Assembly (NCBI RefSeq): GCF_038432375.1
Contig: NZ_JBCAUS010000006.1
Span: forward strand, 248,001-312,000
Reading direction: 5' to 3'
DNA length: 64,000 nucleotides
DNA from: Methanococcoides sp. LMO-2
Lineage (GTDB): Archaea > Halobacteriota > Methanosarcinia > Methanosarcinales > Methanosarcinaceae
Part shown: positions 1 through 64,000 of the stretch, piece by piece
Position numbering within the stretch: the stretch's first letter is position 1
Layout of the letters: each line of letters starts with the position of its first letter
The notes under the pieces: generated by a model
Seen by the model: the letters and a program-made list of their open reading frames with translations, nothing else
Told to the model about the DNA's origin: nothing
The model's database searches: none
Program-made: the position numbers and the translations under genes

Positions 1-2065
1 CGGTACCCACATCATCCACAATAGCACCATTCAGATTTATGATAAAGTGATAGTCATCTGACTGCATCGCATCTCCACCGTCGTACAAAGTGTCAAGATA
101 GATCTCAATGCTGTCGTCCAGGTGCAAACCACTTGTCTCGGTCAGACCGTCTGCCTGAAGGTCGCTGTCATCCACATCGAAAGCAAAGTAGAGGTATGAA
201 TCATCATACATTGCCTTTATTGATGCAGTATTATCTTTTTCCCGTTCTTTGTCAGAAGCAACATCAATTGCAATTCCTACTACATCTTTCCAATCATTGA
301 GATCGCCATCCACCGTAGCAGTACCACGTACGACATTCAGATTTTCACGATCACCATCTGATTGTGCATCCTGCACCCCATCGCCGGAAAAGACATTCTT
401 AATGATGGTGGAGATAGCAGGTTTTCCGGAATAGCTCTTGGATGCTTCGGCAGTATTACCGTACCGGCCAATGTTTATCCTGTTACCATTTGGATCGGGT
501 TCATTGAAATAACTGCTGGAGATCTTACCTGCATCTATACACGGGCTGTTGGCTTTCATTATCTCCCAGCCAGTTCCGGTCCACGTCCCTGCTGTTGAAC
601 TTAAATGATAGTTACCTCTGGCCTCATCGTAGTACATAGGATCAAAATGAATATCATTTGGACCCTCTCCCACATGATTATAGTCCCCCAGGGCATTGTT
701 GTAAATGTTGTTATTATCTGAAATAATGGTATGAGACTCATATTCGATATTATTTATACCATACCCGCGACCATCATAGGATTTCATACCGGTGATGATG
801 TTGTTAGTTGCTGTAATGGTAAACCCGGATGTAGATGTTGAACCATGATATTCATGAGTGGAAATTCCGTCGCCCTCTCCGTTTGCAATGGTGTTCGACT
901 CAATAGTAACATCATCATGGCCATAAACGCTTATACCACCGCTCCTGCCATCATCTCCAATTGTACCATAAATCAGATTGTGATGTATGTAATTGCCGGT
1001 CGTTTCGGATTTGTCAACCCTCCCCCCTGCCACCTCTGCAGCAAGGACAATACCATACTCCCTTACATTGTATATTGTATTGTAAGCAATTTCATTGTTA
1101 GATGAACCGGTGTTGGATTTATCGTTCTTATATATAAGATAGATAGCAGAATCACCCGAATTGAATGAGGTGAATGTATTTCTCTCAACTAAAGCACCGG
1201 AACACTCATCCAGACGGACACCGGTATTTGCTGCCACATGCCCGAATACATTATCATGTATCCAGATCCGGTTGTCAGCAGTTGAACCGGTGTACAAAAC
1301 ATATACACCAACGTGGCCGGACCTGCCAAAATAGTTATTGTATATATTCAGATTTGGAAGCTTCTCCCCGGAATTTATGACCTTGATAAAATCACCAATA
1401 CCAGTGGTAAACGACAGATTATGGAATGTGAGGTCCTTACCACGGATCTCAATTGTAGGATAGTGATCCACTTCATCTGATGGAATACGTGGCTGGTTCC
1501 ATCTGTCCGCATCGAACGTAAGATTAGTAACAGTTACATTGTTAGACTGTTTGTAGCCACGTCCACTGAGTGGGGTCACCCCTGAGACCATTTGCCAGTC
1601 ATCCCTCGGAGGATTGAATCTAGCCACGAGTTTGACTGTTGCCCCCATATCCCCTGTTAGCGTTGTATCATCCGGGATTTCAATCGTTCCCTGAATGATG
1701 AAATCGTTATCTCCACCATCATCCCTCAGATAAACAGTGTTTAAATCTGCATGCTCACCCACATACTGAAGAGCAGCATTAATCTCAACTTCATCTTTTG
1801 CCCCATCACAATTGTAGTCACCATTACCATCTGCGGAAACATACACAATGGATCCCCCACCTGGAGTAATGTTCGTAGGAATGGATGGAGCGTCCATAAA
1901 ATGCACAGCTGAAACTCCCACAGCTACCACTATTAGAACTAACAGGATCTGCATGAGACCCATAGATGAAACCTTTTTACGAACGGGTGCCGGAAAGATC
2001 ATATAGGTCACAATCGCACTGATCAAAAGTACAAAGAGCAAAGCTTGTGCACTTGGATAGAGCAT
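1..2065 (-). CDS. Membrane-anchored parallel beta-helix surface protein with CBM9-like domain (3' end cut by window)
   Basis: The frame stays open from the ATG at 2065 to the window edge, about 688 codons, so the C terminus is missing. The N terminus has two hydrophobic stretches (about residues 7-23 and 36-55), which suggests a membrane anchor rather than a cleaved signal. Next comes a secreted motif YVSADGNGDYNCDG, then roughly 350 residues of Asn- and Gly-rich short repeats typical of right-handed parallel beta-helices, and an end cap with the SPCIDAG and GRYGN motifs. From about residue 575 a CBM9/DOMON-like sugar-binding domain begins (DGDLNDW, LHLDDSIEIYLDT). It is a close paralogue of the next gene upstream, but lacks the PKD domain between helix and CBM9. 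A TATA box centred 26 nt before the ATG suggests a leaderless mRNA. Likely cell-surface glycan binding or processing; no catalytic residues assigned. Confidence 0.85.
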   Translation of the reverse strand, partial: MLYPSAQALLFVLLISAIVTYMIFPAPVRKKVSSMGLMQILLVLIVVAVGVSAVHFMDAPSIPTNITPGGGSIVYVSADGNGDYNCDGAKDEVEINAALQYVGEHADLNTVYLRDDGGDNDFIIQGTIEIPDDTTLTGDMGATVKLVARFNPPRDDWQMVSGVTPLSGRGYKQSNNVTVTNLTFDADRWNQPRIPSDEVDHYPTIEIRGKDLTFHNLSFTTGIGDFIKVINSGEKLPNLNIYNNYFGRSGHVGVYVLYTGSTADNRIWIHDNVFGHVAANTGVRLDECSGALVERNTFTSFNSGDSAIYLIYKNDKSNTGSSNNEIAYNTIYNVREYGIVLAAEVAGGRVDKSETTGNYIHHNLIYGTIGDDGRSGGISVYGHDDVTIESNTIANGEGDGISTHEYHGSTSTSGFTITATNNIITGMKSYDGRGYGINNIEYESHTIISDNNNIYNNALGDYNHVGEGPNDIHFDPMYYDEARGNYHLSSTAGTWTGTGWEIMKANSPCIDAGKISSSYFNEPDPNGNRINIGRYGNTAEASKSYSGKPAISTIIKNVFSGDGVQDAQSDGDRENLNVVRGTATVDGDLNDWKDVVGIAIDVASDKEREKDNTASIKAMYDDSYLYFAFDVDDSDLQADGLTETSGLHLDDSIEIYLDTLYDGGDAMQSDDYHFIINLNGAIVDDVGT

Positions 2066-2086
2066 ACTACTAAATTGAACATTTGA

Positions 2087-2095
2087 AAATATAAA
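2087..2095 (-). promoter_or_regulatory. TATA box for the beta-helix gene starting at 2065
   Basis: Reads TTTATATTT on the minus strand. Its centre is about 26 nt from the ATG, so transcription would begin at or next to the start codon. Confidence 0.5.
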
Positions 2096-2245
2096 TCTAT
2101 CCGGGATGCGATCAAAATATAGGAGATAATGAACAATAATTAAGTATTGAACTTCAGGCAGAACTCAGGGATTCCTGAGATAGTTTCAAAAGTTGAGAAT
2201 GAAATAAAAAAAGTTGGCGCAAAATTGCGCCTGAATTTAAGTCAA

Positions 2246-5206
2246 TTATATAGTTTCACCGAAGTAGTGTGCTACAATGGTGAGGTCCTGAATGTTCACT
2301 TCACCATCCTCGTTTACATCCCAGCTTGGGTGTGGTTTTGAACTACCCAGATTTTGAGCCACAAGAGTGACATCCAGAATATTCACTACACCATCCTTAT
2401 TTACATCCCAACGTGGGAGTATTTTGATGACAGTGACAACATTTTGAGTAGTCACCTGATCGGTTCCGTCACTTACAACAGCTTCGATGGTGTAAGAACC
2501 TGAAGAATCAGCATCCCATGAATAACTGGAAGTTGTACTGACGGTAACACCATTGATCTTCAGAGCATAGTTCAGTTCATCTTCATCTGCATCAAAAGCA
2601 ACTACTCCAATGTCAACCACATTTCCAACCTCAAAGACCGAATCATGGTCAGGTGAGAGGAAAGTAATTACCGGAGCGTTGTTCGAAGGGTCATTGCTTA
2701 TTGCATTCACAGTAATGATCATAGACTCTGAGTCACTGAGTTCGCCATCGGTAACTTCGAACAGCAGACCATAGTCACCTGAAGGGACAGCGGAAGGAGT
2801 CCAGCTGAATTCACCTGATAAAGAATCAAATGATGCACCGTTAGGCAGGCCGCTTACTGTATAGGAAAGAGGGTCACTTTCAGCATCTGATGCACTGACA
2901 GTAAAGCTTACAGTGCTTCCCTCATCCACTGTCCTGTCATCAATAGAAGACATGATAGGTGCGGTGTTGCTTGTAGCTGTAATGGTCGCATCCCCCCAGC
3001 GGTCAGGAACAGCGTAGGAAGTGGTCAGATCGTGCCAGTTAAGGAGATATACAGTACCCGTATTATCCTGGTCATTTACAGCAAGGAACAGACCAACATC
3101 ATTGCTGGAAGGAATTCCACCAATGTCACTCCATGGAATTGCAACCTCGATGATGTAACCGGAATCTGTACTGGCATCGTTCTTGGTACCCTGCAGATTC
3201 ACATTAGTGATGATGTTGCTTGAGTAACTGTAGTCCTTTCCGGTACCCGTACCCACGTCATCCACCACTGCACCATTCAAATTAATGATAAAGTGGTAGT
3301 CATCAGGCTGCATTGCAGCTCCACCGTTGTTCAAAGTGTCAAGATAGATCTCAATGCTATCATCCAGATGGAGACCACCTGTCTCGATCAGGGCGTCTGC
3401 CTGAAGGTTGCTGTCTGTCACATCATATGAAATGTAAAGGTATGTGCTATCATACATTGATTTGACTGTTGCAGTGTTATCTGAAACGCCAGACATGGTG
3501 GTTCCTGCAGCGTATTGCCAGTCTGAAAGATCACCGTCGATCATTGCAGTGCCACTTGAAATGTCCAGATGTGCGTTGCCGACATCTGATGGAGCGTCTG
3601 GTGAAGTATCCTGTACTGTAATATGAACAGTGTCAGTGTCAACCTCTCCATCACCATCTGTTACTGTCAGTGTTGCTGTGTATGTTCCTCCAGAACTGTA
3701 GGAGTGCTGGACAACGGCACCGGTTGCATCCTGCTGGATTCCATTAGAGTTGTCGAAATCCCACTTGTAGGATGCGATACTGACGTCATCTGTTGATGCG
3801 GATCCATCCAAAGTCACAGTCTCACCGACAGAAACTGTGCGGTCAGAACCTGCAGAAGCGGTAGGCTTCACGGAAGTTGTGGGTTCTTCAGGAGTTGTTG
3901 GCTCATCAGGAATTGTAGATTGACTGGAATCATGAATGTCATGTGTACCCTCAGCTGTATTTCTATAATTACCCAATGCATTGCCATAGATGTTGTTATA
4001 ATCGGAAATTATGGTGTGTCTGCTGGATTCAACGTTATTGATACCATACCCACGACCATTATAATATGTCATCCCATAGATGAGATTGTTCTTAGCAGTA
4101 ATGGTAAAACCAGACGTAGAGGTTGAACCATAATATTCGTGAGTTGATATTCCGTCACCGTCACAGTTTGCTATGGTGTTGTATTCGATCAGAACATCAT
4201 CATAACCATACACGTTGATACCACCGGCATTACCATCCCCAATAGTATTGCGGATCGAATTGTGATGGATATAGTTACCAGCTGTTTCGGATTTGTCCAC
4301 TACGCCTCCACTGACCTCTGCAGCAAGAGTGACACCGTATTCCCTCACATCGTATATTGTATTATACCTGATCTCGTTGTCATGTGAACCAGTGTTGCTT
4401 CCCGCATTCCTGTACAGGAGATAGATTGCGGAATCTCCCTGATTATAGGAAGTGAACACATTGTTTTCAACCAAAGCACCAGAACACTCGTCCAGGCGAA
4501 CACCGGTATTTGCTGCCACATAACCGAATTCATTGTCATGTATCCAGATTCTGTTATCACCGGTGTATCCGGTATACAGGACATATACGCCACAGTGTCC
4601 GGACCTGCCGAAATAGTTATTGTAGATATTAATGTCCGGATATTTTTCGCCATAGTTACCGATCTTGATGAAATCGCCAACACCATCTTCAAACCTACAA
4701 TTATAGATAGTGATGTCCTTTCCCCTAATGGAGATAGTCTCTCTTTCATCTTTCTTGCTAATAGGCATGTTGTCCTGATTCCATCTGTCAGCATCAAAAA
4801 TAATGTTCCTTATTATGATGTGATTGGCACTGTTGTATACCTGACTTGTAGGAGTTGCACCCGTAACCATCTGTTCAAAATCGTATTCAGTAAGACCGGC
4901 CTTTAATTTAACACGTACACCGGTTTCACCATCAAGAATGGTATTGTCATGAATCTCAATTTGATCAGAGATTATATAGTCATTTTCTCCACCATCATCC
5001 ATCAGGTAAACAGTGGTAAACTCTGCATTATCGTTGACAAATTGCAGAGCTGCATTGATCTGTACTTCATCGTTTACTCCATCACAATTATAGTCACCGT
5101 TGCCAGCTGCAGATACATATACCACCGGAGCAGTAGCACCCAATGCAGTTGGTACAGCAATTAATGAAATGAATGATAAGAGTAATAAAATTTTAAGTTT
5201 CCTCAT
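2246..5206 (-). CDS. Secreted beta-helix protein with PKD, CBM9-like, Ig-like domains and C-terminal dockerin
   Basis: Product of 986 residues. The ATG at 5206 is preferred over a GTG three codons upstream because it directly starts a clean signal peptide (residues 1-23). Order of domains: parallel beta-helix (about 30-425), Thr/Pro/Glu linker, PKD (about 447-533), CBM9-like (545-745, motif LHLDDSIEIYLDT), a cadherin/He_PIG-like domain (748-834), an Ig-like domain (843-927), and a dockerin (933-985). The dockerin has two calcium-loop repeats, DVNKDGVVNILD and DVNEDGEVNIQD. Dockerins normally bind cohesin modules; no cohesin is visible here. No sortase signal or C-terminal membrane helix was seen, so retention at the surface could depend on the dockerin. 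It shares the beta-helix and CBM9 portions with the neighbouring partial gene, a tandem duplication followed by domain gain or loss. Confidence 0.9.
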   Translation of the reverse strand: MRKLKILLLLSFISLIAVPTALGATAPVVYVSAAGNGDYNCDGVNDEVQINAALQFVNDNAEFTTVYLMDDGGENDYIISDQIEIHDNTILDGETGVRVKLKAGLTEYDFEQMVTGATPTSQVYNSANHIIIRNIIFDADRWNQDNMPISKKDERETISIRGKDITIYNCRFEDGVGDFIKIGNYGEKYPDINIYNNYFGRSGHCGVYVLYTGYTGDNRIWIHDNEFGYVAANTGVRLDECSGALVENNVFTSYNQGDSAIYLLYRNAGSNTGSHDNEIRYNTIYDVREYGVTLAAEVSGGVVDKSETAGNYIHHNSIRNTIGDGNAGGINVYGYDDVLIEYNTIANCDGDGISTHEYYGSTSTSGFTITAKNNLIYGMTYYNGRGYGINNVESSRHTIISDYNNIYGNALGNYRNTAEGTHDIHDSSQSTIPDEPTTPEEPTTSVKPTASAGSDRTVSVGETVTLDGSASTDDVSIASYKWDFDNSNGIQQDATGAVVQHSYSSGGTYTATLTVTDGDGEVDTDTVHITVQDTSPDAPSDVGNAHLDISSGTAMIDGDLSDWQYAAGTTMSGVSDNTATVKSMYDSTYLYISYDVTDSNLQADALIETGGLHLDDSIEIYLDTLNNGGAAMQPDDYHFIINLNGAVVDDVGTGTGKDYSYSSNIITNVNLQGTKNDASTDSGYIIEVAIPWSDIGGIPSSNDVGLFLAVNDQDNTGTVYLLNWHDLTTSYAVPDRWGDATITATSNTAPIMSSIDDRTVDEGSTVSFTVSASDAESDPLSYTVSGLPNGASFDSLSGEFSWTPSAVPSGDYGLLFEVTDGELSDSESMIITVNAISNDPSNNAPVITFLSPDHDSVFEVGNVVDIGVVAFDADEDELNYALKINGVTVSTTSSYSWDADSSGSYTIEAVVSDGTDQVTTQNVVTVIKILPRWDVNKDGVVNILDVTLVAQNLGSSKPHPSWDVNEDGEVNIQDLTIVAHYFGETI

Positions 5207-5215
5207 AGTTACCAC

Positions 5216-6225
5216 AAATCTTACTTGTAGAATTTTTATGTTGTATTTTTATATTGTTATTAGATATTAGTGATGGTGATTCAGGGTCATAATCACATAT
5301 AAATGTTGTGAGTTTTTCCCTGCATAAAACTTAGGCACATAATAAACCAAAGTTGTCATGCATCTACATCACGAGTACCAAATAACGATTTTTATGTACA
5401 CTAATAAGAGTATTGTGTACACTTAAGTTGAGAATTATGTAGATATTTTTCTGAATAATGCGCATGAAATGAACACACTTTTCGACTATATTTAGAAAGG
5501 ACAGTAGATATTCAAACGGACCAGCTCACTAAATAAAATAATTAGAATAAAATACAGAAGTGGAGGGAAAATTAGCCATATTAATGATTGAGTCAAAGAA
5601 TAAAAGCATCAATACCAATAACAAGGAAAAACTCTCGATTAATACTTAATATGTATAGGCATTGGCCCCCTTCTAGGGCAGCATCATTATAATGATGAGA
5701 AAGATTGTATGAGTCTTGAAAGTTTTGGCCGCTTACATAAGCAGATAGAGCAGTTGAGGCACATCGAACAATATGAAAGATTTGAGAGATACAATTTACA
5801 AAGAAAACATATTACTTCAACTTAGGAAAGGACCAACGACCACATCGTGTGAAATAGTCAATTGTCAATGCCATGTTTTTCCCATACCACGTTCAAAATG
5901 GAGAGAACCAATTTCCTTAAATATTTTTATAACCCATAATATAAAGGGTTAAAGGGGTAAGTCTGACAAATTGAGAGATGGCATGCCCGATATGTGACAA
6001 ACAGTAGTTGAGCACAAAAGTGTGACCAAAAAAACCTGCAAGATACATCAGGGTTTATTGGAAAAGCATGAGCAATACTTCACACTATATATTAGTGCAG
6101 GTTTGAGAGTCAAGTTCTCGTGATAGATAGTAGGATCGTGACCCATCTGACAAGAATATCGTCGAGGGTACATTAGTCAACATATAATAAGGAAAGGATG
6201 TAAACGAGGCATCCGATGAGATCAG
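5216..6225. other. A+T-rich 1-kb region without a convincing gene; one 38-codon frame
   Basis: No long frame on either strand. A short plus-strand frame (5709-5825) encodes a charged, helix-prone 38-residue peptide beginning MSLESFGRLHKQIEQL and ending at TAG. It has no good ribosome binding site and TAG is otherwise unused as a stop here, so it may be a decayed remnant, but I could not match it to a transposase. A small inverted repeat (AACCC at 5931-5935, GGGTT at 5946-5950) is visible. The region separates the surface-protein pair from the glycan locus and may hold the promoter of the plus-strand genes starting at 6226. Confidence 0.4.
5246..5255 (-). promoter_or_regulatory. TATA box for the dockerin protein gene
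   Basis: Minus strand AATATAAAAA, about 44 nt before the ATG at 5206; gives a predicted short leader of about 18 nt. Confidence 0.4.
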
Positions 6226-7269
6226 ATGATACCTAATAGCACATTGATTGAAAAGCTGAAAGAAGAAAAGGAACTATGGGATCTTTTCACAAAAAAAGAG
6301 GAATACAATCCCCCTATTCTTGATGAATATGAAAGATTCCCCTACTATTTGAGCAGTTCCCGAGACATCTTCGAACCCAAGGTCTCAAAATATCTGATCG
6401 AAAATGGTTTTAAGCCGGAATACCCGGATGGAAAGGAATTCGCCGTTTGTCTGACGCATGATATTGATGTAATTAAAGAGAGCAATTTTAGATATGCATT
6501 AAATTCTTTCAGAGCTGTTACCAAAGGAAATATCAAAGAAGCACTAAGAAACTTCACCTACGCAATAAACAAAAGAAGCCACCCATACTGGAACTTCCGG
6601 GAGATAATTAAGTTGGAAGAACAGTATGGAGCTACATCAAGTTTTTACTTCCTTGCACTTGAGCCTGGGGAACAGAATTATGACTATGACCTGCAGACCC
6701 TCAGGGACGACATAAGATATATAGATGCCAGAGGTTGGGAAGTAGGGCTCCATGGTGGTCACAGATCATACAACAATTATGAAGACCTTTACAAAAAGAA
6801 AGAAAAGCTTGAAGCTGTTCTTGGGAAAAACATAATCGGGTATCGGAACCACTACTTAAGATTCAGGACTCCTGAAACCTGGGAGTTACTTAGTAAAGCC
6901 GGTTTCAAATATGACACAACTTTCGGATATAACGACTGTGCAGGATTCAGAAATGGTATGTGCCATCCGTTCAGACCGATAAACCTGAAAACAGGAAAAG
7001 AGATCGATATCGTGGAGATCCCATTGACGATAATGGACTGTACACTTCTCAGGGATTATATGAGACTAGACTTCAACGGTTCATGGGAAATCACAAAGAA
7101 ACTAATCGACTCTGTTGCAAAATACAACGGTGTAATTACAATACTCTGGCACAACACATACATGCTGGACGAAAATCTGGAATTCTACAAAAAAATCCTA
7201 AACTATTGTTATGAAAAGGATGCATGGATGGCCAGTGGAAAAGATATGACCGAATGGTGGGAACAATGA
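6226..7269 (+). CDS. Polysaccharide deacetylase family protein (NodB/CE4-like)
   Basis: Product of 347 residues. CE4-type motifs are recognisable: LTHDIDVI near residue 80 for the catalytic Asp and metal-binding Asp, LHGGHRS near residue 184 for the two metal-binding His, and GYRNHYLRF for the motif-3 Arg. The enzyme would remove acetyl groups from amino sugars during glycan assembly. There is no signal peptide, so it acts in the cytoplasm, consistent with work on nucleotide-sugar or lipid-linked precursors. Its stop overlaps the start of the next gene (ATGA), so the two are translationally coupled. The neighbouring locus makes surface polysaccharide. Confidence 0.85.
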   Translation: MIPNSTLIEKLKEEKELWDLFTKKEEYNPPILDEYERFPYYLSSSRDIFEPKVSKYLIENGFKPEYPDGKEFAVCLTHDIDVIKESNFRYALNSFRAVTKGNIKEALRNFTYAINKRSHPYWNFREIIKLEEQYGATSSFYFLALEPGEQNYDYDLQTLRDDIRYIDARGWEVGLHGGHRSYNNYEDLYKKKEKLEAVLGKNIIGYRNHYLRFRTPETWELLSKAGFKYDTTFGYNDCAGFRNGMCHPFRPINLKTGKEIDIVEIPLTIMDCTLLRDYMRLDFNGSWEITKKLIDSVAKYNGVITILWHNTYMLDENLEFYKKILNYCYEKDAWMASGKDMTEWWEQ

Positions 7270-8264
7270 GTTCAGAGATGAGAGTCAGGGAAATTGGTCC
7301 TGATGAATACGAACTCTGGGATGAGATGGTTGAAATTTCCCCATACGGAACAATATTCCAGAAAAGCAATTGGTTAACAATATGCAAGGATTCGTTCAAC
7401 TTCGACCTGAAAATGTATGGCTGTTTTCATAAAGACGAGTTGGTCGGAGGATGCTCCCTTTTTAGTTACAGGGTTAGAAGAATATTCAGGGTAGCATCAT
7501 CTTACTGCAACATGACCCCCTATGGAGGCATTCTGGTAAAAAGATCAGCAAGTAAGAAAGTAAGAAATCAAGAAGAGTTCCAAAACAATGTTTTGAAGAA
7601 TATCCTGAAACACATCGAAGAACAGGGATATGATAGTGTTTCGATATCAAATCCCCCTGATTTCATAGACACCAGGCAATTTTCATCCAATAAGTGGATC
7701 AAAGATATTAGGTATTCTTACTATTTTGACCTGAGGGAGGATATTGAAACAAGAATGCCAAAGGGATTGAAGGCGATTATTCGTAAGGCTAATGAAAATG
7801 GGATCCTGGTTAAAAAAGAGGATGACCTCCAGCGTTTTTACGAGCTTATTAACCAAACGTATGAAAGGCAACAACTAATACCACCTGCACAAATGAATTT
7901 TTATGAAAAAATAATGGATTTCTTACATAAAACCCATCAAGGGGAAATGTGGATTGCAGAAATGCCCACAGGAGAAGTTGTAGCCGCAGAAATAATCATT
8001 TGGGATAACAAAAGAGCCCATAGATGGGCAGCTACTTCAAATCCGGATCTGAAAAGCCATAATGCAACATCTCTATTACTGCACAATATTTTTCAGGATC
8101 TTAAGAGCAGAAACTTTAAAGAGATAAATTTAATGAGTGGTAATACCCCAAAACTGACTAAATTCATAACAGGATTTAATCCGGAATTGGTACCTTACTA
8201 CGTAGTAAGCAGACATTCAACAAAATTTGATGTATCCCTACATATAATAAATTATATTAGATGA
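7266..8264 (+). CDS. FemAB/GNAT-like acyltransferase
   Basis: Product of 332 residues. The ATG at 7266 overlaps the preceding stop by four bases and begins MSSEMRVREIGPDEYELWDE; an in-frame upstream start at 7224 would lie inside the deacetylase gene and is rejected. The protein shows the double-GNAT layout of the FemAB/peptidoglycan-bridge family: an N-terminal half with the PYGTIFQKSNWL region and a C-terminal half with AAEIIIWDNKRAHRWAA. Family members transfer aminoacyl or acyl groups to amino sugars. Paired with a deacetylase, it could acylate the freed amine; this is inference. It converges on the flippase gene with only an oligo-T stretch (8267-8285) between them, which probably serves as terminator. 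Confidence 0.75.
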   Translation: MSSEMRVREIGPDEYELWDEMVEISPYGTIFQKSNWLTICKDSFNFDLKMYGCFHKDELVGGCSLFSYRVRRIFRVASSYCNMTPYGGILVKRSASKKVRNQEEFQNNVLKNILKHIEEQGYDSVSISNPPDFIDTRQFSSNKWIKDIRYSYYFDLREDIETRMPKGLKAIIRKANENGILVKKEDDLQRFYELINQTYERQQLIPPAQMNFYEKIMDFLHKTHQGEMWIAEMPTGEVVAAEIIIWDNKRAHRWAATSNPDLKSHNATSLLLHNIFQDLKSRNFKEINLMSGNTPKLTKFITGFNPELVPYYVVSRHSTKFDVSLHIINYIR

Positions 8265-8275
8265 AATATTTTTTC

Positions 8276-9724
8276 TTATTTTTTTGCTGCATTTATAGCA
8301 CCTAGTAATTTAGACCTTAGAGTATGATCCAGATAGATCACTACAATATAATAAGCAATTGAAAGCACCATGGAAAGGAATAAAATTACATATATTGTAG
8401 CTGAAAGGTAATCAACTAGGACCAAAGGGATGGAAACTAAAATTGCGATAAGCAGATATTTTACAAAATGTCTGACCTCATGTGTCAATTGAACACCAGA
8501 TATTCTTAAAAGATAGAAATTTGCACAGCTCCATAAAATAACACCAACAATGGACAATAACATAAGTCCGAGGATTGGGTCATTATAACTTCCCCCTATA
8601 AAAAGTGTAATAAATATTGAACAAATGATCAGGATATTAAAAATAAGTTCAATATTTTGCTTTTCAAGTATGTCGAAAATGGAAGATATCGGGGAATACA
8701 TAAATCTTATAAATAGCCAAGGAGCAAGTATTTTTGCATAAATTCCTGCAGAATACCACTCAGCCCCTAAAAAGAAGGTGAACAGGTCCTCACCGACGAT
8801 CATAAACACGATAAGTGGAAATGCCCCTATGAGAATCAATTTCCTGTGTACTTCAGTCACTAATTCTTTGAAGTTTCCATTTTCATTTTTAACTTCACTT
8901 GCTTTCTGGAAGAAGACCTGACTGGTAGCACCACCTATTAAAGTTACAGGCAAAGCCAGTATTAAATTCGCAAACGAATAATGGCCCACTATTGCAGAAG
9001 TGAAATAGAACGCAAGCATAAAAGGTGGAAGCTGAAAAGAGAACGTGTTTACAAACAGAGAGCCCATGGAAAATTTCGGGAATCTTTTATACCTAATGGC
9101 CAGTTCTTTCATCCTGTGCACTGAAACCTTCCTGAAATACTGGATATCAGATTTGAAGTAGCCCAGCATCAGGATATTTGCCAGAAAAAAACCTGTCAAG
9201 TAACCAGTGATCAAGCCCATTGGAGAAGGATTGTAAGATCCGATCCCTACCTGGGACACTCTTGAACCTAATGAATTTGCAATACGTGATTCGGCAACAA
9301 CCCCAAACCGGATCCTGCGAGATGTCCAATAGTTCAGCACGTTGAACAGGCCACTTAAAAAAACGACTATCGGCAAAAGAAGAAGATAATCTGCAAGATC
9401 AGGAGTATTTAAGAAACCTGAGATCTCATCAGATAGCGGGATGAATATGAGTCCGGATGCAATAGAAGTGATTACTAATAAAATGAAACATAACGAAACA
9501 ATATTTGCAGAATCCTCGTTCTTTTTAGGGAGCATTATTGCAAGGTGATAAGTAAGACAGGATATAATTGCAATAATACTTGCAATTGATAAAAATAACT
9601 GAAAAACTCCAAAATCTTCCGGAGAATAAAGTCGGGAAATAATAGGAAAAAGTAATATTCCAATAATTTGGGCGATCATACTCCCTGATACTAATTTCAT
9701 AATATTACGGATAAAATCTGACAT
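8276..9724 (-). CDS. Wzx-type polysaccharide flippase (MATE/MOP superfamily)
   Basis: Product of 482 residues with about 12-14 hydrophobic segments across its whole length and the N-terminal pattern SGSMIAQIIGILLFPIISRL plus LYSPEDFGVFQLFLS, typical of O-antigen/teichoic-acid flippases. It would move a lipid-linked saccharide from the inner to the outer face of the membrane. It is the last gene of the minus-strand glycan cluster. The stop is TAA in a T-rich stretch that also fits an archaeal terminator. Confidence 0.9.
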   Translation of the reverse strand: MSDFIRNIMKLVSGSMIAQIIGILLFPIISRLYSPEDFGVFQLFLSIASIIAIISCLTYHLAIMLPKKNEDSANIVSLCFILLVITSIASGLIFIPLSDEISGFLNTPDLADYLLLLPIVVFLSGLFNVLNYWTSRRIRFGVVAESRIANSLGSRVSQVGIGSYNPSPMGLITGYLTGFFLANILMLGYFKSDIQYFRKVSVHRMKELAIRYKRFPKFSMGSLFVNTFSFQLPPFMLAFYFTSAIVGHYSFANLILALPVTLIGGATSQVFFQKASEVKNENGNFKELVTEVHRKLILIGAFPLIVFMIVGEDLFTFFLGAEWYSAGIYAKILAPWLFIRFMYSPISSIFDILEKQNIELIFNILIICSIFITLFIGGSYNDPILGLMLLSIVGVILWSCANFYLLRISGVQLTHEVRHFVKYLLIAILVSIPLVLVDYLSATIYVILFLSMVLSIAYYIVVIYLDHTLRSKLLGAINAAKK

Positions 9725-9790
9725 TGAATCACACCCATTTTAGAATAATACAACAATGAATCAATATGATTTATAGAAGGTACACTAAAT

Positions 9791-10855
9791 TTAGCTGGAG
9801 CCCTCAAGCACAGAGCATATTCTTTCACAGGCATCTCCGGATCCGAACACGTTACCTTTCATACCTGAACCTTCAAACCCATTAATAGCATCCATAATCA
9901 TATTGCAATCTGATCCAACTAGCACATTCCATCCATCATTCACGGTTTCTACCCATTCGGTATTATCACGCATTGTAATACAGGGAACACCAAGCATATA
10001 GGCTTCCTTCTGGATTCCACCGGAGTCAGTAAGAACCTTCCTGGAATTGGACATGAGTTTTAGCATGTCAAGATAACCAACAGGAGATATGACACTCACA
10101 TTTTCACAAAGATTATCCCAAAGTCCATATTTAATGAGATATTTTTTAGTCCGGGGATGAACAGGAAAAACAACATGTTCATCCACACTGCAAAAGGCTT
10201 TCACAATGGAAGATAGATTTTCAATGCTATCCGTATTTGAAGCACGGTGTACAGTTGCAACCATAAAATCCTTAGGAGAAAGCTCCAGATCATCAAGTAT
10301 CGAGGATCCTTCTTCTGCTATCCTTATATTGTACTGCAGTGCATCCATCATCACGTCACCAACATTGTATACGCCTTCAGTAATGCCTTCGTTTCCAAGA
10401 TTTATCACTGCTGTTTCCGTAGGACAGAACAAAATATCTGAAATATGGTCCGTAACTACGCGATTGATCTCTTCTGGCATAGTTCTGTCAAACGAGCGAA
10501 GACCGGCCTCGACGTGAGACACAGGAATATGACGCTTGGAGGCTGCAAGAGAACCTGCAATAGTAGAGTTGGTATCACCATAAACCAGGACCATATCAGG
10601 CTCTTCACTAATGAGAATCTTTTCGATCCCGATCAGCATATTACCTGTTTGCTCACCCTGTGTAGCGGAACCGATACCAAGATTATGATCCGGTTCCGGA
10701 ATGCCAAGTTCTTTGAAGAAAACATCAGACATATCAGGATCATAATGTTGCCCGGTGTGGACAAGTATCTCATCGTGAGATTTTCTAAGTTCACGGGAAA
10801 GTGGAGCACATTTTATGAACTGTGGCCTGGCACCGATAACGGATATTATTTTCAT
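9791..10855 (-). CDS. wecB: UDP-N-acetylglucosamine 2-epimerase (non-hydrolysing)
   Basis: Product of 354 residues starting MKIISVIGARPQFIKCAPLS, the family signature. The ATG at 10855 has GGGTGTC upstream; the longer in-frame start at 10906 adds a non-conserved tail. Further motifs: VHTGQHYD, VYGDTNST, HVEAGLRS, the PEEINR loop, TVHRASN and TDSGGIQKEA. It interconverts UDP-GlcNAc and UDP-ManNAc in the cytosol, feeding mannosaminuronate or related sugars into surface glycans. No UDP-ManNAc dehydrogenase (WecC) lies in the window, so the downstream enzyme must be encoded elsewhere. Confidence 0.93.
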   Translation of the reverse strand: MKIISVIGARPQFIKCAPLSRELRKSHDEILVHTGQHYDPDMSDVFFKELGIPEPDHNLGIGSATQGEQTGNMLIGIEKILISEEPDMVLVYGDTNSTIAGSLAASKRHIPVSHVEAGLRSFDRTMPEEINRVVTDHISDILFCPTETAVINLGNEGITEGVYNVGDVMMDALQYNIRIAEEGSSILDDLELSPKDFMVATVHRASNTDSIENLSSIVKAFCSVDEHVVFPVHPRTKKYLIKYGLWDNLCENVSVISPVGYLDMLKLMSNSRKVLTDSGGIQKEAYMLGVPCITMRDNTEWVETVNDGWNVLVGSDCNMIMDAINGFEGSGMKGNVFGSGDACERICSVLEGSS

Positions 10856-10965
10856 GATGACACCCATGTTGACAAAAAAATTGGCAATGTAATAGAGATT
10901 ATGCATTTATTTAGATTTAAAAGTATCATTATTGTGCATTGAGAAGTACTGCAATATAATTCCAG

Positions 10966-11538
10966 TTATGAATTTTCTTCTTTCACCAGTAGATCTTCGG
11001 AACCTTTGTCGCTTATTTTTCTAGCCGGAACACCCGCAATTGAAATATTTGTTCCCAAAAATGATTTATTTACAACAGAATTTGCACCAATTGCAATTCC
11101 ATCCGCGATCTCTATGTCACCAAATAACTTGGCACCCGGACCAATATAAACATTGTTTCCAATACGAGGTGCTAAATTTGAATAGCCTGCCTTGGTCCCG
11201 ATGTTTACACATGTGTGTATTCGACAATTCGATCCAACTCTGGCATTGGTATTTACAACAATGGTCCCAACATGAGCAATGCTTAAACCAGGCCCAAAAA
11301 CATTCTTAGGTATGGTGAATCCCAATTTCACGCTCATTGCATAGTACCTCCATTTTAGAAATAGGACATATGGTTTCCAGAATATAAATTTTTTACAATT
11401 GTGATAGTATTCTACTTTCCTTAACAATCTCTCAAATTTCCATATATCATCAGCAAAAAAAGGCCTTTTACCAGTTCTCCCCAAAGCCACCTTATCTGCT
11501 TCTAAATAGGAATGATAATCCTGTTTTGTTTTGATCAT
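10966..11538 (-). CDS. Hexapeptide-repeat acetyltransferase (serine acetyltransferase/colanic-acid type)
   Basis: Product of 190 residues. The C-terminal half (about residues 85-175) shows left-handed beta-helix hexapeptide repeats: IAHVGTIVVNTNARVGSNCR, then INIGTKAG-like and IGNNVYIGPGAKLFG turns. The ATG at 11538 has GGTGG five bases upstream; an alternative ATG at 11550 would overlap that site. Members O-acetylate sugars or serine using acetyl-CoA. Placed between WecB and a glycosyltransferase, sugar acetylation is the likelier role. Confidence 0.8.
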   Translation of the reverse strand: MIKTKQDYHSYLEADKVALGRTGKRPFFADDIWKFERLLRKVEYYHNCKKFIFWKPYVLFLKWRYYAMSVKLGFTIPKNVFGPGLSIAHVGTIVVNTNARVGSNCRIHTCVNIGTKAGYSNLAPRIGNNVYIGPGAKLFGDIEIADGIAIGANSVVNKSFLGTNISIAGVPARKISDKGSEDLLVKEENS

Positions 11539-11619
11539 CACAACCACCATTGTGTGAGGGGGTCCGAATTGTTATCGGAAATACCAATACAATTCGAAAT
11601 AATACAACATGCTCAACGC

Positions 11620-12795
11620 TCACAGATCTTCCAAAATTCCGGATTTTAGTACAATCTGTTCCCAATCAAATTCTTTTGCTAATATCTTGTTGTTCTGAGA
11701 CATTTCTGTACGCAACTCGGGATCACTAAACAAATACTCCACTCTGTCAGCCAGACTTTTAGGATTACCGGACTCATATTTCACATAATTGACATTTTCT
11801 TTCAAATGTCCGGGAATTCCTTCAATATCTGCAATTACCATTGGTTTCCCTGCTGCAAGATATTCGGATATTTTTCTATTCGAGAAAAAATCCTTCAATT
11901 TTGACATGTAAAAATCTTTATTGTACGGAACAATACAAACATCCATCCGTTTTAATATTGCCATTACTGAACTGTATTCAAGACGACCGGTCAGAATTAC
12001 ATTTTCCTTTTGACCATACTTTGCGAAGATTTTCTTATAATCGTAACCCTGCCCAACGATCACAACAACCACATCTTTCAGATAATCAACTGAATCACAA
12101 ATATCATCTATTTTCATTACCTGTTCCCAGTTTCCGATAAAACCTATAACTTTCTTACTTTTCGGAATATCCAGAGGACACTCAGAGTCATTAGATTCGA
12201 TTTTTCCCACATCGACCCCGTTTGGCAGATAAATACACTTATGAGCATATTCTTTAATCTGCTCTTTTACACCGGCACTTACCACAATAATCCTGTCAGA
12301 ATTCTTCAAAAGCACCCTTTCAGAGAATTTAGCGATATAGCCTCTTAAAATACGTTTTCGTTGATACAGTTCAAGATGGTACTTACCATGAAAATCATAG
12401 TATATCTTTGTATTAAGCAGTCTTAAAAATGGATACAATACAATACAGTCATAACCCCTGATGATAACGTAATCGATCTTTTTCGTAAGAAGGAAATGAA
12501 ATACTTTCATGGACATCTGGAATCTAAATGAAATTCCTTTCAACAGAGACAATTTCCCCGCAATAGGTATAATGGGTTTAACCTGAATAAGATTCTCCAG
12601 AACTACTTCGTTCTGTTCGTTCTTCTGCAACATTAAGTAAGTATCGGGCAAATATTTTTTGAGCTCCTGGAAAACATGCAAAGCTCTTGAGGACTGGACG
12701 ATGCTATAAGATGCCTTCGTCTCCATAAAAATGATCAGACCTTTTTTCGAGATCTGTTTCTGATCATTCCCGAACGATCGCCTTGAAGATTTCAT
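11620..12795 (-). CDS. Glycosyltransferase family 4 protein
   Basis: Product of 391 residues with the GT-B fold layout of family 4. The C-terminal half has the nucleotide-sugar site: VIGFIGNWEQVMKIDDI, an ILTGRL segment, and a region SEYLAAGKPMVIADIEGIP in place of the usual EAMA-G-PVVA motif. The ATG at 12795 overlaps the stop of the gene before it (ATGA), supporting this start and coupled translation. It probably adds one sugar to a lipid-linked oligosaccharide on the cytoplasmic face; donor and acceptor cannot be read from sequence. Confidence 0.85.
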   Translation of the reverse strand: MKSSRRSFGNDQKQISKKGLIIFMETKASYSIVQSSRALHVFQELKKYLPDTYLMLQKNEQNEVVLENLIQVKPIIPIAGKLSLLKGISFRFQMSMKVFHFLLTKKIDYVIIRGYDCIVLYPFLRLLNTKIYYDFHGKYHLELYQRKRILRGYIAKFSERVLLKNSDRIIVVSAGVKEQIKEYAHKCIYLPNGVDVGKIESNDSECPLDIPKSKKVIGFIGNWEQVMKIDDICDSVDYLKDVVVVIVGQGYDYKKIFAKYGQKENVILTGRLEYSSVMAILKRMDVCIVPYNKDFYMSKLKDFFSNRKISEYLAAGKPMVIADIEGIPGHLKENVNYVKYESGNPKSLADRVEYLFSDPELRTEMSQNNKILAKEFDWEQIVLKSGILEDL

Positions 12796-14708
12796 TGAAC
12801 TGCCTCATAGATATCAATTGCTGAGTTTGAATAGACCTTGTTGTTGGCCTTCAAATTTGAATTTAAGTAGCCCCATTCTAAACTATCATCCCCTCTGATC
12901 ATAGTCCTATCAAATAATAGTCCTCTATCTAACTCTTCATTTCTCAAAATGAAATAACCATCTGTGACAGTAAAATTTGTAACATCGAAGGAATCAATTC
13001 TATAATACTTAATCCCAAGGTTGTCGGTTTCACTAAATCTGCGATTCTCAAATAACCTGGAAGTAGGAGTATCCGTATATAATATTGAGTTATCCGGAAC
13101 GGAATCAAAAACATGGTCAAAACCTATCAGCTCATCTGAATAGAAATAGGTCCTGCTGGCAATAACCTCATCATATTCCGGACTGCCGCCTATCAAAGAC
13201 GGATATACGAATCCCGTCAAAAGGATTGAGATTATCAAACCGGCATACAAGACCCTTTTCCCCTTTGATGACAGATAATTGTAAAAAAAGAGAATGCCAG
13301 CAGCCATTGAAAAAGCTATGAATGGACTTACAAGTAAAATAAAACGGTCAAATCTAAAAAGGGTCATTACATCCCAGAGAGTTTGTAGCGGATTTGGCAG
13401 ATATAGTGGTAAGGAAAACAGAGTAACCATAGTAAAAACTGCAGCGTATTTATTACCATATTTCCAGAACATTGCCCCAATTCCAATAAAAACAAAGAAT
13501 GTGACGATCATCGTGTCAACATTTTGAGAGAGAAATATCCACTCTAACCCAGTCTGAATGTCCTGCTTTATTGTAAGTTCACCAGATATATGGGTCGCCC
13601 TGGAGGTCAATGCAAGAAATGTAAAGGAATAAGCAACATAAAACCAATAGGTTAAGAACGTTACAGTTAGTAAAAGAATGTAATTGTTATCGTGGAATTT
13701 GGATTTTAGACCCGTCAAATTGGTTAACAAAAGTTCAGAAACTAAGAACAATATCATTATGGCAATTATCTGAGGAGTTGACACCTGATGAACAATTACT
13801 ATAAAGCTGGCAACAACTACGCCCAGTATTTTCAATCGAGAATCATTCATCTCTGAATTCTTATAGATCAGATATATCAGCATTAAAAACGCAACAAATG
13901 CTGCAACTCTGGTGACCATATACATCCCATAATAAACTACTATACTCAGGGTTGAAAACAGAGCAACTGAAAGTAAAGACAATTTTACGTATTTAGTAGT
14001 GCTTAAAAAAATGCAGTATAAGAAAAGCACTACAACTGTGAATACTAAAGGAGCTACTACAAAAAATGCTGTCGTGATATTCAGATTTAGCAGATATGAA
14101 GTCTCCGATATCAGAATATGAAATAAAGGAAAATTCGTATAGGTTACACTTAGATATTCAGGGATTGTGTGCCCGGTAAGATAGGTTACCTGAGACATGA
14201 AAAGATGTGGTAATATGTCAGTGGCACCATAATAAAGATGGTCCTTTAAGGTAAAACTATAGATCAAATTCACCATGCATAGAATGATTTCAGATAGAAC
14301 CAGATATTGATTTACTCCTTTAGAGAGAATCTGGACAAAAATAATCGTATAAAGTAAAGTCATCATTACAAAATAGTACCAGGGCCTGACTGATGAAATA
14401 AGTACAACGACCAAACTCAAAGCATAAAGAATGAAGAATATGCTAGATAATTGCCTTTGCTCAAGTTTCATTTCAAGATCGGAACTTGGAATTTTCGTTC
14501 CACTCCCATATATTCTGGTCAGCGCTATTGCTGCAACAATACCCGGAATTGCTATAGCAAGACCCCTGATAGCAAAATCGGGCCTCCCTATCACAAACGC
14601 AAAACCCAAACCTCCAAGAACAACAACAACTACTAGATAGGGCCAGATAAGACCAAAAATTTCAATCAGCGTTTTGTCCCTGTTTGTTATTGATCTTAAT
14701 AAGTTCAT
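12792..14708 (-). CDS. Large polytopic membrane protein of the glycan locus (GT-C-like, function unassigned)
   Basis: Product of 638 residues. The ATG at 14708 has GGGTG just upstream; the longer start at 14750 has no ribosome binding site. About 12-13 hydrophobic helices fill residues 15-520, followed by a roughly 110-residue extracytoplasmic tail with alternating strands (SILYTDTPTSRLFENRRFSE). This architecture resembles GT-C transferases such as PMT-type enzymes or polysaccharide polymerases, but I see no definite catalytic motif. A sugar polymerase (Wzy-like) or a lipid-phosphosugar-dependent glycosyltransferase are both possible. The coding sequence is notably A+T-rich. Confidence 0.7.
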   Translation of the reverse strand: MNLLRSITNRDKTLIEIFGLIWPYLVVVVVLGGLGFAFVIGRPDFAIRGLAIAIPGIVAAIALTRIYGSGTKIPSSDLEMKLEQRQLSSIFFILYALSLVVVLISSVRPWYYFVMMTLLYTIIFVQILSKGVNQYLVLSEIILCMVNLIYSFTLKDHLYYGATDILPHLFMSQVTYLTGHTIPEYLSVTYTNFPLFHILISETSYLLNLNITTAFFVVAPLVFTVVVLFLYCIFLSTTKYVKLSLLSVALFSTLSIVVYYGMYMVTRVAAFVAFLMLIYLIYKNSEMNDSRLKILGVVVASFIVIVHQVSTPQIIAIMILFLVSELLLTNLTGLKSKFHDNNYILLLTVTFLTYWFYVAYSFTFLALTSRATHISGELTIKQDIQTGLEWIFLSQNVDTMIVTFFVFIGIGAMFWKYGNKYAAVFTMVTLFSLPLYLPNPLQTLWDVMTLFRFDRFILLVSPFIAFSMAAGILFFYNYLSSKGKRVLYAGLIISILLTGFVYPSLIGGSPEYDEVIASRTYFYSDELIGFDHVFDSVPDNSILYTDTPTSRLFENRRFSETDNLGIKYYRIDSFDVTNFTVTDGYFILRNEELDRGLLFDRTMIRGDDSLEWGYLNSNLKANNKVYSNSAIDIYEAVQ

Positions 14709-14816
14709 AAGCACCCGGTCCCCAACCTCAATACTCCTAAAATGTTTCAATTGCGTTTAGTTGATTTTCCCTGATTATAATTTGTTATGGAAAGTATATT
14801 AATTAGCACTAAGAAA

Positions 14817-15992
14817 TTATATATTACAGTTAAGATTGACATAGATGTCTGATATTTGTTCTGCTATATTCTCCCAACTATAGCGTTGTGCATGGTCAAG
14901 GATCTTATTCTCATCCCAATTTACGTCTAATGAATGAGATATTTTTTCTGCCAGATCCAGGGAATCACCGGGTTTTACAAGAAAGCCAAGATCATCGGAC
15001 GTTATAATCTCCGGAACACCGCCTACACTTGTTCCCACAAATGGCTTACCACAAGCCAGACTTTCAACCAGAACTGTGGGGTTGCCTTCATTCAGGCTTG
15101 GCAACACAAATATATCACAGGCATTCATCCAGAGAGGTACTTCATGGTGTGGTTTAAGGCCCACTATTTTCACATGATCCTGTAAATTGGAGGACAAGAT
15201 CTGTTTCTCTAATTTCTCCCTCAGTACACCATCACCCACAATATAGCACAACACATCATCCCTTTTGGAGACAACTTTTTCCATAGCTTCTATCAAGTAG
15301 GAATGGCCCTTCACTTCGCCATATGGATTCCCAACATTAAGAATGATCTTTTTGTCTTTCGACAAACCAAGTTTATCCCGGCATTCCTGTTTGTCCAGAG
15401 GATAGAACTTCTTTTGATCATAGCCATTGGGGATATGGTAGACTTTCTCCAGATCGATGCCTACATCCCCCATCAGAAAGATATCACCTTTCCTTACACG
15501 GATTATTGCATCGGACATTTGCCATGAATGAATAAATATCGGATCTTTCTCATCAATCGCTTTTTGAAATGTACCAGAAGTATGTTCAGTAATAACCACA
15601 GGCACTCCGAACTTTTTCTTAACTTCCACTGCAACTGCACCAGAAGGCCAGGTGAAATGGGCATGAATTATATCAAATTCAATGCCCTTTTTTTCCAGAA
15701 ATTTAAGAACTGCATGAGATTCAAGTTTTACCCAGAACTCCTTTTGATATTTATAAAAAAAGGGCAGATTGAAGTATTTTGGAAAGAAAACGTGAACATT
15801 GTCATAAGAGTAATCTTCAAAATGCGTCTTCCTGATATACTCCATGCCATAAGCAACAGGTGAGATTACGTAGACATTTTCGAAATGCCTGCGAATATAT
15901 TTCAATTGCTCTTTTACAAATATCTCTACAACGTAGGTATCCGAAAAGTTAGGGAAATTATTAGTCAGGATCAACAGATTTCTGAGTGACAT
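14817..15992 (-). CDS. Glycosyltransferase family 4 protein
   Basis: Product of 391 residues. The N-terminal domain has HAHFTWPSGAVAVEVKKKFG and the donor-binding domain has ILNVGNPYGEVKGHSYLIEA, VGDGVLREKL, and FVLPSLNEGNPTVLVESLAC with the paired E residues of the E-x7-E motif. These are hallmark GT4 features and suggest a retaining transferase acting in the cytosol. Its ATG shares one base with the stop of the upstream gene (TAATG), so it is co-translated with the CapK-like gene. Confidence 0.92.
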   Translation of the reverse strand: MSLRNLLILTNNFPNFSDTYVVEIFVKEQLKYIRRHFENVYVISPVAYGMEYIRKTHFEDYSYDNVHVFFPKYFNLPFFYKYQKEFWVKLESHAVLKFLEKKGIEFDIIHAHFTWPSGAVAVEVKKKFGVPVVITEHTSGTFQKAIDEKDPIFIHSWQMSDAIIRVRKGDIFLMGDVGIDLEKVYHIPNGYDQKKFYPLDKQECRDKLGLSKDKKIILNVGNPYGEVKGHSYLIEAMEKVVSKRDDVLCYIVGDGVLREKLEKQILSSNLQDHVKIVGLKPHHEVPLWMNACDIFVLPSLNEGNPTVLVESLACGKPFVGTSVGGVPEIITSDDLGFLVKPGDSLDLAEKISHSLDVNWDENKILDHAQRYSWENIAEQISDIYVNLNCNI

Positions 15993-17323
15993 TATCTCAA
16001 CTCGTTAATAACGAACTTATATTTCCCTGCCTTCGTTAATTCAATAGAATCAACAAATTCGAACTCTACATCCCATGAGGAGGATTTGGATTTTATTGCG
16101 TCCCTGATAAGAGAGAGATTGTCCGGATTGAAAGTATCTTCAACTACCAGTTTTATCAGGATCTTATCGATCTGTTTCTGAATTACCTGATAATTTCTGA
16201 TACCGTCATCGTGTTGCCAGAAGATATACATTAAGAAGTACCCATGAACCTTCTTACCTTCCGGAGTAATGAACATATCCACCGAGCGTCCCATAACCTC
16301 TTTTAATAGTTTTGATCCTCTGCCACAACCACATTTATCCTCAATAATATGGCCCATATCCCCTGTACTATACCTTATAAAAGGCATGGCATAATTGTGT
16401 AAACTTGTAGCTAGGATAGTTCCAATACCCTCTGACATCTGAGATCCATTATCATCAACAACTTCCATGATGCTTCGCTCTGTATCGATATGCAGGCCAT
16501 TATGTTCAGAGCATTCATATGCACCCACCCCACCATCGTTCAGTCCGTAAGCATCATAGACCTCACAGTCGAAAACATCACTGATATGAGCACGCATATT
16601 CGGAAACAGTTTTTCTGCAGTCGTATAGACCACAGGAATTTTAGGCAGGTCAATACTATTTTCCTCAACAAATGATGCAAATGTATCTATGGATGAGGGA
16701 TATGCACGGATTGATTTGGGATTGAATGAGCGTATTATATTCGCATATTTGTACATGTCTTCGTTGCTCATATCAAAAGAAGATAACCTGCGAATATTGC
16801 GGGCAATTTCGTGTACTTTGTTTGTAATTCGTGAGCTACCATCAATACCAAGGGACATACCTGCCAGAAATACCATCTTATCCCCAAGTTCATAACCTCC
16901 ATATCCCCATCCGCGATAAAGCATTACTCCTGACATAAAACGATCATGTTTTAACAATCTGAATGGGAAGGGAGTACCTGTAGAACCCCCTGTGGCCAGA
17001 GAATAATATTTCATTTTGTTCAGATTAGCTGGCTTGAAGTCCTCCCAGTTCTCTCTGATGATATCTTTGTTCAAAACAGGAAGTTTCTCCAGGTCTTCCA
17101 GTTTTTTGATGTCTTCAGGTCTTAGATCCAGACTTTTGAATAATTTATGATAATAAGGAACATTATCATAAGAGAACGATATCAGCTTTCGAAGCTGAGC
17201 TTCCTGATCCGATTTCAGATCTTGATAAGAGTACCATTGTGACATGACAGCAGAATTGTACATAGATAAGAAACGATAGTCGCCCAGCATATGTGCAAAT
17301 TTGAACAATGGAACATGAAACAC
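15992..17323 (-). CDS. CapK/PaaK-like adenylate-forming enzyme
   Basis: Product of 443 residues related to phenylacetate-CoA ligase and capsule protein CapK. The P-loop is YSLATGGSTGTPF, the adenylate-binding motif lies around YDAYGLNDGGVGAYEC, and YSTGDMGHI is the conserved Asp region. These enzymes activate a carboxylic acid as an acyl-adenylate. A methanogen relative makes coenzyme F390, but the position inside a glycan cluster favours activation of an acid for modification of surface sugars. The substrate is not predictable. A cysteine-rich CGCGRGSK segment could bind zinc. Confidence 0.8.
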   Translation of the reverse strand: MFHVPLFKFAHMLGDYRFLSMYNSAVMSQWYSYQDLKSDQEAQLRKLISFSYDNVPYYHKLFKSLDLRPEDIKKLEDLEKLPVLNKDIIRENWEDFKPANLNKMKYYSLATGGSTGTPFPFRLLKHDRFMSGVMLYRGWGYGGYELGDKMVFLAGMSLGIDGSSRITNKVHEIARNIRRLSSFDMSNEDMYKYANIIRSFNPKSIRAYPSSIDTFASFVEENSIDLPKIPVVYTTAEKLFPNMRAHISDVFDCEVYDAYGLNDGGVGAYECSEHNGLHIDTERSIMEVVDDNGSQMSEGIGTILATSLHNYAMPFIRYSTGDMGHIIEDKCGCGRGSKLLKEVMGRSVDMFITPEGKKVHGYFLMYIFWQHDDGIRNYQVIQKQIDKILIKLVVEDTFNPDNLSLIRDAIKSKSSSWDVEFEFVDSIELTKAGKYKFVINELR

Positions 17324-17350
17324 AGATTAAACCCCCTTATGAGATACAAC

Positions 17351-18394
17351 TTACTTCTTAGAATAATTTTCCACAAATTCCACCATGAATTTCGTAACAT
17401 CGATCTTATCAGCTAACAGGACATCCCTTTTCTGTCTTCCTTTTTCTTTCAGATCAGGATTCTGCAATAATTCCAGTGCCTTTTCCAATGAGTCTTTACC
17501 CATCGTATTTTCATCATAGAAGTTGTAGACCAGATCATACAGTTTCTCTTCTTCGTCCGTATAGCCCCTCCCCGCGTAATCACAGAAAATCGAGTGAGTA
17601 CCCAGGACTGCACATTCTGAGGCCATGGTCGAACTGTCCCCATAAAGCAAAGTCGCATAATACAACAGATGATGGATCTTTTCCGGGGAAACACTAATCC
17701 TGTACTCCTCAAGCTCAGGAGGCAGTTCGTTTTCAGAAGTGATCAGGACACGACCGTATTCTTTTAGTTTATCAACAGCAGTAAATTTGTCTTCCAGGGT
17801 CAATGTCCTGTGACCTTTGTCATGACTTGCCTCCCAGGAAACAAATCTCAGGATAATGAAAGGATCATTCTCGGTAAGTCCGAGTTCACTGAGAATCTCC
17901 GGATCCGGAGTGAAGTAATCCGGATGAAGGTATGCCAGCTCATGATAGCCATTATATCGCACCTGTTTTTCCCCAAGATCAAGCCTGTAACATGACGGAG
18001 TGCATATAACGGATGCAAAAGGATCAGTTATCGTGTGTTCTATTTTTGCATGCTCGGTATCATCAAAAACGATGGAAGGTTTTCTGATGATCTTTCCCAC
18101 ATGAGCAACATAGGCATTTCCTACTCCGCCTATCAAAATATCAGGTTTAAATTTCCTTGCGATCCGGTACAGATTATATTCGATCTTCAGCAACTCTGTG
18201 GCTTTTGAGAATAAGGAAGGTTTTGCACTTCCAACAACATCATATTCAAATCCATATGCTTTAAGTAAATGTAAAGAAACGTCCTTATCAACCGTAGTAA
18301 TCCTACATGCGTGACCCCGTTCTTCCAGAACCCGGATAGCATTTTTGAACAAATGGATCTGGCCAGGATGTGCCATATTGAATAATATCCTCAT
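17351..18394 (-). CDS. DUF354 family protein (glycosyltransferase-like)
   Basis: Product of 347 residues beginning MRILFNMAHPGQIHLFKNAI. The ATG at 18394 overlaps the preceding gene's TGA by four bases, so the longer upstream start is rejected. The DUF354 signature includes the N-terminal HPGQ-HLF pattern, a central VFDDTEHA segment and a SSTMASECAVLGT donor-site-like motif, which resemble GT-B enzymes such as MurG and LpxB. It probably transfers a sugar or makes an activated sugar, but no member has been assigned a reaction that I can name. Confidence 0.8.
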   Translation of the reverse strand: MRILFNMAHPGQIHLFKNAIRVLEERGHACRITTVDKDVSLHLLKAYGFEYDVVGSAKPSLFSKATELLKIEYNLYRIARKFKPDILIGGVGNAYVAHVGKIIRKPSIVFDDTEHAKIEHTITDPFASVICTPSCYRLDLGEKQVRYNGYHELAYLHPDYFTPDPEILSELGLTENDPFIILRFVSWEASHDKGHRTLTLEDKFTAVDKLKEYGRVLITSENELPPELEEYRISVSPEKIHHLLYYATLLYGDSSTMASECAVLGTHSIFCDYAGRGYTDEEEKLYDLVYNFYDENTMGKDSLEKALELLQNPDLKEKGRQKRDVLLADKIDVTKFMVEFVENYSKK

Positions 18395-19161
18395 TTTCTC
18401 ACCACAGATAAAACCTTCTTCACCAGATTGACAGCCACATCCATACTGCAATATAAACCCCAATCCACCATATTCAATGACCAGCGTTCCGGATGTGCAA
18501 GAAGATAAAGGTTCTCCAGTTCACCACTTTTGATAAGATCGATCAGATCATCCGTCGTATCGGCAGTGAAATCTTCAGTCTTACCGGGGATAAAATCCCT
18601 CAAACTGTTCCTAGTACTCCAGCTTCTTCCTGTATCTGAAAAATAATTAAGTTCTGGCCCCACAGAGAGATAGGCCTCACCAATAATTCCATAATCCTTA
18701 AAGTCATAAGATTTCCAAAGGTCCCTGTTATCGTATTTTGAGAGCGGCCTTCCATGCATACAGATGGTTTTCACCTTGTAGACGTCATCAAAGTCAGCCA
18801 GATGTGCCTTGAACAATTGAACCCCCTTTTCAGGGTCACCATTTGCTTCGCTTAATGTCTCATAATGATAACCGATCTCGTGACCCATGTCACGTATCTG
18901 TTTCATTATTTCCGGCTTGAACACACTTTTTATCGATCTGAAGTAGTATGTAGCCCTGATACCCAGCTCATGCTCTATCCGTGCGGTTTCCAGTGAATGT
19001 CCCGGCATCCGGTCAACATCGTGTCGCATCAGCACAAACCTGTCAGGATGATCACCACTCATGTATTCTGCCATTGTAACAGTGGGATAATCTATGGCTA
19101 TTGCCTCACAGAGAAGTCGGAATTTACTGATAGTGAAATCATGTTCATCAATCCTCAACAT
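18391..19161 (-). CDS. Polysaccharide deacetylase-like protein
   Basis: Product of 256 residues. Motif MRHDVDRMPGHS near residue 45 matches CE4 motif 1, EIGYHYETLSE supplies the metal-binding His, and LLAHPERWS near the C terminus matches the last catalytic motif. The second His of motif 2 is not obvious. It lacks a signal peptide and is co-translated with the DUF354 gene. It is distinct in sequence from the deacetylase at 6226-7269, suggesting two different N-acetylated substrates. Confidence 0.8.
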   Translation of the reverse strand: MLRIDEHDFTISKFRLLCEAIAIDYPTVTMAEYMSGDHPDRFVLMRHDVDRMPGHSLETARIEHELGIRATYYFRSIKSVFKPEIMKQIRDMGHEIGYHYETLSEANGDPEKGVQLFKAHLADFDDVYKVKTICMHGRPLSKYDNRDLWKSYDFKDYGIIGEAYLSVGPELNYFSDTGRSWSTRNSLRDFIPGKTEDFTADTTDDLIDLIKSGELENLYLLAHPERWSLNMVDWGLYCSMDVAVNLVKKVLSVVRK

Positions 19162-19201
19162 CAGAGATCACCACACAGCAATGTCTCAAACAAAAGTGAG
19201 C

Positions 19202-20752
19202 TCATTCGATCTCACCTTCTACAGACCGGGAACCTGAACCCCTCAGATCCTTATCAGACTCCTGCATATCGAACAGCATTGCGAACAGCAGGAACTGGGT
19301 TCCTGATATAAGTATCAGGGCATCCAAGACCAACAGGTTCGAAGATACCGGCCATTGCATCAGAGTAGCTATGATCATTGAAAGACCGAACAACACGCCC
19401 ACAGGAATGAACGCCATGCCTAGGATGTAGAACAGGACGAGTGGATGGAAGTTGAGTATCATGTACTTCATCTTCAGCCTCCAAAGGAACTTCCTGAACA
19501 GCATCATAGACACTTTGCTAATGTAAGGACCGTACTTGATCGTTGATTTTTCCTCACCGTATTTGGCAGGCATGACAACATCAAGGGTCCTGAAACCAAA
19601 AGCATTCAATCTCACAAGTATGTGGTTGCAGTAACCATAGTACGTGTAGATCTCATCCAGGCCGATCTCCCCCAGTGCTTCCTTTGAGATGGCAGTATAA
19701 CCGTTCTGCGGATCCATGACGTGCCAGTATCCACTGGCTATTTTCGTGATGAACGTGAGCATCGAGTTACCCAACAGGCGAAATCCGCTCATGCCGCCAC
19801 GATACTCCGTACTGAACAGGCGGTTACCTTTGGTGTAATCCCCTTTGCCCTCAATAATAGGCATCAACAGTTTTGGCAGCTGGGCAGGGTTCATCTGGTT
19901 ATCCCCTCCCATGACCGCAACGACATCCATCTCTTCTTTCAGCGCCTGTTTGTAGCCATTGACGATTGCAGCACCCACACCTTTATTGGCCTCATGCGTT
20001 ATCACGAACAGCCTGGAATCGTCCAATGCATCAAGGATCTTTGCAGTATTATCAGTACTCGCATCATTTATCACATATATCCGATCAACGTAATGGGGAA
20101 TTCCATCAATGGTCGCTTTTATCAGCTTCTCTTCATTATACGCAGGCACTACCACACCTATACGTTTACTTGCCAGCAACTCCCTTTTGATCGGATCGAT
20201 TATCTTGATAGGTACCTCACGTACCCTGAAACCGGCATTGATAGCATCATCTATCAACTCGAGCTCGATCATATTGTCGCCCTTTGTGAACCTGAAAATC
20301 TCGAGCGTCTTCGAAGAATATGCACGGAATCCACTGGACATGAAAAACTGACCCTTGCCCCGGGATCCAAAATCCTCAAACGTAGTACCAAAACCAGTGA
20401 CCGATGAAGTAACATAAGCACCGTTCACAACATCTGCATCCCCGGAAAGCACAGGATCCAATACTGCAGGTATGTCGTCAGGATTATGAAAACCATTAGC
20501 ATAGAGAGTTACAAGTACAGATGGGTTTATTTTTCTGGCTTCTTCAAAAGCTGTTTGCAAGGCAGCGGCCTTTCCCAGGTTATCCCCGTGCTGGATCACT
20601 TTTACACCCATATTCCTGGCAATATAGGCTGTCGCATCACTGCTCCCATCATCAACAAGAATTATCTGATCCACATAGAGCTTCGTTCTCTTAATGATGT
20701 GCTTGATATTAACCTCTTCATTATATGCAGGAATGACGGCTACAACATTCAT
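19202..20752 (-). CDS. Tandem GT2 glycosyltransferase with two C-terminal membrane helices
   Basis: Product of 516 residues. The ATG at 20752 has GAGGTG at ideal spacing; a GTG two codons earlier would overlap it. Two GT-A domains follow one another, each starting with a PAYNEE motif (near residues 8 and 204). In the first domain the expected DADG-type motif is replaced by YANG (VTLYANGFHNPDD), so it has probably lost metal binding. The second has VMGGDNQMNPAQL and the MDPQNGYTAIS acceptor-loop motif seen in polyprenyl-phosphate sugar transferases. Two transmembrane helices (about 436-460 and 473-495) anchor the C terminus. It likely makes a polyprenyl-phosphate sugar or starts the glycan. 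It is the promoter-proximal gene of the minus-strand cluster. Confidence 0.85.
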   Translation of the reverse strand: MNVVAVIPAYNEEVNIKHIIKRTKLYVDQIILVDDGSSDATAYIARNMGVKVIQHGDNLGKAAALQTAFEEARKINPSVLVTLYANGFHNPDDIPAVLDPVLSGDADVVNGAYVTSSVTGFGTTFEDFGSRGKGQFFMSSGFRAYSSKTLEIFRFTKGDNMIELELIDDAINAGFRVREVPIKIIDPIKRELLASKRIGVVVPAYNEEKLIKATIDGIPHYVDRIYVINDASTDNTAKILDALDDSRLFVITHEANKGVGAAIVNGYKQALKEEMDVVAVMGGDNQMNPAQLPKLLMPIIEGKGDYTKGNRLFSTEYRGGMSGFRLLGNSMLTFITKIASGYWHVMDPQNGYTAISKEALGEIGLDEIYTYYGYCNHILVRLNAFGFRTLDVVMPAKYGEEKSTIKYGPYISKVSMMLFRKFLWRLKMKYMILNFHPLVLFYILGMAFIPVGVLFGLSMIIATLMQWPVSSNLLVLDALILISGTQFLLFAMLFDMQESDKDLRGSGSRSVEGEIE

Positions 20753-20895
20753 TGCCACACCTCGCCCCTGTTTTTAATAGAAATAATAAAGTTGCACATC
20801 ACCCACAACCTCCCAGATGAATATTTCTAAATAATGTTATATAAATGCGTACGTCAACAGAATCATCTAATTGGAACAATTACAAAAAGACATAA

Positions 20896-20904
20896 TTTTA
20901 TACC
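20896..20904 (+). promoter_or_regulatory. TATA box for the 20927 gene (leaderless)
   Basis: TTTTATACC is centred about 27 nt before the ATG at 20927 and there is no ribosome binding site before that ATG, which points to a leaderless transcript. Confidence 0.5.
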
Positions 20905-20926
20905 AACCCCCACATAACAATCCACC

Positions 20927-21259
20927 ATGGGACGAGAATTTTCAGACATGGATAAGAAGGTCTTCAACAAGCTTGCACCAGAGAACGGCGGGACACATAT
21001 GTCCGAGATGGGACACCCATATCCATTCATACTTAGACCGATATCCCACAAGATCGCAGAGGATGCGGATGACTTCAGGGAGAGGCTTGAGAGACTTGAC
21101 AGTGAGGAAGCGGAATACCTTGCAGGGCTTGCAATGGAAGGGAAGGAAGACATCCGGTCCCTTGATGAGGATGATGTGGATTCCTTTTTTGATATGGTAA
21201 GAGAGAAGGTCTCCGAGGAGCGGGAAAAGGAGCTTCGGATCAAGCTGGGGATATTATGA
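20927..21259 (+). CDS. Small conserved acidic protein, function unknown
   Basis: Product of 110 residues, rich in Glu and Asp, mostly helical. The N-terminal portion carries a distinctive GGTHMSEMGHPYPFILRPIS stretch followed by two amphipathic helices. I do not recognise a named domain. Its TGA overlaps the ATG of the endonuclease IV-like gene (ATGA), so the pair is translationally coupled and likely functions together, perhaps in DNA repair; that is inference from position only. Confidence 0.7.
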   Translation: MGREFSDMDKKVFNKLAPENGGTHMSEMGHPYPFILRPISHKIAEDADDFRERLERLDSEEAEYLAGLAMEGKEDIRSLDEDDVDSFFDMVREKVSEEREKELRIKLGIL

Positions 21260-22092
21260 AGGAACTGCTCTTCGGAACGGCAGGAACCCCCCTCAGTGCT
21301 AAGAAGAGAGGGAGCGTCGAAGGGATCCAGCGCATCCGTGAGCTTGGTCTGGGATGCATGGAGCTGGAATTCGTACGCGGGGTGCGTATGAAGGAAGGCA
21401 TGGCTGAGAGGGTCAGGGCTACAGCTGAAGAAGAGGGCGTGGCACTCAGCGTGCACGCACCGTATTACATTAATCTCAATTCCGCAGAGGATGAGAAGAT
21501 CGATGCCAGCATCGAGCGCATCTACCAGTCGGCCCGAATCGGGGCACTCTGCGGTGCATCATCCATTGTGTTCCATCCTGCCTACTACCACAAGCAGGAC
21601 AGTGAAGTAGTGATGGAAAGGGTCAACGTGCTGCTTGGCAAGTTAGCATCAAGGCTTGAGGACGAGGGCATCGATGCGGTGCTTCGCCCGGAGACCACCG
21701 GCAAACCTACGCAGTTCGGCAGTCTGGAGGAGACCCTGATGATGGCGGAAGCCATCGAGGGGGTCATGCCCTGTATCGATTTTTCGCATCTGCACGCAAG
21801 AAGCAGCGGAGAGTTCAACACACTTGAGGAATTCCGGGACGTGCTCGGGAAGGTGGAAGAATACCTGGGCAAAGAAGGGCTTGAGGACATGCACTGCCAC
21901 GTTTCCGGCATAGAGTACGGAGAGAAGGGGGAGAAGAACCACCTGGTACTCCGGGAGTCGGATTACAATTATACTGACCTTATGGCAGCGTTTCGGGAAT
22001 TTGGGGTGAAAGGACTTGTGATATGCGAGAGTCCGAATCTGGAAGAGGATGCGTTGTTATTGCAGGATACGTTCAGGAATACTGATTTTTAA
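21256..22092 (+). CDS. Endonuclease IV-like TIM-barrel protein (AP endonuclease family 2)
   Basis: Product of 278 residues with the xylose isomerase-like TIM barrel. Metal-site motifs match the AP endonuclease family: SVHAPYYINL near residue 63, SSIVFHPAYY near 100, LRPETTGK near 140, CIDFSHLHAR near 173, and MHCHVSG near 211. Endonuclease IV cleaves at abasic sites using three zinc ions. The family also includes sugar isomerases, so DNA repair is likely but not certain. Confidence 0.8.
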   Translation: MKELLFGTAGTPLSAKKRGSVEGIQRIRELGLGCMELEFVRGVRMKEGMAERVRATAEEEGVALSVHAPYYINLNSAEDEKIDASIERIYQSARIGALCGASSIVFHPAYYHKQDSEVVMERVNVLLGKLASRLEDEGIDAVLRPETTGKPTQFGSLEETLMMAEAIEGVMPCIDFSHLHARSSGEFNTLEEFRDVLGKVEEYLGKEGLEDMHCHVSGIEYGEKGEKNHLVLRESDYNYTDLMAAFREFGVKGLVICESPNLEEDALLLQDTFRNTDF

Positions 22093-22098
22093 TAAAGA

Positions 22099-22131
22099 AG
22101 AGAAAAAGACAGGGAGCATTTAGCTCCTGTT
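22099..22131 (-). terminator. Hairpin terminator for guaA subunit A, between convergent genes
   Basis: Arms CAGGGAGC and GCTCCTG (one bulged G) around the loop ATTTA at 22110-22129, followed on the minus strand by a T-rich tract. Confidence 0.5.
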
Positions 22132-22156
22132 CTGCAATAAGAAAACGAGTAGTATA

Positions 22157-22726
22157 TCAGTAATTCTCACAAACTTCAAAGAAGTTCATGAAAAGCTCCT
22201 CGCCCTGTGCTGTGTGAGCAACTTCAGGATGCCACTGTACGCCATAGATCGGTCTCTCAGGGTGGCGCATTGCCTCTATTTCGCACACATCCGAGCGTGC
22301 GAGGTGCAGGAATCCTTCCGGAAGCGCTATGACCTCATCAGCATGGGAAGCCCAGACGGATGTTCTGGGACCAAGCCCTTTGAGGATATCGTCCTCATCC
22401 AGAATCTCCACATCGATCTCGGCATAGCCGCCGAGGTCGCCTGAACCGGTCTGGCCGCCGAAGGTCCTGGCAATGAGCTGGTGTCCCAGGCAGATGCCCA
22501 GAATCGGCCGGTCGATGCTCTCCACGTATTCCTGACAGAGACCTATGCGCTCCATTGACGGACCACCGCTTAAGATGATACCGTCCGGCTCCTGCTCGAG
22601 GATCTCTTCCACAGGGGTCGTGTTAGATACAATCTTCGTGTCCATGTCCAGATCGCGTACGGTTCTGTGAATAAGGTGACAGAACTGGCCATAATTATTG
22701 ATAACAAGGATCTTTAACTCTCTCAT
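22157..22726 (-). CDS. guaAA: GMP synthase, glutamine amidotransferase subunit
   Basis: Product of 189 residues, the usual length of the separate archaeal amidotransferase subunit. The ATG at 22726 ([15 protein letters not shown]) matches family starts; the GTG four codons upstream is rejected. The catalytic triad is visible: nucleophile Cys in GICLGHQ, and His and Glu in QWHPEV. It hydrolyses glutamine and supplies ammonia to the separate synthetase subunit (GuaB-type PPase subunit), which is not in the window, converting XMP to GMP. Confidence 0.95.
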
Positions 22727-22774
22727 GATGGAATCCACACCGGGTTGAGTCGATATTGGCAGTAAATGATGAAT

Positions 22775-22785
22775 CTATATATAAG
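22775..22785 (-). promoter_or_regulatory. TATA box for guaA amidotransferase gene
   Basis: Minus strand CTTATATATAG, about 50 nt before the ATG; part of a divergent promoter region shared with the aromatic operon. Confidence 0.5.
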
Positions 22786-22821
22786 ACTATTCCAGATTTC
22801 AGAAGGAACAAAATAATAAGA

Positions 22822-22830
22822 TTTAAATAG
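22822..22830 (+). promoter_or_regulatory. TATA box for the aromatic amino acid operon
   Basis: TTTAAATAG preceded by AAGA. The predicted transcription start near 22852 leaves a leader of about 40 nt before the ATG at 22895, which has GAGTGATAAT as ribosome binding site. Confidence 0.45.
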
Positions 22831-22894
22831 TATATTGTGCTACTATGTCACATACTAACACGATCCAACAAATATCAATTACAAGAGTGATAAT

Positions 22895-23692
22895 ATGGCT
22901 GAAATAGGTAAAAGGATTCGAATTGAAAGGATTATGCACAGGGAAAGCAGAAACATGGTCATCATACCAATGGACCACGGAATGTCTGATGGACCCATCA
23001 GGGGAGTAATAGACATTGCAGACTCCATCAACAAGGTGGCTGAAGGCGGTGCAGACGCTGTCCTCATGCAGAAAGGAATGGTATACCACGGCCACCGCGG
23101 ATACGGCCATGACGTGGGACTCATTGTCCATATGAGCGCATCCACAGCCCTGGGTCCTGATCCAAACGACAAGGTCCTTGTATGCAAGGTCGAGGAAGCA
23201 ATGAAAATGGGTGCTGATGCAGTATCCATCCATGTGAACATCGGATCAGATACCGAAGCCGACCAGCTCAAAAAACTCGGATACGTCGCAGAACAGTGTG
23301 ACGAATGGGGAATTCCACTCCTGTCCATGATGTACCCAAGGGGTAAGAAGATCACTGACCCTCACGACCCTGAAATGGTAGCACACGCCGCCAGGGTTGG
23401 AGCAGAGCTTGGTGCAGACGTCATCAAGACCGTCTACACAGGTGATGTTGACAGCTTCAGGGACGTTGTTGATGGATGTCCGGTACCCGTGGTCATTGCA
23501 GGCGGACCAAAGACCGAAACCGATGAACAGTTCCTTGATATGATCAGCGGTGCCATGGAATCCGGTGCAAGGGGAGTCGCCATTGGCAGGAACGTTTTCC
23601 AGCATCCAACCCCCACAAAGATGACACAGGCCATCACACAGATCGTCCACAAGGGCCTTTCTGTGGAGGAAGCACTACAAACACTTAAATGA
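22895..23692 (+). CDS. aroA': 2-amino-3,7-dideoxy-D-threo-hept-6-ulosonate synthase (ADH synthase)
   Basis: Product of 265 residues of the archaeal class I (DhnA) aldolase family. [14 protein letters not shown] contains the proton-relay Asp, VLMQKGMV and VSIHVNIGS follow, and the Schiff-base Lys is in [11 protein letters not shown]. In methanogens this enzyme condenses aspartate semialdehyde with 6-deoxy-5-ketofructose 1-phosphate at the start of the DKFP route to shikimate. The next gene being 3-dehydroquinate synthase II makes this assignment firmer than plain fructose-bisphosphate aldolase. It leads a five-gene operon. Gene names in the literature vary. Confidence 0.92.
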
Positions 23693-23714
23693 TGAAGGCG
23701 AATGGCGTATACAT

Positions 23715-24857
23715 ATGAAACCAAAGACCATCTGGATCAAAGCCGACAAAGGCAACTGGGACGACCATAAGGAAAGGATTACCACCGGACTGGAATCCGG
23801 CGTTGACTATGTACTTGTGAACGCTGATGAAGTGGAAAAAGTGAGGGAGCTTGGCGACATCAAGGTCGCAGCCTTTGCCCACGATGACAAGTCCGGCGCT
23901 GACGTTGTTGTCGTCGGAAAGGGTGGAGAAGGAGACGGAACAAAGCCCCTGTCCCCTGACCCTGTAGGATCCCTTGACATGAGCACAGCCATCCGCTTAA
24001 AGGAAAAAGGCCTCACAGTAGGAGCATATGTGGTCATACAGAACAAGGCCTATGAGGAATTCGCAGCACAGATGGGAAAGGAATGTGATTTCCTGATCAT
24101 CGTAGGAACCGACTGGAAGGTCATTCCTCTTGAAAACCTCATCGCAGGCCTTCAGGAAAGCGATGTGCAGATCATTGCCGGCGTTCGTGATGCTGAAGAG
24201 GCAAAGCTCGCCCTCGAGACCATGGAACACGGCTCAGAAGGCGTCCTGCTTGACAGTGATGATCCAAATGCCATCAAGTCCACCGTTGCAGTGGCCGAGA
24301 GCTCAGGCGTTGAAGCACTGGAGCTAGTACCTGCAAAGGTCACAAAGGTCGAACCCGTGGGAATGGGTGATCGCGTTTGCGTGGACACCTGCAATATGAT
24401 GACACGCGGCGAAGGAATGCTCGTTGGCTCACAGGCAAGCGGCATGTTCCTTGTTCACTCCGAATCTGAGGAAAGCCCATACGTGGCATCCAGGCCTTTC
24501 AGGGTCAACGCAGGTGCAGTGCATGCCTACGTGAAGGTCGGTGAAAAGACCAAATACCTTTCCGAACTCAAATCCGGCGATGATGTCACCATCGTGGATG
24601 CACAGGGCAACCAGCGTGCAGGCATCGTCGGCAGGGTCAAGATAGAAAGACGCCCGCTCATGCTTGTAGAAGCAGAGGTAGAGGGCAACATAATCAAGAA
24701 CATACTCCAGAATGCCGAGACCATCAAACTCGTGGACACAAAAGGCGAACCCATCTCCATTGCAGACCTTAAGCCAGGAGATGAGGTAATGGTCAACTAC
24801 GAGGGAGGCGCACGCCACTTCGGCATGAAGGTGGAAGAAACCATCATCGAGAAATGA
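23715..24857 (+). CDS. aroB': 3-dehydroquinate synthase II
   Basis: Product of 380 residues beginning MKPKTIWIKADKGNWDDHK. This archaeal enzyme (the MJ1249 type) oxidatively deaminates and cyclises the ADH synthase product to 3-dehydroquinate with NAD. Characteristic segments include GTDWKVIPLENLIA, VGMGDRVCVDTCNMM and the C-terminal region LIKPGDEVMVNYE-like residues. It is unrelated to bacterial AroB. It lies 22 bp after ADH synthase and 3 bp before aroD. Confidence 0.95.
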   Translation: MKPKTIWIKADKGNWDDHKERITTGLESGVDYVLVNADEVEKVRELGDIKVAAFAHDDKSGADVVVVGKGGEGDGTKPLSPDPVGSLDMSTAIRLKEKGLTVGAYVVIQNKAYEEFAAQMGKECDFLIIVGTDWKVIPLENLIAGLQESDVQIIAGVRDAEEAKLALETMEHGSEGVLLDSDDPNAIKSTVAVAESSGVEALELVPAKVTKVEPVGMGDRVCVDTCNMMTRGEGMLVGSQASGMFLVHSESEESPYVASRPFRVNAGAVHAYVKVGEKTKYLSELKSGDDVTIVDAQGNQRAGIVGRVKIERRPLMLVEAEVEGNIIKNILQNAETIKLVDTKGEPISIADLKPGDEVMVNYEGGARHFGMKVEETIIEK

Positions 24858-24860
24858 GAT

Positions 24861-25562
24861 ATGGTACACATAGGTAATTTCGACCTGGATAAGAGGGCAG
24901 CCCTTGTTGCAGCCATCAACAAGGACCCTCTTACCCAGTCAAAAGCAGCTGCATCCACAGGAGCGGATATCCTTGAGATCAGGCTCGACCTGCTCGGAAT
25001 AGACACTCCTGAAACTGCAGCGAATCTGCTCAAAAAGCTTCGTTCTGACACAAAACTTCCCTGTATTGCAACCAATAGGTTACAAGCTGAGGGAGGAAAC
25101 TGGGATGGCTCTGAAGAGGACAGGATTTCCCTACTTGAAGAGATTCTGCCATTCACGGATGCCATCGATGTGGAGCTCAGCGCAGACCCGGAACTTCGTA
25201 AAAGGCTCATAAAAAGAGCAAAGGAAGCGGGAACAACGGTCATCATATCATCCCACGATTTTGAGAGAACACCTGACAAAGCGGTTATCAGGGAAATCCT
25301 TGAGCGCTCCAGGCAGGCAGGAGCGGATATAGCTAAACTTGCAGTGATGCCAAACAGCATGCAGGACGTCCTTGAGCTTCTCGAGGTCACACTAAGTGAG
25401 AGCAACGTCTGCACCATTGCAATGGGACAGCTCGGCAAACACACCCGGATAGTCGGGCCATGCTACGGTTCAAAACTTACCTATGCAAGCGTGTCAAATG
25501 CTGTTGCACCCGGACAGCTGAAAGTACACGAACTTAAGAAAGCACTGGAGATGCTTCAATGA
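24861..25562 (+). CDS. aroD: 3-dehydroquinate dehydratase, type I
   Basis: Product of 233 residues, type I TIM-barrel enzyme. ILEIRLDLLG near residue 34 binds substrate, the catalytic His is in VIISSHDFERTPD, and the Schiff-base Lys is in ADIAKLAVMPNS. Dehydrates 3-dehydroquinate to 3-dehydroshikimate. Its stop overlaps the aroE start by four bases. Confidence 0.96.
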   Translation: MVHIGNFDLDKRAALVAAINKDPLTQSKAAASTGADILEIRLDLLGIDTPETAANLLKKLRSDTKLPCIATNRLQAEGGNWDGSEEDRISLLEEILPFTDAIDVELSADPELRKRLIKRAKEAGTTVIISSHDFERTPDKAVIREILERSRQAGADIAKLAVMPNSMQDVLELLEVTLSESNVCTIAMGQLGKHTRIVGPCYGSKLTYASVSNAVAPGQLKVHELKKALEMLQ

Positions 25563-26371
25563 AACAGGTATTCGGAGTTCTTGGAGACCCCATCGCGCAC
25601 TCAATTTCACCAGTCATGCACAATGCAGCCTTCGAAGCACTGGGCATGGACTGTACATACCATGCCTTCAGGGTAGAAAAGCAGAACCTTGGCGATGCCA
25701 TAAAAGGTGCAAAGGCAATGGGATTCGGAGGACTCAACCTCACGGTCCCGTTAAAGGAGACTGCCATCGGACTCATTGAGACCGACCCGCTGGCAGCAAG
25801 GATCGGAGCTGTCAATACCATCGACTTTAAGGATGGTATCAAAGGCTACAATACCGACGGCATAGGCGCCCGGAAGACACTGGAAGATGCAGGGGTAGAT
25901 ATTGAGGATAAGAGCGTGCTGGTACTTGGTGCCGGAGGCGCCGCCAGGGCGATCGCCTTCACATTCACTGAAGCCGGTGCAAAGGTCAACATTGCCAACA
26001 GGACCCCTGAGCGGGCCATGACCCTGGCAGCCGAGGTAGGTAAGGTCAACGGCTTCGGGCTGGACGTACTGGACAGGTGCCTGGAGGACACTGACATACT
26101 AATCAATACCACCACCGTGGGAATGGACCCTAACATAGGAGATTGCATCGTTAACGCAGAGCAGATGCACTCCGACCTCACTGTTTTTGATATCGTTTAC
26201 AATCCACTCAAGACACGCCTGCTTCAGGAAGCCGAAGCTGCCGGTGCAACACCGGTCACAGGTATCATGATGCTTGTCTACCAGGGCGCAGAAGCATTCC
26301 GCATCTGGACCGGCGTGGAACCACCTGTGGACGTGATGAAAAAGGCCGCAATGGAGGCCCTGAGACTATGA
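25559..26371 (+). CDS. aroE: Shikimate dehydrogenase
   Basis: Product of 270 residues. Substrate-binding motif GDPIAHSISPVMHNAAF at the N terminus, LTVPLKE with the catalytic Lys, YNTDGIGA with the Asp, and the NADP Rossmann motif VLGAGGAARAIA near residue 122. Reduces 3-dehydroshikimate to shikimate with NADPH. Overlaps both neighbours by four bases, so translation is coupled throughout aroD-aroE-tyrA. Confidence 0.97.
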   Translation: MKQVFGVLGDPIAHSISPVMHNAAFEALGMDCTYHAFRVEKQNLGDAIKGAKAMGFGGLNLTVPLKETAIGLIETDPLAARIGAVNTIDFKDGIKGYNTDGIGARKTLEDAGVDIEDKSVLVLGAGGAARAIAFTFTEAGAKVNIANRTPERAMTLAAEVGKVNGFGLDVLDRCLEDTDILINTTTVGMDPNIGDCIVNAEQMHSDLTVFDIVYNPLKTRLLQEAEAAGATPVTGIMMLVYQGAEAFRIWTGVEPPVDVMKKAAMEALRL

Positions 26372-27693
26372 AGATGCTCATCATCGGCGGAACCGGAGGT
26401 ATGGGCCAGTGGTTCACTAAGTTCTTCCTGCATCACGGCTACGAGGTGATCGTATGGGGAAGCAGTGGCAAGACCGAGATAGCTGAACAGATGGGAGTTA
26501 AATTTGCCACAGACCTTGACAAAGAGATCGGAGAGGCAGATGTAGTTGTCATCACCGTGCCCATAGACATCACTGCAAGGGTCATCAAGGAAACCGCACC
26601 GAAAATGAAGCAGGGGAGCCTCCTCATGGACCTTACCTCCATCAAGGCCGAACCCGTCAACGCAATGAGGGAATTCGCCCCTGAAGGCGTGGAGATACTG
26701 GGAACACACCCCATGTTCGGGCCATCCATCCCGACCTTACAGGGGCAGATCGTCATAATGAGTCCCACAAAAGGACGCTGTGATAAATGGTTCCCGATCA
26801 TGCATGGACTCTTTGAGAAGAGTGGTGCACATATTGAGATCATCGATCCGGAAGAGCATGATAAGTTCGTTTCCGTGGTCCAGGGGCTTACCCATTTTGC
26901 ATACATTACTATCGGAACCACGTTCAAAAGCCTTGACTTTGACATAAGCAAGTCCCGTCGTTTCATGAGCCCGGTATACGAGATCATGGTGGATTTCGTG
27001 GGTAGGATCCTTGGTCAGAACCCGTACCTGTACGCCCATATACAGATGAAGAACGAACAGGTGCTCAATGTCCACGAGGCATTCATCAATGAATGCAACC
27101 TGCTTTCGGATATTGTCAGGGAACAGGATACCGAAGCGTTCTGCAAGAAAATGACAGATGCTGCAGCCCACTTCAAAGACACGGCATCCGCACTTCACAG
27201 GTCGGACAAGCTCATCAATTCAAAGATCGCCGAGTTCGAGGAAATGATCGCATCCGCAGGTAAAGAAAGGGGGCTCCTGCACACCTACTCCGGCGTAACA
27301 CATGTCGGTATCATCGAAAAGGTCACACCTTTGACAGTAACGCTATCAAGAGGTGACCGAACCATCGCCCTGAGGACCGAGAATGTCAGGTTGCTCACTG
27401 ATGCGGAACTGAAAAAATGGAAGATCGACACCCTGAACCATCCGGTCAGGGATATCTCCGCCCTGATACCTGCAGGAGCAGATCCGGTTACCATAGAGAA
27501 AGTGATCTCCTGCGATGAGAGGATCGTTTCTGTCAGTATTGTCGATACATACTCAGGCATATCCGATAACAGGCTCAGTATTACATACCGCATTACCATA
27601 CTCGGAGACCTCACTGCTGCAGAGGTGCAGGAAGACATCGAGGAACTGCTCCGGGGACTTGGATGCGGAATAAGAGGCCATGACCCCATCTGA
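26368..27693 (+). CDS. tyrA: Prephenate dehydrogenase with C-terminal FDX-ACB-like domain
   Basis: Product of 441 residues. Residues 1-170 form the NAD(P) domain (IGGTGGMGQWFTKFF) with the catalytic GTHPMFGP His at 114; residues 170-300 form the helical dimerisation domain including QGLTHF. It oxidatively decarboxylates prephenate to 4-hydroxyphenylpyruvate for tyrosine. Residues 300-350 form a small strand-rich linker domain. Residues about 357-441 closely resemble the ferredoxin-fold anticodon-binding (FDX-ACB) domain at the C terminus of phenylalanyl-tRNA synthetase beta: HPVRDISALIP, VDTYSG, RLSITYRIT, and the ending CGIRGHD. Archaeal TyrA C-terminal extensions are known as putative regulatory domains; the FDX-ACB likeness is my reading. 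It is the last gene of the operon. Confidence 0.92.
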   Translation: MKMLIIGGTGGMGQWFTKFFLHHGYEVIVWGSSGKTEIAEQMGVKFATDLDKEIGEADVVVITVPIDITARVIKETAPKMKQGSLLMDLTSIKAEPVNAMREFAPEGVEILGTHPMFGPSIPTLQGQIVIMSPTKGRCDKWFPIMHGLFEKSGAHIEIIDPEEHDKFVSVVQGLTHFAYITIGTTFKSLDFDISKSRRFMSPVYEIMVDFVGRILGQNPYLYAHIQMKNEQVLNVHEAFINECNLLSDIVREQDTEAFCKKMTDAAAHFKDTASALHRSDKLINSKIAEFEEMIASAGKERGLLHTYSGVTHVGIIEKVTPLTVTLSRGDRTIALRTENVRLLTDAELKKWKIDTLNHPVRDISALIPAGADPVTIEKVISCDERIVSVSIVDTYSGISDNRLSITYRITILGDLTAAEVQEDIEELLRGLGCGIRGHDPI

Positions 27694-27752
27694 TATTTAT
27701 GCCATGAAAACAAATTTAGTAATTCAGATTAAACAATGACAGGGGTGAACTT

Positions 27753-28067
27753 TTGACTAAAACTGATAAACTGCAGACTGCTGGTATGCTTCCCGGGGGG
27801 ATCGAAAAATATCTTCGATTCTACAAAATGGGACTTTTGATAATCTCCATTTTTGGGATATACCTGGGAATTTCAGGATTATACCTGATCATTGTGGAGA
27901 ACAATTACGTCTCAGGACTCGCAATGTTCCTTGCAGCACTCCTGTTATCACCACCACCTATTGGGATATCCAATATGGTTGCACGCAACCTTCACATGGA
28001 ACTTACCATGGGAATAAAGGTAGGGTTCTCAACATTGCTGTTGTTCATAGCATGGTATTTCCTGTAA
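27753..28067 (+). CDS. Small membrane protein with three hydrophobic segments
   Basis: Product of 104 residues starting at TTG with GGGGTGAA five bases upstream. Three transmembrane helices lie at about residues 27-49, 54-72 and 84-104. The loop SPPPIGISNMVARNLHMEL is distinctive. I do not recognise a family. It lies 59 bp after tyrA and may be a read-through partner of that operon or a separate unit. Confidence 0.7.
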   Translation: MTKTDKLQTAGMLPGGIEKYLRFYKMGLLIISIFGIYLGISGLYLIIVENNYVSGLAMFLAALLLSPPPIGISNMVARNLHMELTMGIKVGFSTLLLFIAWYFL

Positions 28068-28090
28068 GGAAATAATAAATTTAAAAAAAG

Positions 28091-28120
28091 GATGCCATAA
28101 GGCATCACTCACTTCTTTTT
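28091..28120 (+). terminator. Hairpin and T-run between convergent genes
   Basis: Perfect 6-bp stem GATGCC/GGCATC with loop ATAA (28091-28106), followed by CTCACTTCTTTTT. Confidence 0.55.
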
Positions 28121-28137
28121 GAAATAACGTTACGATA

Positions 28138-28803
28138 TTATATCAGGCTTACAAGATCCTCGAGCGCTGCCTTTGGATCTTCCGCCTTGACGATACCGGA
28201 TGCGAGGAGCACTCCAACGGAACCAAGTTCCATTGCAGCCTTAAGGTCCTCTCCTTTTGAGATTCCTGCACCGCAGAGCACCTTCACATCAGCATCGATG
28301 CGCTCAACGGCACTGACTGAACCCCTTACGACCTCAGGGTCCGCCTTTGAAACAGGAATGCCTGAACCGATGAGTTCCGGCGGTTCCACTGCAACAAAGT
28401 CAGGTTTTAATGCAGCTGCTGCTGCTGTTGTAGCGATGTTATTGGTACAAACTATCGTCCGAAGTCCCTCGCCTTTTGCGGCAGTAACAGATGCTTCGAT
28501 GTCCGCAAGGTTCAGTCGGCGCTCAGAGTGGTTGATAAGTGTACCCACTGCACCGGCATCCTTTACAGATCTGGCAAATACGTGGCCTGTGAAACTTCCT
28601 GCACCCACACCATCAATGTGCTGTGAGTACACCGGCACATCCACCTGGGATGAAACCCTGTAAACGTCACAAAGCTGTGGTGCCACTGCGATCTCGATAC
28701 CACTTGCCTCACCCACATCCCTGCAGGCCTCAGCGATCCTGACAGCACCTTCCCCGGTACCCTCAAGATAGGTCTTCAGATTCAATACGATCAATGGTCT
28801 CAT
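28138..28803 (-). CDS. tpiA: Triosephosphate isomerase
   Basis: Product of 221 residues, the short archaeal form. LNLKTY near the N terminus holds Asn and Lys, TLINHSERR has the catalytic His, and AVEPPELIG has the catalytic Glu; VLCGAGISKG binds phosphate. It interconverts dihydroxyacetone phosphate and glyceraldehyde 3-phosphate. The start follows an excellent GGGGGGAT site. It lies 43 bp downstream of fae-hps on the same strand, with a hairpin between. Confidence 0.97.
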   Translation of the reverse strand: MRPLIVLNLKTYLEGTGEGAVRIAEACRDVGEASGIEIAVAPQLCDVYRVSSQVDVPVYSQHIDGVGAGSFTGHVFARSVKDAGAVGTLINHSERRLNLADIEASVTAAKGEGLRTIVCTNNIATTAAAAALKPDFVAVEPPELIGSGIPVSKADPEVVRGSVSAVERIDADVKVLCGAGISKGEDLKAAMELGSVGVLLASGIVKAEDPKAALEDLVSLI

Positions 28804-28816
28804 TGTATCCCCCCGT

Positions 28817-28845
28817 AAAAAAGGGAACGTGCGATGAAACGCACG
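28817..28845 (-). terminator. Intercistronic hairpin with T6 between fae-hps and tpiA
   Basis: On the minus strand CGTGCG/CGCACG stem with loop TTTCAT, then GTTCCCTTTTTT, directly before the tpiA ribosome binding site. Could be a partial terminator or attenuator. Confidence 0.45.
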
Positions 28846-28846
28846 C

Positions 28847-30037
28847 TTAGAAATCGGTCATTACCCTGAACTGGTCGATCTCTGGCTTGTTCAGGCCTTC
28901 AATGAACTGGTCAGCTGCCTGCTTGATGTCCTTGGAGTTGGTGATAGCCCTTCCAACAACGAGAATGTCAGCACCTGCGCCAAGTGCATCGGAGATAGTA
29001 TCAACACGTACACCGCCTGCTACTGCCACGAGGATCTTCTTGTTGCGCTTCTCACCAATTGCCTTGATACCTTCGATGCTGCCCCATGCGTGAGCGGTCT
29101 CTTCGATGTCAATTGCACGGTGAAGCTCGACAACATCAGGAAGCTCGTCCAGCTGTTCGAGGACAGCTACAGGATCTGGCTGGTTCAGTGTGTCCATGAC
29201 AGCAGAGATACCTGTCTTGTGAGCTTCTGCGATAGCCTTGTTGAGTGTTGCAATAGGTGCAAGTGCGGAAACCACAATTGCGTCTGCGGTTGCGTCTGCC
29301 ACCATACGTGCCTCAAGGTTACCTGTGTCAAGTGTCTTAAGGTCAGCAACGATGAATGCGTCAGGCTTGATCTCACGCAGCTTGGTGATGACATCCACAC
29401 CATAGCGTTTGATAAGAGGTGTACCTGCTTCGAGGATCAGGTGGTCGCTCTTTGGAAGCTGCTTGACCACATTGGTGATAGCACCGATGTTCGGGTTGTC
29501 AAGTGCAACCTGAAGGTATGGGGCATCCCAGAGCCTTGAGACCTTGAATCCCATGATAGCGTGTGAGGACTTGTCCTTCTCTTCGAGCACAGTGTCGATG
29601 TCAGGGAAGTTGTCCAGTGCGCGCTTGAGAGCAAGTTTTGTAGCACCGTAGTTGTACCTGAAGATACGGTTGTAGTCTACAGCCTGTGGGTGGATGAATA
29701 CACTTGCGATGATCACAAGGTCTTCTACCTGGTCTGTAGGAACGACACCTTCTTCCACAGCATCAGCGACTGCCTTGGCAACAGCTGCCTGGGCAGGACC
29801 GAATATCTGTGCGGCCTGGTCCATGTTCTTCACTGTCACCTTAGGAACGATCAGTGTAGATGGCTTTGTAGGCAGGTTCGGGCGGATCACGGAAAGAAGA
29901 GGTGTGTGACCTGCTGAAAGCTGGGTCATGCCTGTTGCGAACGCCTGTCCGACAGGTCCCTCCTTGTCCCCGATCATAAGATCGACGTGTGCGAGTTCTG
30001 GTTCCTCGCCAATTAGAGCTTCTCCAATAAACATCAT
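28847..30037 (-). CDS. fae-hps: Bifunctional formaldehyde-activating enzyme / 3-hexulose-6-phosphate synthase
   Basis: Product of 396 residues. Residues 1-165 are Fae: [20 protein letters not shown] with the catalytic His, and [19 protein letters not shown]. Residues about 175-390 are Hps, a TIM barrel with [13 protein letters not shown] and the phosphate site [12 protein letters not shown]. Fae joins formaldehyde with tetrahydromethanopterin; Hps interconverts hexulose 6-phosphate with ribulose 5-phosphate plus formaldehyde. In methanogens the pair is thought to supply ribose phosphate and recapture the formaldehyde. Start chosen at the first of two adjacent ATGs (30037). A TATA box about 33 nt upstream gives a leader of only a few bases. 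Confidence 0.96.
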
Positions 30038-30064
30038 AGTTATCAATCCGCTAAATTGCCATGA

Positions 30065-30074
30065 CTATATATAT
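30065..30074 (-). promoter_or_regulatory. TATA box for fae-hps
   Basis: Minus strand ATATATATAG, about 33 nt before the ATG. Confidence 0.5.
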
Positions 30075-30134
30075 CATTTCTGATGAGAATAATGTCGTTT
30101 ACTATAAAAAAAAAGCATATGTTCCCTTAAAGTA

Positions 30135-30143
30135 TTATATATA
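30135..30143 (+). promoter_or_regulatory. TATA box for membrane protein gene at 30163
   Basis: TTATATATA centred about 24 nt before the GTG start, suggesting a near-leaderless transcript; divergent from the fae-hps promoter. Confidence 0.45.
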
Positions 30144-30162
30144 CTGAGGATAATAGTATGTT

Positions 30163-30963
30163 GTGATCATTGACATATACAACCAGCTTATCAAAAAAAG
30201 GAAACTTACAGCATTGTATGTTCTTTCTGCAATAATAATAACATACTTTGCAAGCTGGTTCCCTGATTTTGAGAACCTTATCGGCATAGAGGGAGCAAGG
30301 ATAAGTTCGGTTGTATCCTTTGGCGCATTGAACGGAATGATACTTGGGCCATTCTGGGGAGCAATCGTCTCCTTTTCCGGTATAATGGGACATACGCTGA
30401 TAAGAGGAGGCACGCCGGACACGTTCCATCTGCTGACCCCTTTCTTTGTAGCACTGGCATCTGCAGTAGCAGGTCTTTGTATCACAAAGAAAGAAAAAGC
30501 TGCAATGGTAATATTCGGAATTATGATCCTGCTCTGGTACGCAACGCCCCTGGGAAGAAGTGTATATTACTACCCCTGGTTCCATATTCTAACGCTTGGA
30601 GCCTTCTTCGCCTTCAATTATAAATTAAAGGATAGGGAAGAAAGCATCTTCAAATTCATTTTCCTGCTCCTTGCGTCACTGATGGCGATCCTTGCAGACC
30701 ACCTTGCGGGCAGCATAAGTGCCACACTGCTCTTTGACCTGCCCCCGCAGATGTTCGCCTCAGTGATCATGATCTATCCCATTGAAAGAGTAACACTTGC
30801 ACTCGCCGCCGCTGCGATCATGTATCTAGTGATAATATCACTTCAGAACACGCTCATGGAATCGGAAACATACCATGACCAGGTCCGGGAGAAAAAGGAA
30901 ACTGAGATCCTGAATTATGTGGACGAAGTAAAGGGTATGCTTGAAGAGGATGATAAAAACTGA
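30163..30963 (+). CDS. Polytopic membrane protein, ECF S-component-like
   Basis: Product of 266 residues starting at GTG. About seven hydrophobic helices cover residues 15-225, then a charged cytoplasmic tail rich in Glu and Lys. The segment SVVSFGALNGMILGPFWGAI resembles substrate-specificity subunits of energy-coupling-factor transporters, where Gly-rich helices bind a vitamin. The resemblance is moderate and the substrate is unknown. It converges with the MinD-like gene, one base apart. Confidence 0.55.
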   Translation: MIIDIYNQLIKKRKLTALYVLSAIIITYFASWFPDFENLIGIEGARISSVVSFGALNGMILGPFWGAIVSFSGIMGHTLIRGGTPDTFHLLTPFFVALASAVAGLCITKKEKAAMVIFGIMILLWYATPLGRSVYYYPWFHILTLGAFFAFNYKLKDREESIFKFIFLLLASLMAILADHLAGSISATLLFDLPPQMFASVIMIYPIERVTLALAAAAIMYLVIISLQNTLMESETYHDQVREKKETEILNYVDEVKGMLEEDDKN

Positions 30964-30964
30964 A

Positions 30965-31723
30965 TCATTCGCCTGAAAGGCACTCATCGATCGCCCCGAC
31001 AACCGTGAAAACGGCTTTTGAGAACGGGTGATCCGGCTCCGATATTGTCAGGACCTCTGTGTCCCCTCTGATCGCAACGTCACAAAGACATGGGATCGAT
31101 GCAAGAACAGGCACTCCCGACTCATTCACACCTGATATAGACATAGGACTATTGCTATGGCACTTGTTCATGATGACACCATAAGGCTTGGTGAGTGGAA
31201 TGTAAATTCCTTCGATCACCTGCTCCATGTACTTCTGGTGAGATTTATCAGGTTTTGTGACCATCACAACATAATCGGCCGCTGCTATTGCATTGACAGA
31301 AGTGAAATCCACACCTGGACCCGTATCGATTATAAGGACATCCGTACCGGATGAGAAAAGCTCTTTCTTCGCATTCATTATATTCTTCAGGGCCTTTGCC
31401 TGCCATTTGCGGTCCTTCCCGGACATCTCGCGGACTGACTCGATCTCAGGATTACAATATCCCACACATAAACTACCGGGAAGAGTATTGGTATCTTCGA
31501 CCTCAAGGATAGCATCCCTGATTCCACACCTGCCCTCAAGGACATCATTAAGCCAGCGTTCGGAATCTGGGAACATATAATTAAAAAGACTTGGCGCTTT
31601 AAGGTCTGCATCAACAAGACATACGTTCTTACCTTCAGAAACATATGCAAATGCCAGGTTAATGGCGAAAGAGGTCTTACCTGACCCACCTTTTGAAGAG
31701 TGTACCGCAATAGTTATTCCCAT
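30965..31723 (-). CDS. MinD/ParA-family ATPase
   Basis: Product of 252 residues. Deviant Walker A KGGSGKTSFA (residues 11-20) with the signature Lys, VCLVDADLKAPS switch region, and LIIDTGPGVDFTS as Walker B. MinD-type ATPases dimerise on ATP binding and position cellular machinery or load cofactors. There is no C-terminal amphipathic membrane helix, so it is not a classical membrane-cycling MinD. GGGATC precedes the ATG. Its promoter region contains a perfect 18-bp palindrome, implying regulation, possibly by the winged-helix protein encoded upstream. Confidence 0.85.
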   Translation of the reverse strand: MGITIAVHSSKGGSGKTSFAINLAFAYVSEGKNVCLVDADLKAPSLFNYMFPDSERWLNDVLEGRCGIRDAILEVEDTNTLPGSLCVGYCNPEIESVREMSGKDRKWQAKALKNIMNAKKELFSSGTDVLIIDTGPGVDFTSVNAIAAADYVVMVTKPDKSHQKYMEQVIEGIYIPLTKPYGVIMNKCHSNSPMSISGVNESGVPVLASIPCLCDVAIRGDTEVLTISEPDHPFSKAVFTVVGAIDECLSGE

Positions 31724-31773
31724 TCAGATCCCTTTTTATCAAATTTTCCCTGATGAAGTAGGACGATGAACTT

Positions 31774-31783
31774 CTATATAATA
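31774..31783 (-). promoter_or_regulatory. TATA box for the MinD-like gene
   Basis: Minus strand TATTATATAG, about 55 nt before the ATG. Confidence 0.45.
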
Positions 31784-31808
31784 GTATTTCACAGAACATT
31801 TGCTAAGA

Positions 31809-31826
31809 AGTAAAGTATACTTTACT
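31809..31826. promoter_or_regulatory. Perfect 18-bp palindrome, candidate operator
   Basis: AGTAAAGTATACTTTACT reads identically on both strands. It lies about 26 bp upstream of the TATA box of the MinD-like gene and about 90 bp after the winged-helix gene, a fitting position for an activator or repressor site. Confidence 0.5.
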
Positions 31827-31915
31827 AAAATGTGACAATATGCATATTTGACCAAAGATACCTATAAATGTACAAATTATAGTGACTATATACCCATTAA
31901 CAAATAAAATAACAA

Positions 31916-32263
31916 TTATTTACCCAATCCTTCACCTATACTAAAGTAAACTTTTCTGCCGGAACGGTTCTTTACAACATGTCCCATCCTCACAAGCTGA
32001 TTCAGGTAATTGCTCTCCACAGCCCGTTCCTTATGGGTCTTCTTTGCAAGATCTTCCGCCGTTGCTGATCCCAGCTCGAAGAGAGATGTTGCGGTCTCAC
32101 GCAGATGATCAGGGAGTGTAAGTAATGTCATCACATCAAGTACTTCAAAGATACCATTTTCCGGCTCAATGTTAGATGAACCCTGCATCAGGATGCGATC
32201 CAGCTTTCCGCTTATCTCTTTTAAAAGCCTCACGATCTCTTCATTAGAATTATCAATGGTCAT
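31916..32263 (-). CDS. Winged-helix DNA-binding protein
   Basis: Product of 115 residues. Residues 1-30 form a helix likely to dimerise; residues 40-115 form a winged helix (LPDHLRETATSLFELGSATA, then KTHKERAVESNYLNQLVRMG and the wing GRKVYFSI). This is the TrmB/ArsR-like arrangement without metal-binding cysteines. The ATG has the strong site GGGAGGTCA. Probably a transcription regulator; a target could be the palindrome in the following minD promoter. Confidence 0.8.
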   Translation of the reverse strand: MTIDNSNEEIVRLLKEISGKLDRILMQGSSNIEPENGIFEVLDVMTLLTLPDHLRETATSLFELGSATAEDLAKKTHKERAVESNYLNQLVRMGHVVKNRSGRKVYFSIGEGLGK

Positions 32264-32405
32264 GCTGACCTCCCGGTCAATTTTAACAAATTTCCCAATC
32301 TAAAGCCATAATTGCAGGCCATATGGAGAGTACACACAACTATGTTATAAATGTATTGAAGAACTACATAAATACAAAAGTTCCTGCTTTCCACAGATAA
32401 ACAAT

Positions 32406-34052
32406 TCAAAGGTCCTTTGACATATAGACACCATCACGATAGTATCCGAACTTGCGATAATATTCCCGGACACCGATACCACTGATGATCGATACCTTAG
32501 AGTAACCGGCCTCCCGTGAAATATCCTCAGCATTCTCCAGAAGTTCCGCACCATATCCACGATGCTGCCAGTCCGTACCGGCGGCCCCCCTGCCCACAGG
32601 CACCATGGAACCATAAACATGCAATTCCCTTACAAGTGCAGAATCCTGCAGTTCATACCTGTGAGGAGAATTCGGGAAGCGCAACCTGAGGAAACCTATC
32701 AAAATATCTTTCGTCGTATCCTCGAATGAGATGAAATGTTCCTTACCGCCACAGGACTCATAGGTATCCACAGTAAGCTCAATGCTGTCAGGATCCGGCT
32801 CATTGCCCTTGAGCACATTGTGACCGACCTCCCTGCAACGGATACACCTGCATCTGCCACCTCTTGCCTCAAGCCTCTCTTTTGCAAGCTGACGAATATT
32901 GCTCTTCCGGACACCTGCAAGGATCTGCGGAGATGGGATATCCCTCTGTATGCGCTGCATCCTTACCCACTTTGGCAGGATAGCCTTGATGTCTGCGAGA
33001 AGCTCCACTGCAGCCTCATCGTCCAGGGCCTCATACTCGCCCCGCTCCCACATCTCGTGAAGCTGCGTGCCCTCTGTGACAAGCGTGGGATATATCTTAA
33101 GGTAGTCTGGCATGAACTTGCCGTCCGTAAAAAGCCTCTTGAAACCCCGAAGGTCTCTTGCAGAATCCACTCCCGGAAGATGAGGCATCATATGGAACCC
33201 GACCTTAAGCGCACTGTCCCTGAGCATCCGGTTCGACTCAACTGTCTCCTGAACCGTGTGTCCCCTCCTCATCCTCTCAAGCACGAAATCATATACACTC
33301 TGGACACCGATCTCCACCTTCGTGGCACCAAGTTCCAGCATGCGATCCACATGCCCCTGATCCGTCCAGTCCGGACGCGTTTCAAAAGTGATACCTGTGT
33401 TCCTGATGGCTGCGGTCTCATTGGCCTTCTGCACATCCTCCACGGTCACGTAGGGATTGGTCTTTCCGATAAGCTGGACATCATCACGCCACTCAGTTCC
33501 CGAGAAATCGTTCATCGCCTCAAGACAGCGTTTTGTGAACCATTCCTGGTAATCGATGGCCCGGGCAGAGAACGTACCGCCCATGACGATCAGCTCGGCC
33601 TTGTCAACCTCATGCCCGATCTGTTTCAGCTGGGAGAGGCGACCTGAGACTATCCTGTAGGGATCATACTCATACTGCATGGCCCGCATCGTAGCCGGTT
33701 CCCTGCCCATATAGCTCTGGGGAGAATTGAATGTGGAGTTCGGGCCTCCCGGACACGGCACACATACACCGTGCGGACATGCACAGGGAGATGTCATGGC
33801 TGCAATTACCGCAACGCCTGAGATCGTACGCACAGGTTTGCGGCGAAGGGTATCACGTACCTTCTTCTGCTCTTCCTCATCCCCCACCATGATTATGTCA
33901 GGGTTCTTCGGAAGGGTTGAAAGCCTGAACTCTTTGCTTACAGCCTTCTTAGCCTCATTGAGCTCCAGATTGCCAGAGACCCTGCCCTCAAGGACCATGT
34001 CCAGCAATTTTCTGCATGCGGCCCTGAAATTATCATCAGCTTCAGATGTCAT
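32406..34052 (-). CDS. elp3: Elp3, tRNA uridine(34) 5-carboxymethylaminomethyl modification radical SAM/acetyltransferase
   Basis: Product of 548 residues, full length for archaeal Elp3. The iron-sulfur Cys cluster is in CACPHGVCVPCPGG (residues 90-103), the radical SAM core runs to about 360, a Cys-rich CRCIRCREVG zinc motif follows, and a GNAT acetyltransferase domain occupies the last 100 residues (GAAGTDWQHRGYGAELLENA). It carboxymethylates wobble uridine in tRNA using acetyl-CoA and SAM. It lies 15 bp after the RFC-like gene. Confidence 0.96.
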   Translation of the reverse strand: MTSEADDNFRAACRKLLDMVLEGRVSGNLELNEAKKAVSKEFRLSTLPKNPDIIMVGDEEEQKKVRDTLRRKPVRTISGVAVIAAMTSPCACPHGVCVPCPGGPNSTFNSPQSYMGREPATMRAMQYEYDPYRIVSGRLSQLKQIGHEVDKAELIVMGGTFSARAIDYQEWFTKRCLEAMNDFSGTEWRDDVQLIGKTNPYVTVEDVQKANETAAIRNTGITFETRPDWTDQGHVDRMLELGATKVEIGVQSVYDFVLERMRRGHTVQETVESNRMLRDSALKVGFHMMPHLPGVDSARDLRGFKRLFTDGKFMPDYLKIYPTLVTEGTQLHEMWERGEYEALDDEAAVELLADIKAILPKWVRMQRIQRDIPSPQILAGVRKSNIRQLAKERLEARGGRCRCIRCREVGHNVLKGNEPDPDSIELTVDTYESCGGKEHFISFEDTTKDILIGFLRLRFPNSPHRYELQDSALVRELHVYGSMVPVGRGAAGTDWQHRGYGAELLENAEDISREAGYSKVSIISGIGVREYYRKFGYYRDGVYMSKDL

Positions 34053-34067
34053 GGTAAAGACCAGTTA

Positions 34068-35096
34068 TCAGTAAAGTTCCGTAACAAGTGATTCCAGATG
34101 GATCCTTGCGTTTGCACTGTCAATGATCATTGCATCTGCATCGGCTATCCTGCATGCTGCCTTTGCGATCTCTTCCTCGCTGCGGTCAGATCTCATGACA
34201 ACCGAATGCAATTGTAGAAGGATCTCATCACCGGTAAACCCTTCCTCGATAAGAAGAGTGTCGATCAGCTTCCTGGCTTTCAGGAACTCATGGGAAATAG
34301 CTGCTGCATGCAGTTCGGTTACGTTTTCTGAGACCTCACAGAGGGATTCCTCATAGAGAACATCCCCTGTTATCTCCTTGCCGGGATTGTTCATGCTGGC
34401 AAACTGGAGGGTCAGCAGTGCCCTTGAAACATTGCCTTCTGCATAGTACAGCAGGGCATCAAGGCCGTCCCCGGAAATAGATATTCCTTCCTGCTCAGCT
34501 ACTGAGACAATGAATGGCCTTAGCAACTCATCCGGCACATAGGTGAAGAACAGTTCCAGACCTCTTGAACGCAGAGGAGAGATCAGCTTGGAAGGCTGGG
34601 TGGTGGAGAGGACGAACCTGCAGGTACGTGTGTACTTCTCCATGATACGGCGCAGGGCATGCTGTGCACTGGTGTCCAGTGACTCCACATTATCAATGAA
34701 AATTACCTTGAAGTCAGCATCAATGGAACCCATTCCGGCAAACTCATTGATCACGGTCTTGAAAATGGAGATGACGCTTGAGTAGATCTTTTTGGGATCA
34801 TCCGTACCGATTATGTGGGTAAAGCGCTTGTCACGAACAAGATAGCGCTTCCCCTGGTCAAAGAAATCGGATGCATTGAAGTATGTGAAATTACTCTCAT
34901 AGCCCTCCCCATACAGTTCACGTGCCAGGGCAAAGGCCGTTGAGGCCTTACCGGAGTTAACCGGCCCGTGGAACACAAGGTGTGGCAGGTTGCCTGATCT
35001 GACAAGCTGTCCAAGGGCATTGAGGGATTCCTCGTTGCCCAGTACATCCTCAAGCATCTTCGGGCGGTATTTCACAGTCCACATATCATTCATCAT
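34068..35096 (-). CDS. Replication factor C small-subunit-like protein with degenerate ATPase motifs
   Basis: Product of 342 residues beginning MMNDMWTVKYRPKMLEDVLG. The ATG at 35096 has AAGGATG upstream and avoids overlap with secD. Overall it matches archaeal RFC small subunits, but Walker A is GPVNSGKAS rather than GPPGTGKT, Walker B is FIDNVE rather than the usual LDEAD, and the SRC arginine-finger motif is SRG. Methanosarcinales carry a second small subunit (RfcS2-type) in the clamp loader; this fits. It probably serves as a structural or weakly ATPase-active clamp-loader subunit. Confidence 0.85.
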   Translation of the reverse strand: MMNDMWTVKYRPKMLEDVLGNEESLNALGQLVRSGNLPHLVFHGPVNSGKASTAFALARELYGEGYESNFTYFNASDFFDQGKRYLVRDKRFTHIIGTDDPKKIYSSVISIFKTVINEFAGMGSIDADFKVIFIDNVESLDTSAQHALRRIMEKYTRTCRFVLSTTQPSKLISPLRSRGLELFFTYVPDELLRPFIVSVAEQEGISISGDGLDALLYYAEGNVSRALLTLQFASMNNPGKEITGDVLYEESLCEVSENVTELHAAAISHEFLKARKLIDTLLIEEGFTGDEILLQLHSVVMRSDRSEEEIAKAACRIADADAMIIDSANARIHLESLVTELY

Positions 35097-35118
35097 CAAC
35101 ACATCCTTGAACAGCAGT

Positions 35119-36813
35119 TCACTCTGCTTCACTGAGCACTTCTTTTATGACCTTACCATACACCGGCCTTGCGATGAGCACACCGATGAGCACACCAATG
35201 ATAGTGGTAATGGCAAATCCCTTGAGGGCGCCAAATCCCATCACTACAAGTGGTGACATTGCAATGGTAGTTGTCGCAGCTGCTGCGAAGATTATACCGA
35301 ATGCTTTAGTGATCCTTTCAAGATATACTTTTGTGGAAGGTAGTTTGCCTTCGTAGAGCACCTCATCGGTTATGATCACAAGGTGATCGATACCGGTACC
35401 TATTGCAGCAATGATACCTGCGATAGCCGGCAGGTCAAGCTGCCATTTGATGGTCGCTGCAACTCCCAGTATCATGATAAGTTCACAGATGGAGGTTCCC
35501 ACCATTGGAAGCAGGATCTCTTTCTGCCCGTATCTCCTGAAGACGACCAGGGCCACTGCGAGAAGCGCAAAGAGTCCGGCGAACAATGCCTGTTTCTTGA
35601 ACTGTGCACCAAGTGCTGCATCCACCTGCCCGGAGCCCATGAGGACAACGTTCACAGGCAATGCTCCTGCACGAAGGTGTATCTGGAGCTGTTCTGCCTC
35701 TGCCTTGCTATCCTCTTCAGGGCCTGTTGAAGCTTCCCAGGAATATATCGGGACCTCGGTAAGCCTTGATGCTGCTGAATAGCTCAGAGGTGCACCATAG
35801 ACCTCGTTGTCGTCAAGATACATGTAGAGCCAGTGTGAACTGGGGTCGCTGGTCGCGCCGGTCTCCATGGCAACTTTCTGCAGTGCAAGGGCACCTTCCT
35901 CACTAAGTGTGAACGGAGTATGCCACTGACCATCGTGGAATGACACAACACCGACCTTCTCGATGGCATCACCATAAAGCACATGAGCAGTCTCATTGCC
36001 CTGCGTCTGAACCCTTATCTCGAACTTACCGGGTTTTTCCACAATATCCTTTGCTGTTGCAAGATCTGTTCCTGCAAAGTCAATAAGGATGTAATCGTCA
36101 CCAACGGTACGCACAGGTATGTCCTTAAGACCAAGGGAATTTAGCTTTTCACTGAGAATATCACGGGTCATGTCACGGGTCTCGGTCCTGACACCTTCAC
36201 GATATATCGGAGTGCCGTCAGCTTCCGTCAGTATGGAACCACCAACATCTTCCATCAGTGACTGAAGGTCTTCCTGTGAGACCTCTTTACGGATCTCGTA
36301 CTCCACTGAACCGCCAAGTGGAAGAGGGATTACCTCTGCATCAAGTGAATCGGAAAGATACTGGGTGATAAGCGTCTGTTTATTGGTATAAAGGACGACC
36401 TCGGAAGTGTCACCTGAATGAGTGATATCGGAATCTCCGAGACCTATCAGATCCATCTGCAGATCGGAAACATATGTATCAGTTGTGAATACCACCGTAG
36501 TACCTACAGACGAAAACTCGTCTCCTGAGCCACCTGTCACAGTATTCACATCAATTGAAGAACCTATTACTGGCTCAATTATAGCAGGCACCATTTGTGC
36601 AATGTCCCCGTCGACCTGGGTAACCGCACCCTGAAGTCTGATCTGTATCCAGGAACCGCCTTCAAGGTCAAGTCCGTAATTAAGATCAGTTGTTAAACCC
36701 TCATCAGATGAGTACCACGGATGTATCATAACAACAGAGAACAATACTGCTGCTATCAGTAGCCACACACGAAGATCGCTTTTCAGGCCTTTCTTTACTT
36801 CTTCTTCCCTCAT
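35119..36813 (-). CDS. secD: Protein translocase subunit SecD
   Basis: Product of 564 residues. The ATG at 36813 overlaps the secF stop by four bases. It has an N-terminal transmembrane helix, the LNYGLDLEGGSWIQI motif, a large extracytoplasmic domain, and five more helices with GIIAAIGTGIDHLVIITDE, the signature charged segment of the RND-like SecDF family. SecDF pulls preproteins across the membrane using the ion gradient. Confidence 0.96.
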   Translation of the reverse strand: MREEEVKKGLKSDLRVWLLIAAVLFSVVMIHPWYSSDEGLTTDLNYGLDLEGGSWIQIRLQGAVTQVDGDIAQMVPAIIEPVIGSSIDVNTVTGGSGDEFSSVGTTVVFTTDTYVSDLQMDLIGLGDSDITHSGDTSEVVLYTNKQTLITQYLSDSLDAEVIPLPLGGSVEYEIRKEVSQEDLQSLMEDVGGSILTEADGTPIYREGVRTETRDMTRDILSEKLNSLGLKDIPVRTVGDDYILIDFAGTDLATAKDIVEKPGKFEIRVQTQGNETAHVLYGDAIEKVGVVSFHDGQWHTPFTLSEEGALALQKVAMETGATSDPSSHWLYMYLDDNEVYGAPLSYSAASRLTEVPIYSWEASTGPEEDSKAEAEQLQIHLRAGALPVNVVLMGSGQVDAALGAQFKKQALFAGLFALLAVALVVFRRYGQKEILLPMVGTSICELIMILGVAATIKWQLDLPAIAGIIAAIGTGIDHLVIITDEVLYEGKLPSTKVYLERITKAFGIIFAAAATTTIAMSPLVVMGFGALKGFAITTIIGVLIGVLIARPVYGKVIKEVLSEAE

Positions 36814-37712
36814 GCTCTTCGCCCCCTTGGGTTGCTGCGGGTCACATGCCACCTCAGTATACCGGTGTTAAGCAGCCAGGTGTTCATTATGTCAGCCACC
36901 AGACCGAATATCAGCACAATGGAGATATCGGAAAGCAGGTTGACCTGGGAAACAGAGGATGTCACAAGGTATGAGAAAGTGGATACGATATACATCACCA
37001 CAAGTGCTGCAAGTGTGGTTGTGGTCATGGTAAGACCCGTATGCATTGCACGCCCGATGTTCTCATTGGCAGTGCCCCTTCTCTTCAGCACACGTGTTGT
37101 AAGCAGAATGTCACTGTCAACCGAATAACCGATGAGCATCAGTAAAGCCGCCACGGTACCAAGGGAAAGTTCGATGCCTGTAATGTTCATGAAACCAACA
37201 GCAATGGCAATATCAGATATCGCGGAGAGCACCACTGCGATGGATGGGACAGCGGTCCTGAAAATGAGGAACACAACTATGGCCATTCCAATAAAGGAAA
37301 GTGCGATCGCTTTCAGTGCCTGTGACTGGAGCTCTTTTCCATACAGGGCACCGATCTGTTTGATCTCCACGTTCGAATACTTCGAAGTTACGTCCTTTTC
37401 AAGCTCTTTCTGCTCTTCATTGCCCATAGGGCCGAACTGAAGGATAGCACGGTCCCCGGTCTTGCGCGCATCAACAAGTGAATAATCGGAATATGCCTCT
37501 TCGAGAACACCGGCGGAATCCTGTGTCTCAAAAGCTATCATGGTACCACCCTCAAACTCAAGTCCGAGCTTCACAGGTGCACCTGTACTTGAAAATACTA
37601 CCACCGACACTAACAGGGCTAGTGCCAGGACCACTAGAGGAATGGCGATAAGTTGCTTATCATCACGTCCTCTTATAAATGAATCAAGATATTCTGCTAG
37701 AATTGATCCCAT
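36810..37712 (-). CDS. secF: Protein translocase subunit SecF
   Basis: Product of 300 residues starting MGSILAEYLDSF with GGAG upstream. Motif LGLEFEGGTMIAFE follows the first helix, and LMLIGYSVDSDILLTTRVL holds the conserved Asp of the transmembrane core. Six helices in all. The archaeal order secF-secD is seen here, the reverse of the usual bacterial order. Confidence 0.96.
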   Translation of the reverse strand: MGSILAEYLDSFIRGRDDKQLIAIPLVVLALALLVSVVVFSSTGAPVKLGLEFEGGTMIAFETQDSAGVLEEAYSDYSLVDARKTGDRAILQFGPMGNEEQKELEKDVTSKYSNVEIKQIGALYGKELQSQALKAIALSFIGMAIVVFLIFRTAVPSIAVVLSAISDIAIAVGFMNITGIELSLGTVAALLMLIGYSVDSDILLTTRVLKRRGTANENIGRAMHTGLTMTTTTLAALVVMYIVSTFSYLVTSSVSQVNLLSDISIVLIFGLVADIMNTWLLNTGILRWHVTRSNPRGRRA

Positions 37713-37786
37713 TTTTAAATACTCCGTTATCAGAAAAAAATGTAAACTATAAATATTCTTGTATATGCCAGATTCATACACTACAA

Positions 37787-37796
37787 CTTATATATA
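37787..37796 (+). promoter_or_regulatory. TATA box for the dCMP deaminase gene
   Basis: CTTATATATA is centred about 29 nt before the ATG at 37821, giving a very short or absent leader. Confidence 0.5.
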
Positions 37797-37820
37797 CTAC
37801 TTACCATTTTCTTTTTATAC

Positions 37821-38276
37821 ATGACCGAGAGACCATCAATTGATGAATATTTCCTGGAGATCGCTTCAGTGGTCGCAAAGCGTTCCACCTGCCTTAGAAA
37901 CAAGGTCGGAGCGGTTATTGTCCGTGACAAAAGGATACTTTCCACAGGTTACAACGGTGCCCCCAGTAACATGGAACACTGCCTTGAAATCGGTTGCATA
38001 AGACAGAAGAACAACATCGCATCAGGCACCATGCATGAGAAATGCCGTGCAGTTCACGCCGAGCAGAACGCCATTATACAGGCAGCACTACATGGAGTGG
38101 GTATCGGAGGAGCTACAGTATACTGCACCCACCAGCCCTGCATACTCTGTGCAAAGATGATAATAAATTCCAATATCAAGAGAGTTGTCTTCAGTACAAA
38201 ATACCCTGACACAGACACCCCTGAGTTCTTCAGGGCCGCAGGTGTAGAAATGGTGAACCTTCAGTCAGAGGACTGA
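37821..38276 (+). CDS. Deoxycytidylate (dCMP) deaminase family protein
   Basis: Product of 151 residues. Zinc-site motifs HAEQNAI (His and catalytic Glu) and PCILCAKM (two Cys) are intact, with the N-terminal [11 protein letters not shown] strand of the ComEB/dCMP deaminase family. It converts dCMP to dUMP for thymidylate synthesis. No ribosome binding site; a nearby TATA box suggests a leaderless mRNA. Its last 16 bp overlap the convergent cofE gene. Confidence 0.92.
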
Positions 38277-39028
38277 CGAAGGCACCTTAAACCTTTTCTG
38301 ATTATATCCTCATTTTCCGGACGATACATTTCCTTCACAGTAACATCATCAGTAGTATGATATTCATACCCGCGTACTATCACTACAGGATATCCTCCCG
38401 CTGCCTCCCCCATCAGGAGGTTCGCAGCCGATGCGACCTCATCTGCAATCGCTTCCTCTGTGATCTCAAGCTCTTTTCCAAAGAGGTCCTTTTCTCCACG
38501 CCAGTTCCTGATAGGGTACATGTGATAGACACCCACAGCAACTCCGGTCTGACCGATCTTGAAAGCCCTGCCATTGGTATCAGTGATGATAACACTCACA
38601 TCCCTGCCACAGATATTGGCTATTTCTTCGCCTATTGCCTTTGCAGAAGCATCCGGATCGTGTGGAAGTTCCAGGAAATAATCATCTTCAACGTTGGAAT
38701 CATCTATACCGGCATTGATGCTCACGTGCCCATTGAGGTTCTCCACAAGTAATAAAGGGAATTCCACGATCACATCAGCACTCCTGTCAAGGACAGCCTG
38801 CACAAGTTCAGGTTCTTTTCCCAGGCGTTTCGCAATTTTCACAGCACGATCGGATGGTACTACATCACTTTTCAGAACCATTGCACCTTCGGCCTTTGCT
38901 ACGATGGTGGAAGCAATCACCACACAATCATGGGCCTCAAGTTCTGTGCGCTCACATATCATAGCCGCAATGTCATCTCCTTTCTGAATAAGCGGCAGGC
39001 CATCCACAGTAAACAGTTCCATCCTCAA
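38261..39028 (-). CDS. cofE: Coenzyme F420-0:L-glutamate ligase
   Basis: Product of 255 residues. The TTG at 39028 has GAGGT six bases upstream, better placed than for the ATG two codons later. Family segments: [20 protein letters not shown]-like Asp cluster (DDSNVEDDY), [19 protein letters not shown], and [19 protein letters not shown]. It adds glutamate residues to F420-0 using GTP, making the electron carrier used in methanogenesis. Confidence 0.95.
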
Positions 39029-39049
39029 TATGATACCTCGGAAGGTGAA

Positions 39050-39169
39050 ATGGCATCAAAAATAAATAATACTATCCATATAAACGGAAGTTGCGGCGAT
39101 GATGAGAGTTACCCCGACCGAGCAAAATATGACGATAAACTCTGGCTGATGCCGCAAACAGACTCTTGA
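39050..39169 (+). CDS. Possible 39-residue small protein
   Basis: An ATG preceded by GGAAGGTGA (one base spacing after AAGGTGA) opens a 39-codon frame ending in TGA. The peptide is hydrophilic, with GSCGDDESYPDR and a C-terminal KLWLMPQTDS. No homologue is known to me. It sits between the divergent-start cofE and the end of hsp20 and could be a real small gene or chance. Confidence 0.35.
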   Translation: MASKINNTIHINGSCGDDESYPDRAKYDDKLWLMPQTDS

Positions 39170-39178
39170 TCGGGATCT

Positions 39179-39211
39179 AAAAAAGAAGAATGATCGAACT
39201 CACTCGATCAT
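39179..39211 (-). terminator. Terminator of hsp20
   Basis: Stem ATGATCGA/TCGATCAT with a 6-nt loop overlapping the hsp20 stop codon, followed on the minus strand by CTTCTTTTTT. Confidence 0.5.
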
Positions 39212-39661
39212 GATCTTCGGCTTTTCTTCAGCTTTTGTTTTCGGAAGGGTGATGGTCAGCACACCATTCTCAAGCTTTGCCTTTGCACCTTCATCAGTGA
39301 CATTGGATGGAAGGACTGCAGACCTTGAGAAACGACTATATGTGCGCTCCCTCTGGGTGTAACCCTCTTCCTTTTCCTCACTTTCCTTTTTGCATTCCGC
39401 ACTGATCTCGATGATATTGTCTTTTACAGATACGTTGATATCTTTCTTGTCAACTCCGGGAAGGTCAGCAGTAACTACGACGTTGTCACCCTCTTCCTTG
39501 ATGTCCATCAGGGGTGTGAACGAACTCCCCTCCAGCCACCCTCCGAAAGGTGAAACTTCCCTGAACAGCTGGTTGAGGTGTTCCTGCGTCTGCCTGATCT
39601 CTTCAAATGGATCCCAGCGGGATAATCCAGAGGGACCCCTACGTGTTAAACCGAATTTCAT
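39200..39661 (-). CDS. hsp20: Small heat-shock protein, Hsp20 family
   Basis: Product of 153 residues. ATG at 39661 has AAGGAG eight bases upstream; a GTG inside that site is rejected. The alpha-crystallin domain covers residues about 45-140: VVVTADLPGVDKKDINVSV, then AKLENGVLTITLPK, with the GVLTI motif. It is an ATP-independent holdase for unfolding proteins. The N-terminal WDPFEEIRQTQEHLNQLF is typical. Confidence 0.96.
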   Translation of the reverse strand: MKFGLTRRGPSGLSRWDPFEEIRQTQEHLNQLFREVSPFGGWLEGSSFTPLMDIKEEGDNVVVTADLPGVDKKDINVSVKDNIIEISAECKKESEEKEEGYTQRERTYSRFSRSAVLPSNVTDEGAKAKLENGVLTITLPKTKAEEKPKIMIE

Positions 39662-39753
39662 GTATTCCACTCCTTAAAATTTAGGTGTGAAGATATACAT
39701 CAGATAAAAATAAAAGACTAACGGGACTTAAAAAACAAGTGCAAGCAGGAGGA

Positions 39754-40959
39754 TCAGTCCTGCTTTGCCTTATCAATGAGCATCTGGACAATGTCACATC
39801 CACGGACAGTTCCAAGGGAACCTTCCTTCATAGCATCCTCGTCGAATGTTTCCACGCTGTCCACGTCATCCTCAAGGGTTGAATACATCAGGAACGGCAC
39901 CGGATCGGACGTATGGGTCCTGAGCACGATCGGCGTAGGGTGGTCCGGAAGCACGACAATCATATAGTCTTCATCGTCTTCTTTTACCGCGCGCAGGACA
40001 GTGCCCACAACTTTCTCATCGAAGTCCTCTACCGCCTTGATCTTGGCATCCAGCTCACCCATATGGCCTGCCTCATCAGGAGCTTCCACATGGACCACAA
40101 CAATATCCCTTTCCTTCAGGGATTCCATGGCATATTCTGCCTTGCCCACATAATTGGTATCAAGATATCCAGTGGCACCCGGGACCTCTATGACATCAAG
40201 CCCGGCATATATACCAAGACCCTTTATCAGGTCAACAGCCGAGATAACAGAACCTGTGAGTCCGTAAAGCTCATGGAAAGTGCGGAAGGACGGAGCATAC
40301 CCCTGTCCCCAGAACCAGATGGAATTTGCAGGGTTCTTACCTTCTTTAATCCTCTTCTCATTTACAGGATGGCTCTCAAGTATCGGGATAGATCTCTCGA
40401 TCAGGCTGGAAAGGACATCGCTGCCTTCACCTTTTGGCATGTGGTCCTTCCTCTCCCCGCCTATCACGTCATGGGGTGGCGTACAATCTGCTTTAGCACC
40501 AAGGTCATTGGATGCCACAAGCAGGTGCCTGTAACTGATACCCGGATAGAATCTCAGCTCATCGGTCCCAAGTTCACGGTCGATGGCCTCCATGAGCTCC
40601 TTTGCCTCTTCGCTCGTAATATGCCCTGCACTGTGATCTGCAATATGATCATCGTTCAATGTGATGAGGTTGCACCTGAACGCAACATCGTTCTTTTCCA
40701 GAGGTATGCCCATGCTGGCAGCCTCGAGGGGGGCGCGCCCTGAATAATAGACATCCGGATCATAGCCCATGACCGACATGTTCGCAACATCGCTTCCCGG
40801 AGGAAGGCCTTCGGGAACATTGATAGCAAGCCCTGCCAGCCCGTTCTTTGTCATGTAGTCCATGTTCGGAGTGCTGGCATTCTGGAGAACCGTCTTCCCT
40901 CCCAACTCATCCAGGGGATAATCCGCCATTCCATCACCGATGAGAATAATATATTTCAA
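39754..40959 (-). CDS. apgM: 2,3-bisphosphoglycerate-independent phosphoglycerate mutase, archaeal type
   Basis: Product of 401 residues. TTG at 40959 has GAGGTG five bases upstream and starts directly at [15 protein letters not shown], the family N terminus; a longer frame to 40992 is rejected. Motifs: DGMAD metal site, [13 protein letters not shown] with the catalytic Ser, [13 protein letters not shown] and VLPDHPTPI. It interconverts 3- and 2-phosphoglycerate. Confidence 0.95.
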
Positions 40960-41079
40960 TGATACACCTCTTTTTGTATGATAATCATGCAACCTTCAGA
41001 TGAAGGTATCGACAAAACTATAAAGACAATATGCTCATTCTAACAATGTTTAAATGTGCTTCGTGAATGGTGAGGTTTA

Positions 41080-42297
41080 ATGAAATATATACATTTTGTA
41101 CTCATAGCAATATTTGCCATGCTGTTTGCAGCAACGCCTGCAGCATCCCTTGATCCGTCCGACCCGATAATACATTACTCGGACAGTGTTGTGGAAATAA
41201 ACACGGAACTTTCCCTTGCCCAGGGATACTCACTCAAGATAGTTGACATCAACGAAGACAACGGGGATGTCTGGGTAGAGGTACGTCACAACGGGAAACT
41301 GGTAGAAGATGGTGACGGGACCGGCAAGGAGAACGATCCTTTCGAATACATACTCACCGTCGAAGCAGAAGATGACGACGAAGAGGATGAAGAATACCTG
41401 ATATTCCGGGTTACTCCTAAAGAGCTTGTTACCAGCGGAAAGGACACTGCTACAAGGATAAGGATCGAGCAGTTCCGCGATCCTACAAGGAACACAAAGG
41501 ACTTCCTGATATACGACAGATCGGATTCTGTGGATATAGGGGATGAGATGGAACTGGAGGAAGGTTACACCCTTTCAGCATCCGACCTTGATTTAGACGA
41601 GCAGACCATCACAGTAACACTGAAAAAGAACGATCATGTCGTCAAAGAAATAAAGGATATGGAAGCAGGTGACATTTTCAGTTACTACAAGAATGTGAAC
41701 GGAGAGACCCGTACGATCTTCATTGCAAAGGTCTATGACTTTTTTGAGAGCAGTGAGAATCACATACTCTTCCTGAAGGAGATCTCACAAAGAGAGGACG
41801 TGGAAGTTGAGACGGATGTTGATATCCGGGTCGAAGGACTTTCCGGGAACACTGTCAGGGAGGATGAAAGGGCCATCATATTCTATGACCTTGGTGATGA
41901 TGCTTCTAAAGTAACGATCTATGTTGATGATGACAGGATAGATGTCAGATACGATGTCGATGAGGGATCATATCCTGCAGTTACGGACGAACTTGACAAA
42001 GGAACACATGAGATACTCATCGAAACCGTTTCAACAGACGGTAGCGTGTCCTCCAAAGAGACCTCTTTCACAGTTCAGGCAAAGGCCTCATCAGGAGAGA
42101 GTGAAACAGAAGACGACACATCCGTATCAGAACAAGTAGAAGAGATAATAAATGATGGCGAGAACGCAACTTCCAATGTTACCGAAGGAGTTTCAGACTC
42201 TGCCAGAGATGCGATCGGCTCCACAGCATTCACATACATCGTGGTTGCTGTACTTCTTGCACTCACAGTTTTCTTCTTTAAGAGAGAGTTCAGCTGA
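41080..42297 (+). CDS. S-layer-domain cell-surface protein
   Basis: Product of 405 residues with a signal peptide (1-24, ending PAAS) and a C-terminal transmembrane helix (about 380-400) followed by KREFS. Two related halves (about 30-150 and 155-250) each show a GY-S/L-(K/S)-(I/A)-D motif pair (AQGYSLKIVDIN and EEGYTLSASDLD) and a DP/NTKDF region, as in the duplicated S-layer domain of Methanosarcinaceae. A Ser/Thr/Glu-rich stalk precedes the helix with an NATSNVT glycosylation site. Probably part of, or attached to, the S-layer. GTGAGGT precedes the ATG. Confidence 0.85.
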   Translation: MKYIHFVLIAIFAMLFAATPAASLDPSDPIIHYSDSVVEINTELSLAQGYSLKIVDINEDNGDVWVEVRHNGKLVEDGDGTGKENDPFEYILTVEAEDDDEEDEEYLIFRVTPKELVTSGKDTATRIRIEQFRDPTRNTKDFLIYDRSDSVDIGDEMELEEGYTLSASDLDLDEQTITVTLKKNDHVVKEIKDMEAGDIFSYYKNVNGETRTIFIAKVYDFFESSENHILFLKEISQREDVEVETDVDIRVEGLSGNTVREDERAIIFYDLGDDASKVTIYVDDDRIDVRYDVDEGSYPAVTDELDKGTHEILIETVSTDGSVSSKETSFTVQAKASSGESETEDDTSVSEQVEEIINDGENATSNVTEGVSDSARDAIGSTAFTYIVVAVLLALTVFFFKREFS

Positions 42298-42359
42298 TCA
42301 ACTCTTTCTTTTTAAATAAGAGGGAAACAGACCTTACGTTCATTCTGCCTTTCATAATC

Positions 42360-42368
42360 TTTATATTA
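42360..42368 (+). promoter_or_regulatory. TATA box for aspartate kinase gene
   Basis: TTTATATTA within ATCTTTATATTAC. The predicted transcription start near 42390 lies after the longest in-frame start and supports the start at 42427. Confidence 0.5.
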
Positions 42369-42426
42369 CACTGCCGTGTTTATAGCCACATTCCAAATCA
42401 AGCCTAATACAGAACGTGATCAGACT

Positions 42427-43839
42427 ATGAGATATGTAATGAAATTTGGCGGTACATCCATTGCTGATGGTAAAAAGATACGTCATGTTGCGCAACTTTT
42501 GATCAGCTACAGGGAAGCCGGTAATGAGGTCGTTGCCATAACTTCAGCCCTTGGCGGTGTTACTGACGGGTTGCTCAACAATGCAGCGGAAGCATCACAG
42601 AAAGGAAAGGTTGCCCAGATCAAGGAGTTCATGACAGACCTTGCCAAAAAGCACTACGATGCTATCGGCTTTGCAATTGATGATGAGAGGATCGCCGACG
42701 AGGTCATCGAGGCCATTGACAGCCGCATAGACGAACTTGAAAAAGCACTTATCGGCATCTGCTATCTGGGTGAGCTGACACCACGTTCTATTGACTATAT
42801 CTCATCATATGGAGAACGCCTTGCAGTCCCTATCATAAGCGGTGCCATACGCTCACTTGGAACTGACTCAATGCCGTTCACAGGCGGAGAGGCAGGCATA
42901 ATTACCACAAGCGATTACGGAAATGCACAGCCATTGGAGAAGAGCTATGAGCAGGTGGAGAACAACATCTCGGTCCTCGTGGAGACCTCGATCCCTGTCA
43001 TAACCGGATTCATCGCAGAGGACAAGAAAGGGATCATCACGACCCTCGGACGTGGCGGTTCCGACTTTACCGCATCCATTGTAGGTGCTTCCATACATGC
43101 AGACGAGATCTGGCTATGGAAAGAAGTGCATGGTATCATGACCACAGACCCGAGGATCGTACCCGAAGCATCATCCATACCGCAGATATCCTATATCGAA
43201 GCAATGGAAATGTCATATTTCGGTGCCAAGGTGCTTCACCCACGTGCCATCGAACCTGCAATTAAGCACGGCATCCCTGTTCGTGTCAAGAACACTTTCG
43301 ATACAGAGTATCCCGGCACTCTTGTCGTCGCAGACCAGACACGCAGTGAGGATGTTGTAAAAGCAGTGACACTTATCAGGAATGTGACTGCCATCAACAT
43401 ATCAGGAGCAGGGATGGTGGGAGCAATAGGTACGGCAGCAAGGATCTTTTCCGCACTGGCAAAGGCAGGCGTCAACATCGTCATGATCAGCCAGAGTTCA
43501 TCCGAAGCCAACATGTCCCTTGTTATTGATGATGCCCACCTTAAAAAGGCTCTGAAAGCACTGAAGTCCGAGTTCAACAAAGATGTTGTCAAAGAAGTCG
43601 CCCATGACAAGGACGTTTGTGTTGTTGCTGTGGTAGGTGCCGGAATGGATGGCATACCGGGCGTTGCAGGAAAGGTGTTCGGAGCCCTTGGAAAAGGTAA
43701 GATCAATGTGATAATGATAAGTCAGGGATCATCCCAGCATAACATTTCCTTCGCTATCAAGGAGAAAGATGCAGAAAATGCAGTAAAGGTGCTGCACCAG
43801 GAGTTCGGCCTTGGATCAAAAGAGGAAACCGGACAATAA
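42427..43839 (+). CDS. lysC: Aspartate kinase
   Basis: Product of 470 residues starting MRYVMKFGGTSIADGKKI, with GTGATC five bases upstream. Kinase domain 1-300 (KFGGTS, GRGGSDFTASIVGA), then two ACT domains (about 310-465; GAGMVGAIGTAARIFSALAK and GAGMDGIPGVAGKVFGALGK). It phosphorylates aspartate at the head of the Thr/Met/Lys pathway, and here also provides aspartate semialdehyde for the ADH synthase route to aromatics. The ACT pair implies allosteric feedback. Confidence 0.96.
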   Translation: MRYVMKFGGTSIADGKKIRHVAQLLISYREAGNEVVAITSALGGVTDGLLNNAAEASQKGKVAQIKEFMTDLAKKHYDAIGFAIDDERIADEVIEAIDSRIDELEKALIGICYLGELTPRSIDYISSYGERLAVPIISGAIRSLGTDSMPFTGGEAGIITTSDYGNAQPLEKSYEQVENNISVLVETSIPVITGFIAEDKKGIITTLGRGGSDFTASIVGASIHADEIWLWKEVHGIMTTDPRIVPEASSIPQISYIEAMEMSYFGAKVLHPRAIEPAIKHGIPVRVKNTFDTEYPGTLVVADQTRSEDVVKAVTLIRNVTAINISGAGMVGAIGTAARIFSALAKAGVNIVMISQSSSEANMSLVIDDAHLKKALKALKSEFNKDVVKEVAHDKDVCVVAVVGAGMDGIPGVAGKVFGALGKGKINVIMISQGSSQHNISFAIKEKDAENAVKVLHQEFGLGSKEETGQ

Positions 43840-43853
43840 AGGAGGCCTTAAAG

Positions 43854-44855
43854 TTGAGTGATAAACATCTTACATACGCAGATTCCGGAGTGGACATCGA
43901 GAAAGAGGAGTCCACGATCAAAGCACTGACCGGCGGAATGACATACAGACGCGAAGGCCTTGGAGCACCTCTCACTGATATTGGCCACTATGCAGGACTT
44001 ATCGATTTCGGAGAGTATGCACTGGCAATGGCCACTGATGGTGTCGGTTCAAAAGTGCTCATCGCAAACGAGATGAAGCGCTGGAACACAATGGGCATTG
44101 ACTGTATCGCCATGAACGTGAACGACCTTCTGGCAATCGGTGCAGAACCGGTCAGTTTTGTGGACTATCTTGCACTTGAAGAGCACACCGACGAGTTCGC
44201 ACGCCAGATCGGCGAGGGACTTACAAAGGGTGCAGAGATCTCAAGGATGACCATCGTAGGAGGGGAGACAGCAACCCTTCCGGAGATCATAAACGGCTTC
44301 GACCTTGCAGGCACATGTCTTGGAATGGTAAAGAAGGACGAGATAATCACAGGGGAGAAAGTACAGCTTGGCGATGTACTTGTAGGTATTCCAAGCAGTG
44401 GTGTCCACAGCAATGGCTACACCCTTGTCAGGAAGATAGTCGAGCAGTCAGAATACTCATACCAGGACGAGTTCCCTTACAACAAAGAGACCACCGTGGG
44501 CGATGAACTGCTTATCCCAACCAGGATCTACATGGAAGTTCTCGATGTAATAAAAGAATGTGACGTCCACGGGCTTGCACACATTACCGGAAGCGGTCTT
44601 CTGAAACTCAAAAGAGTTACTGACCTCGGATTTGACTTCACTGACCCTATCGAGCCAAATGATATTTTTAAGTTCCTTCAGGAAGAAGGCAATGTGGACG
44701 ACCTTGAGATGTACCGCACCTTCAACATGGGAATGGGCTTTTTGATCATCCTCCCTGAAGAAGATGCTGAGAAGGCAGCCGAAATGACCGGCGGAAAGAT
44801 CGTCGGCAAGATCGTGGAAAGCGGCATCCGTGTCGGAGACCTCGAGATAGTGTAA
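43854..44855 (+). CDS. purM: Phosphoribosylformylglycinamidine cyclo-ligase (AIR synthetase)
   Basis: Product of 333 residues starting at TTG with GGAGGCC seven bases upstream. AIRS-family motifs: YADSGVDIEKEE at the N terminus, MATDGVGSKVLIA, DCIAMNVNDLLAIGAEPVSF, and GIPSSGVHSNGYTLVRKI. It closes the imidazole ring to form AIR in purine synthesis using ATP. It is followed after two bases by a DUF1894 gene. Confidence 0.96.
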   Translation: MSDKHLTYADSGVDIEKEESTIKALTGGMTYRREGLGAPLTDIGHYAGLIDFGEYALAMATDGVGSKVLIANEMKRWNTMGIDCIAMNVNDLLAIGAEPVSFVDYLALEEHTDEFARQIGEGLTKGAEISRMTIVGGETATLPEIINGFDLAGTCLGMVKKDEIITGEKVQLGDVLVGIPSSGVHSNGYTLVRKIVEQSEYSYQDEFPYNKETTVGDELLIPTRIYMEVLDVIKECDVHGLAHITGSGLLKLKRVTDLGFDFTDPIEPNDIFKFLQEEGNVDDLEMYRTFNMGMGFLIILPEEDAEKAAEMTGGKIVGKIVESGIRVGDLEIV

Positions 44856-44857
44856 AT

Positions 44858-45136
44858 ATGGCCTGTATCAACGACATACCTTATGAGATCCTCCTGAAAG
44901 GGGGATCACCAAAACAATGTGAAGAGTTCATCCGGAAAGAATGTGATGAGGTGTATCACGTTAAAGGTGGTTACAAGATACGAGGAGTGCTCCTTCGCGG
45001 AGGAGATTCCATCCCCATAGGGGTCAAAGGCAACGACCTGATATTCCAGTTCATAAAACCATGCAGCGGGCTTTTCATACTGAGGATCCCGGATGCACAG
45101 GACGAGATCGAAAAACTGCGCAATGCCATGAAATGA
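44858..45136 (+). CDS. DUF1894-like conserved methanogen protein
   Basis: Product of 92 residues beginning MACINDIPYEILLKGGSPKQ. The pattern CDEVYHV...GYKIRGV, IPIGVKGND and KPCSGLFILRI matches what I recall of DUF1894, a family found in methanogens. Its function is unknown. It follows purM by two bases and is likely co-transcribed. Its stop codon abuts the stop of the convergent next gene with no gap. Confidence 0.7.
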   Translation: MACINDIPYEILLKGGSPKQCEEFIRKECDEVYHVKGGYKIRGVLLRGGDSIPIGVKGNDLIFQFIKPCSGLFILRIPDAQDEIEKLRNAMK

Positions 45137-45703
45137 TCATAACTTCGATCTTCTGGCATTGTCCATGACACAACCGAGGAAATCCGGGGAAGGGAACTCG
45201 TGCACCGTCGTGGCAATGATCATACCTTCTCCTACTTTTTTTACCACCATTACAGCCTGACCATCGTCATTATTTAAGATGACATCACCGTCTGTGGAAG
45301 AGAAGTAACCATCACATTCCACTGCCATCTCAGGATCTGAAACTATGCACTGTGCTTCATGTTCCCCCACGCGGTGAAGATGGGTCTCACCGTGCTTTTC
45401 CGCATATGTGAGCTGCATGGGCAGCCATTTGTGATCATATGTTGTAACAAGTGCCCCGAAAACAACAAGTACGCCTCCGGCACTTATGAACTTCTCAAAA
45501 GCTTTGCCATTCCTTTCGATACCCGGAAGGATCTTTGTATATGCTGAATTGGCAAACCCTGTAGGGACGATGACACACTTGCATGCAGGAAGAAAAGGCG
45601 TACCTAAAGCGGTGGAAAGGATGCGCTGGCATTTCAGGCCGTTTTCCTCAAAGAGTTTCTCAAAAAGCAATGGGTTGTCCCAGAGAAGCATCACGTCTGT
45701 CAT
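45137..45703 (-). CDS. Conserved protein of unknown function, possibly amidotransferase-like fold
   Basis: Product of 188 residues. The N-terminal half has MLLWDNPLLFEKLFEE and VIVPTGFANSAYTKILPGIE, then FEKFISAGGVLVVFGAL, a strand-glycine pattern resembling class I glutamine-amidotransferase-like (ThuA-type) folds. The C-terminal half has VKKVGEGMIIATTVHEFPS. No catalytic Cys-His pair is evident. I do not recognise a named family. Confidence 0.65.
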   Translation of the reverse strand: MTDVMLLWDNPLLFEKLFEENGLKCQRILSTALGTPFLPACKCVIVPTGFANSAYTKILPGIERNGKAFEKFISAGGVLVVFGALVTTYDHKWLPMQLTYAEKHGETHLHRVGEHEAQCIVSDPEMAVECDGYFSSTDGDVILNNDDGQAVMVVKKVGEGMIIATTVHEFPSPDFLGCVMDNARRSKL

Positions 45704-45893
45704 GGAAGGAACTAAACATTGAAGGCTCTTAAATTTTCCTGTGTATCAAAAAATGAGACTTTTCACCATGAACAGAATAACGGATGATAACCAGCAGGCC
45801 TTCAGAACAACGAAAGTAATAACAAAATATTACATAAGGGGGCAGATAGTTGACCCAACCTGAAATTCAGAAAAAGAAATGAAGAAAAGAGAG

Positions 45894-45921
45894 AAAATAT
45901 GAGAGTTCAAGACCCTCATAT
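45894..45921 (-). terminator. Terminator of glnA
   Basis: Stem ATATGAG/CTCATAT overlapping the glnA stop, followed on the minus strand by TTTTCTCTCTTTTCTTC. Confidence 0.5.
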
Positions 45922-47244
45922 AGTGTTAAGATATCTTTCAACTTCCCAGTCGTGAACCTGGATGCGATATGCATCCCAGTCGGCTCTTGCAAGCCTGAGG
46001 ATGTTCTCGTGGACGTGCTCACCAAGAGCCTCACGAAGCAGATCGTTCTCAGCAAGATAATTTGCAGAATCCTTCAGAGTTGGCGGAAGTGTCTCAATAC
46101 CAAGATCGCTAAGACCTTTATCGGAAAGCTCGAAGATGTTCTCTTCCCTGTTCTCTCCCGGATCGATCTTGTTCCTGATACCGTCAAGACCTGCTGCAAG
46201 GATTGCAGCGAAGGTTATGTATGGATTACATGATGGGTCAGGGCTTCTGAGCTCCACACGAGTTCCCTTGCCTCTTGCAGCAGGGATACGGATAAGTGAG
46301 CTTCTGTTGGCACCGGACCATGCAATGTATACCGGAGCCTCATAGCCTGGTACAAGGCGTTTGTATGAATTTACAAGTGGGTTGCAGATAGCTGTGATAG
46401 CCTTAACGTGTTTGAGCAAGCCGCCAATGAAATAGCGTGCTTCATCACTGATCTGCATATCACCTTCAGGATCGTAGAACGCATTCTCCCCGTTCTTTGA
46501 AAGGGAAATGTTCACGTGCATACCGGAACCGTTCTCACCAAAGATAGGCTTTGGCATGAAGGTTGCATGTAATCCATTGAGCTTTGCAATAGTACGTGTA
46601 ACATACTTGAAGGTCATTACATCGTCAGCAGTGGAAAGTGCACCGCCATACTTGAAATCGATCTCATGCTGACCGAAAGCAACCTCGTGGTGAGATGCCT
46701 CGATATCAAATCCAAGATCCAGAAGTGTCAGTACGATATCACGGCGTACATCCTCTGCAAGATCAGCAGGTGCAAACTCAAAGTACCTGCCGAAATCATG
46801 AGGTATTGTTGTTGCTTTGCCATTCTCCTTTTCAAACAGGAAGAATTCAAGCTCAGGACCTACGTTAAGTGTAAAGCCCATATCCTCAGCTTCCTTCATA
46901 ACTTTCTTGAGGACATATCTGGGGTCTCCTGCAAAGGGAGTTCCATCGGGCAGATGGACATCACACACCATCCTTGCAACAACGCCTTTTGCCTGGTTCC
47001 ATGGAAGTATCGCAAATGAGGAGACATCCGGTTTCAGGACCATATCCGATTCATTGATACGGACAAAACCTTCAACAGAAGAACCATCAAAGGATATTCC
47101 CGAAACAAGAGCTTTTTCTACCTGTGTAACGGGGATCTCAACATCTTTCACGACACCCTGAATGTCCGTGAACTGCAACCTGATAAACTTAACATTGTTT
47201 GCCTCAATGGCCTTGAGTACATCTTCTTTGGTATTGATATTCAT
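45916..47244 (-). CDS. glnA: Glutamine synthetase type I
   Basis: Product of 442 residues, GSI-alpha size. ATG at 47244 begins MNINTKEDVLKAIE; a GTG four codons upstream is less likely. Motifs: FTDIQGVVKDVEIP, VGPELEFFLFEK (metal Glu), GENGSGMHVNISL, NRSSLIRIPAARGKGTRVEL, and PSCNPYITFAAIL. It makes glutamine from glutamate and ammonia with ATP. A TATA box gives a leader of about 26 nt. I searched for the GGAA-N6-TTCC operator of the NrpR repressor in the upstream region and did not find it. Confidence 0.97.
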   Translation of the reverse strand: MNINTKEDVLKAIEANNVKFIRLQFTDIQGVVKDVEIPVTQVEKALVSGISFDGSSVEGFVRINESDMVLKPDVSSFAILPWNQAKGVVARMVCDVHLPDGTPFAGDPRYVLKKVMKEAEDMGFTLNVGPELEFFLFEKENGKATTIPHDFGRYFEFAPADLAEDVRRDIVLTLLDLGFDIEASHHEVAFGQHEIDFKYGGALSTADDVMTFKYVTRTIAKLNGLHATFMPKPIFGENGSGMHVNISLSKNGENAFYDPEGDMQISDEARYFIGGLLKHVKAITAICNPLVNSYKRLVPGYEAPVYIAWSGANRSSLIRIPAARGKGTRVELRSPDPSCNPYITFAAILAAGLDGIRNKIDPGENREENIFELSDKGLSDLGIETLPPTLKDSANYLAENDLLREALGEHVHENILRLARADWDAYRIQVHDWEVERYLNTI

Positions 47245-47256
47245 TGCATCGCCCAC

Positions 47257-47595
47257 ATCAATAGATCGATTTGCGCTTAATTGCTTTACAAATATATGAT
47301 TTTATGGTTTAAAACCTACCTTTAATATATCATGTTTTTGGTAGATCGATGATAAAGTTATTTACAAAAGTGTGTTTAAAATTTTTGGCCAGCACTGTGC
47401 AAAAGAATAAGGAAAAGGAAGGAAACTGCAGATCCCTTTTGAGGGGATATTTGTTGAAATCCAAATTAATTTTGACGGACGGAATCTTTCAGTTTCCCTT
47501 ATCAGAAGCCAATCATTAATTGGCAGGAATAGGATATATAGTCACTGGTAAACCCCGGCGACCCTCACACATCCCTGACCTGCTTAATGGTCATT
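47257..47595. other. Upstream region of glnA, downstream of npdG
   Basis: About 340 bp, A+T-rich, without a gene. It holds the glnA promoter and, nearer 47596, the presumed end of the npdG transcript. A GGAA-N9-TTCC pair (GGAATCTTTCAGTTTCC, around 47481-47497) is the only repeat-like element I noticed and has the wrong spacing for NrpR. Confidence 0.4.
47291..47300 (-). promoter_or_regulatory. TATA box for glnA
   Basis: Minus strand ATCATATATT, about 51 nt before the ATG. Confidence 0.5.
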
Positions 47596-48324
47596 TTAAA
47601 CAAAGCGAATTCCTACATCATGCATCTTGTTGCGTATGGCAATGTTGATCACCAGAGGGGTCAGTGACTCTACCATTCCGGAGGTCTCGATTGGACCAAT
47701 GTCAAGAGGACGCATGCTAGGAATATCCCTTACAAGATCAAAGACTATGTTCTTGGAATGCATGCAGTTTCCACAGACAGCGATATCATAGTCAAGATCG
47801 ATATCAAGGTCTGCAAGCTTCTTTGCAGGAACATTGTGGAAAGCAGACACAAGTTCAATGCCTTCCGGAAGCAGACTCGCCATCTCCTCGGCTGCACTAC
47901 CTGCTTCAGGAGTTGTGTAACAGAAATAATCGGCATTGTACTCAGAATCCTTGGCATCAATTGTCACAGGAGAATTGTTGGAACCTTCCTGTTTGATATA
48001 GCAGCGGTCCTTCTCCATAGGAACTACCACAGATACCACGATCTGGTCCTTTAATACCGGTGTAATAAGTTCAACAACTGATGGAACCTGTGCATAGCGT
48101 ATTGCAACTATAATGACATCTGCAACTTCTGCTGCAGCCTTGTTGTCCATGCCCTCAATAGTGGCATCAATGCCCCTATCCTGCAGGACCTTAGTATATT
48201 CGGCTGCTACTTCCATGGCCTTTTCCGCACTTCTGGAGCCTACTACCACATCATGTTTCTGAGCCCAGCGAAGAGCAAATCCTTTACCAATATTACCAGT
48301 TCCACCAAGTATTGCGATCTTCAT
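47596..48324 (-). CDS. npdG: F420H2:NADP+ oxidoreductase
   Basis: Product of 242 residues. N-terminal Rossmann motif MKIAILGGTGNIGKGFALRW, VVGSRSAEKA for NADP phosphate binding, VSAFHNVPAKKLADL, and CGNCMHSK are characteristic of the archaeal enzyme. It transfers hydride between reduced F420 and NADP, supplying NADPH for biosynthesis. It lies directly downstream of glutamate dehydrogenase, which consumes NADPH, though a strong terminator separates them. GGGATT precedes the ATG. Confidence 0.95.
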   Translation of the reverse strand: MKIAILGGTGNIGKGFALRWAQKHDVVVGSRSAEKAMEVAAEYTKVLQDRGIDATIEGMDNKAAAEVADVIIVAIRYAQVPSVVELITPVLKDQIVVSVVVPMEKDRCYIKQEGSNNSPVTIDAKDSEYNADYFCYTTPEAGSAAEEMASLLPEGIELVSAFHNVPAKKLADLDIDLDYDIAVCGNCMHSKNIVFDLVRDIPSMRPLDIGPIETSGMVESLTPLVINIAIRNKMHDVGIRFV

Positions 48325-48386
48325 AACAATCCCACTAATCGTCCAGGTTAGTTATATCTGTTTTGTTAAGTAAAAAAGCGGTATGG

Positions 48387-48418
48387 GCAAAAAAGAGAGA
48401 GGGATAGGACCTCTCTCT
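48387..48418 (-). terminator. Strong hairpin terminator of gdhA
   Basis: Perfect 9-bp stem AGAGAGAGG/CCTCTCTCT (48394-48402 and 48410-48418) with a 7-nt loop, followed on the minus strand by TTTTTTGCCC. Confidence 0.7.
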
Positions 48419-48457
48419 TCAAGACCCAAGAGGTATTTTTGAATTCTTAAGCGATAC

Positions 48458-49705
48458 TTAGAGCCATCCGCGGTCTGCCATTGCTTCAACAACACGGTTG
48501 ATAGCGACGACGTATGCAGCGGTTCTCATTTCGATGTTGTATTCCTTGGATGCCTCGAGGACAGCATGGTATGCGTTTGTCATCTTAGCGTCAAGTCTGT
48601 TGTGGACACGCTCTTCGCTCCAGCGGTACATGTAGAAGTTCTGGACCATTTCGAAGTAGGACACAGTAACTCCGCCACCGTTACAGAGGAAGTCAGGGAT
48701 CATGTGTACACCATTCTTGAAGAGGATCTCATCAGCTTCAGGTGTTGTTGGACCGTTTGCAAGTTCTGCGACGATCTTTGCCTTGATCTTGTCTGCGTTC
48801 TCGTGTGTGATGACGTGCTCAAGAGCTGCAGGGATAAGTACATCGACATCGAGCTCAAGGAGGTCTTCGTTGGAGATTGATTCTGTTCCTGCGAGGCCTA
48901 CAACTGAACCGGTTTCCATCTTGTGGTCCTGTGCTGCCTGTGCACTGAGACCATTCATGTTCACGACACCGCCCCTGCTGTCACTGACAGCAACGACCTT
49001 GCATCCGAAGAGCTCTTCACAGAGTACACCAGCGAAGTAACCTGCGTTACCATATCCCTGGATTGCTACTGTTGCGTCCTTGAGTTCAAGACCGATCTCT
49101 GCTGCTGCTTCACGGACAGCGTAGAGACCACCACGAGCTGTTGCGTCGCCACGACCGAGTGAACCACCAATGCTGAGTGGCTTACCGGTGATGACACCAG
49201 CCTGGTTCTTACCGGAGAACTTGGAGAACTCATCCATCATCCATGCCATCATCTGCGGGTTGGTGTAAACATCAGGTGCAGGTACATCCTTGTCAGGACC
49301 TACGATCATTGAGATGCTTGAAATGAACTTCCTTGAAAGACGCTCGAGCTCACCCTGGGACATTTCCTTAGGGTTGCAGATAACTCCACCCTTACCTCCA
49401 CCGAGAGGGATGTCCATTACTGCGCATTTCCAGGTCATCCATGCTGCAAGTGCCTTGACTGTGTCAACGGTCTCTTCTGGGTGGAAGCGGATACCACCTT
49501 TGGTTGGACCCTTTGCATCATTGTACTGTACCCTGAATCCCTGGAAGACCTTGATGCTTCCATCGTCCATGCGGATAGGAAGGGATACGTGCATCTCCCT
49601 CATTGGGTTCCTGAGGATCTCGTGGATACCTTCGTCGAGCTCCATGATGTCTGCGCACTTCTTTAACTGCTTTCTTGCATTTTCAAATGGGTTCTGTTCT
49701 GCCAT
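48458..49705 (-). CDS. gdhA: Glutamate dehydrogenase
   Basis: Product of 415 residues, the hexameric archaeal class. [19 protein letters not shown] with the substrate Lys, [15 protein letters not shown] with the catalytic Lys, [16 protein letters not shown], and the Rossmann motif [14 protein letters not shown]. It interconverts glutamate with 2-oxoglutarate plus ammonia. GAGGTAAATC precedes the ATG. Grouped with glnA and npdG, it probably assimilates ammonia with NADPH. Confidence 0.97.
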
Positions 49706-49763
49706 GTGATTTACCTCGCATCTAATTTTAGATAATAATGTTATTTTTTAAAAAGACCATGGA

Positions 49764-49773
49764 AAATATATAG
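49764..49773 (-). promoter_or_regulatory. TATA box for gdhA
   Basis: Minus strand CTATATATTT, about 63 nt before the ATG, predicting a leader near 38 nt. Confidence 0.5.
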
Positions 49774-50087
49774 CCTTTTTTGTTAACAATTTTTTTCGAT
49801 CACCCCATTGGAAATCTAGAGCATAGTATATCCAATGCGACGACTAGGCTAGCTATTACCGATGACTAGTATATAATAGTTACGCTATTGAGAAATATAA
49901 AGAATCTGTCGACAGAGAGCAAAACAAGGCCATAGCCCCCGATATTAGAGAACATAATAACTTTTCCGTAGAAATATTTGTACACAACAATTATATTCCA
50001 GAGTTTCGGCCTGATCATCAGGTCCATGGAAGATAAGGAACACTGACAATAAGATCAAATCTTAAATTAGCACTGCAATACGACATC

Positions 50088-50096
50088 TTTATATTA
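50088..50096 (+). promoter_or_regulatory. TATA box upstream of the candidate RNA and DUF167 gene
   Basis: TTTATATTA in the context ATCTTTATATTAC, identical over 13 bases to the promoter of the aspartate kinase gene. Confidence 0.5.
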
Positions 50097-50114
50097 CCAT
50101 AACTTGTAGTAGCT

Positions 50115-50335
50115 CATGGCGCATTGTAAGGTCCTTGCATGAGAACATGGCAGAGCCTTTCAGTGAATGTACAGACAACCTCAATGCGGCACATACGATA
50201 ATGCGACATACGCCTGACACGAGGGAAACCGGAAGGGACAGCGGGGATCCCATTAGGATGATCTTTCGGAGTTAGTGGGCCGGGCTACAGCATTATCGAC
50301 ATCTTCTAGGATCACATCATACCAGGACCACAGAC
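50115..50335 (+). ncRNA. Candidate structured RNA or long structured leader
   Basis: About 220 bases, distinctly richer in G+C than the flanking DNA, begin about 25 nt after a good TATA box and contain no coding frame of note. Stem CTCATG/CATGAG closes the first 30 bases. A later segment (about 50222-50250) has CCGGAAGG and a GGGA/TCCC pairing possibility; two ACATACG direct repeats lie between. It does not carry the conserved core of SRP RNA (AGCAGC loop) or RNase P RNA (GAGGAAAGTCC). It could be a separate non-coding RNA or the leader of the DUF167 gene. Confidence 0.35.
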
Positions 50336-50647
50336 ATGTCTTTTGAAAATGCACTGAAGGAAAAAGGCGATAGCATTACCATTGACCTGGAAGTGACACC
50401 CGGCACAAAGAAAGCTATTTTTCCCGGAGGTTACAACCAGTGGCGACAGCGTATTGAGATCAGGCTTACATCTGCTGCACAGAAGGGCAAGGCCAACGAT
50501 GAGCTCATCACCACACTGGCAGACTTCTTTGGAACGAGTACATCCGGTGTTACTATAAAGGCAGGGTCAAGAAGCACAAAAAAGACAGTTGAGATTAACG
50601 ACCTGAAGTATGATGAAGCTGTGAGGATGCTTGGAGACCTCATTTGA
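50336..50647 (+). CDS. DUF167 (YggU) family protein
   Basis: Product of 103 residues. The core motif RLTSAAQKGKANDELITTLA near residue 45 and VTIKAGSRSTKKTVEI near residue 75 define the family, known from structures of small alpha/beta proteins with no established function. Ribosome binding is weak (AGGA nine bases before the ATG). It follows a 220-base G+C-rich transcribed-looking stretch. Confidence 0.9.
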   Translation: MSFENALKEKGDSITIDLEVTPGTKKAIFPGGYNQWRQRIEIRLTSAAQKGKANDELITTLADFFGTSTSGVTIKAGSRSTKKTVEINDLKYDEAVRMLGDLI

Positions 50648-50719
50648 ATATCGGACAGATTGCTTGTCGATAAAAAGAAAGCATTACTGATATATACAAT
50701 GGTTCGTATATAAAAACGC

Positions 50720-51343
50720 ATGTCGATAACACAGGTCCTTACTAACCCAAACGCCTTCTTTGCGGAGAAGACAAGAACAGAAGTTGAAATGAAAACTCCG
50801 ATCCTTATCATCCTTGTCATAGCAGTGCTCGGCGCTATCAACGCTGTAATAATGACGCAGAAGATAATGGAGATCCTGCCCCCTGAAGCATCAGCCTTTG
50901 CGGGAATTGGCGCAATTGCAGGAGGAATCGGGGCATTCATCGCTTCGATCATCATGTGGGTGATCTATTCAGGAGTTTTCTACGCCATCTCATCGATCCT
51001 TGGGGGAGAAGGAACGTTCAAGCGTGTGCTCGAAGTTGTTGCTTACGGATTCATACCTTCCATCGCAAGCGGGATCATAGCAATTATCGTAATGGCAACA
51101 TCATTCTCAGTGGAGAACTTAGACTTGCAGAACCCGGAACTTCTGCAACAGGCGATCATCAACGACCCAACAATGAGAATGTCAATGATCGTGGGAATAC
51201 TTTTCACACTATGGAGTGCTAACATCTGGATATTCGGACTTGTCCATGCAAGGAAACTGACTGTGAAGAACGCAGCCATATCCGTACTGGTACCTGTAGG
51301 ACTCTATATATTATACACTGCAAGACATTTCATAGGTGCATAA
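50720..51343 (+). CDS. Yip1-family membrane protein
   Basis: Product of 207 residues. N-terminal MSITQVLTNPNAFFAEKTR is typical of archaeal Yip1-domain proteins, followed by five hydrophobic helices. TATA box GATATATAC at 50689-50697, centred 27 nt before the ATG, and absence of a ribosome binding site suggest a leaderless transcript. The gene precedes an envelope ABC transporter module and may be its first gene. Molecular role unknown. Confidence 0.85.
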   Translation: MSITQVLTNPNAFFAEKTRTEVEMKTPILIILVIAVLGAINAVIMTQKIMEILPPEASAFAGIGAIAGGIGAFIASIIMWVIYSGVFYAISSILGGEGTFKRVLEVVAYGFIPSIASGIIAIIVMATSFSVENLDLQNPELLQQAIINDPTMRMSMIVGILFTLWSANIWIFGLVHARKLTVKNAAISVLVPVGLYILYTARHFIGA

Positions 51344-51344
51344 A

Positions 51345-52676
51345 GTGACAATAAAGGCCATTATAAGCATAGCATTGGTACTGCTTCTGGCGATGATAGC
51401 ACCGGCGGCAGCTGATACTGATATCAGGCCTACTGTTGTCGTAGACTACTCCATGGAACCCGCAGTCCTAATGCCGGGAGACACCGGCACCATCACCATA
51501 TCAATAGAGAACATGGCAAATGGTGAAATATACGTTCAGGAGGATGACAAGACGTTCGACATGAACGCCTACATTGCCAGTATCGCTCTAGGCGGTAACG
51601 ATGATATCGAGATCCTCAACAAGGAGCACACGGACATCGGTCTGCTGGGACCCCGGGATACCATCAAGCTTGCGTTCAACATACGTGCAAAGGAGACAGC
51701 AGAGAATGGCGTCCACTTCCTGACCATGGAACTTGTGGGCGGCAGTGACATGAACGATCTTAACTACAACATACCGGTCAAGATCGATGACAGGAACCTG
51801 AAGCTTATAATGGCAACCATGCCAACGACTGTAATGAACGAGATCTCTACCATAGAGATCGATATCATCAACACCCGACCGAATGAGGTCACCAATGTCA
51901 TCATCAAACCCGAAGGAGAGAACGTATCATTCAATCCTGCAGAAGTTTTTGTTGGAAACATCCCTTCAGGGGACAAGTCCACAGTTGAGATCACACTCAA
52001 CACCATGGCCTCTCCGGGCGGAATGAAGAACATATCATTCATAGCATCATTTTTCAATGGTGATAACTTCCACACTTCCGGAAATGAGAATCTGGAGATC
52101 AATGTGGTAGACCAGCCATCCCTTATCTTCACAAGCCTTGAAGTAACAAAGATCGGGAACACCTACTCCATCATCGGGGACATCAACAATTTCGGCACAA
52201 CCGACGCAAAGAACGTGCTTGTGTCCGTTGACGGATCAGAAGACATCAAACCCGTGCAGCCTTATGCAAACTACTTCGTAGGCACACTGGAAGCCGATGA
52301 TTTCAGCAGTTTCGAACTGTCTGCACGTGTCCTGTCCTCCGAGGTCAGTCAGATACCTATCCTTATAGAGTTCCGTGACACTGACAATGTATATTCATCA
52401 GTGACCGGTTACATTGACCTTGAAAGTGCGTCATTCGCACCTGGTGAGCACAATGATACGCCAGTATGGATGTGGGGCATCATTGGAGTGATCACCATAG
52501 CCATTGCCGGAGTTATAGTCTATAGCTGGAAGAAGAGAAAAACAGCAGAGACTGAAGAAAATGATGACCCGGAAGATGACGATCTCGACGAAGATGATCT
52601 TGATGACGAATACTTCGACGATGAAGAAGGAACTGAAGAGTTCGATGACACCGAGACCGATGAAGACAAAGACTGA
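51345..52676 (+). CDS. COG1361-type S-layer-like exported protein with C-terminal anchor
   Basis: Product of 443 residues. GTG at 51345 has AGGTG six bases upstream, while an in-frame GTG at 51336 would overlap that site. Signal peptide (1-24, ending APAAA), three or more Ig-like/NEW3-type beta domains, one transmembrane helix (about 365-385), then a cytoplasmic tail of over 45 residues that is almost wholly Asp and Glu. In Euryarchaeota such proteins often sit next to MacB-like transporters and may take the place of the MacA adaptor. The acidic tail could contact the ATPase. Confidence 0.85.
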   Translation: MTIKAIISIALVLLLAMIAPAAADTDIRPTVVVDYSMEPAVLMPGDTGTITISIENMANGEIYVQEDDKTFDMNAYIASIALGGNDDIEILNKEHTDIGLLGPRDTIKLAFNIRAKETAENGVHFLTMELVGGSDMNDLNYNIPVKIDDRNLKLIMATMPTTVMNEISTIEIDIINTRPNEVTNVIIKPEGENVSFNPAEVFVGNIPSGDKSTVEITLNTMASPGGMKNISFIASFFNGDNFHTSGNENLEINVVDQPSLIFTSLEVTKIGNTYSIIGDINNFGTTDAKNVLVSVDGSEDIKPVQPYANYFVGTLEADDFSSFELSARVLSSEVSQIPILIEFRDTDNVYSSVTGYIDLESASFAPGEHNDTPVWMWGIIGVITIAIAGVIVYSWKKRKTAETEENDDPEDDDLDEDDLDDEYFDDEEGTEEFDDTETDEDKD

Positions 52677-52686
52677 TGGAGAACAT

Positions 52687-53373
52687 ATGTCCGATCCGAT
52701 AGTCCGGTTGCAGAAAGTGAAGAAGAACTATATCCTCGGTACAAACGAGGTACACGCCCTCAACGGAGTCAGCGTATCCATTGAAAGAGGAGATTTCGTC
52801 ACAATTATGGGTGCATCGGGTTCCGGAAAATCCACACTTCTCAACATGGTAGGCTGTCTTGACAAACCATCATCCGGCAAAGTGAAGATCAATGGAACGG
52901 ATGTGACAAAGGTCGACGATGACAGGCTTACAACCATCCGCAGGGACAACATCGGATTCATCTTTCAGCAGTTCAACCTGATACACACCCTTACAGCACT
53001 CGAGAATGTTGAGATCCCGATGATATTCAGCCGGATATCTCCGGAAAAACGTAAAAGGAGAGCAATGTGGGCACTGAAACAGGCACAGCTTGATGCTGAA
53101 TATGCATCCCACCGGCCCAACGAACTTTCAGGCGGGCAGCAGCAGAGGGTTGCTATAGCCCGTGCCCTTGCGAACAGGCCACCCATACTTCTTGCTGATG
53201 AGCCTACCGGAAACCTTGATTCAAAGACCGGGAAAAGCATTATGGAACTACTTGTCAGGCTAAATGATGCGGGCACGACCCTGATCGTTGTCACCCATGA
53301 CCAGAAACTTACCGAATATTCCAACAGGACCATCGTGCTGATGGACGGGGAGGTCTCTGATGATATCTATTGA
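52687..53373 (+). CDS. ABC transporter ATP-binding protein, LolD/MacB type
   Basis: Product of 228 residues starting MSDPIVRLQKVKKNYILG with GGAG upstream; the much longer upstream frame overlaps the acidic tail of the previous gene and is rejected. Walker A GASGSGKST, Q-loop IFQQFNL, signature LSGGQQQRVAIARAL, Walker B ILLADEPTGNLD and the switch His in VVTHD. It overlaps the permease gene by 14 bp. Confidence 0.96.
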   Translation: MSDPIVRLQKVKKNYILGTNEVHALNGVSVSIERGDFVTIMGASGSGKSTLLNMVGCLDKPSSGKVKINGTDVTKVDDDRLTTIRRDNIGFIFQQFNLIHTLTALENVEIPMIFSRISPEKRKRRAMWALKQAQLDAEYASHRPNELSGGQQQRVAIARALANRPPILLADEPTGNLDSKTGKSIMELLVRLNDAGTTLIVVTHDQKLTEYSNRTIVLMDGEVSDDIY

Positions 53374-54523
53374 AGATATCCGGAACAACATGTACCTGCA
53401 GCTTGCAAGGAGAAACCTCAGCCGACAGACATTCAGGACGGTCCTTGCAGCCATCGGCATAATCATCGGCGTCATTGCCATCTCATCCATGGGAATCCTG
53501 GGGAACAGCCTGAAGATGTCTGTCACCGATTCGTTCGGGGACATTGGCGACAAGCTTCTCATATACCCTGCACCCGGAGAGGACGGAGTAACTGAAAAGC
53601 AGATATCCCAGATGAAGAAGGTGGACGGGATCGATGCCATAATTCCCGCCTATTCCACAGGAGACCGGGTCGAATATAAGAACAGCTATACCTTCGGGTC
53701 CATCTATAGTATTGACCGGGAAGACCTGGGAAAGCTCGTAGAAGTGGAGGATGGACAGTTCTTTAAATCCGGATCTACCGATTGTGTGGTCGGGTCCGCA
53801 ATTGCCAGTAACCTTGAACTGAAGCTCGGAAGCAAGATCGAGATCGGAGATTCCAGGCTCAGGGTCGTAGGGATCCTGAAAGAGCGTGGAATGGGATTCG
53901 ATATCAATGCGGACACAGGGATCTTCACATCGGCCCAGATGTATGAAAAAATGTACCCGGGTGAAGGAGAGGAATATGATTTCGTCGTAGTCCGGGCAGA
54001 GGAACTTGAGAAAGTGAATGATATACAGGAAGATATTGAGAAACAGTTGAACCGCAAAGAAGAAGTTATCACAGTTTTTGCAACCAATATCATCCTCGAA
54101 AGCATCAATGAGGCATTCAAATCAATCTCCCTGTTTCTGATGGGGATCGGTTCGATATCCCTGCTTGTAGCGGGTGTCAGCATATTGAACGTCATGCTGA
54201 TGTCCACGATGGAACGCACCAGAGAGATCGGCGTGATGAAAGCCGTTGGAGCTTCACGAAAGGATGTGCTTACAATGTTCCTTCTGGAAGCCCTGTTGCT
54301 TGGAGTTGCAGCAAGCCTTATCGGTGGCCTGTTCACCATCGGTGCAGGTTACCTCATACTCGCGCTTGTGGTGAAGAACACATCATACCTGTTCTCACTT
54401 TCAACGATGTTCTATATATTTGAAGGCATACTGTTCGGAGTTGCAACAAGCCTTATTGGTGGCATGTATCCGGCCTGGAAGGCATCGAACATGAGACCTC
54501 TGGATGCATTGCGTTATGAGTAA
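53360..54523 (+). CDS. ABC transporter permease, MacB/LolC type
   Basis: Product of 387 residues. GGGGAGGT lies five bases before the ATG. One N-terminal helix (IGIIIGVIAISSMG), a large extracytoplasmic MacB core domain (about 50-260), then three C-terminal helices with NVMLMSTMERTREIGVMKAV, the FtsX-family signature that contacts the ATPase. Family members are mechanotransmitters moving lipoproteins, peptides or drugs; the substrate here is unknown. Confidence 0.95.
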   Translation: MISIEDIRNNMYLQLARRNLSRQTFRTVLAAIGIIIGVIAISSMGILGNSLKMSVTDSFGDIGDKLLIYPAPGEDGVTEKQISQMKKVDGIDAIIPAYSTGDRVEYKNSYTFGSIYSIDREDLGKLVEVEDGQFFKSGSTDCVVGSAIASNLELKLGSKIEIGDSRLRVVGILKERGMGFDINADTGIFTSAQMYEKMYPGEGEEYDFVVVRAEELEKVNDIQEDIEKQLNRKEEVITVFATNIILESINEAFKSISLFLMGIGSISLLVAGVSILNVMLMSTMERTREIGVMKAVGASRKDVLTMFLLEALLLGVAASLIGGLFTIGAGYLILALVVKNTSYLFSLSTMFYIFEGILFGVATSLIGGMYPAWKASNMRPLDALRYE

Positions 54524-54596
54524 GAACGTGGGAATGAAAAATTCGTTATACAAAAATAGAGAAAAAGAGAATTTTGCTAAAATGAAGAAAAGGTGG

Positions 54597-54908
54597 TCAT
54601 TCCTCGGAAAGTCCACCCATGTCTTCGAACTCAAGTCCTTCAAGTTCTTCTTTTAATTTATCAAGATCTTCCTGTGATATCGAAGAGATGTTTTCAGTTT
54701 CTGTAGACCCATCTTCCTCATCCGGAACGGTTTCTGCAGATTCAGCTACAGCGTCATCCACATCTTCAACCACGTCATCTGATACATCTGTCGTGTCCTC
54801 GATCACGACATCGCCTATTTCATCCTCAGGGGCATCGGTATTCTGGGCACAGCCACTGACCAGCAACATTGCAGCTACGATCAGGATCGCAATTATCATT
54901 CGTTTCAT
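54597..54908 (-). CDS. Small acidic lipoprotein
   Basis: Product of 103 residues. Signal peptide with lipobox LLVSGC (Cys at about 20) and then an almost entirely acidic, Asp/Glu/Val-rich sequence with a C-terminal amphipathic helix (SQEDLDKLKEELEGL). No domain recognised. It lies four bases downstream of the coiled-coil protein gene on the same strand and faces the ABC transporter genes. Confidence 0.75.
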   Translation of the reverse strand: MKRMIIAILIVAAMLLVSGCAQNTDAPEDEIGDVVIEDTTDVSDDVVEDVDDAVAESAETVPDEEDGSTETENISSISQEDLDKLKEELEGLEFEDMGGLSEE

Positions 54909-54912
54909 AGTA

Positions 54913-55704
54913 TCAATCCCCCCTGACCATCAGGCCATAGGCCTCGTTCAGGTTCCTGTGTGCAGAAAGCATGTTTCCCCTGGCGATCCGTAGATGGTTG
55001 TTCCCGTTGGAGAACTTTATCAACGGCTGACCCGGGATACGCACCTGTTCGTATTGTTCTTCAGCATTGCCGATATTTTCCCTTGCATCCTCGATCTCGA
55101 CCCTTGCCATGTCCAGTTTTTCAATGATCTGTTCATTGTTATCCATGTCTTCGGCTGCTTCACGCAGTTTTAACTCATATTCCTCAAGGGTATCTGCATG
55201 CTCATTTGCTGTATGGACCCACACAAACCCGCTGTTCCTTGCAACATCGGATACGAGCTCAAAGTAGCTACCAACCATTTTCAGGAAAACAACACCCAGC
55301 TGGAACCTGTTCTCCACAGCATCTACTTCAGATCTCAGTTCATCGATCTTCCCGAGATTGGTATCGACATCTTCCTGAATGGTCTCTTTCAGGTCATCGG
55401 GAATGTTTGGGTTCTCTTCAACCTCCAGGTCTTTCCAGATCAGCCATGCTTCCACTTCATCAAGTGCAGCATGTAATGCATCTTTTCCGGTATCGATGAC
55501 CCTCTGGTTATTTTCCTCGGTCTTGTCTGCTGCCCAGTCGATCTTTGCATCCCTGTGCTCAGCCTGAGCTTCCACACTTGCTTGCTTTGCGTCATGCCAA
55601 TCCTGTTTAGCTTCACTTGCAGACAATGCACTTACTGCTAGTGGCTGCAATAGAAGCATGATCAGCACAAGTAATGAAATAAAAGATAATTTTTTTATTT
55701 TCAT
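54913..55704 (-). CDS. Exported coiled-coil protein, function unknown
   Basis: Product of 263 residues with a signal peptide (1-26, ending AVSA) and long heptad-rich helices (SASEAKQDWHDAKQASVEAQ; MDNNEQIIEKLDMARVEIED). The C-terminal 60 residues (NHLRIARGNMLSAHRNLNEA) form another helical pair. It may be an extracytoplasmic scaffold or adaptor. It is co-transcribed with the small lipoprotein and convergent to the MacB-type transporter, so a joint envelope role is possible but unproven. Confidence 0.75.
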   Translation of the reverse strand: MKIKKLSFISLLVLIMLLLQPLAVSALSASEAKQDWHDAKQASVEAQAEHRDAKIDWAADKTEENNQRVIDTGKDALHAALDEVEAWLIWKDLEVEENPNIPDDLKETIQEDVDTNLGKIDELRSEVDAVENRFQLGVVFLKMVGSYFELVSDVARNSGFVWVHTANEHADTLEEYELKLREAAEDMDNNEQIIEKLDMARVEIEDARENIGNAEEQYEQVRIPGQPLIKFSNGNNHLRIARGNMLSAHRNLNEAYGLMVRGD

Positions 55705-55823
55705 GTCCAGTCTCCCGCATTAAAGATGCAGACATCATCAATATAACCATTATGGCGTCGAAAGATAAACTTGCAGCAAGCCGACCTCGTGACAAAGGAT
55801 ATAACCGACCTCTTCCAAAAATA

Positions 55824-56387
55824 ATGTTGATGAAAACCTTGCATGTGGTAAACCGGGAAGAATGGAGAAAATGGCTTGAAAAGCATCACTCCACTGAAGA
55901 AGAGATCTGGCTGGTCCACTACAAGAAGCACACCGGCAAGCCTGCGATCCCATACGATGATGCAGTTGAGGAAGCGATCTGTTTTGGATGGATAGACGGC
56001 AAGGTTCGAAGGATCGATGAGGAAACCTATGCCCAGAGATATACACCCCGAAACAAGAGGAGTCAATGGTCGGAGATAAACAGGCAAAGGGCCCGAAAGA
56101 TGATCGAGCAGGGTAAAATGACAGAAGCAGGATTACAAAAACTGGGAAATGCACTCAATGAACCACCGGATCCCCCAAGAGTAAGCCCTGATGATATCCC
56201 GGCAGATATGAAAGCAGCCTTAATGTCCGATGATCTGGCCTGGAAGAACTTTTCTGCCTTTGCTCCCGGTTACAGAAGAAACTACATCGAATGGGTAATG
56301 GATGCGAAACGTGAAGAAACAAGGCTCAGAAGAATTGCCAGTGTGGTAGAAAGAGCAAGAGAAAATAAAAAACCAGGAATGATGTGA
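55824..56387 (+). CDS. YdeI/OmpD-associated family protein
   Basis: Product of 187 residues. The conserved core includes EIWLVHYKKHTGKPAIPYDD, EAICFGWIDGKVRRIDEETY, RYTPRNKRSQWSEIN and, at the C terminus, FAPGYRRNYIEWVMDAKREE. These match the YdeI-like family, common in bacteria and soil-type organisms; role unclear (linked to stress and peptide resistance in some). A TATA-like AATATAAC near 55740 supports a start downstream of the earliest ATG (55752). ATGs at 55824 and 55830 are equally possible. Its sparse distribution in archaea suggests transfer. Confidence 0.85.
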   Translation: MLMKTLHVVNREEWRKWLEKHHSTEEEIWLVHYKKHTGKPAIPYDDAVEEAICFGWIDGKVRRIDEETYAQRYTPRNKRSQWSEINRQRARKMIEQGKMTEAGLQKLGNALNEPPDPPRVSPDDIPADMKAALMSDDLAWKNFSAFAPGYRRNYIEWVMDAKREETRLRRIASVVERARENKKPGMM

Positions 56388-56421
56388 TCGGTCTATTGAT
56401 CACATCACTTAATTGAAAAGA

Positions 56422-57561
56422 TTAGTTAATTGAGTCCCTGACGATCTGGGCTGTACCCTCGCCATTGAATGCCTTTATGAACAAAAGGGTCTCAGCATAG
56501 CACATTGCATCGATAGCAGCTTTTGTGTCATCTCCAACAGAGTAGATCCTGTCAAAGAACTGACCTACTGCAAACTTACTGAACTTGCCGAAGATCTCGG
56601 TATCGTTCTTGCCAGGTGCTTTCTCCTTGTGAGTTGCAATGGTCCAGTCATAGATGTCCTTGTAGAGTTCAGGCTCGTAGACCTTGAAAATATCCCAGAC
56701 GATGTTCTGGTAGAAGGTTGCAACATTTCCTTTGACGATGTCACCGTGTGGGAAGTGGTTGTGAATCAGGTCACGAGGTGTTCCAGTGATTCCGTGCTGT
56801 GCGATCCTTACGTCCAGGTTGTTGTCCTTGAGCGCCTGTGCAACTGCAATTGTCTGGTCCATATCGATGGAAACCTGCTCGATGAGATTTCCGTTTGCAT
56901 CGTAGGTGTTACCGTGTGCACTTCCATTAGCGATAGCCAAAAAGTGAGGGAAGACACCATTCTCATTAAGTGCAGTGATAAATGTGACAGCCTCTTCAGG
57001 ACTTGTAAGGACCCTGCCGTGCTCATCTTCCCTGCCGATCTCTCCTACCTCTACCTCAAGACCGTATTCCTTGTCTCCCATATTCTCCTTGATGTGAAGA
57101 CCGATCTTTGTAGTTGCATCGATGTTGTCAGCAAGTTCTTCGCGAAGGTTGCCGCCCTGGAAGTTGAAAAGGTGGGATGCGTCGATGGCAAAGGAGGTGT
57201 ATCCTGCTTCGATCTGTGCACTTACAAGTTCCTTTGTGGACTCAATGTCCTCATCGGTGCCTTTCTTGATACCTATGTGGTCTGCATGGAGAGCCCACAT
57301 ATCAAAACCTACTTCCTTTGCTGCCTCTCTTGACATCCTTGAGAGATCAGATGGAGTCAATCCTGCATATCCGCCTTCAAGATTGCACTCGGACCTTGCC
57401 AGCTCAAAGATAAGAGGTGCGTCCATATCTTTGGCTGCCTGCATGATACCTTTCATGACAAGCGCGATCCTTGGATTCGCGGTCATTATAATAGTGTCCT
57501 TGTCAAGCAGACTCTTAAACATAAATGAACTTGGTATTGGCTCAAAATTATTATTGGTCAT
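56422..57561 (-). CDS. Class II (zinc) ketose-bisphosphate aldolase family protein
   Basis: Product of 379 residues with GGTAATC before the ATG. Class II aldolase motifs: WALHADHIG (zinc His), AIDASHLF, IANGSAHGNTYD (zinc His), AQHGITGTPRDLIHN, and GIVKGN-like VKGNVATFYQN (phosphate site). It would cleave or form fructose 1,6-bisphosphate or a related ketose phosphate. Many archaea use class I or bifunctional aldolase/phosphatase instead, so this may be a specialised or acquired enzyme. The family includes tagatose-bisphosphate aldolases; the substrate is not settled. Confidence 0.85.
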   Translation of the reverse strand: MTNNNFEPIPSSFMFKSLLDKDTIIMTANPRIALVMKGIMQAAKDMDAPLIFELARSECNLEGGYAGLTPSDLSRMSREAAKEVGFDMWALHADHIGIKKGTDEDIESTKELVSAQIEAGYTSFAIDASHLFNFQGGNLREELADNIDATTKIGLHIKENMGDKEYGLEVEVGEIGREDEHGRVLTSPEEAVTFITALNENGVFPHFLAIANGSAHGNTYDANGNLIEQVSIDMDQTIAVAQALKDNNLDVRIAQHGITGTPRDLIHNHFPHGDIVKGNVATFYQNIVWDIFKVYEPELYKDIYDWTIATHKEKAPGKNDTEIFGKFSKFAVGQFFDRIYSVGDDTKAAIDAMCYAETLLFIKAFNGEGTAQIVRDSIN

Positions 57562-57728
57562 GTGATTACCTTCAAATTAATTTCATCTATTTTTGGTACT
57601 AAATACACGTCTCAATTCATAATCATTTCTATCCGGGAATGCAGGCATCTAAATAGGAAAGGAAAATACCAAAAACAATAAATACACAACATCCAATGAG
57701 ATTAAGATAAAATAAGGGGGCTAAGCCA

Positions 57729-57911
57729 ATGAAACATCTTCTTGAACTGGAAAATAAACTTTCAAATATGACAACTGATGAGATCTACAACTACGCAAAA
57801 GAGAACTACCCTGAAGAACCGAACATGTGGATGGGGAAGAAAAAACTGGTAGTTCGCAGGATCGTCAATTATGAAAGGAACAAAATGAACAGCGAAGAAA
57901 ACACAGAGTAA
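57729..57911 (+). CDS. Small charged protein, 60 residues
   Basis: A G-rich site (AAGGGGGC) seven bases before the ATG supports translation. The peptide is helical and charged (MKHLLELENKLSNMTTDEIY; then KKKLVVRRIVNYERNK). No family recognised. Stand-alone between two minus-strand genes. Confidence 0.6.
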   Translation: MKHLLELENKLSNMTTDEIYNYAKENYPEEPNMWMGKKKLVVRRIVNYERNKMNSEENTE

Positions 57912-57969
57912 ACTAACCTCTACTCTTTTTTACGTTCCAATCCTTCTTCAAAGGACATTATAATAATGT

Positions 57970-58116
57970 TCAGGAACCGGAGATCGTCTGGAGCAACCTT
58001 ACCACTACAATTTCATAGATCAAGATACTGAGTATCACAAAGATCAGTATAGAGATCAGACCAACTGCCGGACAGGTCATCCTGTCATCTTTATTTTTAC
58101 CGATACACAATTTCAT
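57970..58116 (-). CDS. 48-residue single-pass membrane protein
   Basis: A short minus-strand frame begins MKLCIGKNKDDRMTC, continues with a hydrophobic helix (VGLISILIFVILSILIYEIV) and ends RLLQTISGS. GTGATG lies four bases before the ATG and a TATA box (58151-58160) predicts a transcript start about 13 nt upstream, so both promoter and ribosome binding site are in place. Two Cys flank the charged N-terminal segment. No homologue recognised. Confidence 0.5.
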   Translation of the reverse strand: MKLCIGKNKDDRMTCPAVGLISILIFVILSILIYEIVVVRLLQTISGS

Positions 58117-58353
58117 CCGGCATCACATCCCACTGCACAGAAGAGATCAACATATAAAAATTGATTTTGAAACTATATTAAATTTTATACACCTGGCTAA
58201 AGATAGCCGGATTCCCGGAATAATGAACGGAGTCAGGCAATTAATTAACTGATGATCAAAGATAGCAGGCTCGTCAGGAGAAATATAAAGGTAGAGAACA
58301 AAAAGAAAAAAGTTAGCTGGAAAAGAAAAAAGGAATTAAAAGAGAAATGCCTT
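58117..58353. other. Intergenic region between the 48-residue gene and the HyuA gene
   Basis: A+T-rich, no gene seen. Holds the promoter of the small membrane protein and, at its right end, the A-rich tract that gives oligo-T after the HyuA stop on the minus strand. Confidence 0.4.
58151..58160 (-). promoter_or_regulatory. TATA box for the 48-residue membrane protein
   Basis: Minus strand TTTTTATATG, about 39 nt before the ATG at 58116. Confidence 0.4.
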
Positions 58354-60285
58354 TTAGCATTCCTCTTCCATAAGACTGGTACCAACACCCATCACACGTA
58401 TCCTTGTCTCAAGCGGGTGGTCCCAGCCGTCAGGAACGATCTCTTCCTGCTTCACATCGACCTGAACATGCTCAGGATCCAGTCCTGCATCGATCATGTA
58501 CTGTATGATAGTTTCCTTTCCTGTTGTCTTCGCATAATCCAGTGCTTCTTCATACTCATAGAAGTTCTTTCTTCCACTCTCAGAGAAGACATAGAACTCC
58601 CAGTCCGGTGCTGCCATTGAGACCGGCCTGACAAGGAAATCCACCCTGCGAATACCTTTTGCTGCCAGAGCACCTGCTGCATTACCAACGTTAGAATATT
58701 GAGGAACCACAATATCAGCATCAAGTATGTTTTTGAGCTCATTAAGGTATGCCACAACAGGACCACCTATGAGAACCACCGGCATCTCCACTTTGAACTT
58801 TGTCGGGGAATCGATATCGAATATCTTGCGTATCTCTTCCTTTGAAACACCTTCAAGGAAGAAGGTCATAAGGTCAGATGCCATGTTCTTGGCAAACTCC
58901 TGTTTCACAAAAGCAGCAAATTCATTGCCATCCCTCTTGCAAAGGGAACCGAGATAATTTGCGCCGATAACCGATGCCTCAACGGTATGCTCTTCATAAT
59001 CACCAAGTACATGCAAAGCATCCGTAGGTGTAAATCCGATGGTCTGGATCAGACGTTTCTGAAGCAGAGTATCAATGTGTTTGGATGCAGGGTACTTTTT
59101 CATACGGAACTTGAGCTCCTTTAGTGAAGTGGGAGTCTCTGATATTGAATTAAGTACCTCTTTTTCCAGATCCGTCAGACCCAGAGGCTCATACCCTGTC
59201 CTGATGAAGAACTTGGTTGGCTGGAAATGAATACCAAGAATGCCTTTAGAAGGCATGGGGTTTGTCTTAAGTTGCTCGAGGAAACCTGGATAAAGGTCTG
59301 CAGCGCGGCAAAGTGGTATGACCCTTCTTGGCCCGATATTGACGTGATTGTCCTTGACCCACACATCACTGTCACCGCCCATGGCAGAGGTTTCCATCTT
59401 GATGGCCTTGACCCTTGTTCTCCAGCCGCCTACCACGGCACCGGACTCACTCATTTCCGGGACACCACTGGTGATAACGGAAATATCAGTACTTGTTCCA
59501 CCAACATCTATCGTAGCGCAGGTCTCATTGCCTGTCAGGAATGATGCACCGACAAGACTACCTGCAGGACCTGAGAATACAGATTCAATAGGCTTTTCGA
59601 GAGCACTTTGGATACCTATGACAGAACCATCACATTTGAGCATGAACACCTTTGCGTTCATTCCCTTGGATTCGATGTACTTTTCCACAGTTCCCATGAA
59701 CTTTTCAGTAATAGGAATAAGCTGGGCATTGAAGAATGCAGTAACTGCTCTTTCAAAAGCTCCAAGGTCCTGGGAAAGCTCGTGTGCACCGACGACAGGA
59801 AGTCCGGTAGCTTCCCTGATAATCTCCTTTACCCTAAGTTCGTGATCGTGGTTACGAATACTGAAATATGAAGAAACGGCAAATGCTGCTACATCGCCTT
59901 TGACACTTTCTGCAAAGGCCCTTACAGCATCCTCGTCCAGAGGTGCTGACTCCACACCATTGTAATTGTGACCTCCGCTTACCTGAACATAGTATTCGGT
60001 TGGAAGCTCCTGATTGACCTCATAGTTACCAACAAGGACCAGACCCACAGGAAAACCTGTGCCTTCCAGAATACTGTTCGTGGAAAGTGTGGTTGAAACT
60101 GAGACAACCCTCACGTCCTGAAGATATTCCTCATCGATACCATCAATAGCATTCCTTATACCTTCCAGAGGATCGGGATAAGTAGTAAGCGCTTTGTTAG
60201 AAGCAACAATAACCTCATCCGAGTCCCTTAGGAGTACAGCGTCTGTGTAAGTTCCACCTGCGTCTATACCAAGACTGTATTTCAT
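58354..60285 (-). CDS. Hydantoinase/oxoprolinase (HyuA) family protein
   Basis: Product of 643 residues. ATG at 60285 has AAGGAG nine bases upstream and starts MKYSLGIDAGGTYTDAVLL, the ATP-binding motif of this actin-like family; a longer frame is rejected. Motifs VSVSTTLSTNSILEG, IDVGGTSTDISVI and GNAAGALAAKGI follow. Residues about 368-415 resemble a winged helix (LTDLEKEVLNSISETPTSLK) before GFTPTDALHVLG. HyuA proteins hydrolyse ATP to open cyclic amides or activate substrates with a HyuB partner, which is absent here. Single HyuA proteins in methanogens are also compared with corrinoid-protein reactivators; function undecided. Confidence 0.85.
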   Translation of the reverse strand: MKYSLGIDAGGTYTDAVLLRDSDEVIVASNKALTTYPDPLEGIRNAIDGIDEEYLQDVRVVSVSTTLSTNSILEGTGFPVGLVLVGNYEVNQELPTEYYVQVSGGHNYNGVESAPLDEDAVRAFAESVKGDVAAFAVSSYFSIRNHDHELRVKEIIREATGLPVVGAHELSQDLGAFERAVTAFFNAQLIPITEKFMGTVEKYIESKGMNAKVFMLKCDGSVIGIQSALEKPIESVFSGPAGSLVGASFLTGNETCATIDVGGTSTDISVITSGVPEMSESGAVVGGWRTRVKAIKMETSAMGGDSDVWVKDNHVNIGPRRVIPLCRAADLYPGFLEQLKTNPMPSKGILGIHFQPTKFFIRTGYEPLGLTDLEKEVLNSISETPTSLKELKFRMKKYPASKHIDTLLQKRLIQTIGFTPTDALHVLGDYEEHTVEASVIGANYLGSLCKRDGNEFAAFVKQEFAKNMASDLMTFFLEGVSKEEIRKIFDIDSPTKFKVEMPVVLIGGPVVAYLNELKNILDADIVVPQYSNVGNAAGALAAKGIRRVDFLVRPVSMAAPDWEFYVFSESGRKNFYEYEEALDYAKTTGKETIIQYMIDAGLDPEHVQVDVKQEEIVPDGWDHPLETRIRVMGVGTSLMEEEC

Positions 60286-60348
60286 ACAAAACAACTCCTT
60301 TATCTTATGAAATGAACAATTTGAACAGTGGTCTTTTAAAATGACCAA

Positions 60349-60725
60349 TAACTAAACGATTAAAAAAATAGACCAGTACATAAAGATATCGTATTTATTT
60401 ATCACTGTTAACATCCAAAAACAGCACCAGTCGGCTCATGAGAAATATAAAACAGGAGACAAGGAGGCTAAAAAGAAGGACAATTATCCCAACGACAAGC
60501 AAACAACAGGTATTAAGAGTAAAAAAGTCCGGATCTCTCCGGCATTGGGATCCGGACCTGAATAGGCCACGTATAAAATTTGTAACGTTTTATCAAAGAA
60601 ACATAGACAGGATAACTATAAGAATAGCCATCAAAATATATTATTTGCTTGTCGTGATGTATATATAGCAATAACTACATAGTCAAACTTGAGGATATAT
60701 CGACGAACTGTAGGAAGTGGCCCAG
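60349..60725. other. Intergenic region with HyuA promoter and a strong hairpin
   Basis: No convincing gene. A 76-codon frame on the plus strand is very basic and lacks a ribosome binding site. The main feature is the hairpin at 60527-60557. Confidence 0.4.
60521..60557 (-). terminator. Strong hairpin with T6 on the minus strand
   Basis: Perfect 9-bp stem GTCCGGATC/GATCCGGAC (60527-60535 and 60549-60557), 13-nt loop, then TTTTTT on the minus strand. Likely ends the transcript of the metal-efflux operon, which would run antisense to the gene at 60726. Confidence 0.5.
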
Positions 60726-60959
60726 ATGAAAAAACATGATTTCTCATGGAAAAACAACGAAATTAAATATCCCGAAAGTTTCGGCAAAATTGTTGCAATT
60801 CCCCCATCAGAAGAAAAAATGATAGCTTGCGATGACCAGAAAATGGTCAACAACCGCATGGCACTCAAAAATGAAGAGATCGGGGATGTCGTGATCGATA
60901 CTTTCAAAGAACGTATGCGTAACCTGCTGTCAGATCACAGGCACAACCAGAACCACTGA
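60726..60959 (+). CDS. Small protein of unknown function, 77 residues
   Basis: Starts MKKHDFSWKNNEIKYPESFG with GGAAG upstream; a GTG three codons earlier is also possible. The sequence has a central IPPSEEKMIACDDQKMVNNR stretch and a basic C terminus rich in His. No family recognised. It lies alone between the HyuA gene and the convergent permease gene. Confidence 0.6.
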   Translation: MKKHDFSWKNNEIKYPESFGKIVAIPPSEEKMIACDDQKMVNNRMALKNEEIGDVVIDTFKERMRNLLSDHRHNQNH

Positions 60960-61002
60960 AAGTGGAGATAATTTCTGCCCGGCTGGCAAATACATGCAGT
61001 AC

Positions 61003-62118
61003 TCATTCAGTACACTTTTTACCGGCATACATACCATATAGTAACAACGGTAGCAGTATCACTGCAAATATGTTCTTCACTTCATCCGGCATTACCTCGC
61101 TGGCACTTCCTGCAATTGAAATTACATCTATGCCGAGCCTGGAATATATCTGATCCAGGACCAGTCCACATACGACCGCGCACAAAGCTATCGATGCAAG
61201 ATAAACTGCCGTTGTCCTTCTGCCAAGGAACTTCAGGACCATTGTGATCGTAGCTGCATTCGTTGCCGGCCCTGCAAGCAGGAAAACGAATGCTGCCCCG
61301 GGACTCATTCCCTTCAGGATGAGGACCGCTGCAAGAGGAGTGGAAGCAGTAGCACAAATGTAAAGCGGTATGCCCACAATAAGAGCAAGCAGCATGGAAG
61401 CAATTCCACCGCCAAGATAGTTGCCCACCAGGTTCTCAGGTACAACATAAGAGATAATTCCTGCAACAACGACCCCGACAATAAGCCAGAAACCTATCTC
61501 CCCAAGCAGCTCAATATAAGCGTATTTAAGTCCGGACTTCACTTTCTGTACAAAGCTTCCAGCTTTTTCTTCATGAGGACCACATGAACTGCAGCCACAG
61601 CTGTCCGGCTCAGCGGAAAACATGGGAAGCGCATTCAATGGAGCTGCTTTTCCAGAAAGCTTATCCACCCCATCCTTTGAAAGGTTCAGCATGTTCTCGG
61701 CAACACCCGCAACAACAGCAGTAATAAATGTTGCCACCGGCCTGAAGACGGTCATGATGGGATCCAGAAGTGCATAGGTTATAGCAATGGAATCAACCCC
61801 TGTCTGAGGGGTCGAGATGAGGAACGAAAGAGTTGCACCTTTTGTAGCCCCTCTTTTTCTCAGAGACAGGGCAGCAGGGACGACCCCGCATGAGCAAAGT
61901 GGCAGGGGCACTCCCAGAAAGGATGCATTGATAACAGACCTGAACTTCCCTGCGGAACTGCCCAGGTATTGCATTACCTTATCATCGGGAACAAATACAT
62001 GCAAAAGCCCGGCTATACCAAAGCCCAGCAACAGATAGGGAGCAGCTTCTGCAAAAATATCCCACGACTCGAGCATTATATCTGCAAGTGTCCCCAAGAC
62101 TGCATCTGCAAAGCTCAT
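61003..62118 (-). CDS. Metal-efflux permease (SO_0444/ArsP-like DUF318 family)
   Basis: Product of 371 residues. ATG at 62118 overlaps the arsR stop by four bases. About eight to ten helices; the family motif GVPLPLCSCGVVPAALSLRK with the intramembrane CSCG, then STPQTGVDS, and the duplicated half GIPLYICATASTPLAAVLI. A cytoplasmic loop carries DSCGCSSCGPHEEK, a probable metal site. Members export copper, zinc or organoarsenicals. Co-transcription with an ArsR regulator supports metal-induced expression. Confidence 0.88.
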   Translation of the reverse strand: MSFADAVLGTLADIMLESWDIFAEAAPYLLLGFGIAGLLHVFVPDDKVMQYLGSSAGKFRSVINASFLGVPLPLCSCGVVPAALSLRKRGATKGATLSFLISTPQTGVDSIAITYALLDPIMTVFRPVATFITAVVAGVAENMLNLSKDGVDKLSGKAAPLNALPMFSAEPDSCGCSSCGPHEEKAGSFVQKVKSGLKYAYIELLGEIGFWLIVGVVVAGIISYVVPENLVGNYLGGGIASMLLALIVGIPLYICATASTPLAAVLILKGMSPGAAFVFLLAGPATNAATITMVLKFLGRRTTAVYLASIALCAVVCGLVLDQIYSRLGIDVISIAGSASEVMPDEVKNIFAVILLPLLLYGMYAGKKCTE

Positions 62119-62471
62119 TGCACACACCCCGTCACATGTTTGCGTGAGAGTTCAAGAAGAAGTCTCACATGTTCATCAGCAAGTGAATAGACAACAAAGC
62201 GACCATTCTTTATGGTCCTGACAAGGTCAAGCTGGCGAAGGGTGCGAAGGTTGTGTGAGATGGATGACTGGCTCATTCCGAGAGCCGCTTCAAGTTCGCA
62301 TACGCACATCTCTTTTTCCAGAAGGAGATACATGATCTTCAGGCGGGGCTCTGATCGAAGTGCATGGAAGATCCTGGAGAGCCTCAATATTGCAGCTTCA
62401 TCAGGCAGGTCGGAAGCAAGAGAATTGATATACTCCACATCGACCCGTTCACAGTCATTTTCCCGTCCCAT
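62115..62471 (-). CDS. ArsR-family metalloregulator
   Basis: Product of 118 residues with a winged helix: LSRIFHALRSEPRLKIMYLL, the metal-sensing EMCVCELEAALG (Cys-x-Cys on helix 3), recognition helix SQSSISHNLRTLRQLDLV, and the wing GRFVVYSL. A further Cys lies near the C terminus. ArsR proteins repress efflux genes until metal binds. First gene of the operon with the permease. Confidence 0.93.
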   Translation of the reverse strand: MGRENDCERVDVEYINSLASDLPDEAAILRLSRIFHALRSEPRLKIMYLLLEKEMCVCELEAALGMSQSSISHNLRTLRQLDLVRTIKNGRFVVYSLADEHVRLLLELSRKHVTGCVQ

Positions 62472-62489
62472 GAATATATGAACATATTT

Positions 62490-63260
62490 TCATGTATATA
62501 GGATTATTGCTGTCACGAGAACAACAGATGCACACACTAACCAATCGGACATCCTCATCTTCATCTCAAAAAGTGAAGTCCTGTATTCGCCCTGGTAACA
62601 TCTGGATTCCATGGACAGTGCAACATCGTCGGCCATGCGCATGGAACCCCTTAAGGCAGGTATCGCAAGGGACAGCATCCCGGCGACAGGATGATGACCG
62701 GATCTCAGGCCACGGGACACCTGTGCATCGCGGACTTGTCCCACATACCACAGGAGATGCGGAATAAAATGGATCGCCAGGGACATCATTGTTGCAATCT
62801 CAAAGGATGTTGTGCCCAGTCTCCTCAAAGGAAGAGGACGAAGCAGGCGCTCGATGGCACTTGTCAAAAGGGCAGGCCTTGTGGTGGAAGTGAGAAGGGA
62901 CCCAAAAAGGATCAACAGGATGAAACGACCGGTCACAACTGCTCCCTTTTCAAGACCCTCATAAGTTGGTGAAAAAGCGAAGGATAAGATCGGACTTCCA
63001 CCTGTAAAGAACAGATGAATAAAGAAGATAAATCCAAAAAATATTGCCATAGGACGAAGAGAGCGAACAATAGAGGATGCACTCAGCCCTGCAATTATGA
63101 CAAGTCCCGCAAAGAGAAATGACACAAAGAGAAGATGTGAAAATTGGGATAGGTTGAAGATCAGGATGCTCAGGGACATTACGGAGATGACCTTTGCCCG
63201 CGGGTCCAGGGTGTGAAGAAAAGAACTTCCGGCCACATAGGAGAAAACAGGCCCTGCCAT
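62490..63260 (-). CDS. ecfT: Energy-coupling factor transporter transmembrane protein EcfT (CbiQ-like)
   Basis: Product of 256 residues. N-terminal FLHTLDPRAKVISVMSLSIL, five helices, and the coupling-helix motif AQVSRGLRSGH-like segment (RDAQVSRGLRSG) and SMESRCYQGEY, both typical ATPase-contact signatures. It couples ATPase motion to a substrate-binding S subunit for vitamins or Co/Ni. Overlaps the ATPase gene by one base. The S subunit must lie outside the window or be the ECF S-like protein at 30163. Confidence 0.92.
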   Translation of the reverse strand: MAGPVFSYVAGSSFLHTLDPRAKVISVMSLSILIFNLSQFSHLLFVSFLFAGLVIIAGLSASSIVRSLRPMAIFFGFIFFIHLFFTGGSPILSFAFSPTYEGLEKGAVVTGRFILLILFGSLLTSTTRPALLTSAIERLLRPLPLRRLGTTSFEIATMMSLAIHFIPHLLWYVGQVRDAQVSRGLRSGHHPVAGMLSLAIPALRGSMRMADDVALSMESRCYQGEYRTSLFEMKMRMSDWLVCASVVLVTAIILYT

Positions 63261-64000
63261 CAGAGCTCACCCCGTTTGTCAGACCATGCCGCATGGATCT
63301 CACCGAATGCATCATCCACAGAAAAGACATCGTCCCTTACATCGATACCTGCTCGCTTCAGATCCCTCATGAATTCTGTGACCTGCGGGATCGGGGAAGG
63401 CATCGATGAGAGGTATTCCGAAGGGGTTCCCTGAAATGCTATTTCGCCATTATCCAGGCAGATCAGCCTGTCCACAACATCAAGTACGTCTTCGATCTGA
63501 TGTGAGACCAGTACGACCCCCACACCGGTTTCTTTCAGGGAGTTCAGTATCCGGAATAGGTTGGACCTTCCGCTTTTGCTCAGGCCAGAGGTCGGCTCAT
63601 CCAGAACCAGATAATCCGGAGAGGATGACAAAACGCCTGCAAGAGCAACAAGACGCATCTCACCGCCACTCAGGCTGAAAGGCGATCTTTCGAGGATAGA
63701 GTCGGAAAGACCAACTTCCCTGACAGCTTCACGCACACAGACATCAAGCTCATCCCCACTGATCCCAAAGTTCTTCGGACCATAGGCAATGTCCTCATGG
63801 ACGGTGTTGCAGAACAGCTGCCTTGAAGGGTGCTGGAAAAGAATTCCCACTTTTTTGCAGGTACCTTTCTTAGAAGAGAGTTCACCATCAACGGCCACAC
63901 TCCCGGAATCAGGGAGCAGCAGACCATTCAGGTGCTTTATCAAAGTGGTCTTACCGCATCCGACATTGCCCACTATTCCCACGGACTCACCGGCACCAAT
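63260..64000 (-). CDS. ecfA: Energy-coupling factor transporter ATP-binding protein EcfA (5' end beyond window)
   Basis: The frame is open to the window edge, so the N terminus is missing. The visible part has Walker A GNVGCGKTTLIKHLNG, Q-loop ILFQHPSRQLF, signature FSLSGGEMRLVALAG, Walker B YLVLDEPTSGLSK and the switch His in LVSHQIED. ECF-type Q-loop and D-loop. Partner of the downstream EcfT. Confidence 0.93.
   Translation of the reverse strand: MGAGESVGIVGNVGCGKTTLIKHLNGLLLPDSGSVAVDGELSSKKGTCKKVGILFQHPSRQLFCNTVHEDIAYGPKNFGISGDELDVCVREAVREVGLSDSILERSPFSLSGGEMRLVALAGVLSSSPDYLVLDEPTSGLSKSGRSNLFRILNSLKETGVGVVLVSHQIEDVLDVVDRLICLDNGEIAFQGTPSEYLSSMPSPIPQVTEFMRDLKRAGIDVRDDVFSVDDAFGEIHAAWSDKRGEL

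Follow-up and report, generated by a model that had tools for sequence, protein, structure and literature searches.

Bacterial O-antigen and capsule (Wzx/Wzy) loci occupy a fixed site, have swapped content and low GC, and carry flippase and glycosyltransferase (GT) genes. The Wbp/Vim system of Porphyromonas gingivalis and Tannerella forsythia includes a deacetylase (VimE), an aminoacyl transferase (VimA) and an amidotransferase (WbpS). According to one paper (PMC7468200), the P. gingivalis vimE-vimA pair is required for a linking sugar whose N-acetyl appears to be swapped for Ser, and the T. forsythia linking sugar appears to have Gly at that place.

The locus described here lies in a window of 64,000 nucleotides from the archaeon Methanococcoides sp. 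LMO-2 (contig NZ_JBCAUS010000006.1, positions 248,001 to 312,000). Its 12 glycan genes (6226-20758 of the window) are read here, with a probability of roughly 60%, as a Wzx/Wzy-type surface-polysaccharide locus predicted to be specialised in N-acyl exchange on amino sugars before export. The parts named in an earlier, sequence-only reading (flippase, WecB, transferases, two dissimilar deacetylases, FemAB-like and CapK-like proteins) all exist as intact ORFs where it had placed them, with family evidence. The genes and the left neighbour of the locus are:

2246..5215, - strand, secreted beta-helix protein, left neighbour of the locus; disaggregatase-associated, PKD, CBM9 and dockerin domains (PF08480, PF06452, PF18911, PF00404)
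6226..7269, + strand, deac1, VimE-like CE4-type N-deacetylase (NF053580, 2.9e-40)
7266..8264 (alternative ORF start 7224), + strand, FemAB/VimA-like transferase (PF13480, PF02388)
8276..9724, - strand, Wzx/MOP-type flippase (PF13440, 2e-31, 110 bits, cut-off 23); 10 hydrophobic segments
9791..10906, - strand, WecB, non-hydrolysing UDP-GlcNAc 2-epimerase, UDP-ManNAc supply (TIGR00236, 344 bits, cut-off 210)
10966..11550, - strand, hexapeptide acyltransferase, kin of serine acetyltransferase/EpsC/WcaB (NF041874, 63 bits against a cut-off of 150; model not an equivalog)
11620..12795, - strand, GT4 glycosyltransferase a (PF00534, 2e-19)
12792..14750, - strand, large 14-TM membrane protein, 14 hydrophobic segments; ATGA overlap with glycosyltransferase a
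14817..15992, - strand, GT4 glycosyltransferase b (PF00534, 5.8e-39); one-base overlap with CapK (TAATG)
15992..17323, - strand, CapK/PaaK-type adenylate-forming, acid-activating enzyme (PDB 4r1l, phenylacetate-CoA ligase, 9.8e-26)
17351..18463, - strand, DUF354 protein, GT-B/UDP-GlcNAc 2-epimerase fold (PF04007, 1.2e-18)
18391..19161, - strand, deac2, probable second CE4-type deacetylase, dissimilar to deac1 (motifs, profile match to deac1)
19202..20758, - strand, double GT2 with a DPM-like N-terminal and an AglJ-like C-terminal half (PF00535, two stretches)

Of the constituents of a Wzx/Wzy locus, a flippase and glycosyltransferases are present in 6226-20758. The 14-TM protein has no family match in Pfam or NCBIfam; its position and topology make it a possible Wzy-type polymerase. 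The double GT2, whose C-terminal half has two hydrophobic segments and scores 146.6 bits against 325 for TIGR04182 (a model that is not an equivalog), is a probable chain initiator on polyprenyl phosphate. WecB may start near 10855 rather than at 10906. Outside the locus, a UDP-GlcNAc 3-dehydrogenase gene (512 bits, cut-off 450) adjoins that of a DegT aminotransferase (C2:810157-812170), and the genome is predicted to be able to make UDP-3-amino sugars. No tRNA genes were found in the window. The beta-helix protein has one N-terminal hydrophobic segment and homologues at the same place in G024 (84%), G020 (74%) and G018 (70%), with weaker ones in G025 (42%) and G019 (32%); the locus polymer is possibly its substrate.

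The sequence-only reading had taken an A+T-rich composition as a sign of a transferable region. In 2-kb windows, GC is 36-41% for starts 5001-17001 and 48-53% for starts 21001-29001. GC3 is 0.31-0.45 for 11 of the 12 locus genes (0.53 for the GT2 gene) and 0.47-0.65 in the right flank (nine genes scored); the left neighbour gene, at 0.40, resembles the locus. The suggestion of a transferable region is borne out by synteny across relatives. By its flanks, G019 is the nearest relative (means 97.5-97.6%), yet eight of the 12 locus genes have no close homologue there, whereas the more distant G024 (flanks 91-92%) has all 12 in the same order. Judged from synteny, the locus is at a fixed chromosomal site with swappable content. 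At this site the neighbour of deac1 is FemAB in the window genome (G000) and G024; in G020 and G025 it is a protein of the ATP-grasp type. The latter two proteins have Pfam ATP-grasp matches of only 0.013-0.04 themselves and are linked to clearer ones by BLAST (1e-18). In all six versions of the site compared, a deacetylase is encoded together with FemAB, ATP-grasp or CapK, or with more than one of these.

Neither deacetylase has a Pfam match at 0.001. Both conserve HDxD and E-x-G-x-H motifs, which we take to be the CE4 signature, and their profiles match each other (hhalign E-value: 8.7e-6, probability 83%). Deac1 is homologous to VimE but falls below the equivalog cut-off of NF053580 (138 bits against 440). 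Its invariant positions in the aligned sets are H78-D79-x-D81, E172-x-G-L-H176 and H309, and its two PDB profile matches (1.5e-4 and 0.0053) are both named deacetylases; motifs and homology place it in CE4. Deac2 has no match in NCBIfam models. It is invariant among 11 sequences at R46HDVD50, H94E95xGxH99, C134MHG137 and H223P224, its single-sequence structure model has a pLDDT of 38, and its five weak PDB profile matches (E-values 0.08-0.4) comprise four named deacetylases and a fifth (7bly) named only by contig. Because deac1, deac2, FemAB, CapK and DUF354 have no hydrophobic segments, these proteins would act before export. Deac1 is probably a cytosolic CE4-type N-deacetylase and deac2 probably a cytosolic CE4-type deacetylase.

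A VimE-like and a VimA-like gene are adjacent here: the deac1 stop codon and the FemAB start codon (ATG at 7266) share bases in an ATGA. FemAB/GNAT domains are present by sequence (PF13480, 61 bits, cut-off 22; PF02388, 40 bits, cut-off 24), and the protein is homologous to pepcterm_femAB (TIGR03019) at 38.9 bits, under the cut-off of 260.35. FemAB alone has no PDB match at 0.1. A profile of 16 relatives matches at E<=0.1 only lipid II glycyltransferase, FemX and aminoacyl-tRNA-dependent peptide synthase (6snr: 5.1e-21). Such relatives use aminoacyl-tRNA as donor and require no CapK product, and the window FemAB is probably an aminoacyl transferase. The 16 aligned sequences share three invariant columns; given this diversity, donor and acceptor may differ among them.

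CapK matches NF045666 (8.6e-41) below its cut-off and conserves T111-x-GSTG116, TGD320-322 and GKYK433-436 in 11 or 12 of 12 copies. Among 13 listed copies (L006 and L095 being one locus), it directly follows DUF354 in eight and directly precedes a GT gene in nine; 15 of the 33 CapK matches used have no DUF354 within 6 kb. The DUF354 gene starts more probably at 18394 than at 18463, in an ATGA overlap with the deac2 stop. Its sequence profile found nothing in the PDB at 0.1. A three-sequence model (pLDDT 71) has UDP-GlcNAc 2-epimerase 1f6d as its best Foldseek match (6.4e-13, TM 0.60), which points to a GT-B/2-epimerase fold; the model fits a transferase, an epimerase or a hydrolase alike. The hexapeptide acyltransferase is a candidate user of the CapK product. 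Two modules are visible, a coupled, VimE-VimA-like deac1-FemAB pair and a deac2-DUF354-CapK group. Since FemAB is coupled to deac1 and CapK lies within the deac2-DUF354 operon, there would probably be two modifications. In L094 and L178 a methyltransferase gene stands between deac2 and DUF354, so this slot is not always for acylation.

FemAB, ATP-grasp and CapK are three unrelated amide-forming families, one of which is found beside these deacetylases across relatives. Twenty further loci were hand-picked by deac2 from matches not used before, mostly avoiding those near a known CapK match; in some of these genomes matches had already been seen. Fourteen have FemAB, ATP-grasp or CapK (15 if a weak ATP-grasp match in L179 is counted: 41 bits, opposite strand, about 5 kb off), against one of 24 control loci, which were mixed and of which five were under 8 kb; loci within one genus are not independent. 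Of the 19 tabulated loci that had been located through an exosortase, a deac2 or a DUF354, 18 combine a deacetylase with an amide-forming family, or 18 of 20 with L165, a 3.6-kb contig end with deac2 and no partner that was left out of the 19-locus table. L144 has DUF354-deac1-FemAB, and L145 and L146 have DUF354 alone; with L144 and L165 added, the total, a biased one, is 39 of 41. P0002-like FemAB genes lie within 6 kb of deac1 in 35 of 57 cases and of DUF354 in 33 of 57, and 44 of 52 closer deac2 matches lie near DUF354. These neighbourhood counts used 91 deac1 matches (the last 22 listed dropped), 57 FemAB (two dropped), all 139 DUF354, 52 closer deac2 plus 37 "deac2b" (two dropped) and 33 CapK matches (two of three pieces of one G075 gene dropped). 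Exosortases were the best 46 of 88 matches plus a lower one, G084:C10, chosen for adjoining a deac2b. When only the best 46 are counted, 28 of 37 deac2b matches lie near one of them. Gene content, gene overlaps, replacement at the fixed site and this recurrent company of the deacetylases are seen directly.

N-deacetylation followed by N-acylation with a different acid is the best reading of the locus because, next to the same deacetylases, one amide-forming enzyme takes the place of another to which it is unrelated. We infer every catalytic step, substrate, acid and the polymer from sequence, and the proposed pathway would run as follows. UDP-amino sugars would be supplied by WecB and house-keeping enzymes, and their amines freed by deac1 and deac2 in the cytosol. 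FemAB, coupled to deac1, would add an amino acid; its donor is probably aminoacyl-tRNA, as in its relatives. CapK would activate a second acid, probably as acyl-CoA, which would pass, perhaps via the hexapeptide transferase, to the sugar on which deac2 and DUF354 work. The repeat unit would be assembled on a polyprenyl carrier by the GT2 and GT4 enzymes, exported by the flippase and polymerised by the 14-TM protein. The N-acylated amino-sugar polymer proposed by the sequence-only reading is retained in this model; its single pathway through a CapK-activated acid is given up, as FemAB goes with deac1 and CapK with deac2-DUF354.

The alternative that survives best, an ordinary exopolysaccharide locus, is considered unlikely but deserves weight. 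Here the deacetylases would leave free amines for charge, FemAB would act only as an acetyltransferase and adjust the degree of acetylation, and CapK would serve an unrelated small modification. Five or six of the 20 further deac2 loci, which have none of FemAB, ATP-grasp and CapK, fit this view. So does Caulobacter, where a single holdfast pathway is proposed for the deacetylase HfsH and for HfsK, whose nearest relatives of solved structure are Fem proteins; the paper names no acyl donor (PMC5362036). An ATP-grasp in place of FemAB beside deac1 would be unexpected for an acetyltransferase, however, and the PDB matches of the FemAB profile are to enzymes of the aminoacyl-tRNA type.

A further possibility arises from loci with a sortase. 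All 11 loci chosen for deac2 and DUF354 matches near an exosortase match encode archaeosortase C (ArtC; 316-446 bits, cut-off 100) and FemAB, which was no criterion of choice. We know of no established attachment partner for archaeosortase C or for most exosortases. In a 2020 paper, the exosortase partner is termed an unidentified compound, PorU/VimA offers a precedent, and VimA relatives adjoin bacterial exosortases (PMC7468200). The literature passages searched held no earlier description of FemAB with an archaeosortase; Haft et al. 2012 may cover the ArtC neighbourhood. Tentatively, the deacetylase-FemAB-DUF354 set might produce a sugar or glycolipid that is aminoacylated and bears an amine, and archaeosortase C might use that amine as nucleophile when it anchors PEF-CTERM proteins. 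The window locus would then be a sortase-free relative with the same chemistry and CapK as a further acyl source, decorating a polysaccharide. If true, the acceptor of an exosortase-type enzyme would be identified. The conserved set beside ArtC is a concrete candidate for the attachment partner that could be tested in genetically tractable Methanosarcina. It is distinctly improbable that the product of the window locus itself is an amine-bearing linking glycan that anchors proteins, via ArtA or an unrecognised sortase, as its ArtC-side relatives may do. The 11 ArtC loci and the PorU/VimA precedent favour the idea, but 6226-20758 encodes no sortase, and a PF09721 scan of the window genome at 0.001 picks out ArtA (288 bits) alone, with no ArtC. 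The window FemAB falls in a half of its tree without any ArtC-locus member, the ArtC-locus DUF354 copies form a separate, fully supported group, and a polymer is what the flippase and the number of GT genes point to.

A methanochondroitin-like polymer is a still poorer prospect, with little to recommend it. The protein with a disaggregatase-associated domain adjoins the locus and has homologues beside many related loci, and methanochondroitin genes are reported as unidentified (PMC12369344). WecB, however, points to ManNAc, a GalNAc/GlcUA polymer should need neither deacetylases nor CapK, and none of the 12 locus genes was recognised as one that forms UDP-GalNAc. Finally, CapK is homologous to PaaK and to the F390 synthetases, but that it makes coenzyme F390, the outcome the sequence-only reading had named as contrary to its proposal, or is a catabolic aryl-CoA ligase merely located in the locus is scarcely credible, given its scores against TIGR03335 (93.3 bits, cut-off 458.7; not F390 at the family level) and the PaaK equivalog (112.7, cut-off 646.3), its one-base overlap with a GT gene and its recurrent place after DUF354 (8/13) and before a GT gene (9/13).

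N-acyl exchange in a Wzx/Wzy-type setting, the preferred reading, recalls several known systems. As in Wbp/Vim, VimE-like and FemAB/VimA-like genes are adjacent, and an asparagine-synthase-type gene accompanies the archaeal deacetylase-FemAB pair in seven g10 genomes. The one scanned passes the asparagine synthase model (512 bits, cut-off 267) and falls short of TIGR03108 (424.5, cut-off 816.9). Membership of Wbp/Vim was rejected on three of the features tested (VimE equivalog, VimA/pepcterm FemAB equivalog, Wbp/WbpS genes): no Wbp genes or WbpS amidotransferase were recognised in 6226-20758, and G000 has no TIGR03108 match at 1e-50. The window locus also differs in being archaeal, in scores below equivalog cut-offs, in having no sortase and in its additional second deacetylase, DUF354 and CapK. 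With bacterial XrtA/PEP-CTERM exopolysaccharide loci it shares related deacetylase, FemAB and GT4 families (TIGR03006, TIGR03019, TIGR03088), all below cut-offs; it has no exosortase, and its relatives carry archaeosortase C instead. In Caulobacter HfsH/HfsK, a deacetylase and a Fem-related transferase are proposed to modify the adhesive polysaccharide (PMC5362036); organism and operon are different, and the comparison covers the deacetylase and transferase only. Next to one deacetylase FemAB and ATP-grasp stand in for each other, and relatives offer CapK as a further alternative; this genomic pattern hints at archaeal N-acyl exchange on surface sugars. Like bacterial Wzx/Wzy loci, the locus is low in GC, sits at a fixed site where content has been swapped, and carries a flippase and GTs; it differs from them in its AglJ-like double GT2, its putative N-acyl exchange set and its archaeal host. 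As with bacterial O-antigen loci, this fixed-site swapping is a genomic hint that whole glycan loci are exchanged in archaea.

The surface-glycan locus at 6226-20758 is better described, from its gene content, as a swappable polysaccharide locus with two modules for exchanging N-acyl groups. The sequence-only reading had proposed a pathway in which an acid activated by the CapK-like protein replaces an acetyl group on an amino-sugar polymer; N-acyl exchange in a swappable locus is retained from this proposal, and the single pathway gives way to two modules. Its observation of the genes was right, and all twelve glycan genes are intact. The features discussed below are as follows.

6226-7269, plus strand: deac1, VimE-like CE4-type deacetylase
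7266-8264, plus strand: FemAB-type protein
9791-10906, minus strand: WecB
12792-14750, minus strand: Wzy, 14-TM protein, possible polymerase
15992-17323, minus strand: CapK-like protein
17351-18463, minus strand: DUF354 protein
18391-19161, minus strand: deac2, dissimilar, probable second deacetylase
19202-20758, minus strand: P0012, double GT2 protein

Ten of the genes are on the minus strand, with the double GT2 gene first and the flippase gene last; deac1 and FemAB are on the plus strand and point toward them. ATGA overlaps are found at three junctions (deac1/FemAB, deac2/DUF354 and Wzy/GTa, the latter a GT4 gene), and CapK overlaps the other GT4 gene, GTb, in the sequence TAATG. Because a simple hydrophobicity scale detects no hydrophobic segment in deac1, FemAB, CapK, DUF354 or deac2, these proteins would act in the cytosol before export. 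GT2 domains are expected to carry a DxD-type motif. The N-terminal GT2 half of P0012 has YANGF at this position and so may lack catalytic activity; relatives retain both domains.

Deac1 is a VimE homologue by family-model search. Deac2 is more distant and is probably CE4-type. In two fetched loci (L083:771-2456 and L098:2504-4189, the latter assigned by similarity), deac2 is fused to a second TIGR03006-like (PF01522/DUF3473) domain, such that two deacetylases form one chain. TAG may be read as pyrrolysine in the Methanosarcinaceae; a second deac2 copy in L083 (G020:C1:2304619-2305392) has one in-frame TAG, which may be read in this way or may mark a broken gene. By sequence, the FemAB protein is a member of the FemABX group. 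When 16 of its relatives are combined in a profile, only eight PDB sequences match at E≤0.1, and these are a lipid II glycyltransferase, FemX and an aminoacyl-tRNA-dependent peptide synthase; the window protein alone has zero PDB matches at this threshold. Three more FemAB-type genes of the host genome (G000:C2:181436-189290; loci L080 and L081) adjoin genes for beta-helix/NosD surface proteins; the 37 kb fetched there contain neither a deacetylase nor DUF354. Two of the three share 42-44% identity with the window FemAB. CapK is PaaK-like with conserved residues that we take to be adenylation motifs; it misses the curated cut-offs for both PaaK and F390 synthetase. The predicted fold of DUF354 is that of a GT-B enzyme of the UDP-GlcNAc 2-epimerase type.

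The window (G000:C6:248001-312000, family Methanosarcinaceae) was compared with five congeneric genomes, in which the flanks are the same on both sides and the intervening loci differ. Across the ten right-flank genes (21256-30046), G019 is 93-100% identical (mean 97.6) and G024 is 82-96% identical (mean 90.8); for the six left-flank genes common to all three genomes, the means are 97.5 and 92.2, respectively. G024 keeps all 12 genes of the locus and their order (71-94% identity). In G019, eight of the 12 have no blastp match (1e-10, over half the length, 56 kb compared): deac1, FemAB, flippase, WecB, acyltransferase, both GT4 genes and Wzy. Its CapK shares 71% identity with the window copy and its DUF354 48%, and other genes, including two distant FemAB genes, are present instead. 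Because G019, with the closest flanks, is without most of the locus genes and G024 has all twelve, the locus and its flanks differ in history, a result in support of horizontal replacement. The transferable region proposed earlier is supported by synteny; low GC content is consistent with it, although it would be no proof alone. The variable block is wider than first drawn, as variation extends to the genes from approximately 3.3 kb outside the left end of the window up to 5215. Two large related beta-helix-type proteins are encoded at the left edge of the window (1-2065 and 2246-5215), the second of which has disaggregatase-associated, CBM9, PKD and dockerin domains by profile scan; their relatives adjoin many homologous glycan loci. 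At the same site in G019 (L099:8727-13892), CapK is found with a hexapeptide transferase and with enzymes that resemble PseC and PseB, with scores below the cut-offs, so a different amino sugar is probably made there.

The neighbours of the deacetylases vary among relatives. Deac1 is next to FemAB in G000 (the host genome) and G024, and next to a 392-401-aa ATP-grasp-type protein in G020 and G025. At E≤0.001, ATP-grasp models recognise seven of nine scanned proteins of this group, and six of the seven exceed a curated cut-off; those of G020 and G025 reach only 0.013-0.04 and match a clearer copy in L120 by BLAST (approximately 1e-18). Deac2 is next to FemAB, ATP-grasp, a methyltransferase or nothing, followed usually by DUF354 and often by CapK. 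One of three amide-forming families (FemAB, ATP-grasp or CapK) is present in 38 of 39 tabulated deacetylase loci (39/41 with L144 and L165), a count biased by the many loci fetched via CapK or FemAB matches. Among loci fetched via exosortase, deac2 or DUF354 coordinates, the figure is 18/19 (18/20 with L165). Twenty further loci picked by deac2 matches have one of the families in the stretch in 15 cases, compared to 1/24 controls, or in 14 without L179, whose 41-bit ATP-grasp match is on the other strand approximately 5 kb away (Fisher p: 9e-7 and 4e-6, respectively, with loci treated as unrelated and the shorter controls unadjusted). The loci without any of the three families are L178, L192, three of one genus (L180-L182) and, on the strict count, L179. 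DUF354 is common beside deac2 (17/20) but not obligatory, as the fetched stretches of L186, L188 and L190 are without it. That unrelated amide-forming chemistries share one slot argues for re-acylation of the amine freed by the deacetylase.

The result with the most promise, an association with archaeosortase C (ArtC), lies outside the window. In a second set of deac2 matches, 29 of 37 are ≤6 kb by coordinates from an exosortase match (best 46 of 88 plus one lower, hand-picked; 28/37 without the latter). All 11 fetched loci of this kind have ArtC above cut-off (316-446 bits versus 100) and the order deac2, FemAB, DUF354, some with one or two intervening genes; eight stretches include a PEF-CTERM protein. 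An HtpX-like membrane metalloprotease gene adjoins ArtC in nine (L115, L117 and L119-L125; by clustering, three scanned). Among the 20 further loci picked by deac2, two from outside the family, L194 and L196, combine ArtC (weak score in L196) with deac2, FemAB and DUF354. Exceptions are G008 (set present, deac2 diverged), G058 and G060 (ATP-grasp where FemAB is expected), G039 (CapK and ATP-grasp), G057 (distant sortase; deac2 and DUF354 only) and G032 (set and ArtC on different contigs). The stretches of G070, G065, G051, G109 and G010 have sortases scarcely matching ArtC and lack every gene of the set, and contig ends interrupt the stretches of G002, G048, G104, G107 and G063. Three results speak against extending the association to the window: its genome has archaeosortase A only, DUF354 proteins from ArtC loci group separately with full support, and of the two halves of the FemAB tree the window FemAB falls in the one without any ArtC-locus copy.

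Elsewhere in the 2.31 Mb host genome, a UDP-GlcNAc 3-dehydrogenase (512 bits, cut-off 450) adjoins a DegT aminotransferase that resembles PseC but scores below cut-off. Two nucleotide-sugar dehydrogenases match TIGR03026 (323 and 488 bits, cut-off 190). With WecB, these predicted enzymes allow sugars of the diamino and uronic-acid type for which VimE is named, and such sugars could feed the window locus.

According to PMC7468200, VimE of P. gingivalis is believed to strip a diamino uronic acid of an N-acetyl group, which VimA would replace by serine (by glycine in T. forsythia); exchanging VimA exchanged the amino acid. The resulting sugar joins cargo proteins cut by PorU, a sortase, to A-LPS, and the authors of that paper noted that relatives of VimA occur next to exosortases in bacteria. 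In seven g10 genomes (G046, G043, G064, G040, G049, G056 and G039), DUF354, deac1 and FemAB are beside asparagine-synthase-type genes. The one such gene that was scanned meets the asparagine synthase model (512 bits, cut-off 267) and misses the TIGR03108 cut-off (424.5 versus 816.9), so a WbpS role is only possible. In this respect, the window locus differs from the g10 loci and the Wbp/Vim pathway, as it has no such gene beside the pair. What is new is that a polysaccharide locus of an archaeon combines parts resembling the Vim and XrtA systems with CapK and DUF354.

Follow-up and report, generated by a model that had tools for sequence, protein, structure and literature searches.

The C-terminal extension of prephenate dehydrogenase (TyrA) in Methanococcoides sp. 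LMO-2 carries, at about residues 351–437, a domain whose homology to the anticodon-binding domain (FDX-ACB) of bacterial phenylalanyl-tRNA synthetase (PheRS) β-subunits is strongly supported and which, judging by alignment, retains the pocket through which PheRS reads G34 of its tRNA. We put at somewhat less than an even chance (a probability of roughly 0.45) the reading that this extension tunes TyrA by binding tRNA-Tyr or tRNA-Phe, both of which bear G34, or an RNA that mimics them; we infer the RNA binding itself from the retained residues. Coordinates are collected in Table 1 and refer to the window, that is, the whole 64,000-nucleotide stretch of DNA that was analyzed.

Table 1. The tyrA locus: genes, TyrA domains and candidate G34-contact residues, in window coordinates
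Feature	Position	Strand	Basis or remark
Shikimate-pathway run directly upstream of tyrA	22895..26371	+	ORF list and translations
Aldolase-type first enzyme of the run	22895-23692	+	Name read from translation
Archaeal dehydroquinate synthase	23715-24857	+	Name read from translation
aroD	24861-25562	+	Name read from translation
aroE	25559-26371	+	Name read from translation; overlaps tyrA start
tyrA: 441-aa prephenate dehydrogenase ending in the REG extension	26368..27693	+	Pfam PDH_N 4e-25, PDH_C 4.7e-24
Residues 1-291, catalytic core made up of NAD-binding and dimerisation domains	26368..27240	+	Alignment to H. influenzae PDH 2pv7
Residues 296-349, small barrel of five beta strands, Sm/Hfq- or SH3-like	27253..27414	+	AlphaFold2 models, conservation
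FDX-ACB domain, beta-alpha-beta-beta-alpha-beta, residues 351-437	27418..27678	+	Pfam, PDB profile search, hhalign, VIA-align
R361-D362, RD motif of FDX-ACB	27448..27453	+	D in 82/82 sequences, R in 73%
D393-T-Y395, aligned with Asp364/Phe366 of human mitochondrial PheRS and Asp729/Tyr731 of Thermus PheRS-beta	27544..27552	+	Alignment
S404, aligned with Ser375 of human mitochondrial PheRS (G34 O6 contact)	27577..27579	+	Alignment
R436, aligned with Arg414 of human mitochondrial PheRS (G34 O6/N7 contact)	27673..27675	+	Alignment

The protein is the single TyrA of the whole genome, and its core is, by alignment, a normal prephenate dehydrogenase core, in which H114 and R213 correspond to the catalytic H200 and R297 of the Haemophilus influenzae enzyme. 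The NCBIfam model NF006411 matches it with 765.6 bits (cut-off 464), and because this match spans residues 1–436, the long C-terminal extension belongs to a recognised archaeal TyrA subfamily. The adjacency of aroE and tyrA recurs in 64 of 91 loci, comprising most Halobacteriota loci and no Methanococci locus. Gene neighborhood provides no link to tRNA: there are no tRNA genes inside the window, and 47 related loci yielded one tRNA only (Cys).

Elsewhere in the window, positions 6226-19161 form a low-GC stretch (about 37% versus 45–50% in the remainder) with polysaccharide genes, including those for a flippase, a UDP-GlcNAc 2-epimerase, glycosyltransferases, and FemAB-like and DUF354 proteins. 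Three large ORFs in this stretch lack a Pfam match (6226-7269, 12792-14750 and 15992-17323), as does the 266-aa product of 30163-30963, a predicted membrane protein whose gene lies between a Fae-Hps fusion gene and a gene for a ParA-type ATPase.

Several comparisons identify the C-terminal domain as FDX-ACB. A preliminary description of this DNA, made from the letters alone, had proposed such a domain at residues of about 357–441. Its identification is borne out by Pfam, profile searches, hhalign and the predicted fold, and motifs that it named are present (PVRDIS at 359–364, VDTYSG at 392–397, RLSITYRIT at 402–410 and CGIRGHD at 433–439). The boundaries need revision: the domain starts slightly earlier, at about 351, and a small barrel in front of it had been missed, so that FDX-ACB is one part of an extension beginning at about 296. 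In the LMO-2 protein, the last 91 residues match Pfam FDX-ACB (PF03147) with E = 8.9e-5 and 23.3 bits over profile positions 7–84 of 94 (hmmscan), which lies below the gathering score of 31.1, while one Methanococcal orthologue scores 40.2 bits, above it; the scan of the LMO-2 fragment gave no ACT match. Orthologues were gathered from the genus outward and then from a second phylum (the Methanococci side, via a Methanococci rRNA probe and a Methanothermococcus record). FDX-ACB matches 18 of the 25 Halobacteriota-side sequences scanned (best E = 2.4e-6), every other Pfam family matches one member only, and no ACT family matches any of the 25 at E values up to 1. On the Methanococci side, TyrA-sized frames match FDX-ACB in 24/28 genomes, with 12/28 over the gathering score.

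Searches starting from TyrA alone lead to the same family. A profile built only from TyrA sequences found the FDX-ACB of PheRS-beta as its best match in the PDB (E = 0.011), and with a broader sequence set the E value fell to 1.2e-4 and the top three matches were all PheRS. A profile-profile comparison of TyrA with five bacterial PheRS domains by hhalign gave a probability of 97.5 and E = 7.5e-12 over 78 columns. Given that PheRS-beta heads the PDB search and given the strength of the hhalign match, the resemblance is beyond chance.

The predicted structure agrees. AlphaFold2, run on 25 aligned sequences, modeled the extension with a mean pLDDT of 93.1 as a barrel of five strands that a helix links to a beta-alpha-beta-beta-alpha-beta unit. 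VIA-align ranked PheRS-beta (6oz5_D) first, with Z = 12.2 and 1.6 A over 81 residues (model residues 67–147), and the first 25 rows were all PheRS. After these came ribosomal protein S6 permutants (10.3), DUF211 proteins (9.7) and the ACT-type AcuB (8.6). The predicted fold is ferredoxin-like, as the preliminary description had expected, with PheRS-beta its nearest match. We read the matches to S6, DUF211 and metallochaperones (Z of 8–10) as reflecting the common ferredoxin fold. MscS, the top Foldseek match, was set aside: with an rmsd of 10–11 A across two domains in loose relative placement, it shows no more than a barrel-plus-ferredoxin arrangement.

The barrel itself can be named less precisely. 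Modeled alone it reached a pLDDT of 77.7, and its best structural match, archaeal Hfq (Z = 7.3), was tied with designed SH3-like and biotin-ligase barrels; from these models, the label goes no further than a small, putatively Sm/SH3-like barrel. A polar set (H305, Y307, S308, H312 and N339) is conserved on the Methanosarcinales side and partly in Methanococci, and could form a second binding site. One TyrA (L067, genome G206) has the small barrel only and no FDX-ACB, so the two parts of the extension are separable.

The residues that contact G34 in PheRS are kept in TyrA. Human mitochondrial PheRS reads G34 of tRNA-Phe by Asp364, Ser375 and Arg414, with G34 stacking on Phe366, the counterpart of Tyr731 in Thermus PheRS-beta, and the D364G substitution abolishes its activity (PMC7540514). 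Human mitochondrial PheRS was not listed in the PDB sequence search, and its residue roles are taken from that paper. Thermus PheRS-beta has D729, Y731 and S742 at the equivalent places, and both HMMER and hhalign align TyrA D393, Y395, S404 and R436 with the G34-contact columns. Across 82 TyrA sequences, a set that leaves out four Methanocella-like proteins, identity is 100% for D393, 98% for Y395 (the rest being Phe), 91% for S404 and 100% for R436. By conservation rank, all four fall within the top 14 of 88 positions and three within the top five. Among 15 PheRS-conserved columns, 5 are kept at 90% or more in TyrA, namely D362 and the four G34 contacts; the corresponding hypergeometric value of 0.004 is indicative only, as PheRS-conserved columns and contacts are not independent, five PheRS sequences were used, and the final-Arg column was added from PMC7540514 (4/5 aligned PheRS sequences end before that Arg). 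Proteins from the Methanosarcinales side and from Methanococci alike have an intact pocket, and its four residues do not vary at all in Methanococci, unlike R361 and several residues of the barrel.

Two further observations concern the distribution of these residues. In the four Methanocella-like proteins (L061–L064; the label is itself inferred), the G34 pocket is lost altogether and the fold of the extension is kept; T406, R408 and H312 were lost together with it. These proteins constitute a natural test of the pocket's role. Separately, a stray 66-residue frame in the same genus (L069; G006:C1:137141-137293, minus strand) matches the FDX-ACB part of TyrA (49% over residues 387–437) and keeps the DxY, S and R positions with the first strand absent; it is perhaps a duplicated fragment.

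The extension is widespread and sits in archaea whose own PheRS lacks this domain. Within the order, almost all genomes with a full-length TyrA match have it, and it was also found in several further families and in Methanococci; it is absent from one family of the same class (f6) and from another family (f10), is reduced to the barrel in one genome (L067), and is divergent in four others. The common architecture is suggestive of a single ancient fusion that was followed by losses or transfer. According to a review (PMC3275996), the PheRS of archaea and of the eukaryotic cytosol lacks the B8 anticodon-binding domain. Consistent with this, the 547-aa PheT of LMO-2 comprises B3/4, B5 and catalytic-like domains but lacks FDX-ACB. 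The copy on TyrA is the only one found in the genome: a genome-wide Pfam scan gave no FDX-ACB over the cut-off elsewhere, a threshold below which weak copies are possible, given that a first loose look missed TyrA itself. The presence of a bacterial-type anticodon domain in such archaea bears on how these domains moved.

Retention of the pocket suggests that the domain may still grip a guanine in a loop. The simplest candidate would be G34 of tRNA-Tyr (GUA) or tRNA-Phe (GAA), and an RNA imitating an anticodon loop would be the alternative ligand. Binding of such an RNA might raise or lower TyrA activity or locate the enzyme, and tyrosine production would thereby be tied to translation demand. 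If the pocket is so used, the anticodon of a tRNA is read by an enzyme that makes the very amino acid with which this tRNA is charged, and metabolism is joined directly to translation in a way that the literature searched does not describe. The earlier suggestion that the domain could sense tRNA thus gains specific support, in that all four G34-reading residues are kept; RNA binding itself is a step further, argued from these residues. The barrel, whose model weakly resembles Sm/Hfq, an RNA-binding fold, would point the same way. Against such a ligand, a lone anticodon-binding domain cannot by itself tell charged from uncharged tRNA, and the present data do not explain by what means contact at the anticodon could signal whether the tRNA is charged. 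The scarcity of tRNA genes in the neighborhood and the loss of the pocket in the Methanocella-like proteins also speak against it. We regard as unlikely the full form of this proposal, in which archaeal TyrA would be directly tRNA-controlled, with FDX-ACB binding tRNA-Tyr or tRNA-Phe via G34 and tyrosine flux following tRNA supply or charging. To our knowledge, no central amino-acid biosynthetic enzyme is under direct tRNA control. The slightly negative net charge of the TyrA domain is neutral as evidence; we dropped it as an argument against RNA binding because bacterial PheRS FDX-ACB domains are likewise negative (−2 to −7).

A different possibility, somewhat unlikely in our judgment, is that the extension is a small-molecule sensor, with the G34 pocket or a site on the barrel binding tyrosine, another aromatic or a guanine nucleotide for allosteric feedback. 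ACT domains on other TyrA proteins act in this way, and a site made up of a stacking aromatic side chain, an acidic residue and an arginine could accommodate either an amino acid or guanine. The 2005 survey of TyrA proteins presumes a regulatory role for the extension and finds this in keeping with the inhibition by tyrosine of the enzyme from Methanococcus maripaludis, which it cites (PMC1173090). However, tyrosine inhibition needs no extension: the H. influenzae and Aquifex aeolicus enzymes hold tyrosine in the active site, and inhibition depends on a histidine of the core (PMC2954222). Alignment to 2pv7 places H176 at this position, and because the core keeps it, tyrosine feedback is explicable without the extension; on this alignment the catalytic core alone can account for the reported inhibition. 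In addition, the fold is nearer to PheRS than to ACT, and H305, Y307 and N339 of the barrel are not retained across Methanococci. The preliminary description had also raised sensing of an aromatic amino acid through an ACT-like fold. For this we found no positive support, the ACT-type match falling well behind PheRS and the core already keeping the histidine needed for tyrosine inhibition elsewhere.

Loss of the domain in some lineages raises the possibility that FDX-ACB is a structural leftover that stabilizes the TyrA dimer or gives a protein–protein contact, with no ligand. The core still looks functional in family f6 and in the other genomes that lost the domain, L067 keeps the barrel only, and the Methanocella-like genomes, which keep the fold and lose the pocket, indicate that at least one lineage can do without the pocket. 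Yet three pocket positions are essentially invariant over the 82 sequences while other PheRS-conserved columns have drifted, a pattern that a ligand-free or partner-free role hardly explains, and we consider a leftover improbable. About as improbable is that FDX-ACB acts as a translational or processing regulator by recognizing a loop that resembles an anticodon, either in the tyrA mRNA or in another RNA, much as some synthetases control their own messages: the same pocket evidence applies as for tRNA, and tyrA closes a run of shikimate genes whose transcript could carry such a loop at its start, but no Rfam family matches in the window and the Methanococci tyrA genes, not being beside aroE, share no operon leader with it.

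Binding of a G34-bearing tRNA or mimic, the reading that we prefer, gives a more specific content to an extension that has long had a name. Archaeal TyrA C-terminal extensions were indeed already known as putative regulatory domains, as the preliminary description stated, having been named REG (COG4937) and presumed to be a regulatory fusion in 2005 (PMC1173090). Its further remark that the FDX-ACB identity had not been put to the test holds in part. The literature searched yielded no paper linking TyrA with an anticodon-binding domain, and the TyrA/FDX-ACB combination goes unmentioned in a survey of archaeal fusions from 2024. However, REG has been known since 2005, and as Methanococci members pass the Pfam threshold, the FDX-ACB label is open to anyone scanning them. 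Later COG releases, we presume, rename COG4937 as a ferredoxin-fold anticodon-binding domain. An intact G34 pocket on TyrA appears to be without a report in the literature searched.

Three known systems offer points of comparison. FDX-ACB is domain B8 of bacterial PheRS-beta and the C-terminal domain of mitochondrial PheRS, and the TyrA domain resembles these in fold and length and in having the RD motif, DxY, S and C-terminal R in register. It differs in being carried by an archaeal biosynthetic dehydrogenase, with a small barrel before it and no synthetase core, and the loop that leads from its third strand into its second helix is shorter by about six residues. TyrA-ACT proteins (Bacillus, Xanthomonas and others) likewise carry a C-terminal ferredoxin-like domain with a supposed regulatory role, but ACT is a different family, as the Pfam scan of the 25 sequences and the lower AcuB score both indicate. 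Compared with archaeal TyrA-REG (COG4937; the NF006411 and PRK08655 subfamilies), LMO-2 TyrA is a plain member; in the 2005 source REG is one undefined regulatory domain, whereas here it is split into a barrel and an FDX-ACB domain with a predicted intact anticodon pocket.
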